IMG/VR virus record: IMGVR_UViG_3300035698_007269
Span: 1-32,713 of that record
Origin: a virus
Direction: 5' to 3' (one strand)
Length of the DNA stretch: 32,713 nucleotides
The notes under the pieces were generated by a model. The model was not told the DNA's origin. It searched no databases and was given only the letters and a program-made list of their open reading frames with translations. Of the stretch, positions 1-32,713 are shown piece by piece (the first letter of the stretch is position 1; every line of letters begins with the position of its first letter). The translations under genes were made by a program, and so were the position numbers.

Positions 1-233
1 ATGATCACAACGTGTCAATCGCTTTCCACAAGCAATCAATCGTGTTTGCAGCACCCCCAATCAAAGAACTTATTGGTGGCGTTGAAGCAACTACTTCTTA
101 TAGTGACAAGTACAAAATGGCAATTACTCATACCCTGGGTGCTGACATTTATAACTATAAGCAGCTAGATAGACTTGATATGCTTGGCGGTGTAGCAATT
201 AACCCGGAGTTTGCCGTACGTGTTAGATCATAA
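1..233 (+). CDS. major capsid (coat) protein, C-terminal part, P22-like
   Basis: This is the 3' end of the coat gene that begins at 31575; the window edge cuts the gene because the circular genome was opened here. Bases 1-127 are identical to 32587-32713. Joining at that overlap gives one uninterrupted frame of 414 residues. The frame enters the window as codons for Asp-His-Asn-Val-Ser and ends in Arg-Val-Arg-Ser before TAA at 231-233. A GTG at 12 looks like a start only because the upstream part is missing. The call as coat rests on the N-terminal part and on its position between scaffold and gp4-like genes. Confidence 0.85.
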   Translation, partial: DHNVSIAFHKQSIVFAAPPIKELIGGVEATTSYSDKYKMAITHTLGADIYNYKQLDRLDMLGGVAINPEFAVRVRS

Positions 234-462
234 ACTAGAAAGCCCCTCTGAAGATAAAGAGGGGCAATTCATCTATTGCAATAGATGGGTTGATAAAAAA
301 CATTTTCGCGCCTACGTTTATAGCAAAGATGCAAAAAAAATTGCTAACAGCTATGATGAATACTTGGAGCTTATAGCAACGGGATTATGGTTTGATAATC
401 CACCACAAACAGAGGTAAAAAATGCCACTACCAAGTCAAAGCGTTCGCGGATTCGTAAATGA
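220..462 (+). CDS. small conserved-looking protein downstream of coat (80 aa), GTG start
   Basis: The frame has no ATG. GTG at 220 is preferred because GGAG (206-209) lies 10 nt upstream; TTG at 211 is the alternative. The gene overlaps the coat stop by 14 nt and runs 41 nt into the gp4-like gene, so translation is probably coupled at both ends. The protein has a mixed alpha/beta core with the motif RWVDKKHFRAYVY and a tail rich in Lys/Arg. I recall similar short proteins beside podovirus coat genes but cannot assign a function. A strong hairpin and an 18-bp palindrome lie inside the coding sequence (242-287), which suggests the transcript is regulated or processed here. It could alternatively be expressed by a frameshift from coat, but the SD-GTG pair makes that unnecessary. 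Confidence 0.6.
   Translation: MLDHKLESPSEDKEGQFIYCNRWVDKKHFRAYVYSKDAKKIANSYDEYLELIATGLWFDNPPQTEVKNATTKSKRSRIRK
242..265 (+). terminator. hairpin just after coat stop (attenuator-like)
   Basis: GCCCCTCT (242-249) and AGAGGGGC (258-265) form a perfect 8-bp stem with an 8-nt loop, starting 9 nt after the coat stop. There is no U-tract, so it is probably not a full terminator. A partial attenuator or mRNA-stabilising hairpin that keeps coat mRNA abundant is more likely. Confidence 0.55.
270..287. repeat. perfect 18-bp palindrome
   Basis: CATCTATTGCAATAGATG reads identically on both strands and lies 4 nt after the preceding hairpin. It may be a second RNA hairpin or a dimeric protein-binding site. 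It is also coding sequence of the small gene at 220-462. Confidence 0.6.
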
Positions 463-1153
463 TGCCTATCAACTGATTAGCGCAAGCAGCCCAACAGTTC
501 CACTACACGGAAACGATTTATCAAAGGGCGTCCAATTTCTTAATGAACTACTAGAAGAATACAGCGCAACAGGTCAATTGCTAACTGTCGCTAGAACGAT
601 TGAACAAATTATTACGACAGGCGACCAAGAACTATCTATCGGTTCACCGGATTTTGTACCAACACCGGATATCACCGAAGGCCGCTTATCTCAATTAATG
701 GAAAGCTGGCTAATTCTTGAAGGCGTTACATATCCACTATTGGAACTTAGTGAAACCGAATTCAATCAATCATGGAAATACAATCCACTTGATGGATTGC
801 CACGGTATCTCATTATCAGACAAGAAACTGATATATCATACGCACGCATATATCCAGCACCATCTCAAGAATTTACTTTATTTATTCGGGCTAAGTTTGA
901 AATATCAGATTTTGATACAAATGACACAATGGAAACGCTACCAAAATATTATATGCGATATTTAAAGTTTGCATTAGCCAGTGATTTAGCGGATTACAAA
1001 GGACGCTCTGAAGCCTGGACACCCAAACTTGAAGCCAAGCTAAAACAAGCTAGAAGCGATATGATTGCAGCAAGCCCTATAAACCTTGATGTAGTATCAC
1101 AAGATAATAGCACCACGCCAAACGGTAAATGGCGCGTTATATCAGGAATATAA
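422..1153 (+). CDS. P22 gp4-like head-completion / tail accessory protein
   Basis: This 243-residue protein matches the P22 gp4 family (packaged-DNA stabilisation, tail accessory factor), which attaches below the portal ring and lengthens the connector. Visible features are a helical N-terminus (residues 1-60, with VNDAYQLI and LNELLEEY), a beta-rich middle and a C-terminal helical segment around LKFALASDLADY and LEAKLKQAR. This is the usual fold order for gp4/gp6-like adaptors. P22 gp4 is shorter (about 166 aa), so this is a larger relative. Start ATG 422 follows AGAGGT. It lies directly between coat and the gp10-like gene, as in P22. Any peptidoglycan-cleaving activity reported for P22 gp4 cannot be inferred here. 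Confidence 0.8.
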   Translation: MPLPSQSVRGFVNDAYQLISASSPTVPLHGNDLSKGVQFLNELLEEYSATGQLLTVARTIEQIITTGDQELSIGSPDFVPTPDITEGRLSQLMESWLILEGVTYPLLELSETEFNQSWKYNPLDGLPRYLIIRQETDISYARIYPAPSQEFTLFIRAKFEISDFDTNDTMETLPKYYMRYLKFALASDLADYKGRSEAWTPKLEAKLKQARSDMIAASPINLDVVSQDNSTTPNGKWRVISGI

Positions 1154-1154
1154 G

Positions 1155-2921
1155 ATGCCTATAGAACAGCTACCTATCATCACAAAATTTGGTAAAGAAC
1201 GATTTACGCAATTCAATCCAGAAGATTGCGCTAACTTTTATCAGGTATCCAGTGAAACAGGCAAAAGACCAAAAGCCATGTATCCGGTCATGGGTAGAAA
1301 GCATGTTCGAGTTGCCAACCAAAACAGGTTGATATTTGAGCAAGAACCCAGGGCTATATTTAAAAGTATTGAGTACACATATATTGTAGTAGCTTCGGTT
1401 ATGCACCAAGTAGACCAGAATTTTAATATAAGAATACTCCCAAATTCAGATTTCAATAGGTCTGAAGGTGAGATTTATTCCACATATTTAGTATTTACTA
1501 ATAATGTTTATGTAGTGCTTGCAGATACCGCGGCTAAAAAGTTATTTTTTATTAATGAAAATACCAATCAACTAATTACACTTACCGATATAAATATTCC
1601 GGCCAATCCTACTTTTGTAGCGGCATTTGGCAATCGAATTATTGTATCTGATGCTAATAGTGGTCAATGGTCATTATCAAAGATTAATTTAGGTGGTAGT
1701 ACTGTTGATCCATTAACTGCATTTACAGTGTCAGGCTCACCATTGTTTAACTATGCATCTGGTAAGGTTAGGCAAATGGCGGCATTGCATAATCAGCTTT
1801 ATATCTTTACTGATTTTTCCTGTGATATATGGATGAATATACCTAGTGTGTTTGATGATGGTACGTCAAAAACGACGTTTCCGTTTAAGTTAAATACTAG
1901 TTATAATTTTGATTACGGGATGGCTGATCCATTATCCTTAGATGTAGACTTCGGACGTATGACATGGCTTGGTAAAAACCGTAATGGCCTAGTAGCATTC
2001 ATGACATCCAACGGGGGCGCGCCAGAGGTCCTATCCACACAACCTGTTAATACCTTAATACAAAACACAGCTAACGAAGGCGATGGCTTAAGTCCATTCT
2101 TGTCTATGAAAACTAATGGCTTTCTATATCAATATGAGAACACCATTTTTTATCGTGTAAGTGCTGGGAACTTTTTAGATTATGGCGAGCTAGATATCAC
2201 AAATTCAGCCAACAGCTTAGAATATAATTTTAATACTGGTAATTGGCATCGATGCATTGAGGTAAATGGTGAGCGTTCTCGAATACAAAAGCATGTATTT
2301 TTTAACAATAAGCATCTGGTCACTGTAAGTGGTGAAAGTGTTGTTTATGAAGCGGCTGGAAATATTTATGTTAATGAACTCAGAAACACGACGCAAACTA
2401 ATCCGCAAGCTGCAAATGCTTTTATTGCTAACCCTATTCGGTATGAGGTTGTTACGCAGATTTATTCACAAGCTGATTATTCAGAGTTTATTACGGATTA
2501 CGTTGAAATTGACTTTGTGTTTGGAGACAAGACAGATGTCAAAAGCGATACACCGTTTGAGGGAACAGTCTTTATTGTAGATGAAACAAGTACTGAAGAT
2601 AACCCTGTTTTTTTAGTTACTGAAGATGGTGAATTTATTATTGAAGAAGGCTCAAACGTACCCACACCAACATCACATCATTACAACTATTTATTTAAAC
2701 CACATATTGAGCTTTATTGGAGTGATGATGGCGGTGTTAGCTTTCATAGTGCTGATGTAAGAGAGTTTAGCGAGTTAGGTGCTTATCGCTGGCGTATGAG
2801 GTGGTATCAACTAGGTGCTAGCCGCAATCGTTGCTATAAGCTTGTATGTGTAAGCCCAAGCCCTATCGTTCTACTAGGGGGCGTGCAAAGCGTTAGGCGA
2901 AGCAGTGGGGGGGCCAATTAA
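1155..2921 (+). CDS. P22 gp10-like packaged-DNA stabilisation (tail hub) protein
   Basis: This 588-residue beta-rich protein fits the gp10 family, whose members form a hexameric nozzle below gp4 and close the virion after packaging. Family-like signatures include an N-terminal segment around RFTQFNPEDCANFY, a central SLDVDFGRMTWLGKNRNG stretch followed by VLSTQPVNTLIQ (close in character to the P22 gp10 SLDVD...WLGRNRDG region), and a C-terminal YRWRMRWYQLGASRNR motif. It is longer than P22 gp10 (472 aa); part of the excess is an acidic segment near residues 470-510. Start ATG 1155 follows AGGAA, 1 nt after the gp4 stop. Confidence 0.82.
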   Translation: MPIEQLPIITKFGKERFTQFNPEDCANFYQVSSETGKRPKAMYPVMGRKHVRVANQNRLIFEQEPRAIFKSIEYTYIVVASVMHQVDQNFNIRILPNSDFNRSEGEIYSTYLVFTNNVYVVLADTAAKKLFFINENTNQLITLTDINIPANPTFVAAFGNRIIVSDANSGQWSLSKINLGGSTVDPLTAFTVSGSPLFNYASGKVRQMAALHNQLYIFTDFSCDIWMNIPSVFDDGTSKTTFPFKLNTSYNFDYGMADPLSLDVDFGRMTWLGKNRNGLVAFMTSNGGAPEVLSTQPVNTLIQNTANEGDGLSPFLSMKTNGFLYQYENTIFYRVSAGNFLDYGELDITNSANSLEYNFNTGNWHRCIEVNGERSRIQKHVFFNNKHLVTVSGESVVYEAAGNIYVNELRNTTQTNPQAANAFIANPIRYEVVTQIYSQADYSEFITDYVEIDFVFGDKTDVKSDTPFEGTVFIVDETSTEDNPVFLVTEDGEFIIEEGSNVPTPTSHHYNYLFKPHIELYWSDDGGVSFHSADVREFSELGAYRWRMRWYQLGASRNRCYKLVCVSPSPIVLLGGVQSVRRSSGGAN

Positions 2922-3214
2922 TGACAGTTGCACTAGAAAGAGTTAACAACGTACCTTTGTATGATAAAGATGAAAGCAATACGGATATGGGGCGTTGGTT
3001 GTTGACTGTGGTTGATTCGCTTAATACGACTATTGGTGAGATTGAAACGACTTTAAATGCTAATGTAGTAGTTAAGTCTTTTACGCAAGTTGAAATAACT
3101 AACATGGCTGCAAGTTTGGTTGATGGCGTGTTATTGTATGATACAACGAACAATGTTTATGTCGGTCGTGAAAATGGTGCGCTACGGCAATTCACAACGT
3201 CATCATGGCCTTAA
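2921..3214 (+). CDS. small structural-region protein at the tail-needle position (97 aa)
   Basis: ATG overlaps the gp10 stop (TAATG), so it is translationally coupled. The N-terminal half is a predicted amphipathic helix (GRWLLTVVDSLNTTIGEIET). The C-terminal half carries a motif (DGVLLYDTTNNVYVGRENG) of the kind found in phage fibre and needle tips. P22 encodes its needle, gp26, immediately after gp10, but gp26 is 233 aa and mostly coiled coil. This could be a reduced needle or plug, or an unrelated small virion protein. The function is inferred from position only. Confidence 0.6.
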   Translation: MTVALERVNNVPLYDKDESNTDMGRWLLTVVDSLNTTIGEIETTLNANVVVKSFTQVEITNMAASLVDGVLLYDTTNNVYVGRENGALRQFTTSSWP

Positions 3215-3226
3215 GGAGATAATAAT

Positions 3227-3802
3227 ATGAGTATGTTTAGTAATTGGTTGAACCCTGGACGTGCTTATGGTGAAGCCGGACGGACAGTTCAGCAGGGCTA
3301 TGACAATGCACATCAAACACAGCAGCCATTTTATCAAGGTGGTGTTAATGCTGGTGGAAAACTAACCGATGCTATGGGCCGCTTATTAAATCCAGGTGGC
3401 TTGCAAGATGAATGGAACAAAAGCTATGAGACGTCAGAGACTGCCAAACAAGATATGCGCCAAGCGGAAGATTCTGGTTTAGGTGCTGCAAGTTCTATGG
3501 GTTTGATGGGTTCATCGACTGCAACTCAAGCAATCCAATCCGGTGCGCATAACATTATGAACAAAGACCGCCAACAATACCTGGATGACATGATGAAAAA
3601 ATACATGACTGGTATTGGCATTGGCACAAACATGTATAACACAGGTGCAACCACAGCTGCCAATATGGGCCAACAAGATGTTCAGAGTGGGCAAGACCAG
3701 GCAAATCTTGGCGTTGGTCGTTCTCAAGCTGATGGTAAAAGGTTTGGTGATATATTGACTACTATAGGGAATTTAGCTGGTGGCATGGGGGCTTGGCAAT
3801 AA
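3227..3802 (+). CDS. Gly/Ala-rich virion protein, probable ejection (gp7/gp14-like) protein
   Basis: This 191-residue protein is low in hydrophobic core and rich in Gly, Ala, Gln and Ser (GLGAASSMGLMGSST, NTGATTAANMGQQ). This composition is typical of podovirus internal or ejection proteins that are released with the DNA. It has a very strong Shine-Dalgarno, AAGGAG at 3215-3220. The order gp4, gp10, small protein, then three internal-type proteins of rising size mirrors P22 gp4-10-26-14-7-20-16. No enzymatic motif is seen. Confidence 0.6.
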   Translation: MSMFSNWLNPGRAYGEAGRTVQQGYDNAHQTQQPFYQGGVNAGGKLTDAMGRLLNPGGLQDEWNKSYETSETAKQDMRQAEDSGLGAASSMGLMGSSTATQAIQSGAHNIMNKDRQQYLDDMMKKYMTGIGIGTNMYNTGATTAANMGQQDVQSGQDQANLGVGRSQADGKRFGDILTTIGNLAGGMGAWQ

Positions 3803-5076
3803 TGGCACTTAATATACCTTTGTACAGGCCAGGTGAAGCTGGCTCTATATCTCCGGAAGTTGACAATATGTTGCAGCGATTAATGCAAAGACGACAGCTT
3901 GAGCAACAAAAACAAATGCATGCGGATTCTATGGGTTTACGTCAAAAGCAAGAGGGCAGGTTGCAGCAACAGTTTGACCAATCTCAGCAAGATAGATCTC
4001 TGTTTCAGAATATTTTAAATCGCGGTTTAAATCCACAGCAACCACAGCAACCACAGCAGCCAGCACCTACGCAAGAAATGGGTGAAGGTATGGGGATGTA
4101 TTTGCCTGAAGGATTGCAAGAAGCACAGCAGCAACCACAGCAACCACAAGGGCAATCAGATAATGATAAAATGATGTTTCGTATTGCGTTTAAAAAACGT
4201 TTTGGTGTTGATCCGTTTCAAGAATCTCCAGATCAAAAACGACAAGCGGATTTTGAACAGTTTGCCAAAAAACGCGACTACAATATTGAGCATCCAATTA
4301 CTTCGGCTAGTGGCTTAACGCCTGAAATGCGCCAAAAAGAATATGATTTAAAAAAAGAAACATTAGAGCAGCGTAAAAAAGAAGCTGAACAAAGGATGAA
4401 TCTTGCTGATCCAAAACAAAAAATCCTGTATCAAAAAGAAGTTGCTGACATTAAAGCGCAGCAGCAAAAAAACGTTGCCGATCACAAAGCCGGATTAGAA
4501 TATCAAAAATCATTAGGCAAAGAAGAAGCCAAAATGTTTTCAGGCATGGAGCAATCAGCAGCCCAAGGATTAGATCAAGCACCTATTTATCAAGGGTTGA
4601 AAGAATTTGCAGCATCACCAGAAATCAAACAAATTGGCGCACATCCTATGTTTGGAAAAATGAACATTAAAGCATTAAAAAGTTCAAAAAACCCAGCCAT
4701 TTTAAGAAAAATTGCTGACTTTGAGCAGTTAAGAGCGCAACTCGTGGCGCAAGCAGCTAAGACAATGAACCCACGGTTTACAAACAAAGACTTGGCTTTA
4801 GCTGAAATGATGAAATTACAAGACACGGATTCATGGCAAGCAATGCAGCAAAAAGCATATAACCTGTCTAGCTTATATGAATTAGGCCAAAAAAGACTTG
4901 AAAGAGCTATTGAATTGACACGCGACCATAAACTTTCGCCATTACAAGCCAAACAACGTGCTGACAAAGAAATTAATGCTGATGAAATTCGCAATAAAAT
5001 TAAAGGTGAGATTTTTAGTGATCAACCCGATGTAATGTCTGGTAATCGATGGTCACAATATGAGGTGGCACAATGA
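3802..5076 (+). CDS. Gln-rich putative ejection / internal virion protein (gp20-like position)
   Basis: Start ATG 3802 overlaps the preceding stop (TAATG); a TTG at 3793 is possible but has no better ribosome site. The product is 424 residues. The N-terminal third is extremely Gln-rich, with Pro-Gln-Gln repeats (about residues 78-88 and 108-118). The middle is highly charged and predicted as long helix or coiled coil (KKETLEQRKKEAEQR). The C-terminal third is a more compact helical domain (LRAQLVAQAAKTMNPRFTNK). By position and composition it resembles P22-type ejection proteins that build a channel across the envelope. No homologue is recognised by sequence alone. Confidence 0.6.
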   Translation: MALNIPLYRPGEAGSISPEVDNMLQRLMQRRQLEQQKQMHADSMGLRQKQEGRLQQQFDQSQQDRSLFQNILNRGLNPQQPQQPQQPAPTQEMGEGMGMYLPEGLQEAQQQPQQPQGQSDNDKMMFRIAFKKRFGVDPFQESPDQKRQADFEQFAKKRDYNIEHPITSASGLTPEMRQKEYDLKKETLEQRKKEAEQRMNLADPKQKILYQKEVADIKAQQQKNVADHKAGLEYQKSLGKEEAKMFSGMEQSAAQGLDQAPIYQGLKEFAASPEIKQIGAHPMFGKMNIKALKSSKNPAILRKIADFEQLRAQLVAQAAKTMNPRFTNKDLALAEMMKLQDTDSWQAMQQKAYNLSSLYELGQKRLERAIELTRDHKLSPLQAKQRADKEINADEIRNKIKGEIFSDQPDVMSGNRWSQYEVAQ

Positions 5077-7277
5077 CTGATATATTCACAATTGACTCTA
5101 ACACTGGTAAAAAATACAAAATACCCATTACCGAATTAGAAGAAGCGTTGCAATCAGGCCATAAGTTTGCCAGTGAAGCCGATAAAAATAGAGCTATTGC
5201 ATACGACCAGGTATCACAACAATACCCAGGTATGCCAGAAATGCTTAAATCAGGATTATTAAATGCCTCGGAATCATTACAAAAAAGCCCTACACTTAAA
5301 AAAGGTGTTGATGCTGCTGGTGATGCGGTCGAACCTGTTAATGCTAAAATCACACCACTTGCATCCGATGCATGGGAGTCTGTTAAAAGCATACCCCAAG
5401 CCGCAGCAACGACCGCCATGAATATACCTGAGCAACTTGGTAATGTTGGTTCTTACATGGCAAAACACCCGTTTACATATCCGCGTGAATCAGCATTAGG
5501 ACTTGCAGAAGGTGCGGCAGGTGTTCTAAGTTCTCCGCAAGTAGCTGCCAGATATTTAAGTGAAAAATTAGCTCCTGATTCTGCATTGACAAAAGGGTTG
5601 CGCGACACTCCAACACCTTACGAAATGCTTAAAAGTGATGTTGAGCAGCCACTAGGGTTAGATGCTAAAGAACCTGGCCAAGAAGAATTGCGCATGTTGT
5701 CACAATTCCCAATGGCAGGCTCAACTAAAATGCTTGTAGCATTAGTGGGTGGTCAAGGTGGCGACCCAATCCATGCCGCAAGTGCTGGTTTAGCTGGAAA
5801 AGCTGGTGGTGCTGTATCAAATAAAATGCGACAAGCAACCGAGCTACGGGCCGAACAATTACAAGATGCATTGCTTAAACAAAACGAGCAAGCACAACAA
5901 CTAGAATTAACCAAAGCACGTGCGCAAGCAACCAAACCAGAGCAGCTAATTGCCAAAGGGGAGCGGTTACAAGAAGGGCTAGAAGATGCACAAGGTCAAT
6001 TATCACAATTGCCTGACATGGAAAAACAAGCCCCACAAATGAACTTAGAACCCCATGAAAACGCAACTGACATGGCACAACAGTGGCAACAACAAGCTAT
6101 GGAGTCACGCGATAATCTAAGAATAAATCATGGTGAAAATCTTGGCAGCGATAAAGTTATTCCAGAAGCAGCAGCACAAAAAGTCCTTGATGTAGTAAAA
6201 GAGCGAAAAAAAGATTTTGGTGATGAATACAAAGAAAATGCCAAAAAGATTGAAGGTAAAACCATAAAACTACCAAGCGATAAACCTGAATTAAGTTTTA
6301 AAATTGGTGGCGATGATTTAAATCTTGAAAACTACCCCATGTATGACGAGCTTGTAAAAGAACTACAAAAAGAACAAGACGGGATGGACGGTGCTGACGA
6401 AATACCTGCAAAAGACTTTGTGCAAATGTATAAAGGTACAAGAGACTTATACCATGCAGCAGAAGCCGCACGTTTTGATGAAAACATTGATAATGCAAAA
6501 CGTAACGACTTTAAAGAAAAAGCAGATTCATTAAAAACAAAGCTTAAAGAGCAAAAAGAGATATTAGAAAACCAGCTTCCTAAAGAGTTTAGTGAAACAC
6601 TTGCTGGTATTGATAAAAGATACAAAGATGAAGTAATACCATTTTACAAAAACAAGATTTACCAAAATGTAAAATACAAAGGGCACACTGGCGACAATAT
6701 CATCAAAGACACTCGCGGTATTCACCCACACAATAAAATAATGCAAGAAGCCATTAGACTTAACCCTGAGCTTAATGCATTGGCGTTAGGACAAAAGTTT
6801 GCTGATAAACCGCATGAAATGGCTGCTTCTGACGCCTTATATAAACCATATATAAAAGCTCACGCACCATCACAAAGTTTTTTACGTGAACATGCAGCAG
6901 CTGAATCACAACATACAGCGGCACAAAATGCATTAAATGAAGCTCAAGAAACGCTTAAGCAAAAACAAGGTGAGCAAACAGCCGCTGAAAAAGAATATTT
7001 AAAGCAGGTAAAAGAAACCCAGCAGCAAGAGCAACAACTTACAAGTAAAATTGATAAGCTTGAACAAGATTTGCAGCAAAACGAGCAGTTCTTACAGCAA
7101 CTTCGTGAAGATATACAAAAAGAAGGTTTGACCAAAGAAAACTTGCAGCGTCAAAAAGACTTGCAAAAGAAACGAAATGTAATAAAAAGCAAAGTTTGGG
7201 ACATTGGCCGGTCAAGTGCTGGTTATTCTGGTGCTAAAGTTATTGGTAAAATAATGAAGTTGTTAATGGGATCATAA
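5073..7277 (+). CDS. large putative ejection protein with C-terminal coiled coil (gp16-like position)
   Basis: The 734-residue protein starts at ATG 5073 in an ATGA overlap with the preceding gene. Residues 1-250 are Ala/Gly-rich with hydrophobic stretches (ALVGGQGG, HAASAGLAGKAGGAVS) that could insert in membranes. The middle is mixed helical, and residues about 600-705 are a long Gln/Glu/Lys coiled coil. This is the last gene of the connector/ejection block before a 190-bp gap. Size and place match the largest P22 ejection protein (gp16, 609 aa). No lytic transglycosylase or peptidase motif was found, so an enzymatic role is not claimed. Confidence 0.6.
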   Translation: MTDIFTIDSNTGKKYKIPITELEEALQSGHKFASEADKNRAIAYDQVSQQYPGMPEMLKSGLLNASESLQKSPTLKKGVDAAGDAVEPVNAKITPLASDAWESVKSIPQAAATTAMNIPEQLGNVGSYMAKHPFTYPRESALGLAEGAAGVLSSPQVAARYLSEKLAPDSALTKGLRDTPTPYEMLKSDVEQPLGLDAKEPGQEELRMLSQFPMAGSTKMLVALVGGQGGDPIHAASAGLAGKAGGAVSNKMRQATELRAEQLQDALLKQNEQAQQLELTKARAQATKPEQLIAKGERLQEGLEDAQGQLSQLPDMEKQAPQMNLEPHENATDMAQQWQQQAMESRDNLRINHGENLGSDKVIPEAAAQKVLDVVKERKKDFGDEYKENAKKIEGKTIKLPSDKPELSFKIGGDDLNLENYPMYDELVKELQKEQDGMDGADEIPAKDFVQMYKGTRDLYHAAEAARFDENIDNAKRNDFKEKADSLKTKLKEQKEILENQLPKEFSETLAGIDKRYKDEVIPFYKNKIYQNVKYKGHTGDNIIKDTRGIHPHNKIMQEAIRLNPELNALALGQKFADKPHEMAASDALYKPYIKAHAPSQSFLREHAAAESQHTAAQNALNEAQETLKQKQGEQTAAEKEYLKQVKETQQQEQQLTSKIDKLEQDLQQNEQFLQQLREDIQKEGLTKENLQRQKDLQKKRNVIKSKVWDIGRSSAGYSGAKVIGKIMKLLMGS

Positions 7278-7469
7278 ATCATGGGCTGCAATAAATTACA
7301 AACCAAATAAAAACACAAGTTAAAATTATTTCTACAAACAAACTCATATCAACCCCACTTATATAACAATTGATTGTAATATAGCACTTGAATGAGCAAA
7401 AAGCAACCATGCTAGTAATGAATGCTGATAGGGTTTACAATATTTTGATATTAAGATAAGGAATCACAC
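7278..7469. other. intergenic gap before the tail-fibre cluster
   Basis: This is 192 bp of AT-rich sequence with no open frame over 10 codons that has a ribosome site. I could not find a good -35/-10 pair or a hairpin followed by T. AAGGA at about 7457-7461 is the ribosome site of the following gene. Confidence 0.5.
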
Positions 7470-9284
7470 ATGAGTTTTAACCGTTCATTTAATCCAATTT
7501 GGTCAGAGGTTGACTTAGACGGTCAGCAATTTGATGATTCTTTTTATCTTTATACATTGGAAAATGTTTTTCCTTATTTACCGCAGCCAGTTTATTACAC
7601 TGCTAGTGGTACAGAGTATGTTAACCCTATTCAATTTTTAGCTAATGGAACTTTGCCCGTTGATATATTTTGGGATCCAGAAAAAGTATACCGTTTAGAG
7701 TTTAGGCAAAATGATGGTACAGCACCGCCTTCACAATCTGATGCACTAATTTATTTAGTTGAAAACTATCAACCAACGGGCAGTGGTGGCGCGCCAAGTG
7801 GTACATCAATTCAAACAGATAACCAAATTACAAACCCTCAGTTCCCATTGATTAATTTTGACTCCCCTACTACCTGGACAGGCATTACCGACGAAACTAT
7901 CGAAATTGCCCCTGGCTGGGAAATTGTAGTGTCAGGAACAGGAAACTTGACGGTAACGCGTCAAGATATTACCTCAGCTGATAACGTAGTTACAAATCCA
8001 CCTTATGCGTTGCTAATACAAACGGTTGGTTTTAATCCAACAGGTAATTACTTGCGCCAAAGATTTGACGAAAACGGAACTATTTGGTCAAACGATGCAG
8101 TAGCCACAAGCATCACAGCACGTTCAGTGGACGGTACAAACCATGTAATTAACGTTAATTTAGTTAACAATGCATCATCACCCCAAGAAACACCTATTGA
8201 TAGTTATACACTAACGTCTGCATGGCAAGAATTTAGAGGGGCTGTTGAGATACCACAGTCAACCAATGAAACTTTGCCAGCTACTGCATTTACAGAATTA
8301 CAAGTGACATTACCACCAACAGCAACCGTTGGAATTACAAGCCTTCAGATAGTTGGCCAGGATACTCCAATTGAAATACCTTATGAGCAAGAAACGGTTA
8401 ACAGACAAATTGACCACACTTACCATGATTCATACCCCTTAGTCCCAGTGGGAATGGTAATTGATTATTGTGGCTTTACTGTACCAAGTCATTTCTTGGA
8501 ATGTGATTGGCAAGAAGTAGATAGAGTTGAATACAGTCAATTGTTTAATGTTGTGACTTTTGTTGAAGAAGTTACATTAACAACTGGTAATGCAACGTTT
8601 ACAGTAGCCGATGCAACTAATTTTTGGATTGGCATGGGCGTTGAAGGTGATGGAATTCCCGATGCTAGTACTATCTCTAATATATCTGGTACGACAGTTA
8701 CTATATCATCGAATGCAACAAGCACTGGTGCAAGCTCAGTAAGGTTTTATGCTACTTCAAAAATATTAACTGAGACAGTTACACTTACAAATGTCAACCC
8801 AACGTTCACAGTTAGTGACGGAACTATCTATGATGTAGGCATGAGAATCACAGGAACAAACGTACCAGCTGGAACCGTTATATCAGGTATTGCAACTAAT
8901 ACGATAAACATGTCGCAAAATGCCACTGCTAGTGGAAGCAGGTTATTATCATTTTATGCGGCTGGTAACGGGGATAGTACTGATACGTTTAACATTCCTG
9001 ATTTACGTGATTATGTTATTGCTGGTGCTGGCGGTAGTTTATTTGGCGCAACTAATAATGGCATTGGCAAGCGAGGTGGAGAAGCAAGCCATCAAATTAC
9101 AACAAATGAATTGCCAGCACATACACACGGATGCGAATTAAGAAATGTCGGGGGGAGTGGTGATTTTGCACTTTCCCAACCAGGTGCATTGGACGCTAAT
9201 ACTGGCAATAATGTTACAAATCACACGGCTTTATCATTAGTTCAACAAACTGCATTAATGAAAAAATGTATTCGATACGAATAA
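7470..9284 (+). CDS. tail fibre with interrupted collar domain
   Basis: This 604-residue protein has three parts. Residues 1-110 form an N-terminal module (SFNRSFNPIWSEVDLDG and YRLEFRQNDG) that looks like a tail-attachment domain. Residues about 115-310 are a beta-rich domain resembling a carbohydrate-binding jelly roll. Residues about 320 to the end form a Phage_Collar-type domain: PVGMVIDYCGFTVPSHFLEC, then FNIPDLRDYVIAGAGG, then LPAHTHG, ending in a conserved-looking tip. The collar is split by two tandem repeats of about 64 residues. The likely role is receptor recognition at the virion tip. The SD is AAGGA. Downstream fibre genes follow at short spacing. Confidence 0.78.
   Translation: MSFNRSFNPIWSEVDLDGQQFDDSFYLYTLENVFPYLPQPVYYTASGTEYVNPIQFLANGTLPVDIFWDPEKVYRLEFRQNDGTAPPSQSDALIYLVENYQPTGSGGAPSGTSIQTDNQITNPQFPLINFDSPTTWTGITDETIEIAPGWEIVVSGTGNLTVTRQDITSADNVVTNPPYALLIQTVGFNPTGNYLRQRFDENGTIWSNDAVATSITARSVDGTNHVINVNLVNNASSPQETPIDSYTLTSAWQEFRGAVEIPQSTNETLPATAFTELQVTLPPTATVGITSLQIVGQDTPIEIPYEQETVNRQIDHTYHDSYPLVPVGMVIDYCGFTVPSHFLECDWQEVDRVEYSQLFNVVTFVEEVTLTTGNATFTVADATNFWIGMGVEGDGIPDASTISNISGTTVTISSNATSTGASSVRFYATSKILTETVTLTNVNPTFTVSDGTIYDVGMRITGTNVPAGTVISGIATNTINMSQNATASGSRLLSFYAAGNGDSTDTFNIPDLRDYVIAGAGGSLFGATNNGIGKRGGEASHQITTNELPAHTHGCELRNVGGSGDFALSQPGALDANTGNNVTNHTALSLVQQTALMKKCIRYE
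8568..8958 (+). repeat. two tandem protein repeats inside the fibre collar domain
   Basis: Residues 367-430 and 435-498 of the fibre align with a 68-residue period. Shared positions are (E)xVTLTxxNxTFTVxD, then GMxxxGxxxPxxTxIxxI, then TxxxSxNATxxGxxxxxFYA. The DNA copies are well diverged, so the duplication is not recent. The block sits between QLFNVVTF and GNGDSTDTFNIPDLR, two pieces that are contiguous in ordinary collar domains. Confidence 0.75.
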
Positions 9285-9299
9285 TTAGGAGAAAAAACG

Positions 9300-9638
9300 A
9301 TGGCTATACGGTATAGCAGTTCATTTGATGAAACCATTCCATTTAGTGATGAATGCGCACAGTTAAACCTTGCTCAAGATACAGCGTTAACTTATACGGT
9401 GCCTGGTAATGGCAAAGCTAAATATAGTGCGCTTTTGTCTTACAATGATGCCGCTAATGTTTTTGTAAGCTTAAATGGCACAGCGGCATCACCAGGGGCA
9501 GGAACAAAGACAGAAACCACGCGGATGGAATTTCGACCAACAAAGCGATTTGTAATTGGCGGTGATGTTTTATCGTTAATTACCCCTGATACTGCTGGTG
9601 CTTATGTTGGAATATCATTAAGAAGCATCCCTGGATAA
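9300..9638 (+). CDS. small virion-type protein of the fibre cluster (112 aa)
   Basis: Compact beta-rich protein (ALTYTVPGNGKAKYSALLSY, RFVIGGDVLSLITP) with AGGAGA 7 nt before the ATG. It resembles the small decoration or fibre-accessory proteins that phages keep beside fibre genes. It is similar in layout to the 109-aa product at 10667 (both have a TVPG motif and a one-domain beta-sandwich composition), so the two may be distant paralogues. Function unknown. Confidence 0.6.
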   Translation: MAIRYSSSFDETIPFSDECAQLNLAQDTALTYTVPGNGKAKYSALLSYNDAANVFVSLNGTAASPGAGTKTETTRMEFRPTKRFVIGGDVLSLITPDTAGAYVGISLRSIPG

Positions 9639-9647
9639 GGATTAATC

Positions 9648-10646
9648 ATGGTTGATACCAAAAAGTTTTCGGAATTTATTAGTGGTGGTACACTTGCTGA
9701 AGGTGAGGAAACCGTTGGTTTGCAAGGTGGTTCTAATGCTAGATTTACAACTGGCCCGCAGTTTTTAGAACCTGGCACAACTGGTGAAAGACCTGTGCCA
9801 GCTGTATTGGCAATGATTCGATTTAATACAGATTTAAATAAATATGAATTTTATGATGGAATTAGCTGGACACAATTCGAAGATTCAAGCGATATTTCTT
9901 TGTTGATTGCGCGTTTAGCAGCTTATACTGCTGGCGATGGTGCATCGATGATTGGGCTTGAAGATCAAGGTTCCGTTGTTAGCCAAACAGTTCAAGATAT
10001 GGCTGAAGCTGATTATATTGTGCAATCCAATACTGCTGCATTGGTTAATGGGTTTGCATTATCCACATTAAATACAGGCTTGTTGGTTAATGAAAATGGA
10101 ACTGGTAACTTAGTTACGCGTGAGATTGATGGAAGTGTTGATCAAATAGACGTAGCCGATGGAAATGGTTTATCAGCTAACCCCACCTTATCAATAGCAA
10201 CTAACCCTACTTTACCAGGATCAAGCCATGTTATTATACCTTTTGGGACTACAGCAGAAAGACCTGGAACCCCGTCAAATGGATACACTAGATACAACAC
10301 CACACTAGATGTATTAGAATTCTGGGATAACAATGCGCTTGCCTGGGTGCAAACGGCTACAGCTTCAGGTGCTGTTGCTTCAGTTGTGGGTACAGCTAAT
10401 GAAATAGACATTGATAACACAGACCCTGTAAACCCCATCGTATCATATTCAGCAACCGCAGATATGCCAGGAACTTTTACCATACAAGGCACAATTGCGC
10501 TTGATGCTATTATAGATGACGATACGTTTGCAACCGCTACAGATACCAATATACCAACCGCTGAATCAGTAAAAGCATATGTTGATGCAAATGCCGGGGG
10601 CGGTGGTACTGACCCTGCCTTCACATTTATGGTTATGGGTGCATAA
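9648..10646 (+). CDS. fibre-like protein with two ERP-RYNT/FYD repeats
   Basis: The product has 332 residues. Two copies of a phage-fibre motif are visible: GTTGERP...MIRFNTDLNKYEFYDG (about residues 43-73) and GTTAERP...YTRYNTTLDVLEFWD (about 201-228). This motif is common near the ends of fibre and tail proteins. The segment between is beta-rich and Asn/Thr-rich. The C-terminus has AESVKAYVDANAGGGG followed by a short tail, a pattern used in fibres as a junction before a variable tip. Here the tip is missing, as if the distal part is supplied by the separate downstream genes. The SD is AAGGAT. Confidence 0.65.
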   Translation: MVDTKKFSEFISGGTLAEGEETVGLQGGSNARFTTGPQFLEPGTTGERPVPAVLAMIRFNTDLNKYEFYDGISWTQFEDSSDISLLIARLAAYTAGDGASMIGLEDQGSVVSQTVQDMAEADYIVQSNTAALVNGFALSTLNTGLLVNENGTGNLVTREIDGSVDQIDVADGNGLSANPTLSIATNPTLPGSSHVIIPFGTTAERPGTPSNGYTRYNTTLDVLEFWDNNALAWVQTATASGAVASVVGTANEIDIDNTDPVNPIVSYSATADMPGTFTIQGTIALDAIIDDDTFATATDTNIPTAESVKAYVDANAGGGGTDPAFTFMVMGA

Positions 10647-10666
10647 CTAATTACGGAGATTAAAAC

Positions 10667-10996
10667 ATGGCTTCAACATACAAAGTTCTGGCTCAATCAA
10701 AACCATCGGCTGCCACTTTAACGGATTCCTATACGGTTCCAGGTGCAACGCAAGCTACCGTTAGCTCGCTAGTTGTGGCCAACCAGTCAGCAACAGCTAC
10801 CAGCTTTCGCATTTCTGTTGCAATAGCAGGAGCAGGTGACACCGCTGCGCAATATCTTTACTATGATATCGAAATACCTGGTAACGATACGTTTATTGCC
10901 ACCGTTGGCGTTACTCTTGGTGCCGCCGATGTTATCCGCGTCTATAATACGCTTGCTACATGTTCATTTAACTTTTACGGTGTTGAAATATCATGA
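10667..10996 (+). CDS. small beta-rich fibre-cluster protein (109 aa)
   Basis: A single beta-sandwich-like domain with DSYTVPGATQATVSSLVVANQ and ATATSFRISVAIAGAG. This is the composition of small proteins that bind to or cap fibres, or decorate capsids. SD GGAG precedes the ATG. It shares the TVPG motif and general layout with the 9300 gene and with part of the 13619 gene product. No function can be assigned. Confidence 0.6.
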   Translation: MASTYKVLAQSKPSAATLTDSYTVPGATQATVSSLVVANQSATATSFRISVAIAGAGDTAAQYLYYDIEIPGNDTFIATVGVTLGAADVIRVYNTLATCSFNFYGVEIS

Positions 10997-11027
10997 TGAT
11001 TAAATTGAGAAATAGTGAGGTGGTGTT

Positions 11028-11540
11028 ATGAGTCAGGGGTTTACTAGTTCTATTCCAGTTCCACTGCCAGTTGGTCAGGGTGGTACGGGCAAGACATCTG
11101 CTACGGCTTATGCTGTACAGTGTGCAGGAACTACGTCAGGCGGTGCTCAGCAGTCTATTGCATCAGTTGGTACTTCCGGTCAGGTGCTTACTTCTAATGG
11201 GGCTGGGACTTTGCCTACTTTTGAGGATGCAGCAGGGGATGGTGTTATAAAAGCCTGGGTAGCGTTTACAGGCCAAGGAACGGTTGCAATTGATGATAGT
11301 TTCAATGTAACCAGCATTACAGATAATGACACGGGAAATTACACCATTAATCTCACCATTACTTTCGCTACAACTGATTACTGTTTTGTAGTTGGTGTAA
11401 ATAGAAACGATGCAACGGATGGTAGTATAAACAACCTTTACAGTAAAACCACAAGTTCGGTTAGAGTATCCACGCAATCTCCCGCAACAACTGTGGTCGA
11501 TGTTCTAACTGTATCCGCAGCATTTTTAGGGGCCTTGTAA
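11028..11540 (+). CDS. fibre tip protein, cassette copy A
   Basis: The product has 170 residues. The N-terminal GQGGTGKTSATAYAVQC and SIASVGTSGQVLTSNGAG motif is widespread in phage fibres, where it marks the shaft. The next segment (GTVAIDDSFNVTSITDN) is another common fibre module. The last 40 or so residues are variable and probably contact the receptor. It is paralogous to the product at 12294: strongly similar over the first 130 residues, dissimilar at the end. SD GAGGTGG. It is followed at 1 nt by its partner gene. Confidence 0.7.
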   Translation: MSQGFTSSIPVPLPVGQGGTGKTSATAYAVQCAGTTSGGAQQSIASVGTSGQVLTSNGAGTLPTFEDAAGDGVIKAWVAFTGQGTVAIDDSFNVTSITDNDTGNYTINLTITFATTDYCFVVGVNRNDATDGSINNLYSKTTSSVRVSTQSPATTVVDVLTVSAAFLGAL

Positions 11541-11541
11541 T

Positions 11542-12048
11542 ATGAAAAGCTTTTTAATAAAAAACACTGATAAAACAGTCTCTGTAGCATATTGCGTGTC
11601 CAAAAACAAAATAGAAGAAGGTTTGAAAGTTCCTACGGACAGCATGAGCGATGAAGATTACAACAATTTTCTTATAAAAAAAACCATTCCAAGCGATGCA
11701 GTCAGCTACCGTGAAATAAACACAGAGCTTATCCCAGCAGACAGGGAATTCAGAAACGCTTGGTGTGATGCTCTACCGGGGCAGCAAATAGATATTGATT
11801 TAGAGAAGGCTAAAGCACTAAAGTTAGACGAATTACGTGCTGAGCGGAACAAAAGACTTTCATTTTTAGATTCTGAATATTTACAAAAGATGGAAGCAGG
11901 TGAAGATTTAACCCAGATAAAAGCCAAGCGTCAAAAGCTACGTGATGCAACCAATGCATTAAAGGCACTTGACGTTGCAAGCCAATACAACGACAAAGCA
12001 AAACTAGATTTAATAAAACAATTGTCGAACGATAAGGTGCTAGACTAA
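11542..12048 (+). CDS. putative tail-fibre assembly protein, cassette copy A
   Basis: The product has 168 residues, exactly the length of its paralogue at 12817. An N-terminal beta segment (FLIKNTDKTVSVAYCVS) is followed by a mixed domain and a C-terminal helical part (LRAERNKRLSFLD, IKAKRQKLRDATNALKALD). The helical pattern of Arg/Asn-rich helix, Leu-Asp, then KLRDAT is typical of phage tail assembly/chaperone-type proteins encoded right after a fibre gene. The gene order (fibre tip then this protein, 1-nt gap) supports a dedicated chaperone role, which remains inference. Confidence 0.6.
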   Translation: MKSFLIKNTDKTVSVAYCVSKNKIEEGLKVPTDSMSDEDYNNFLIKKTIPSDAVSYREINTELIPADREFRNAWCDALPGQQIDIDLEKAKALKLDELRAERNKRLSFLDSEYLQKMEAGEDLTQIKAKRQKLRDATNALKALDVASQYNDKAKLDLIKQLSNDKVLD

Positions 12049-12073
12049 TTTTCAACTATACTAAGGATAAGAG

Positions 12074-12245
12074 ATGAAAGAAAGAGATTGTATATCGATA
12101 CACTCAAAAGTCTTTTTCATTCAAAGGCCGGGGAGTGGGGTTATGAAAGCGAGCTATCAATTGCTACCTATATCAATAGCTCCAATATAAAATGGAAGCA
12201 GCAAGCATTGATGATTTTATTCTTAATGCCCCGGAGTTAATTTGA
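12074..12245 (+). pseudogene. decayed small gene between the two fibre cassettes
   Basis: An ATG with a ribosome-like AAGGATAAGAG upstream opens a frame whose codons soon stop looking protein-like. One frame over, a convincing stretch appears (LYIDTLKSLFHSKAGEWGYE, then IATYINSSNIKWKQ). After about 12200 a third frame continues it as ASIDDFILNAPELI up to TGA 12243-12245. Two single-base shifts would restore one frame of about 56 codons. The IATYxNSxNxKWKxxA pattern resembles the C-terminal part of phage tail-assembly proteins. It is probably the relict of a third gene of cassette A. Sequencing errors at both points are the alternative. Confidence 0.45.
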
Positions 12246-12293
12246 AACTAAAGATAAATATCGCATTTAATTTCAAACTTTAAGGACTACAAA

Positions 12294-12815
12294 ATGAGTC
12301 AAGGATTCACAACAAAAAACGGTATATCCATTCCCGTAACGGTTGATTTGGGTGGCACCGGAAACACGTCAGCCACGGCTTATGCTGTACAGTGTGGCGG
12401 AACAACCAGTACAGCGGTGCATCAGTCTATTGCATCTGTTGGTAGCGCAGGTCAGGTGCTTACTTCCAATGGGGCTGGTGCTTTGCCTGCTTTTGAGGAT
12501 GGTGCTACAGGTGAAACAGCAAAAGTTTGGATTAATTTTAATGGCACAGGAACAATTGCTATTAATGATAGCTTTAACGTTACCAGTATAACTGACAATG
12601 GAACAGGTCATTATACAGTCACTATAGCCACAGATTTTGCTAGTGCAAATTATGCGACGGTTGTAGGTATAAATAGAGCTGATCACGCCACATATAATCA
12701 GGGTTTATCAGTTAACTTAAGAACCCCGTTAGTTGGAGCAATTGAATTTTGGACAGGTATTGCCGGGGCTACTGATGCACTTGGTTGTTTCTTGGCTATG
12801 TTTGGAGACCAATAA
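12294..12815 (+). CDS. fibre tip protein, cassette copy B
   Basis: The product is 173 residues, paralogous to 11028-11540. The shared core includes LGGTGNTSATAYAVQC, QSIASVGSAGQVLTSNGAG and DSFNVTSITDNGTG, while the last 40 or so residues differ. Ribosome site AAGGA lies 8-12 nt before the ATG. Conserved shaft and diverged tip suggest two alternative receptor-binding tips, or one heteromeric tip, on the same shaft. Its partner gene starts 1 nt after its stop, as in cassette A. Confidence 0.7.
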   Translation: MSQGFTTKNGISIPVTVDLGGTGNTSATAYAVQCGGTTSTAVHQSIASVGSAGQVLTSNGAGALPAFEDGATGETAKVWINFNGTGTIAINDSFNVTSITDNGTGHYTVTIATDFASANYATVVGINRADHATYNQGLSVNLRTPLVGAIEFWTGIAGATDALGCFLAMFGDQ

Positions 12816-12816
12816 C

Positions 12817-13323
12817 ATGAAAAAATATTTAATAAAAAACCAAGATGGAACAGTTTCTATAGCTCACTGTGTTTCAAAAGAAAAGATTGAAGAAGGCTTA
12901 AGGCTTAAACCTGGCTCTTTGACAGAGCAGCAATATGTTGAGCATTTGCTAAGAAAGTCCATACCACAAGATGCTGTAAGCCATCGCGAAATAGCACCAG
13001 AGCTAATACCATCCGATAGAGAATTTCGCAATGCATGGCGTGATGAAGTTGAGGGCGAGCAAATAGATATTGACCTAGACAAAGCAAAAGAGCTTAAACT
13101 TGAACAATTGCGCTTAAAAAGAAATGCGCGTCTTGATGACTTAGACGTTGAATACTTAAGAAAGCAAGAAGCAGGTGAAGACCTAACCGAGATTAAAGCT
13201 AAACGTCAAAAGTTGCGTGATGCAACAAACGCATTAAAAGCCCTTGATGTTGCAAACCAATACAACGATAAAACAAAATTAGATATGATAAAACAATTAT
13301 CTGACGATGAATTGTTAGACTAG
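12817..13323 (+). CDS. putative tail-fibre assembly protein, cassette copy B
   Basis: The product is 168 residues. ATG 12817 is chosen rather than an upstream in-frame ATG at 12733, because it aligns with the start of copy A and follows the stop of the tip gene by 1 nt. It is highly similar to copy A along the whole length (for example IEEGL, ELIPSDREFRNAWRD, IKAKRQKLRDATNALKALD). The whole-length conservation contrasts with the diverged tips of the partner proteins, which fits a chaperone binding the conserved part of the fibre. It ends in TAG, one of the few TAG stops in the window. Confidence 0.6.
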   Translation: MKKYLIKNQDGTVSIAHCVSKEKIEEGLRLKPGSLTEQQYVEHLLRKSIPQDAVSHREIAPELIPSDREFRNAWRDEVEGEQIDIDLDKAKELKLEQLRLKRNARLDDLDVEYLRKQEAGEDLTEIKAKRQKLRDATNALKALDVANQYNDKTKLDMIKQLSDDELLD

Positions 13324-13331
13324 GAAGTACA

Positions 13332-13571
13332 ATGACAAAAATCACAACAAAACAAAGAAAAGCCTTACCCAAGAGTGAGTTTGCTTTACCAAAAGAGCGT
13401 AAATACCCCGTTGACACCAAAGACAGGGCTGCCAATGCAAAGGCACGTGCGCAACAGCAAGCGGATAAGGGTAATATTAGCAAAGGAACTTTAAAGAAGA
13501 TTGATGCAAAAGCCAATAAAGTTTTAAATAAAAAAGGCTCTAAACTTTCCAATAAAGTTAAAAAGAAGTAA
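13332..13571 (+). CDS. small basic phage protein (79 aa), DUF6582-like
   Basis: A Lys-rich protein with a motif, ALPKSEFALPKERKYPVDTK followed by RAANAKARAQQ, known to me from small phage proteins and from the ends of some phage structural proteins (a 'lp..aFalp.erkYPi.d..ha.nAlar' pattern). The remainder is very basic (KKGSKLSNKVKKK) and could bind nucleic acid or capsid. Start 8 nt after the previous stop, with GGAAG before the ATG. The family name is from memory; function unknown. Confidence 0.6.
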   Translation: MTKITTKQRKALPKSEFALPKERKYPVDTKDRAANAKARAQQQADKGNISKGTLKKIDAKANKVLNKKGSKLSNKVKKK

Positions 13572-13618
13572 AGTAATATAATATATTAATTAATATCAAT
13601 TTAATCGGAGTCAAAAAA

Positions 13619-14275
13619 ATGTCCATTACTGCAATAAGTGCTGATTTCAGCCAAAACCCACGAACTGTAAGAATCGAAACCACGGATGATTTTGAAGCAA
13701 TTACAGCTGCTGGTTATTTGACTGGTGAAGCAGAAACAATTTCTGTATTAAATTCAGGTGAATTTGAGTTTTTAGCTAATGATGTATGCTTGATTGCATA
13801 TGATGGCGGTCAACAGTGGTTTAATGCTGTTGAAGATACCCTAGAATTAGTAGCTGATAATACAGTACAACACATGCAAGTTGATATTGCGCTTGCGGCC
13901 TTTATTGCTTCAAGTACAGCAAGTGTCCAGTTACTGCCAGCACCAGGTGCTAATAAAAAATATGTGTTGCATCGAGCGACGTTGCATGTTGATTATGGTG
14001 GCACAGCCTTAGCTGCTGGCGGTGCTGTGCAAGTACAATATGCGGTTGCTGCTGCTGCTGCTGGTACGGCCGCTTCAGGTACAGTTGCCGCGGCTACTTT
14101 AATTGCTGCAACTGCTGACACTTCAGTTGGGTTTAGTCCTGTTGATACAACTTTAACTGATGCTACAACCTTAAATGAAGGCTTGTATTTATCTACAGCC
14201 ACTCAAGATTTCACAGGTGGTACATTGTCTAGTTATAAAGTAGATGTATGGTATTCAATCATGGATGTTGCATAA
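13619..14275 (+). CDS. beta-rich virion accessory protein (218 aa)
   Basis: The N-terminal 75 residues (TVRIETTDDFEAITAAGYLT, NDVCLIAYDGGQQWF) look like a small beta-domain seen in phage fibre/decoration proteins. Residues about 100-218 are a second beta-sandwich with a low-complexity Ala-rich insert (VAAAAAGTAASGTVAAATL). SD CGGAG. It is the last gene of the structural cluster; a terminator follows 7 nt after its stop. Likely a head-fibre or decoration protein, but this is inference from composition and place. Confidence 0.55.
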   Translation: MSITAISADFSQNPRTVRIETTDDFEAITAAGYLTGEAETISVLNSGEFEFLANDVCLIAYDGGQQWFNAVEDTLELVADNTVQHMQVDIALAAFIASSTASVQLLPAPGANKKYVLHRATLHVDYGGTALAAGGAVQVQYAVAAAAAGTAASGTVAAATLIAATADTSVGFSPVDTTLTDATTLNEGLYLSTATQDFTGGTLSSYKVDVWYSIMDVA

Positions 14276-14282
14276 ATAAATT

Positions 14283-14308
14283 AGCCCTGCTTATGTAGGG
14301 CTTTTTTT
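14283..14308 (+). terminator. Rho-independent terminator of the structural operon
   Basis: AGCCCT (14283-14288) pairs with AGGGCT (14297-14302), closing an 8-nt loop, followed by a run of seven T. It separates the virion genes from the following lipoprotein/nuclease pair. Confidence 0.85.
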
Positions 14309-14319
14309 AAGGGATTAGA

Positions 14320-14778
14320 ATGCGTTATTTTTTGTTATTTTTTGTGTTATTTTTTAGTGGTTGCATGTCTGCAATAGACAGAGATTTACCGCACAAAGTT
14401 AAGCTAGATAGCCCGCCATGTGTTAGACCGCATGGCAATTATCGTTATCAAACATGTGATAACTACACGGCTAATATTGATGGTATGCCTTATGTTGTGC
14501 CACAAGGGTTTGATACGGATTTTGCATCTATCCCCAAGTTTTTATGGTGGGAAATCGCACCATTTAGATCGGATTTAGTAAGTGCCTCTATAATTCATGA
14601 TCACATGTACACCTGTCCCAATGACATAACCAGAAAATATGCAGATGATGTTTTTTATTCAGCACTAATTGAATCAGGCATGAGTGCAAGTGATGCATCA
14701 AAAATGTATTATGTTGTTAGATACTTTGGTGAACCTTTTTTTAAAGCTGGTCAAACATGTCATTTTGGCGAATCATGA
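14320..14778 (+). CDS. DUF1353-like putative lipoprotein
   Basis: The product has 152 residues. Residues 1-14 are a hydrophobic signal ending in a lipobox-like FSGC (Cys15), suggesting export and lipidation. The mature part carries the DUF1353 hallmarks: a VPQGFDTDFASIPKFLW segment and IIHDHMY followed by the ADDVFYSALIESGMS helix. DUF1353 proteins are common in phages, often near tail or lysis genes; their function is not established. It is placed directly after the structural terminator with its own SD (AAGGGA), so it might serve in lysis or superinfection control, but neither is shown. It overlaps the next gene by 4 nt (ATGA). Confidence 0.65.
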   Translation: MRYFLLFFVLFFSGCMSAIDRDLPHKVKLDSPPCVRPHGNYRYQTCDNYTANIDGMPYVVPQGFDTDFASIPKFLWWEIAPFRSDLVSASIIHDHMYTCPNDITRKYADDVFYSALIESGMSASDASKMYYVVRYFGEPFFKAGQTCHFGES

Positions 14779-15134
14779 CATTAGAAGATATAGATCACAT
14801 CAAAGTAATTGATTGGTTCAGATACGACTACCCTTTACTAAAACAAGACCTACACCACTTTGCAAATCAAAGACGCTGCACTCCCATCGAAGGACGCAAA
14901 CTAAAAAGAATGGGTGTTATGCGTGGAGTATCTGACTTTTTTTTGGCAATTTCAAAAATGGGTTATCATGGCCTATGGATTGAACTTAAAGTTGGCAATG
15001 GAAAATTAAGCCAGGAACAGATAGACTTCTTAAAACGCAAAAACGAACAAGGCTATCTAGCTGTTGCCTTATGGGGCTTTGAAGATGTTAAAAAATTTAT
15101 TCAAGATTATCTGAATGAAAGTATTTCTTTTTAA
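14775..15134 (+). CDS. VRR-NUC domain nuclease
   Basis: The product is 119 residues. ATG 14775 is chosen because it overlaps the upstream stop as ATGA; an in-frame ATG at 14757 would add six residues. The VRR-NUC signature of the PD-(D/E)XK superfamily is visible: GVSDFFLAISKMGYHGLWIE (Asp of motif II) then IELKVGNGKLSQEQ (ExK plus Lys) and a final helix. Phage VRR-NUC proteins are Holliday-junction or flap nucleases, usually encoded beside a helicase. Here the helicase gene lies convergently with a 38-nt 3' overlap. Confidence 0.8.
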   Translation: MTLEDIDHIKVIDWFRYDYPLLKQDLHHFANQRRCTPIEGRKLKRMGVMRGVSDFFLAISKMGYHGLWIELKVGNGKLSQEQIDFLKRKNEQGYLAVALWGFEDVKKFIQDYLNESISF

Positions 15135-16785
15135 CTTTTTTGCTCAATACCTGTAACTTTATAGGCGTTTCAATCTCATTTAACATAGCTTTCATATAAA
15201 TAATATTTTGCAAATGAGGGTAAAAAGCCGAACTTCTTTTCACATGTTTTTTTACAAACTGACCATAAAAAAAGTTTTTAGCTTTGTGTGATGCCGTGGG
15301 CGTAAAACTTTCATACAACCATTGATTGTTTGTGCAGCAGTAGGCCGCATTAAATGTAAAGCCACTATCTCTTTCTTGTAACCAATATTTTGCCTTAATT
15401 ACTTCTATGGTTTCTTTGTCATCCACAAAAGGTGTTGCTGTAAGTTTTTCGTTTGGATCAATAAGTTCATGCTCACATTGTCGACAATAACGTGCCGTTA
15501 TATCATTTTGAACATGGCAACTACCACACTCTTTAAACTCAAAATAGTAACTGCACCTTTTATGGTTTGTTATACCAACACAACGCCTAGCATATTCACC
15601 ATTCATCGTTTGGCAATTAGGACACGGAAAAACCAAGTTAGCGTCTTTGTCTCGCGTTTGCTTAAGCGCATCCAGCAAGATAGGGTTATCCCAGTCCTGG
15701 TGACGCTCAATGTTACCTGCACAATCTAAAATTAGGGCATGATCTTTACCAGGTGACAACCGCAACACACGCCCCAACGTCTGTACCACCAACACAAGAG
15801 ACTCAGTAGGCCGTAAATATGCCAACGTATCATAAGGCGGCAAATCAACACCCACAGACACAATGCTAATGTTAACTATATATCGAATCTCACCAGACCT
15901 AGCTTTATCAAATATCTCTGTACGCTTATCATTAGGCATCTCACCTAAAATCACAGCTGTTTGCTCTTCTGGCAAATGTGACGCACATTCATAAGCATGC
16001 TTTTTAGTCGATGCAAATATTACACAACCATGCCGATTTTGAGCATCCATTAACAACATTAACTGCTTCATAATCAATGCAGTCAACCGTGAGTTTTTAT
16101 CGACGACTTCTTCCATTTGTTTTGTATCAAACTGACCATTAGATTTAATTTTCAAACCACTAAAATCAATAGTAAGCTCTTTATCAATATTAAAACGTGG
16201 CTCAACTAAATAACCCTGGCTAATTAACCAATCAGTAGTGACATTACCAACACGCGTCTTAAACAAACAATCTTTGCCAACAATATCCGTACCTTTATAC
16301 CGATAGTCTGTACCAGTAGCACCCAATAAACGCATTGACTTATACTGTTGCTTATAATGGCGTAATATCCGCATAAAAGTTGATTGCTGGTTTAAGTAAT
16401 TAATCATGTGAACTTCATCAACTACAATCATATTAAACTCAATTGCCGCAATAATTTCATTTTTTTTGATTGCGTTAAGAACAGACTGTGGCGTGCCGAA
16501 TATTACCGAATTAGAACTGTCTTTGCTGTTTAATGCCGCACAATAAATCGAGGCAACACCACCTTGCTCAATAAAAGTGGCACAATTATTGCGTACAAGT
16601 TCAGCATTATTGACTAAGCACAAAGCATGCTTGCCATGTGCCTGCATTTTTAACAATATATCAGCAAGCATTAACGACTTGCCACTACCAACCGATGCCA
16701 TTAATAAAACTGGATCACTACTAAATTTCATCGCATCCCAGCATTCCGCCACCGCTTCAGCTTGATACGTCCTTAGATTCTTCAT
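15097..16785 (-). CDS. superfamily 2 DEAD/DEAH-type helicase with zinc fingers
   Basis: ATG at 16785 is chosen (GAAAGGA just upstream; MKNLRTYQ is the usual helicase start); an upstream alternative adds 18 poor residues. The product is 562 aa. Walker A ASVGSGKS is at about 30-37 and DEVH at 123-126, followed by LGATGTD. The C-terminal helicase lobe has GCVIFASTKKHA, VSVGVDLPPYD and QTLGRVLRLSPGK (motif VI). After it come paired Cys zinc-ribbon motifs (CPNCQTMN and CGSCHVQNDITARYCRQC). It likely unwinds branched DNA or drives replication/recombination. It ends the leftward operon; its start overlaps the nuclease gene end by 29 nt. Confidence 0.85.
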   Translation of the reverse strand: MKNLRTYQAEAVAECWDAMKFSSDPVLLMASVGSGKSLMLADILLKMQAHGKHALCLVNNAELVRNNCATFIEQGGVASIYCAALNSKDSSNSVIFGTPQSVLNAIKKNEIIAAIEFNMIVVDEVHMINYLNQQSTFMRILRHYKQQYKSMRLLGATGTDYRYKGTDIVGKDCLFKTRVGNVTTDWLISQGYLVEPRFNIDKELTIDFSGLKIKSNGQFDTKQMEEVVDKNSRLTALIMKQLMLLMDAQNRHGCVIFASTKKHAYECASHLPEEQTAVILGEMPNDKRTEIFDKARSGEIRYIVNISIVSVGVDLPPYDTLAYLRPTESLVLVVQTLGRVLRLSPGKDHALILDCAGNIERHQDWDNPILLDALKQTRDKDANLVFPCPNCQTMNGEYARRCVGITNHKRCSYYFEFKECGSCHVQNDITARYCRQCEHELIDPNEKLTATPFVDDKETIEVIKAKYWLQERDSGFTFNAAYCCTNNQWLYESFTPTASHKAKNFFYGQFVKKHVKRSSAFYPHLQNIIYMKAMLNEIETPIKLQVLSKKVKKKYFHSDNLE

Positions 16786-17410
16786 GGCATTCCTTTCTAT
16801 GAAAACACATCTTGCAAATATAAAACAAAGGATTGTCACTTATCCTGGGTGGCATAGTTTCAGCTTCATAAATTGATACAGCCTTGACTTCTAACTCTTT
16901 ATAGTAAACCTCGTCAAACTTCACTAATTCATCATGAAACTGAGCCGTGTTTTTATTAAACGCCAACACATAACATTTTTTTACACTGCTTAAACCCATA
17001 TAAGTTTGAACCTGGCCATAATAAGATTCATCCCAACCCTTAACGCCATCTTTAACTAACTTTTGAAAAGATGCATGATTCGCTGTTTTAATTTCAAGAT
17101 ATGCATTTAACTTAGGTAAATACGCATCAACATTACCGCGAAACCAATAGTAATCAGGATGAACCAATTCAGGATAAGGGCTATCCACCTTAGTAACCTT
17201 CATGACCTGAGCAAGAATATATATTTCTAATATTTTTCCAACGTCAAAAATCCGCTGGTTGCGGATAGGAATTTCTTTAGGTTTCTTGTTGTAAAAATCA
17301 AGCCAAATCTTTCGCCAACATTTACTACCAATAGAACTTGCACCAATATAATTACGTCTAGCTTCTGGAGACGGTACAAGGCCATCCAGAAGCTTTTGCA
17401 ATTTACCCAT
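16757..17410 (-). CDS. Cas4-like PD-(D/E)XK exonuclease, probable 4Fe-4S protein
   Basis: The product is 217 residues. The order of motifs fits the Cas4/RecB-nuclease family: Cys31 in GSKCWRK, Asp95 in RGNVDAYLP, Glu106-x-Lys108 in LEIKTAN, a QVQTYM motif at 133-138, and a C-terminal cluster Cys199, Cys202, Cys208 (ICKMCFHRKEC). One N-terminal and three C-terminal cysteines are the 4Fe-4S ligand arrangement of Cas4 and AddB. In phage operons such nucleases resect DNA ends for single-strand annealing, which matches the neighbouring Sak4-like ATPase and SSB. No Cas1/Cas2 or CRISPR array is present. Confidence 0.8.
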   Translation of the reverse strand: MGKLQKLLDGLVPSPEARRNYIGASSIGSKCWRKIWLDFYNKKPKEIPIRNQRIFDVGKILEIYILAQVMKVTKVDSPYPELVHPDYYWFRGNVDAYLPKLNAYLEIKTANHASFQKLVKDGVKGWDESYYGQVQTYMGLSSVKKCYVLAFNKNTAQFHDELVKFDEVYYKELEVKAVSIYEAETMPPRISDNPLFYICKMCFHRKECHEESKDVSS

Positions 17411-17991
17411 TAAAACGGTATGTCATCATCTAAATCAGTGACAGGTGCGCCAGGATTGCGGCTAAAAGCACTATTTACAGGGCCATTATTATGTTCAACA
17501 ACCATTTTTTCGCCAACGACACATTCAAAATCTTTTGAATGATGAATCTCACGGATATAATTACCTTCCATGAAGCCACCTTCAGATTTTGGCATCGACC
17601 ATTCAGCAATCTTTATACCAACGATATTGTTTTGTAAGTTGGCCAAGTCAACATTAGTAGGTTCATTGTTATGCGTAGGCTTATATCCACATAAAATCAT
17701 CAAACGCTTAAGCATATTTAAGTTGCGAGCGATAGCTTCTGGTTTACCTTCAAAAACTTTAATGCTTTGTTTAACTTCTCGGTTTTTAAAATCATCCGAT
17801 ACTATCTTATATATAACATCAATAGTCTTTTCGGCTGGTTTATATTGTGTAGCTTCTTTTGCTTCAACCTTACAAGACTTCACCATTGCTAATGCCGTAG
17901 TACCTTCTGGTATCACACTAAAATCTTGCAAAAATGAATCATCTTCATGACCTGTAATTTCTTTCCCAGTGGGACTTACCCAAAAACTCAT
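17410..17991 (-). CDS. phage ssDNA-binding protein (DUF669-like) with SSB-type acidic tail
   Basis: The product is 193 residues with a beta-rich domain typical of phage DUF669 proteins that accompany Sak4 or replicative helicases. The very end reads DLDDDIPF (residues 186-193), the acidic tip with a final Phe through which SSB proteins recruit partners. SD AAGGAG lies before the ATG. The stop overlaps the next gene as TAATG, giving coupled expression with the exonuclease. The role inferred is coating single-stranded DNA during annealing recombination and replication. Confidence 0.75.
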   Translation of the reverse strand: MSFWVSPTGKEITGHEDDSFLQDFSVIPEGTTALAMVKSCKVEAKEATQYKPAEKTIDVIYKIVSDDFKNREVKQSIKVFEGKPEAIARNLNMLKRLMILCGYKPTHNNEPTNVDLANLQNNIVGIKIAEWSMPKSEGGFMEGNYIREIHHSKDFECVVGEKMVVEHNNGPVNSAFSRNPGAPVTDLDDDIPF

Positions 17992-18011
17992 ATATAACTC
18001 CTTATCTAAAA

Positions 18012-18139
18012 TGGTGGTGGCTGACAGGATTCGAACCTATTATGCAAAAACCCTAGCCCCATCTCGTCCGCTAGCGACTGTTCTAATTATTTTGCTACCC
18101 ACCCGGCGATTGTGCTTTCCCCACAGCACCGCAACCACC
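18012..18139 (-). ncRNA. tRNA-like RNA with encoded CCA and no standard anticodon arm
   Basis: Numbered from the RNA 5' end (18139): nt 1-8 pair with 117-124 (8-bp acceptor, one G-T), followed by A125 and CCA 126-128. The T-arm is nt 100-116 with 5 bp and loop TTCGAAT. The D-arm-like hairpin is nt 11-28 with 5 bp and loop GTGGGGAA. The 8+5 bp acceptor/T stack is that of bacterial tRNA-Sec, but the middle (29-99) is about 70 nt and I found no 5-bp stem closing a 7-nt loop there. Other possible stems are 66-70/83-87 (CTAGC/GCTAG) and 45-50/91-96 (GCAAAA/TTTTGC). It starts 6 nt after the Sak4 stop and ends 20 nt before the SSB start codon, so it is inside the operon mRNA. Confidence 0.6.
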
Positions 18140-18145
18140 ATAAAA

Positions 18146-18916
18146 TTAACCTTTTTGTTTTTTCTGGTAAAATGGCACATATTTAACAATAGAGCCAAAA
18201 TCCATTGGCAATTCATCGGGCATATCAAACCGATTCTTGCTGACATGCGATTCATTTAAACCAACCTGCATTACCCTGTCTTGAGTGCTTTTTACCAATA
18301 CACGTCCACTTTCGGTTTCAGTTGTAAACGACTTCAATCGACAAAAAGCAACCAAATCAACATCATTGATATATACTTCCCTGGATTTATCATGATTCAT
18401 AACAACTGTATATATATCGTAATCTTCATTATCAGGTGACTTATGCTTTTTTACATCCAGATGCGATATAAAAACAACGCCAATACCCCGTTCACGAAAC
18501 TTATCAAATAACCCCTTTAAACTCCAATGCATCATTTGCGCCTTTGAAAAACCAGCACCATAACCACCACACGCTGAATTTAAACTAGAAGGCTTTTGAC
18601 CATTTTTATTAGGTGGTTCATTTTCCAAAATATGCTTGATAACCAATGAATCAAGCTTGGATATACTATCAAGCACAATAGTATCAAACGGTAATTTAGG
18701 TTCTTTAAGTAAGTTTTGGACTGCATTCCACACATCTTTAAAATTAGTCAGTAACGGTAAATGCTTCACGTCATGCAATCCGTTTTCTTCGGTTAACAAA
18801 AACAAAGGGTTAGGAAACTGACTTGCAAGCGTTGATTTACCAACACCAGGTTTACCATATATGGTAATTCGTGGGGGGTATGCACTCCCTGTTGTGACAT
18901 TATCTAAAATACTCAT
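18146..18916 (-). CDS. Sak4-type ATPase (AAA_24, RecA-like single-strand annealing protein)
   Basis: The product is 256 residues. Walker A GKPGVGKST is at 21-29. Walker B TIVLDS is at 80-85, followed by ISKLDSL. Later come GIGVVFISHLDVKK and the NDVDLVAFCR segment typical of phage AAA_24/Sak4 proteins. These RecA-fold ATPases promote single-strand annealing together with a phage SSB and an exonuclease, which are the next genes. The start overlaps the previous stop as TAATG. The stop is separated from the SSB gene by the tRNA-like RNA. Confidence 0.82.
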   Translation of the reverse strand: MSILDNVTTGSAYPPRITIYGKPGVGKSTLASQFPNPLFLLTEENGLHDVKHLPLLTNFKDVWNAVQNLLKEPKLPFDTIVLDSISKLDSLVIKHILENEPPNKNGQKPSSLNSACGGYGAGFSKAQMMHWSLKGLFDKFRERGIGVVFISHLDVKKHKSPDNEDYDIYTVVMNHDKSREVYINDVDLVAFCRLKSFTTETESGRVLVKSTQDRVMQVGLNESHVSKNRFDMPDELPMDFGSIVKYVPFYQKKQKG

Positions 18917-19323
18917 TAAACACGTTCCTTAATAGTTACGCTGGCTTTACCAGGTTTGACAGTAACCAATTCGCCTAGTGCCTCGCGAACGCTTAAAGGT
19001 GCTATTTGCATATATTGCTCACATAACTTTTTGTCTACAGTGTAAGAAACTGATTGTTTGATTGGGTTAAACTCACCAGGTAAATACACTGAACCTGATT
19101 CATAAGCTTTTTTGTCTAAACTATAGATTGATGGCGTTTTGCATTCAATTTTCCAAACATCATATTCATAAGATTTTTGGCCTTGATGATCATGATCTAA
19201 CAAAATAATAATATCTTGCGTCAACTCTTCTTTACGCTTAGTCAATTTAGCCAACTGAGCATTAATTTTTTTTAACTCCTTAATGCTATCAAACAAAACG
19301 CTCTCATTTTCTAACTCTCTCAT
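18916..19323 (-). CDS. first gene of the recombination operon, unknown (135 aa)
   Basis: Residues 1-48 are a charged coiled-coil helix (FDSIKELKKINAQLAKLTKR). The rest is a beta-rich domain with VWKIECKTPSIYSLDKKAYE and a basic C-terminus. Proteins of this layout (DUF7173-type, from memory) sit just before Sak4-like ATPases in other phages and may be accessory to recombination. SD GAGG lies before the ATG. A strong promoter with an operator lies directly upstream. Confidence 0.6.
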   Translation of the reverse strand: MRELENESVLFDSIKELKKINAQLAKLTKRKEELTQDIIILLDHDHQGQKSYEYDVWKIECKTPSIYSLDKKAYESGSVYLPGEFNPIKQSVSYTVDKKLCEQYMQIAPLSVREALGELVTVKPGKASVTIKERV

Positions 19324-19373
19324 AATTACCTCTTTTACTGTTAATAGTCCACGCCAGGTATTGACGTAGAACC

Positions 19374-19402
19374 ATAATAAAATAACGATTGATTTATGTC
19401 AA
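19374..19402 (-). promoter_or_regulatory. leftward promoter of the recombination/replication operon
   Basis: On the minus strand TTGACA (19402-19397) and TATTAT (19379-19374) are separated by 17 bp, a near-consensus sigma70 promoter. It is 51 nt before the ATG at 19323. The -35 lies inside the putative operator core shared with 24949-24960. Confidence 0.75.
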
Positions 19403-19417
19403 ACGTTTTTATACAAT
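19389..19417 (+). promoter_or_regulatory. rightward promoter of the cro-like gene, with operator core
   Basis: TTGATT (19389-19394) and TACAAT (19412-19417) are 17 bp apart, 31 nt before the cro-like ATG. The operator-like TCAAACGTTT (19399-19408) lies in the spacer and also covers the -35 of the opposed promoter, so a bound regulator would affect both directions. The preceding ATG (ATGTCAAACGTTT as a whole) is identical at 24947-24958 apart from position. Confidence 0.65.
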
Positions 19418-19447
19418 AGATTGAAATTAATTAACAAGTGAGACGTT

Positions 19448-19633
19448 ATGAAACCAGAAGAAGTGAAAAAACATTATAAGACTGCTTACAACTTTTACAA
19501 AGAAACAGGCATGTCACCTGCTAATATTGGTAATTGGGTTCGATGGGGATATATTCCTATTGCATCACAATTTAAAATTGAAGAAACAACCAATGGTAAA
19601 TTAAAAGCAAACTATGGGGATAGCAAAAAATGA
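19448..19633 (+). CDS. Cro/YdaS-like transcriptional regulator
   Basis: The product is 61 residues. A helix-turn-helix of the Cro superfamily is visible: a first helix (HYKTAYNFYKETG), then SPANIGNWVRWG as the recognition part, then IPIASQFKIEETTNGKLKA, the typical Cro-like end (IP...Q..IE..TNG.LKA). It is encoded first in the rightward operon, immediately downstream of a divergent promoter region with a palindromic operator core, the classic place of a cro gene. No CI-type repressor partner was found in the genome. It probably represses early leftward transcription and its own promoter. Confidence 0.75.
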   Translation: MKPEEVKKHYKTAYNFYKETGMSPANIGNWVRWGYIPIASQFKIEETTNGKLKANYGDSKK

Positions 19634-19740
19634 ATAGAGATACTTGGATTGATTTATTACAACTTATTTGGACTGGTACAGTGTATGGTTTTGCGTTGGT
19701 TGGTGTAGAAGATTTTGTTTATTATTTAGCTGGATATTAA
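19630..19740 (+). CDS. 36-aa micro-protein, possible membrane segment
   Basis: ATG overlaps the regulator's stop as ATGA. The product begins MNRDTWIDLLQLIWTG and continues with a hydrophobic stretch (TVYGFALVG) ending in FVYYLAGY. It could be a small membrane protein. The tight coupling to the regulator gene is the main argument that it is translated; no homologue is recognised. Confidence 0.45.
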   Translation: MNRDTWIDLLQLIWTGTVYGFALVGVEDFVYYLAGY

Positions 19741-19969
19741 AGGCGCGGAAACGACTAAAACCACGCCTTCTCTTCGCAAACTGTGGAGAGTGCAATTTTA
19801 GTATATCTATAATTTATATAAATGCAAAGATTTCCCTTAAAGTATCGAGGTTTTAAGGTCAATGCGCCATTGCGCGATGGGGTATTGTCGTTTTTTTATA
19901 GAGGGGTTACGACAATAAGCACAGGATTATAACAAAGTTATCCTTTTACGAAAAGCCTAAATTAACGTT
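19741..19969 (+). other. structured leader between the regulator and primase genes
   Basis: There are several inverted repeats: AAGGCG with CGCCTT (about 19739-19770), TATTGTCG (19883-19890) with CGACAATA (19910-19917), and a bulged hairpin AGG-ATAAC / GTTAT-CCT followed by TTTT (about 19923-19947). A -10-like TATAAT is at 19808-19813 but has no convincing -35. A 36-codon frame (19822-19932) exists but has no ribosome site. The segment looks like an untranslated regulatory leader with a weak terminator. Confidence 0.4.
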
Positions 19970-20104
19970 ATGCTTGTAGAGCTGTTTTTAACTTTAATTC
20001 CAGTAGGTTATATTGTGTGCATACTATTATTTTTTAGGGAGAATGCCAGCGGCATGGGTATTGACACTGGCGATCTATTTCAAGTGACAGGGAGTATTAC
20101 ATGA
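19970..20104 (+). CDS. 44-aa small membrane protein coupled to the primase gene
   Basis: The product starts MLVELFLTLIPVGYIVCILL, one clear membrane span, followed by a polar tail (FRENASGMGIDTGDLF). Its stop overlaps the primase start as ATGA. No strong Shine-Dalgarno is seen. It could be a membrane anchor for replication, a holin-like peptide or only a translational coupler for the primase; I cannot choose. Confidence 0.45.
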   Translation: MLVELFLTLIPVGYIVCILLFFRENASGMGIDTGDLFQVTGSIT

Positions 20105-21882
20105 GTATTGTAGCAAATAATGAACAAAAGCCAAGTTTTGGAGTAAATGAGGGTGTATGGGAATATCGAACGTTTGATAATAATTTATTAGGTTATTCAG
20201 TAAGGAAAAAAAAGGGGGTTGGTAAGCGATTTGAACCCTGGTCATATCAAGATGGGGTGTGGGTTAAGCGATGGTATGAAAATGAAAATAAGCCTTTGTA
20301 TCGATGTGAAGTGTTAAAAACCAATCCAACCGCACCCGTTTTATTGGTAGAAGGTGAAAAAACAGCGGACGCAGCTGCAAAGTTGTTTCCTGGGTTGGTG
20401 CCGGTTACTTGGCTTGGTGGTTCAAGTAGTGCTAAAAAAATTGATATTGAGCATTTGAAGGATAGGAAAATATATATATGGCCTGATAATGATGATCCAG
20501 GTTTTAAAGCACAACAACAGTTAAAAACAATTCTTACACCGATTGCTGACAAAGTTTATTGTGTAAACCCGTCACCGTTAAATTTACCAAAAGGATGGGA
20601 CTTGGCAGACTTTGACACTGACTATGATGAAATTGATTTTGATGAACTTCAAATGGCCTTAGAAGATGCCAAAAATAGAAAGCCAGGTTTTAACTTAATT
20701 ATAAAAGATAATTTCCCAGATTTAAGCGCAAAAGATAACCCCATTAACACAAGTGACAATATAGCCTACCTTTTAAAATTTTACGGTATTGAATTACGTT
20801 ATAACTTAATGACCAACTACCCTGAGTTTTCATCAAAGCAATTAGAGTTTAGTACAGTCAATGAAGCTGATTGTTTTTTCACAGAGATATCTAATTTATG
20901 CGTTAAAAATGGTGTTCCAAAAGTAGATCTTGGCCAGCACATTTTATATATTTCAGATCAAAATCGTTACCACCCAGCAATTGAGTTTATAAACAGCAAG
21001 CCGTGGGATGGCAATTCAAGAATCAATGAATTTTTAGACACTGTGAAAGCTGAAAATAATGACATGGCTAGAAAACTTATTTATAGATGGCTTTTAGGTT
21101 GTGTTGCTGCTGCTTTTAGTGATGAAGGCGTGTCACTTGAAGGTGTTTTAGTATTCCAGGGTAAACAAAAAATAGGTAAAACGCATTGGTTTATAAAGCT
21201 TGTGCCTGACGAATATCAGTTTTTAGCAAAAGATTCTCTTCACCTAGATCCATCCAACAAAGATTCAGTCATGGATTGCACCAGCGCATGGCTAGGCGAA
21301 CTTGCCGAAATTGACGGTAGCATTAAAAAATCAGACGTAGCAGCACAAAAACAATTTATCACACGCCAAGCAGATTTTTATCGAGTCCCATTCGGTAAGC
21401 GCATAAGAGGCGTACCCAGGCGAACCGCATTTTTTGGATCAGTAAACCCGAATGAGTTCCTATCAGACGAAACCGGAAACAGACGCTACTGGACAATAGC
21501 AGTAGAACACATCAACCACAACCACACAATTGACATGCAACAACTATGGGCTGAAGTTCAATGCAAGTTAGATCAAGGTGAACAATACAGGCTTACCAAT
21601 GATGAACAAGATATGGTTAATCAAGAAAACGAACATCACTTGCCGATGGATCCATTAGAAGAAGCCATCCTAAATAAATTTAAATGGGATCTCGATAAAA
21701 CTCACTACGACAAACCCATGACCGCCTCAGAAATCCTAGTTTTACTAGGATTCTCAATTACAGAGCAACGAATGGGACGCATGGCGAGAAAGTGTAACGA
21801 AATTTTAACCAGGCTAACAGGCAAACGGAGCAAAAAAAGCAACGGGAAAAGACTTTTTTACCTTCCAATGCAAAAAGTTTAA
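20101..21882 (+). CDS. primase-helicase, Toprim plus VapE/VirE-type ATPase
   Basis: The product is 593 residues. Residues 80-140 hold a Toprim-like fold: VLLVEGEKTADAA and IYIWPDNDDPGFKAQQ, with the Glu and Asp-x-Asp metal ligands. The central and C-terminal part is a VapE-type (PF05272) P-loop domain: Walker A GKQKIGKT at about 354-361, AWLGELAEIDGSIKKSD, then RVPFGKRIRGVPRRTAFFGS and NEFLSDETGNRRYW. Such proteins serve as the phage replicative primase-helicase with host polymerase; no DNA polymerase gene is present. It is the last gene before the repeat-rich candidate origin, whose first hairpin also works as its terminator. Confidence 0.88.
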   Translation: MSIVANNEQKPSFGVNEGVWEYRTFDNNLLGYSVRKKKGVGKRFEPWSYQDGVWVKRWYENENKPLYRCEVLKTNPTAPVLLVEGEKTADAAAKLFPGLVPVTWLGGSSSAKKIDIEHLKDRKIYIWPDNDDPGFKAQQQLKTILTPIADKVYCVNPSPLNLPKGWDLADFDTDYDEIDFDELQMALEDAKNRKPGFNLIIKDNFPDLSAKDNPINTSDNIAYLLKFYGIELRYNLMTNYPEFSSKQLEFSTVNEADCFFTEISNLCVKNGVPKVDLGQHILYISDQNRYHPAIEFINSKPWDGNSRINEFLDTVKAENNDMARKLIYRWLLGCVAAAFSDEGVSLEGVLVFQGKQKIGKTHWFIKLVPDEYQFLAKDSLHLDPSNKDSVMDCTSAWLGELAEIDGSIKKSDVAAQKQFITRQADFYRVPFGKRIRGVPRRTAFFGSVNPNEFLSDETGNRRYWTIAVEHINHNHTIDMQQLWAEVQCKLDQGEQYRLTNDEQDMVNQENEHHLPMDPLEEAILNKFKWDLDKTHYDKPMTASEILVLLGFSITEQRMGRMARKCNEILTRLTGKRSKKSNGKRLFYLPMQKV

Positions 21883-21933
21883 TTTTTTTTAAATTATTTT
21901 ATAGGGCACCATAGGGCTCCATAGGGCACCAAT

Positions 21934-21967
21934 AGGGCACCAGAATTTTTTTTGGTGCCCTTTTTTT
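21934..21967 (+). terminator. terminator after the primase-helicase gene
   Basis: AGGGCACC (21934-21941) and GGTGCCCT (21954-21961) form a perfect 8-bp stem with a 12-nt T-rich loop, followed by T to 21967. It is built from two copies of the repeat unit. Confidence 0.75.
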
Positions 21968-22050
21968 ATGCCCGTAAATAAAGGGCTACAGCAACATAAG
22001 GGCACCAAAAGATTTAAATAAAATAAAATAAAAATACTATATAACCTATA

Positions 22051-22069
22051 CTGTATACCGGTTATACAG
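22051..22069. repeat. inverted repeat CTGTATA-CCGGT-TATACAG
   Basis: Perfect 7-bp arms with a 5-bp centre in the AT-rich part of the candidate origin; AACCT and AGGTT flank it in the same symmetry. It is probably a dimeric protein-binding site. A degenerate half (GGGTATACGGG) follows at 22080-22090. Confidence 0.5.
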
Positions 22070-22302
22070 GTTGTTCGATGGGTATACGGGATAGGTAACG
22101 CATCTCTATAGAAAAAAAGTGCCCTATGTGCCCTTTTGTGCAGTAGCCCTTTTATATCAAGGGTTACTTGAGGGCGCCGCCAATTTTTTTTGGTGCCCTA
22201 CTTTACAGTTTTGCAACATTTTTGGTTTTAAAAACATCACAATGGTTAATTAATTTCAGTATTTTGTCTTTTGCTGTTTTTTAAGTTTTTGCGTTAGAAT
22301 TT

Positions 22303-22311
22303 TGCTATAAT
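22303..22311 (+). promoter_or_regulatory. extended -10 promoter
   Basis: TGCTATAAT is a perfect extended -10 element. No consensus -35 lies at 17 bp, which extended -10 promoters can do without. It is 34 nt before the ATG at 22345. Confidence 0.55.
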
Positions 22312-22344
22312 TTAAAATTGGAAATTTGACATTTGCTGGTTTTT

Positions 22345-22548
22345 ATGAAATTCGATGAATATTGTAAAAAAAACAATATTAACTTGTTATTAGACGATAA
22401 AAGATTTTTAAAAAGGCATCTTAAAATGATTTCTAAGGCGTCCAGGAAGGACGTAGTAAGACGTTATGTTGATATATGGGTAAAGACCAGGGGTAGTGAC
22501 AATGAAAAGCGTAGAGAAGCTAATATTTGGCTTAGGTCAATTTTTTAG
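22345..22548 (+). CDS. small basic protein, unknown (67 aa)
   Basis: ATG 22345 is preferred; a TTG at 22333 in the same frame has no ribosome site. The product is helical and basic, with DKRFLKRHLKMISKASRKDV, RRYVDIWVK and a C-terminal KRREANIWLRSIF. The final (R)REAN.WLR pattern recurs in small phage/prophage proteins I remember beside replication genes. It stands alone on the plus strand between the candidate origin and the convergent small-gene operon, with its own extended -10 promoter. It could be a DNA-binding replication accessory protein, but this is a guess from charge and place. Confidence 0.55.
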   Translation: MKFDEYCKKNNINLLLDDKRFLKRHLKMISKASRKDVVRRYVDIWVKTRGSDNEKRREANIWLRSIF

Positions 22549-22599
22549 CAAGGGGCTTAATATGCTGTGAGCTTGCATTTTTTATCGTTGCCCACAGAG

Positions 22600-22608
22600 T
22601 TATGCACA
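22600..22608 (+). promoter_or_regulatory. DnaA box
   Basis: TTATGCACA matches the bacterial DnaA consensus TTATNCACA at every position. It lies in the short gap between two convergent genes, about 400 bp from the iteron-like cluster. Confidence 0.5.
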
Positions 22609-22625
22609 GATTTTGGGGATAGATT

Positions 22626-22856
22626 TCAATGGACGGTGCAATCATCGGTTTTTTGTAAAATGTGAAGGCTGACACCTTCATCACATGTTTCAATTTTAAC
22701 TTTGTATTCTACTCCGTAACATTGACCCAGGCGGTTAAAAACAGCTTCTAGTAAATCGTAGTTAACAATATCGCTAATAGCACGCAAGGCTATAAATGAT
22801 GCTTGATTAATAATTTCATTTTTGTCGCCTAGCATGTCTTCTAGCAGGTCTATCAT
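22626..22856 (-). CDS. last gene of the leftward small-gene operon, unknown (76 aa)
   Basis: The product is helical in its first 45 residues (IDLLEDMLGDKNEIINQASF) with a beta C-terminus (VEYKVKIETC). Its ATG follows the upstream stop directly. No family is recognised. It is likely an early host-takeover or accessory protein by position. No terminator hairpin is seen between its stop and the DnaA box. Confidence 0.55.
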   Translation of the reverse strand: MIDLLEDMLGDKNEIINQASFIALRAISDIVNYDLLEAVFNRLGQCYGVEYKVKIETCDEGVSLHILQKTDDCTVH

Positions 22857-23057
22857 TCATTTAAAAAGCCTCACTATAACAATTACCCCAAGAATCGCAC
22901 ACCCAACAAAAATGCCAACCTGCTCCAATGCACCGACAAAATCATCAATTCTTTTTTGGTGGTAATCTTCCTGGGCTTTATCCAAGCACTTAATCATGGT
23001 TTGCGTTGTATCTTGCCGTTTGCATTTTTCTATCATTAGGTTGTATTCTTCAATCAT
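22857..23057 (-). CDS. small protein with C-terminal membrane span (66 aa)
   Basis: ATG 23057 is chosen (GGAAGA 7-12 nt upstream); an ATG at 23072 adds five residues and a longer overlap. Residues 1-45 are charged helix. The end is a transmembrane segment (QVGIFVGCAILGVIVIV) followed by RLFK, giving a tail-anchored topology with the soluble part probably in the cytoplasm. A small anchored protein with a charged helix could be a spanin-like, antiholin-like or host-inhibition protein. None of these is shown. Confidence 0.55.
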   Translation of the reverse strand: MIEEYNLMIEKCKRQDTTQTMIKCLDKAQEDYHQKRIDDFVGALEQVGIFVGCAILGVIVIVRLFK

Positions 23058-23247
23058 TGTGTAATCTTCCAAAGTTTATTTCATGTAACTTGATGGATGG
23101 GTTAACTTTAAGTGCCCAGGTAAAAACTTCCTGCATTGTATCTGTTGAATTAAATACTCTTGTTGCAAACCCATCCTTGTATGTATCAATACCTGTTTGC
23201 GTTGTAAAAGGAACATTTACAACTATATCGTCTTTTTGACTTGTCAT
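23050..23247 (-). CDS. small unknown early protein (65 aa)
   Basis: Beta-rich start (DDIVVNVPFTTQTG) and a helix (TDTMQEVFTWALKV). The start overlaps the upstream micro-gene's stop as ATGA, and its end overlaps the next gene by 8 nt. Unrecognised. The dense coupling with its neighbours argues that it is translated. Confidence 0.5.
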   Translation of the reverse strand: MTSQKDDIVVNVPFTTQTGIDTYKDGFATRVFNSTDTMQEVFTWALKVNPSIKLHEINFGRLHND

Positions 23248-23363
23248 CTTAAAATATCCATAGTTAAATCATCTTTTTGACCTTCCCAATACTCAATACA
23301 TTTTTCAATCAAATCGCTTTTGTTTTTAAAAACGCAATTCAAAGGGATATCAGTAACTTTCAT
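23244..23363 (-). CDS. 39-aa micro-protein, unknown
   Basis: It begins MKVTDIPLNCVFKNKSDLIE, then KCIEYWEGQKDDLTMDILR. ATGA overlaps occur at both ends, with the genes at 23360-23488 and 23050-23247, which is the main evidence that it is real. Soluble and charged; no family recognised. Confidence 0.5.
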   Translation of the reverse strand: MKVTDIPLNCVFKNKSDLIEKCIEYWEGQKDDLTMDILR

Positions 23364-23488
23364 TCATCGGTTTTTACCTCTTTATAAAGCGTGCCAGTAA
23401 CAGCACGCAAAATTATCTCACTCACAAACAACAACGGAAACCACATTATCGCTTGCACCAATAAGCACCTTTTTAATATTTTAATCAT
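23360..23488 (-). CDS. 42-aa small membrane protein
   Basis: A basic N-terminus (MIKILKR) is followed by a membrane span (CLLVQAIMWFPLLFVSEIIL) and a polar tail ending KEVKTDE. ATGA overlaps at both ends. A single-span peptide of this kind could be a holin-like or membrane-remodelling factor. The early leftward location makes a late lysis role less likely. Confidence 0.5.
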   Translation of the reverse strand: MIKILKRCLLVQAIMWFPLLFVSEIILRAVTGTLYKEVKTDE

Positions 23489-23964
23489 AACCTTTCAGCC
23501 AGTACCGCCATTACATCAGTAACATGCATATTAAAATTAGCGTTTGTATTAGTATTATCAAGCGTGTGATATTCCCATCCTGTTATATCTTTTCTCATAT
23601 GCGTTAAAATCTCTTTAAATGTCATGTTTTGTGGGTGCTCTTTTAAAAACAAGTCAAGTACCAGCTTTTCACTTAATGTTAGCCCGTTGCTTTCTTTGTA
23701 TAATTCATCCAGATTGCTTCCGTCCAAAGTGTCTTTAGTTTCAATTTGACTATAAAAACGGTTTCTTTCGGGGTATTCATGTATAAACTTTAAAAGTGTT
23801 TTAAAATCTTTTAGGTATACTTCGATATCGTGGTTCATATTAAATACATGAATCCACGGCATTTCTGCACTATAAAGCCGCATGTCGTAATCACCCACAA
23901 AAAACCGATCAATTGTCTCTTTTTGGTTGTTTGTTAAATTGTTGTACTCTCTTAATAAATTCAT
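23485..23964 (-). CDS. unknown early protein (159 aa)
   Basis: The largest product of the small-gene operon. Mostly helical, acidic and soluble, with LTLSEKLVLDLFLKEHPQN followed by TFKEILTHMRKDI in the second half, which could be a winged-helix-like or simple helical domain. The N-terminal half has NNLTNNQKETIDRFFVGDYD. No catalytic motif is seen. Coupled by ATGA overlaps on both sides. Confidence 0.6.
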   Translation of the reverse strand: MNLLREYNNLTNNQKETIDRFFVGDYDMRLYSAEMPWIHVFNMNHDIEVYLKDFKTLLKFIHEYPERNRFYSQIETKDTLDGSNLDELYKESNGLTLSEKLVLDLFLKEHPQNMTFKEILTHMRKDITGWEYHTLDNTNTNANFNMHVTDVMAVLAERL

Positions 23965-24251
23965 TCTTTCCCCCTTTTTAACCAGTTATTATAATTTTCA
24001 ACACTACCCCATGCGATGCTTGGAATGTTGTTGTAACAATGCGCAATAAGTGCAAACATATTCTGTGTATTAAAAGCGTCCGCACGTCCGAACGCTTCCT
24101 TCAAATTGTTGGTCAATACCGCCTCTAGGAACCACCCTGGCGGCATTTGGTGGTAAATGTAATTGTTGAGCGCGTTCATTGTATGTTCTGGTACGCGCTG
24201 TGCTTTGTTTTGTTCTTCAGCTTTCATAAGCTCGACTAGTTCTTGATTCAT
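23961..24251 (-). CDS. small conserved-type phage protein (96 aa)
   Basis: The core, MPPGWFLEAVLTNNLKEAFG followed by RADAFNTQNMFALI and IAWGS, resembles a small protein family I have seen in many phages of Pseudomonadota ('y.PpG.FL.AvL.NDL..A..rAD..N...l..i'). Function unknown to me. All-helical, soluble. ATGA overlaps with both neighbours. Confidence 0.6.
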   Translation of the reverse strand: MNQELVELMKAEEQNKAQRVPEHTMNALNNYIYHQMPPGWFLEAVLTNNLKEAFGRADAFNTQNMFALIAHCYNNIPSIAWGSVENYNNWLKRGKE

Positions 24252-24472
24252 GAATCACCTAGTAAAAATTGTTTAGTTTGCGCGTCATTGCTTACCTGGC
24301 AATGGTTGCGTGTATCTTCTAGCTTAGTTTTAGCAAACCTTAGTGCTGCTGTTAGTTCTCTAACCATGGTTTCTAAGTCTGTCGAGTTGTTAACTACGCG
24401 AACCAGGTTCTTTGTCTCCCAGCTGAACGAATCGTCTTTGCATATATAATTAAACATTTCAATATGTTTCAT
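24248..24472 (-). CDS. unknown early protein (74 aa)
   Basis: It begins MKHIEMFNYICKDDSFSWET, and a central coiled helix (TMVRELTAALRFAKTKLEDT) is visible. Ribosome site AAGGGG lies inside the preceding 17-codon frame. ATGA overlap with the following gene. No family recognised. Confidence 0.5.
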   Translation of the reverse strand: MKHIEMFNYICKDDSFSWETKNLVRVVNNSTDLETMVRELTAALRFAKTKLEDTRNHCQVSNDAQTKQFLLGDS

Positions 24473-24522
24473 TGTGTAACCCCTTCAAAATGCTCGCTGT
24501 ATAGTGTCATTGCTGTATTCAT
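24469..24522 (-). CDS. 17-codon micro-ORF or leader peptide
   Basis: It encodes MNTAMTLYSEHFEGVTQ. It has a good ribosome site (GAGGGG, 6 nt spacer) and its stop overlaps the next ATG as ATGA. It may be a coupling leader for the 74-aa gene rather than a functional protein. Confidence 0.3.
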   Translation of the reverse strand: MNTAMTLYSEHFEGVTQ

Positions 24523-24525
24523 GTT

Positions 24526-24627
24526 CTACCCCTCGTTATTGTCGTTTTCTTCTCTTTCTTGCTCGCGCAACTCTTCAAGTTCACGCAAGCGCCATTTTAT
24601 TTCGTCCTCGTCTCCGAAATATTCCAT
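24526..24627 (-). CDS. 33-aa highly charged micro-protein
   Basis: It starts MEYFGDEDEIKWRLRELEEL and ends in an acidic tail (EENDNNEG). Almost entirely charged and predicted as one helix; more Glu/Asp than Lys/Arg. It lies 5 nt after the upstream gene. Small acidic early proteins can mimic DNA, but that is speculation. Confidence 0.35.
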   Translation of the reverse strand: MEYFGDEDEIKWRLRELEELREQEREENDNNEG

Positions 24628-24632
24628 TTTTT

Positions 24633-24893
24633 TTACTCGTCAAACTGTCGCTGTGACTCAACCGGATATCTCGATATATTATCCGCGCGTAACATTGCAT
24701 TTGATAACGTTGCAAACTGCCCGAATTCATCGCCCTGGTCATTAGATACAAAATAAATCATGATATTAAACGTTCTATCATAGGGAATGCTCAACAAACT
24801 AATGTATACATTCTTGCTACGGTGAACCTCGCCAACGTCCGGCGCGTCATCTTCAACTAGCCTGTATTCTTGACCGTATCTGTCTTTTTCCAT
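24633..24893 (-). CDS. first gene of the leftward small-gene operon, unknown (86 aa)
   Basis: A soluble, acidic beta/alpha protein with NVYISLLSIPYDRTFNIMIY and GDEFGQFATLSNAM. SD AGGGG lies before the ATG. It stands directly downstream of a TTGACA/TATACT promoter covered by two operator-like palindromes, so it should be among the earliest expressed and most tightly regulated genes. No family recognised. Confidence 0.55.
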   Translation of the reverse strand: MEKDRYGQEYRLVEDDAPDVGEVHRSKNVYISLLSIPYDRTFNIMIYFVSNDQGDEFGQFATLSNAMLRADNISRYPVESQRQFDE

Positions 24894-24924
24894 TTTTAAC
24901 CCCTTATTGCGTTAACTTGGAAAC

Positions 24925-24952
24925 AGTATATCAAATGCTTGAAATATGTCAA
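24925..24952 (-). promoter_or_regulatory. leftward early promoter
   Basis: On the minus strand TTGACA (24952-24947) and TATACT (24930-24925) are 16 bp apart. One operator palindrome lies in the spacer and the other covers the -35. Confidence 0.75.
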
Positions 24953-24960
24953 ACGTTTGA
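24931..24960. promoter_or_regulatory. tandem operator palindromes
   Basis: TCAAATGCTTGA (24931-24942) and the perfect palindrome TCAAACGTTTGA (24949-24960) have centres 18 bp apart. The second shares TCAAACGTTT with 19399-19408. Position over both opposed promoters fits a repressor or Cro-type dimer site. Confidence 0.65.
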
Positions 24961-24966
24961 TATACT
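24939..24966 (+). promoter_or_regulatory. rightward promoter of the packaging/head operon
   Basis: TTGAAA (24939-24944) and TATACT (24961-24966) are 16 bp apart. It overlaps the leftward promoter almost completely, so the two are probably mutually exclusive. About 65 nt before the ATG at 25032. Confidence 0.6.
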
Positions 24967-25031
24967 TTTTTTTTATGTATTTTGTGCTATTATTTAGTTA
25001 ACTATTTATATATATATAAAGGGGCTTCACA

Positions 25032-25214
25032 ATGGATGCTAAACAATACGATAAAGCTTATGACAGAGGTATGGACAAAGGACTAGCCGAAGGTCATTAT
25101 CAAGCTGATAGCATGATGAGAGAGATGAACAAGCGTGGCAATAAGATGGATTCTTGTAAATCTCATGTTGGAGCTGGTAAAGCTTATGGCGGAAAAGCTG
25201 GGTTGAAGAAGTAA
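25032..25214 (+). CDS. small basic protein before terminase, unknown (60 aa)
   Basis: A Lys/Gly-rich product (DKAYDRGMDKGLAEGHYQA, then a C-terminal GKAYGGKAGLKK) with AAGGGG 8 nt before its ATG. Its stop is 1 nt before the small-terminase ATG. Possibly a DNA- or RNA-binding accessory of packaging; no motif proves this. Confidence 0.55.
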   Translation: MDAKQYDKAYDRGMDKGLAEGHYQADSMMREMNKRGNKMDSCKSHVGAGKAYGGKAGLKK

Positions 25215-25215
25215 T

Positions 25216-25650
25216 ATGGCAGGCGGACGACCGACAATATATAGCGAGGAACTAGCCGTACGTATTTGCGAGCTTGTGGCTACGAGCAGTCTTGGGTTGA
25301 TCAAGCTTTGCGCTAAATATGACGAACTTCCCGTCAAAGATACGATCAATCAATGGCGTTATCGATACCCTGGATTTTCGGCCTTGTATGCAAAAGCAAA
25401 GTTAATTCAGGCTGACCGATTAGCTGAAGATATTCTTGATATAGCTGATGAAGCGCGCGGTGATATCAAACTCGATGATGATGGAAACGAGGTTTTGAAC
25501 TCTGAATTTGTCGCGCGTTCACGTTTGAAAATTGATACCCGAAAATGGCTTGCTGCTAAACTATTGCCCCGTCAATATGGCAATCATACAGAAGAAAACA
25601 AAAACGCTAGCGATTCTCTTGTTGAAAAGCTTATTGATAAGTTAAAATGA
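25216..25650 (+). CDS. terS: terminase small subunit
   Basis: The product is 144 residues. The start AGGRPTIYSEELAVRICEL is the typical small-terminase helix-turn-helix entry ('GRP..y....a..i...i..G.sl'). A DTINQWRYRYPGFSALYAKA segment follows, the recognition helix plus linker found in this family (W...PeF...Y..Ar). The C-terminal half is helical with RSRLKIDTRKWLAAKLLP, also typical (Rl..d.rkw.askl.P). TerS recognises the packaging site and recruits TerL. It is coupled to the next gene by ATGA. Confidence 0.85.
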   Translation: MAGGRPTIYSEELAVRICELVATSSLGLIKLCAKYDELPVKDTINQWRYRYPGFSALYAKAKLIQADRLAEDILDIADEARGDIKLDDDGNEVLNSEFVARSRLKIDTRKWLAAKLLPRQYGNHTEENKNASDSLVEKLIDKLK

Positions 25651-25823
25651 TAAGCAACGATCCTTTTTCAAAAATAAGCTTGCTGTTTGGTTGTGCTGTT
25701 GTGCCTTCAAATATCCCAACTTTTAAAGATATTAATACAATTGAATACGTTAATGGTAACGACAAACAACCAAAAGTTATAACTGAAACGGTGATGTTTC
25801 TTGAACAAAATGACAAACGATGA
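25647..25823 (+). CDS. 58-aa protein between terminase subunits
   Basis: ATG overlaps the TerS stop (ATGA) and the end overlaps the TerL start by 14 nt. It begins MISNDPFSKISLLFGCAV and ends LEQNDKR. No family recognised. It may couple translation of TerS and TerL; the compact arrangement argues that it is translated. Confidence 0.45.
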   Translation: MISNDPFSKISLLFGCAVVPSNIPTFKDINTIEYVNGNDKQPKVITETVMFLEQNDKR

Positions 25824-28311
25824 AAAAATAATACACGCATTAACTGACTTTCCAACGTTTGCGCATAACTTCTTAAACATTCGCACCAAATCAGGTGCTA
25901 TTAAACCATTCAATCTCACACGCGCCCAACAATATATACATGGACGCTTAGAAGCTCAAAAAAAAGAGGCTGGAAAGGTACGAGCTATTATATTAAAGGC
26001 TAGGCAGCTTGGTTGTTCTACGTTGATTCAGGGCCGTTTCTTTCACAAAGTAATCACACAGCGCGGTAAAAAAGCTTTCATTCTCACACATGAAGCCGAA
26101 GCCACCAAAAACTTGTTTGCAATGACTAAGCGTTATCATGACGGTTTGCCCGATGGCCTGGCACCTAAACCAGATGCGTCAAGCGCAAAAGAATTGAATT
26201 TTAGCTCGCTTGATTCAGGTTATGCGGTTGGCACGGCAGGCAATAAAGCCGTTGGCCGTTCTCAAACCATCCAGTTATTCCACGGTAGCGAGACAGCTTA
26301 TTGGCCCCATGCAGCCGAGCATAGCAAAGGGATAATGCAAGCGATATCAAATGAAGATGAAACAGAGATTATAATAGAATCCACAGCAAACGGGATTGGC
26401 AATTACTTTCATCAATTATGGTGTTCTGCATTAAGTGGAGAAAGCGAGTACCAGGCGATATTTGTTCCTTGGTACTGGCAAGATGAATACACGCATACTT
26501 ATAAAGATATAAAGCCACCGCCATTGTCGGACGATGAACAGCAATTGCTTGATAATTATGCGCATGATGGCATGACGCTTGAACATATTTATTGGCGCAG
26601 AATAAAGATACGTGAGTTTAGCAGTGACTATGAAGAGGGTGAGAAGCTTTTCAAGGTTGAATATCCCGTATCAGCACAAGAAGCTTTTAGAAACACAGTT
26701 GATGATACTTTCATTAACTCGAAGTATGTTGCTATTGCAAGGAAAAATAGCATTGATACGGATTCAGCTTTGATTATTGGTGTTGATCCAGCCATTGGCG
26801 AAAACGACCGCTGCGCGATTGTCCGAAGACGCGGACGCAAAGCATACAACATCGAAACGCTACGCAATCATAACACTATGCAGCTGGCAGGACGTTTGAA
26901 GCGCATTATTGAAACAGAAAAACCATACAGAGTATATATTGATTGTATTGGCATTGGTGCAGGAACTACCGACCGATTAATTGAAATGGGATACAGTGAA
27001 GTTATTGGCGTCAATGTTGCACGTAGCGCAAGCGACAAAGAGCTATATGGCAATCAGCGTGCAGAATATTGGCAACGCATGAAAGACTGGCTTATGCAGG
27101 AGATGGATGTTGATATACCGGACAGTGACGAACTAGAAGCAGATTTGTGTGGACTCGGTTACAAGCATAAAAGTAACGGACAATTGTTGATTGAAAGTAA
27201 AATTGATTTAAAAAAACGCGGCATGCCTTCACCTGATTGCTTTGTTGCAGGAACTTTAATTGATACTAAAAAAGGCAAAGTGGCAATTGAATTAATAAAA
27301 GCAGGTGATTATATTGCAACACCTTTTGGTTATCAAAAAGTAATTAAAAACTGGGAGTCATTTAGCAACAATATTACCACTCTTTCGTTATCCAATGGAA
27401 AAACATTAAAAGGCAAAGGAAGCCATAGAATATTTACATGGGACAAAGGCTGGGTTAACCTAGACGCTTTAAGCTTGTCTTTTAAGTTAGAGTTTAATTC
27501 ATGGTTAAAAAAAGCGAAGTGGAAGTTCCTAAGTTTATTTTATACAAGGGACAAAAGTTTAGACTTCAAACATCAGGTAGATATTATCAGTCAAACAAAA
27601 AAAATGCGCCCTACAGACTTCTTCACAGGAAAATTTGGTTCGACAATTTTGGTGAAATACCAAAAGGCTGTCACATTCACCACAAAAATGGTGACTGGAC
27701 TGATAATTCAATTGATAACCTTGAATGCATTGATGGCAAAAAACATATGCAAGAACATATGCGCAAACGAATGCAAGACCCATAATTTTACAAAAAAACA
27801 ATGGAGTCACAACAAAAAGCCATTATTGCAGCCGCAAAATGGCATAAAGACAAAACAGGAACAAAATTATTATCGAATATTGCAAAAAAAGGATGGCGAG
27901 ATAGGGAAAAATTGCCAGCAGGAAGGTGTGAAAGCTGTGGGAATGAGTTCAAATCAGTATTTGCCAATCGAAAATCAGTTAGATATTGCTCAAGAAAATG
28001 CAGCCTTAAAGGCGTTTATGCCAAACAAAAAACAAAAGAAAAAAACTGCGCTTGGTGCAATAAAAAGTTTATGGCCAATAAATACAGGGATGTTAAATGT
28101 TGCAATAAAACATGTTCAAACAGAAAGCGCGCCTATGACCAGCGTATACAATCTAACCCTTGAAAAAGAAAATGTTTATTACGCCAATGGGATTTTAGTT
28201 GCCAATTGCGCAGACGCTTTAATGTTGACGTTTTCAGGTGGTCAAACAGTTGCTATTGATGATAATTTTGCTACACCAATACCAGAGCGTTACAATTCTA
28301 TGTTTACTTGA
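25810..28311 (+). CDS. terL: terminase large subunit precursor containing an intein
   Basis: The 833-residue frame includes a 323-residue intein (477-799); the spliced protein would be 510 residues, normal for TerL. The ATPase part shows KARQLGCST (63-71, Walker A-like) and ETEIIIESTANG (Walker B/coupling region, about 185-196). The RNase H-like nuclease shows Asp326 in IIGVDPAIG, Asp378 in VYIDCIGIG and Asp476 in SPD. Asp476 is the last residue before the intein, and the C-extein continues with CADALMLTF. Splicing therefore decides whether the active site is complete. ATG 25810 is used; a TTG at 25801 is weaker. The portal gene follows. Confidence 0.9.
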   Translation: MTNDEKIIHALTDFPTFAHNFLNIRTKSGAIKPFNLTRAQQYIHGRLEAQKKEAGKVRAIILKARQLGCSTLIQGRFFHKVITQRGKKAFILTHEAEATKNLFAMTKRYHDGLPDGLAPKPDASSAKELNFSSLDSGYAVGTAGNKAVGRSQTIQLFHGSETAYWPHAAEHSKGIMQAISNEDETEIIIESTANGIGNYFHQLWCSALSGESEYQAIFVPWYWQDEYTHTYKDIKPPPLSDDEQQLLDNYAHDGMTLEHIYWRRIKIREFSSDYEEGEKLFKVEYPVSAQEAFRNTVDDTFINSKYVAIARKNSIDTDSALIIGVDPAIGENDRCAIVRRRGRKAYNIETLRNHNTMQLAGRLKRIIETEKPYRVYIDCIGIGAGTTDRLIEMGYSEVIGVNVARSASDKELYGNQRAEYWQRMKDWLMQEMDVDIPDSDELEADLCGLGYKHKSNGQLLIESKIDLKKRGMPSPDCFVAGTLIDTKKGKVAIELIKAGDYIATPFGYQKVIKNWESFSNNITTLSLSNGKTLKGKGSHRIFTWDKGWVNLDALSLSFKLEFNSWLKKAKWKFLSLFYTRDKSLDFKHQVDIISQTKKMRPTDFFTGKFGSTILVKYQKAVTFTTKMVTGLIIQLITLNALMAKNICKNICANECKTHNFTKKQWSHNKKPLLQPQNGIKTKQEQNYYRILQKKDGEIGKNCQQEGVKAVGMSSNQYLPIENQLDIAQENAALKAFMPNKKQKKKTALGAIKSLWPINTGMLNVAIKHVQTESAPMTSVYNLTLEKENVYYANGILVANCADALMLTFSGGQTVAIDDNFATPIPERYNSMFT
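27501..27785 (+). CDS. HNH homing endonuclease, N-terminal part, nested out of frame in the intein
   Basis: The product is 94 residues, in the frame -1 to TerL/intein. The HNH_3-type core is LLHRKIWFDNFGEIPKGCHI, then His60-His61-Lys-Asn63, then NSIDNLECI (about 69-77). Upstream in this frame are TAA codons at 27483 and 27495, so it starts at ATG 27501 (weak AGAG as ribosome site) or is entered by a -1 shift on the A-AAA-AAA run at 27507-27513. It ends in TAA at 27783, and the same frame continues after it with the C-terminal zinc-finger part. The role is expected to be homing of the intein by cleaving intein-free terL. Confidence 0.8.
   Translation: MVKKSEVEVPKFILYKGQKFRLQTSGRYYQSNKKNAPYRLLHRKIWFDNFGEIPKGCHIHHKNGDWTDNSIDNLECIDGKKHMQEHMRKRMQDP
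27507..27513 (+). promoter_or_regulatory. possible -1 ribosomal frameshift site
   Basis: In the intein frame the codons are TTA-AAA-AAA-GCG, so A-AAA-AAA is a canonical X-XXY-YYZ heptamer. A -1 slip leads from the intein N-half directly into the HNH frame at AGC (27513). It may instead be a homopolymer in which one A was lost. Confidence 0.4.
27801..28163 (+). CDS. homing endonuclease, C-terminal zinc-finger part, same frame after a TAA
   Basis: The product is 120 residues, with its own ATG 15 nt after the TAA. An AAAKWHKDKTG...GWRDREK segment precedes two Cys4 zinc-ribbon motifs: Cys43/Cys46/Cys63/Cys67 and Cys83/Cys86/Cys100 or 101/Cys105. In phage HNH_3 endonucleases these follow the HNH core in one chain, so the two frames are halves of one gene. 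The TAA could be read through, the protein could work in two pieces, or the gene could be newly inactivated. The last codons overlap intein block F in the other frame. Confidence 0.65.
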   Translation: MESQQKAIIAAAKWHKDKTGTKLLSNIAKKGWRDREKLPAGRCESCGNEFKSVFANRKSVRYCSRKCSLKGVYAKQKTKEKNCAWCNKKFMANKYRDVKCCNKTCSNRKRAYDQRIQSNP

Positions 28312-28348
28312 TAATATAGCTAAATAGTTGATACAAGGATTTTATATC

Positions 28349-30586
28349 ATGGCACGAAAAAACAAAGAAATTGCTGACGAAACAAAAGATAATATAGCAA
28401 AATGGCATGGCTATTTTTCAATTAACAACAAGCAATACCACCAAGAATTTGCTTTTGTCATGGGTGGCCAGTGGGAAAAAGACGAAATGTCTGCATTACG
28501 CCAAAACAAAAAGATACCATTGATATCTAATAAACTTGGAGTGCTAGCCAATCATTTGCTAGGTGAGCAGCGACAAAACACGCCAAACCTTCAAGTTGTG
28601 CCAGATGAAACAGTGCCAGAACAAACAGCTGAGGTGCGCGAAGCTTTGGTCAAAGATATATCACTAGATAGTAAATCAAGTGTTGTATATCAAACGGGTT
28701 TTCAATCTGCAATTATTGGCGGGTATGGTGCGTTTCGAGTTAACCATGATTATGTTGATGCCAATAGCTTTAACCAGGAAATAAATATACTTGAAATAAA
28801 TGACCCCACTCAAGCATTCTGGGACGTTGGCGCAACTAGTAAAACCAAAACCGACGGCATGTTTTGCGGTTTGAAAACTCGCATGTCACGTAAGAAGTTT
28901 AAGCAAGTGTATGGTAAGCGTGTGAATAGTAAAATACAAAATCATACGTTAAATGATGACACTGTGATGGCTGATAATGATACCATATTGGTTGTTGACT
29001 ATTACAAGCGCACATATAAAACCGAAAGGATTAAGCAGTTATCAAATGGTCGCGTGATAAAAAATGATGAATATAGGGAAATGCGCGAGTATCAAGAGCA
29101 ACTTGAAAAGCTTGGCATTGGTTCACCTGGTATTATGGCTGAGGTTGATTATCAGCAGGTCGAAGAAGTAGCCGAGCAAGCACCACAGCCAGGCATTGAA
29201 ACGCCTGAAGACTTGCAGCCTAGTGAGACACCAAACGTTATCAGTGAACGCGAGCTTGATGAAAATGACACGCCTTTGATTGACTTGACTACTGGTGAAC
29301 CTGTAAGCATTGTTGATGAAAGGGACGCGCCTAGTTATGTGATTAAGTATTACAAGATGGCTGGTGATTATGAACTTGAGTCTAGTGAATTCCCGGCTGA
29401 ATTGTTGCCGATTATATTTGTTGATCAAAACAGCTATTACGATAAAAACGGCAAGCAATTTTGCAGACCATTTTTTAAAGATGCCAAAGACAGCCAAAAA
29501 TATTTAAACTATATACGCACACATTCAGCCTATTTGCTGAAAGTATCGCGTAATGACCAATTTTTGGTTAGTAAAGAAAACGTGCGCAGCAAAGACACGC
29601 AAGCTATTTGGAAAGACCCAGGTAACTACCAGGGCGGTTTGTTCTTTGATAAAGATAGCGACGGATTTGTTCCCCAACAATTGCGCCCCCCTGAATTATC
29701 ACAGTCACTCAATCAACAATATCAATTAGCATTGAGCGATATTCAATCAAGTACCGGGATGTATGATACTCAAGTTGGTGAAAAAGGAAATGAGATATCA
29801 GGTAAAGCCATCGATGCAAGAACCGAACGCGGTAGTTACAATACCTATGTCGCGTTTGATAGTTTGAATCGTGCCATTGGTGTTGCTGGTGAGATTGTTA
29901 ACCAGATGATTCCGAGCATATACGACACAGAAAGAACCGAAATGTTAACTATGGCTGAAACTGGAATGCCACAACCTGTAACATTAAACCAACAAGATGA
30001 TGATTATGGAACTCGTGTTAATAATGATATGCGTGAAGGAAGTTATAAGATACGCTTATTGCCTGGGCCATCAAGTGACGGACAACGCCAGCAAGCAATG
30101 GAATCCTTACAAATGGTATTGCAAGCTAATCCGCAACTATTTAATATGATTGCTGATTTGTACGCTGAAAACTTACCATTGAAGAACAACATTAACTTGC
30201 GAAACAGACTTAAAACACTTGTACCGCCTGATATTATTGAAGCTGGTAAGACAGGGAAATCACCACCGCCAGCACAACAAGGCCCAAGCCCTGAAGAACA
30301 GGCTATGCAAGCACAAATGCAAATTAAGCAGCAAGAATTGCAAATTAAAATGCAAGATTTGCAGTTTAAACAAGAAAAGTTGGCTATGGATTCGGAAAAA
30401 TCAAAAGCTGAGATTGCACAGAAATGGCAGGAACTGGAAAACTCACGCATTGAAGCGGCAGCAGAATTAGAAGAAACACAATTACGGTATCAAGCAGAGA
30501 TGCACAAAACCAATGCAGAGGCTAATATTTCACATGCAAGAAACATCACGGATATTTTAACACATTTACCACAACAAAAAGGCTGA
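28349..30586 (+). CDS. P22-like portal protein
   Basis: The product is 745 residues; ATG 28349 has AAGGA upstream, while a TTG at 28328 is rejected. P22 gp1 is 725 residues. Family-like features are an N-terminal helical part with QKIPLISNKLGVLANHLLGE in character (a 'N.i...v....G' portal entry), a mid-part DPTQAFWDVGATSKTKTDG, and FFDKDSDGFVPQQLRPPELS near the crown. The C-terminus (about 650-745) is a long Gln/Lys/Glu coiled coil, matching the P22 portal barrel. An acidic Pro/Glu/Gln-rich insert lies at about 270-320. The dodecameric portal is the DNA channel and docks TerL, encoded just before. Confidence 0.85.
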   Translation: MARKNKEIADETKDNIAKWHGYFSINNKQYHQEFAFVMGGQWEKDEMSALRQNKKIPLISNKLGVLANHLLGEQRQNTPNLQVVPDETVPEQTAEVREALVKDISLDSKSSVVYQTGFQSAIIGGYGAFRVNHDYVDANSFNQEINILEINDPTQAFWDVGATSKTKTDGMFCGLKTRMSRKKFKQVYGKRVNSKIQNHTLNDDTVMADNDTILVVDYYKRTYKTERIKQLSNGRVIKNDEYREMREYQEQLEKLGIGSPGIMAEVDYQQVEEVAEQAPQPGIETPEDLQPSETPNVISERELDENDTPLIDLTTGEPVSIVDERDAPSYVIKYYKMAGDYELESSEFPAELLPIIFVDQNSYYDKNGKQFCRPFFKDAKDSQKYLNYIRTHSAYLLKVSRNDQFLVSKENVRSKDTQAIWKDPGNYQGGLFFDKDSDGFVPQQLRPPELSQSLNQQYQLALSDIQSSTGMYDTQVGEKGNEISGKAIDARTERGSYNTYVAFDSLNRAIGVAGEIVNQMIPSIYDTERTEMLTMAETGMPQPVTLNQQDDDYGTRVNNDMREGSYKIRLLPGPSSDGQRQQAMESLQMVLQANPQLFNMIADLYAENLPLKNNINLRNRLKTLVPPDIIEAGKTGKSPPPAQQGPSPEEQAMQAQMQIKQQELQIKMQDLQFKQEKLAMDSEKSKAEIAQKWQELENSRIEAAAELEETQLRYQAEMHKTNAEANISHARNITDILTHLPQQKG

Positions 30587-30589
30587 TAG

Positions 30590-31411
30590 ATGAATGATAT
30601 TGATGCAAAAATAGACAATGCGCCGGAGCTACCAGCAGCAAGAGAAAACGAAAAACCTGAAGTTGTAGAGCATGAGGAAGCAGAACCAGAAACACCAGAA
30701 TCAAGCGAACCTGAAACACCAGAACCCGAGAGCGATGATGATTCGGTTGATGAATATGGCAACGAGATACCAAAGCAGGAAAAAACCTATACAGAGGCCC
30801 AAGTACAGGCGATGATTCGGGATAGGTTAAGCCGTGGCAATCATGGTCAACAGCCACAGCAACCACAACAACCCCAACAGCAGCCACAATCACAACCCAA
30901 TAGCCAGGATTTTGAGTATGATGCGAATAGTTCTCAAACATGGGAAGAGCAACTTGAGTATTTTATGGATGGCTGGGCTAGTAAGCGCGAAAAGCGTCAA
31001 CAAGAGCAGCAGTGGCAAGCACAAGAGCAGCAAAAACAATCTGAGTTTGAAGGGAAGTTTACAGCTGGGATGTCGCGGTATAATGATTTCCAGGAAGTTG
31101 TTAATGCACAGCCTATTGATGATGCAATGGTTATGGCTACGCGTGGAATGAATGACCCGGCAGCGTTTTTATATGCAGCAGCAAAGAAACAGCCAGCGGA
31201 ATTGCAGCGGATAGCGCAGATTGCTGATCCATATAGTAAGATGATGGAAATGGGAAGGCTTGACGAACGTATGAAAAAGGATAGGAAGTCTAAGAGCAAT
31301 GCGCCTAAGCCTGGAAGCAATACTAAGGGTGATACAACAGGAAAGCCAGAACCTAGAAGCTTGGACGATAAAATAAGGAAGTATGCTGAAAAGAACTTGC
31401 GCAGAGGTTGA
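30590..31411 (+). CDS. scaffolding protein
   Basis: The product is 273 residues. The first 65 residues are very acidic (EEAEPETPESSEPETPEPES). KTYTEAQVQAMIRDRLSRG follows, a segment common to phage scaffolds. Then come a Pro-Gln-Gln linker (about 86-102), a helical middle and a basic C-terminus (RMKKDRKSKSNAPKPG; LDDKIRKYAEKNLRRG) that should bind coat. P22 gp8 (303 aa) likewise carries a C-terminal basic helix-turn-helix for coat binding. Gene order portal-scaffold-coat is that of P22. A promoter for coat begins at its stop codon. Confidence 0.82.
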   Translation: MNDIDAKIDNAPELPAARENEKPEVVEHEEAEPETPESSEPETPEPESDDDSVDEYGNEIPKQEKTYTEAQVQAMIRDRLSRGNHGQQPQQPQQPQQQPQSQPNSQDFEYDANSSQTWEEQLEYFMDGWASKREKRQQEQQWQAQEQQKQSEFEGKFTAGMSRYNDFQEVVNAQPIDDAMVMATRGMNDPAAFLYAAAKKQPAELQRIAQIADPYSKMMEMGRLDERMKKDRKSKSNAPKPGSNTKGDTTGKPEPRSLDDKIRKYAEKNLRRG

Positions 31412-31437
31412 CCACCTGTAACTATATAGTCTATAAT
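31408..31437 (+). promoter_or_regulatory. promoter for coat and downstream virion genes
   Basis: TTGACC (31408-31413) and TATAAT (31432-31437) with an 18-bp spacer. It starts within the scaffold stop region and gives a leader of about 130 nt before coat. Confidence 0.6.
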
Positions 31438-31508
31438 TTACAGTGACGCGTATTTATAGCCTATCCCCGTCATTAGGCGCACAATTTGGCGTGTAAGATA
31501 GCTGACCG

Positions 31509-31563
31509 CCCAGCAATGTAATTAGGTGATCTAAATAGATCGTTTTAATGAATCATTGTTGGG
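31509..31563 (+). promoter_or_regulatory. long hairpin in the coat leader covering the ribosome site
   Basis: CCCAGCAATG (31509-31518) pairs with CATTGTTGGG (31554-31563), 10 bp with one G-T. An inner GATC/GATC stem caps it. The last GGG is the start of the coat Shine-Dalgarno (GGGAG, 31561-31565). Confidence 0.6.
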
Positions 31564-31574
31564 AGAAAAACGCA

Positions 31575-32713
31575 ATGGCTATTAATGAATTTGAAACTAC
31601 CCAGTATGTCCTCGATGAGTGGATGATCCGCTTTGTCAACTATCTAAACTTTGCTAAAGTTGCCGACAGAAGCCTTGAAGATGACTTCAAAAACCTACGT
31701 TTTGCAACTGGTCAAACAGTTAACTACCGCCTAGAAGAAAGATACCTTTCAGAGCGTGGCGCAACTGCTAGCCCTCAAGCACGTACGCAAATTATCAGAC
31801 CTTTAACTATCGACACACAATTCCATACCATGGTGTCATTTACTGGTATGCAGTTAACGTTTGATAGGGCAACTGATGAACCATATCTTGATGAAATGCT
31901 TAAGCCACGTGCGAAAGTAATGGCTAATGATGTTGAGAAATACATAGCTACCGAGAATTTACAAAAACAAGTTTATCAAGCTACTGGTACACCAGGTGTG
32001 CCGATTACTTTTAGAACAGTTGCAGATACTGATGCATATATGAGTGCGTTGGCAATTCCTGAAGATGGCGACAGGTACTTTGCTAATGATCCATTCGTAT
32101 CAGCTGCATTAAGCGATGACTTGAAAAACGTATTTAACCAAACCGTTAACCGTGGTGCATTGATGGATGGTTTCATCGGTCACTTATCTGGTTTTGACTT
32201 TTTCAAATCAAACTTCTTGAATCGACAAGTTGCCGGTGACGGTCAAGCTGGCGGTGCGCCACCTTCTGGATTCAAGCTAGGCGGTACGGTTGTTGGCCCT
32301 GTATCAAGTGGTAGCTCACTATCATTAACAGGTCTTGTTGCAAGCTCTTTAGTATTCCGTGAAGGTGATAGTATTGAACTTGACCCTGCATCTGGATGCT
32401 TTATGGTTAACCCATTAATCCAAGGTTCTCAATTGGAGCAAGCAGCGCAGTTTGTGGTAACTGCTGATGTTGTTTCTGATGGCGCAGGTGCTGCAACCGT
32501 TCCTATTAGTCCTGAAATCATCGTCGATGGCGCACGTAAGAACATTAGCCAGCCGATTCCAAATGGTGCGCAATTACTATTGGCTAATGATCACAACGTG
32601 TCAATCGCTTTCCACAAGCAATCAATCGTGTTTGCAGCACCCCCAATCAAAGAACTTATTGGTGGCGTTGAAGCAACTACTTCTTATAGTGACAAGTACA
32701 AAATGGCAATTAC
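31575..32713 (+). CDS. major capsid (coat) protein, N-terminal part, P22-like
   Basis: ATG 31575 follows GGGAG with a 9-nt spacer. The frame runs off the window and continues at 1-233; total 414 residues, close to P22 gp5 (430). P22-coat features are the N-arm (MAINEFETTQYVLDEWMI), a VRR-like DVEKYIATENL helix, GFIGHLSGFDFFKSNFLNRQ followed by VAGDG (the position where P22 coat inserts its I-domain), and a beta-rich insertion of about 110 residues (GTVVGPVSSGSSLSLTGLVA, GDSIELDPASGCFMV). It assembles the T=7-type shell on the scaffold. A designated promoter and leader hairpin indicate separate control of its expression. Confidence 0.88.
   Translation, partial: MAINEFETTQYVLDEWMIRFVNYLNFAKVADRSLEDDFKNLRFATGQTVNYRLEERYLSERGATASPQARTQIIRPLTIDTQFHTMVSFTGMQLTFDRATDEPYLDEMLKPRAKVMANDVEKYIATENLQKQVYQATGTPGVPITFRTVADTDAYMSALAIPEDGDRYFANDPFVSAALSDDLKNVFNQTVNRGALMDGFIGHLSGFDFFKSNFLNRQVAGDGQAGGAPPSGFKLGGTVVGPVSSGSSLSLTGLVASSLVFREGDSIELDPASGCFMVNPLIQGSQLEQAAQFVVTADVVSDGAGAATVPISPEIIVDGARKNISQPIPNGAQLLLANDHNVSIAFHKQSIVFAAPPIKELIGGVEATTSYSDKYKMAI
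32587..32713. repeat. terminal direct repeat, identical to 1-127
   Basis: The last 127 bases equal the first 127 exactly and fall inside the coat coding frame, so they mark closure of a circular map with a unit length of 32,586 bp. The length suggests an assembler k-mer overlap. It is not evidence for a biological direct terminal repeat. Confidence 0.9.

Follow-up and report, generated by a model that had tools for sequence, protein, structure and literature searches.

The terL locus and its intein

The window, i.e., the whole stretch of 32,713 nucleotides that we analyzed, carries a terL gene preceded by a terS-like open reading frame (ORF) and followed by a portal gene. The terL ORF contains an intein in frame, with the following features:

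25216-25650: terS-like ORF upstream of terL (Sf6_terminase, E 6e-27)
25801-28311, + strand: terL ORF of 836 codons, intein in frame, open throughout
27238-28206, + strand: intein of 323 codons, from Cys1 to Asn323, in the TerL nuclease motif SPD/CADAL (delimited by alignment with the empty site)
27238-27492, + strand: Hint N-terminal half, approximately residues 1-85 (AlphaFold pLDDT; Foldseek matches to solved inteins)
27493-28104, + strand: middle of the intein in the TerL frame, stop-free, mostly without a confident fold (pLDDT)
28105-28206, + strand: Hint C-terminal half, residues 290-323, ending in VYNLTLEKENVYYANGILVAN (pLDDT; conserved in all relatives)
28207-28209: Cys, the +1 residue after the intein
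28328-30586: P22-like portal gene downstream of terL (E 2e-100)

The exact boundaries of the intein were given by the empty site SPD/IADSLMLTF of L205 and L206, the closest TerL relatives of the window (407 of 510 extein residues identical), which corresponds to SPD/intein/CADALMLTF in the window. The insertion site is empty in all 80 of the 80 closest TerL relatives from viral contigs, and this sporadic occupancy is the pattern that would be expected of a mobile element. With its nuclease motif interrupted by the intein, TerL should depend on splicing for its function.

Pfam recognized the two ends of the intein as Hint_2 (E 5e-7) and Intein_splicing (E 2e-8), the former slightly above and the latter just below its curated cut-off, both being near it. 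Cys1, Asn323 and Cys+1 are present in the window and in nearly all of its relatives. The penultimate intein residue is Ala in the window instead of the usual His, which is present in many relatives, and intein block B is only partial. In the AlphaFold model of the window intein, pLDDT reached 91-98 for residues 1-90 and 93-96 over the last 33 residues, while it was 69-82 at approximately residues 91-130 and mostly 38-60 at approximately residues 131-280; a Foldseek search with this model matched solved inteins. Based on its in-frame insertion and its predicted Hint fold, the element would qualify as a Hint-domain splicing element. The terL gene of the window is a single ORF and not the two ORFs, each with one intein half, of a split intein or fractured gene.

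The HNH endonuclease frame

A second coding frame, displaced by -1 with respect to terL, occupies the middle of the intein:

27495-27497, + strand: TAA in the HNH frame, just 5' of the HNH start
27501-27785, + strand: HNH ORF part 1, 94 codons, ATG start, -1 frame relative to terL, HNH_3 domain
27507-27513, + strand: A7 run, not conserved in relatives
27783-27785, + strand: premature TAA in the HNH frame that ends part 1; aligned relatives read through
27801-28163, + strand: HNH ORF part 2, 120 codons, linker and zinc-finger DNA-binding part, in the frame of 27501-27785
27927-28001, + strand: zinc-binding motif 1 of the HNH protein, CxxC...CxxxC (C136, C139, C154 and C158 of the alignment, conserved)
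28047-28115, + strand: zinc-binding motif 2 of the HNH protein, CxxC...CxxxC (C173, C176, C191 and C195 of the alignment, nearly invariant)

The HNH_3 match in part 1 (E 9e-14) lies at approximately 27618-27749, and the family profile spans 27522-28136 of the window (E 6e-73) with one internal TAA. The same domain was matched in 38 of the 38 relatives tested. Across the HNH alignment of 38 sequences, H54, H55, N67, H76 and H80 are invariant, and the zinc cysteines vary little or not at all. Given the TAA at 27495-27497, the HNH protein is not a simple extension of upstream reading in the HNH frame. Additionally, the HNH domain is always found in the +2 (-1) offset frame and not in the intein frame, where a canonical large intein has its endonuclease.

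The original prediction had placed TerL and the intein in one open frame across 27238-28206, with an HNH_3/zinc-finger endonuclease in the -1 frame. The open frame was borne out by the uninterrupted ORF 25801-28311, as was the identity of the endonuclease; its continuity was not, since in the window the HNH frame is cut by the TAA at 27783-27785 and forms no complete HNH homing endonuclease ORF. The bases of this TAA fall within His-Asn-Phe in the intein frame and leave TerL uninterrupted. The nuclease of the window phage is probably inactive owing to this codon, or else in two pieces, the latter being less likely.

The AlphaFold model of the HNH frame of the relative L022 had a mean pLDDT of 94.7, and the top Foldseek match of the HNH protein was I-HmuI (PDB 1U3E), with a probability of 0.99 but an E-value of 0.15. 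These models suggest that the intein ends form a Hint fold around a disordered middle, while the other frame gives a confident enzyme fold.

Relatives of the overprinted intein

At the DNA level, a search of the phage collection returned zero relatives, and only protein-level searches gave matches. An intein-frame alignment search of viral contigs identified at least 474 relatives; among the best 80 of these, the HNH profile matched 79 in the same offset frame, the sole exception (L087) being a truncated match. The same layout and offset were found in three annotated phage records and in the window, as well as in most of 17 matches from bacterial and archaeal genome contigs, which include a Bacteroides isolate and archaeal genome bins. 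An intein-frame query favors open intein frames, a bias that is mostly removed by an independent sample collected with the HNH protein. In this second sample of 80 loci, approximately 60 were flanked by Hint halves in the +1 frame of HNH, which was stop-free; in one of them, L139, Hint-N is in another frame, probably because of an indel. The remaining loci were free-standing or cut by contig ends.

Pooling of the loci gave 116 non-redundant nested elements, many of them from metagenomic contigs, and 18 non-redundant free-standing copies. The overprinted arrangement of the original prediction is thus a recurrent one, with a constant offset: the nested layout occurs mostly in terL, and the Hint halves and HNH are always displaced in the same way, also in relatives that lack the A7 run. 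The HNH frame is intact over its first 85% in 112 of the 116 nested elements and broken early in the other 4. Among isolate phages, TJE1, Highwayman and LS06-2018-MD07 have the overprinted layout, and the annotation of all three records terL alone over the element. Deletion forms of approximately 640-650 bases were also found (L044 and L116).

Selection on the two frames

Synonymous shuffling of the HNH codons in 80 elements led us to expect 218 stops in the intein frame, where a single one was observed. In the third frame, taken as a control, the same shuffle predicted 1758 stops against 1705 observed, and this near agreement indicates that the procedure is well behaved. The 18 free-standing HNH relatives without Hint had 108 companion-frame stops, with 106 expected, and none of them had this frame open. 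The companion frame was accordingly open in 114 of 116 nested elements and in 0 of 18 free-standing copies (Fisher P 2e-20). For the window alone, 3.4 stops would be expected in the companion frame given its HNH protein and codon usage, and the probability of an open frame is P = 0.0066. The original estimate of approximately 1e-5 for a chance opening was therefore too small for this single sequence; at the family level the evidence is strong, and the proposal that the intein frame is kept open by selection is supported. Per element, approximately 2.7 stops are expected in the intein frame and approximately 22 in the other frame; the intein frame is thus by nature the stop-poor companion of this HNH family, which may explain why a single offset is found.

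The codon-position comparison suggested with the original prediction gave a different pattern in each part of the element. When close pairs are compared, the Hint halves take their substitutions at intein codon position 3, whereas the overlap takes them at intein position 2, equivalent to HNH position 3. For the pair L022/L002, the counts at intein codon positions 1, 2 and 3 were 14, 5 and 35 in Hint-N and 19, 71 and 29 in the overlap. This third-position pattern indicates that the overlap is selected as an HNH protein and that the intein frame is there mainly held stop-free.

Translation of the HNH frame

The HNH start codon is ATG in 91 of 100 elements and mostly lies at intein codons 86-93. 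Compared with random positions within these elements, HNH starts show stronger Shine-Dalgarno pairing, 37% of them ranking in the best tenth (KS P 2e-8), and several elements have an AAGGAGG-like sequence before the start. At the HNH start of the window itself, the Shine-Dalgarno signal is weak (rank 0.35). In many elements, stops in the HNH frame are located 0-12 codons 5' of the HNH ATG. These signals suggest that HNH is likely made by internal initiation at its own ATG.

Proposed model and alternative explanations

We consider it highly probable that the window carries a TerL intein of a distinct, widespread family, whose homing endonuclease is encoded by a gene of its own, written over the middle of the intein in the -1 frame. 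Reading of the terL frame would yield a TerL in which the Hint halves are joined by a largely unstructured linker, and the Hint domain would then splice out to leave intact TerL, as its motifs, its insertion in the nuclease motif and its predicted fold suggest. Initiation at the internal ATG in the other frame would produce a free HNH/zinc-finger endonuclease. This enzyme may cut intein-less terL alleles, the repair of which would copy the element in; such homing is consistent with the enzyme family and with the sporadic distribution of the element. The shared bases would be under two constraints, the HNH amino-acid sequence and a stop-free intein frame. In the window phage, the TAA would have split the endonuclease into ORFs of 94 and 120 codons, while the intein, which is needed for TerL, would have remained intact.

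The A7 run at 27507-27513 is an indel-prone kind of place, and the original prediction had named it as a possible site of an indel. An endonuclease that is really in frame with the intein, displaced by two compensating sequencing or assembly errors, is nevertheless extremely improbable: relatives do not share the run, yet 116 non-redundant elements from unrelated contigs, isolate phages and a Bacteroides isolate keep this offset in its absence, and HNH-frame stops also occur in relatives just 5' of the HNH start. At the level of the family, an artefact of compensating indels is excluded. The nonsense codon in the HNH frame of the window could also be taken as a sign of a decaying canonical intein, in which an HNH domain once in frame was shifted out of it and became junk, the open intein frame being due to chance and to selection on TerL. 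We regard this as very improbable, given that the overlap evolves in relatives as an HNH protein, with changes on its third positions, that its catalytic and zinc residues hardly vary, if at all, and that early breaks are confined to the 4 elements mentioned above. An RNA intron, of group I or another type, with an HNH ORF and a host frame open by coincidence would be in line with the top structural match of the HNH protein, since phage HNH homing enzymes of the I-HmuI type reside in group I introns. Its probability is nonetheless close to negligible: an Rfam scan of the window returned no intron family at the gathering score, the Hint halves are in frame with terL in every nested element and have a predicted Hint fold, and stops in the host frame are scarce far beyond chance.

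Two further alternatives concern how the HNH protein is made. A TerL-N::Hint-N::HNH fusion arising by programmed -1 frameshifting, with no start of its own, would account for an offset that is -1 in all elements, and the A7 run of the window is near the right place; we give it a slim chance only, because this run is absent from relatives, because the near-constant ATG and the Shine-Dalgarno enrichment fit internal initiation, and because slippage upstream of the stops that precede the ATG by 0-12 codons in many elements would miss HNH. In the window, ATG 27801 begins 15 bases past the stop at 27783-27785, and the zinc-finger part 3' of this TAA is still well conserved; both would suit an active element whose two HNH pieces are the subunits of a working enzyme, the second made by re-initiation at that ATG. 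The split is seen in no other sampled relative, and the 4 broken copies among 116 resemble ordinary decay, which makes a two-subunit enzyme unlikely.

Comparison with known systems

The usual picture of an intein is a single polypeptide that includes its endonuclease in frame; split inteins, with their free endonucleases, are seen as an oddity apart. The overprinted family represents a third intein state, where a second gene on the same DNA encodes the endonuclease. Recurring as it does in more than 100 diverse phages and prophages, this layout is a real, conserved way to build an intein and no error. Overprinting explains why the enzymes of TJE1, Highwayman and LS06 were missed by annotation, and an unusually long annotated TerL in such phages signifies a removable insert and a hidden gene. 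Additionally, the family lends itself directly to tests of how overlapping genes evolve, with the free-standing copies as matched controls.

In fractured genes, reportedly described by Dassa et al. in 2009 (NAR 37:2560), split inteins have a free-standing endonuclease between their halves. The element of the window resembles them in that its endonuclease is a separate product between intein halves, but here one contiguous intein and the endonuclease gene occupy the same bases. In the canonical SPbeta bnrdE intein, an endonuclease of the LAGLIDADG type likewise lies between the Hint halves, at the usual insertion place; there, however, it shares the frame of the intein, and stops abound in the other frames, whereas the product in the window is separate and in the -1 frame. 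We rejected bnrdE as a precedent for an out-of-frame HNH, its LAGLIDADG domain being in frame and yosQ lying in the bnrdF gene, outside the intein. I-HmuI, although the best structural match of the HNH protein over approximately 88 columns only, is intron-borne and not intein-borne, and the C-terminal zinc-finger parts differ.

The nearest published case is the ShiLan domain, an out-of-frame HNH endonuclease insertion without an intein, hidden in a phage DNA methylase (Arsenault, Gosselin, Gogarten 2025, PMC11855218). As in the window, the host frame runs open through the insertion, which hides an out-of-frame HNH/zinc-finger endonuclease with a presumed homing role (PMC11855218); the HNH start at insertion position 18 implies the same relative -1 frame. 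In contrast, the ShiLan insertion lacks any Hint or splicing domain and is retained in the methylase (PMC11855218), while in the window a splicing domain is present: a conserved Hint surrounds the hidden gene, so that the host protein could be restored, and the host gene is a different one, terL. For overlapping reading frames, PMC11855218 cites the preprint of Gosselin et al. 2025 (10.1101/2025.01.02.630785), which deals with inteins of non-canonical architecture in actinobacteriophages, and Gorbalenya 1998, 'Non-canonical inteins'. Both may describe related layouts and may thus have been first to report an intein overprinted with its endonuclease.

Split and free-standing relatives

The overprinted family offers a natural route to split inteins and to free-standing homing genes. 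A split form was found in the Vibrio phages 1.238.A/B and 1.245.O, where TerL-N and Hint-N terminate at a stop, the HNH ORF between the halves is intact and keeps its relative frame, and a further CDS, whose own start follows a GGAGG, encodes Hint-C and the end of TerL; these phages share the layout of fractured genes. A search with the Vibrio HNH for further split forms returned the same phage only. Free-standing HNH relatives adjoin terL or terS-terL in phages BP10, CL2, SN1, EauM-23, PAE1 and Shemara, and occur also in some contigs of the window's own TerL clade.

In the HNH tree, whose deep branches are poorly resolved, free and nested copies are intermixed, at least 6 changes being forced by the starred branches, and the neighbors of the window HNH are free copies (L126 and L229). 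A nested copy needs an open companion frame and free copies lack one, which would make the step from nested to free the easier direction; change may thus have proceeded from the nested to the free-standing form. The original prediction had regarded the element as an intermediate between a contiguous and a split intein. This idea gains partial support: the Vibrio phages show that an intein of this kind does become split, yet overprinting is in itself a stable, widespread and long-lived state, and the direction of change is deduced rather than observed.

A broader reading, which we offer tentatively and place somewhat short of probable, is that phages host an ancient, widespread class of inteins whose endonuclease has always been encoded by an overprinted gene of its own. 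The class would have a single origin, because all members share one offset, and would have given rise repeatedly to free-standing HNH genes beside terL and to split inteins. The double use of bases would have been kept because indels that destroy the endonuclease also destroy an essential host protein.

The Acinetobacter phages Highwayman and BP10 were considered as an empty-site pair and dropped, their TerLs being too distant at 27% identity (108/401). Across the family, Hint and HNH distances correlate (Mantel r 0.55, and 0.39 after removing TerL), as would be expected if both travel as a unit.

Variant forms of the terL element in related loci

The TerL intein at about 1980-3440 is split in Vibrio phages 1.238.A, 1.238.B and 1.245.O (loci L199, L200 and L203), with an intact HNH ORF between its halves. 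At least 13 stops interrupt the host frame across this HNH ORF, and the annotation lists the Hint-C part together with the end of TerL as a protein of its own, named hedgehog/hint domain protein. In phages Highwayman (L018), LS06-2018-MD07 (L017) and TJE1 (L197), the terL annotation spans the intein, and the nested HNH gene was missed.

Other loci, each in its own coordinates, carry the following:

L058 3501-4460, nested element with one intein-frame stop
L106 4001-4957, nested element with one intein-frame stop
L139 160-1045, Hint-N and Hint-C frames differing relative to HNH
L044 1831-2481, shortened intein
L045 3501-4151, shortened intein
L116 923-1561, shortened intein
L229 2374-2982, free-standing HNH gene of the nested HNH family
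L230 1493-2101, the same
L232 2759-3367, the same
L236 3984-4583, the same

Errors, a split form of the intein or decay might each account for the single stops in L058 and L106. The L139 mismatch probably reflects an indel within the Hint-N part of the contig. The shortened inteins, which measure approximately 640-650 bases and retain the HNH region only in part, are probably deletion steps on the way to mini-inteins. Each of the four free-standing genes lies immediately 3′ of an intein-less terL of the window's own TerL clade, an arrangement that possibly represents a neighbouring HNH gene homing at terL.

Outside terL, replication and recombination genes occupy both strands of the window at 15097-24000:

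Minus strand, helicase, Cas4-type exonuclease and Sak4-like protein
Plus strand, primase/helicase
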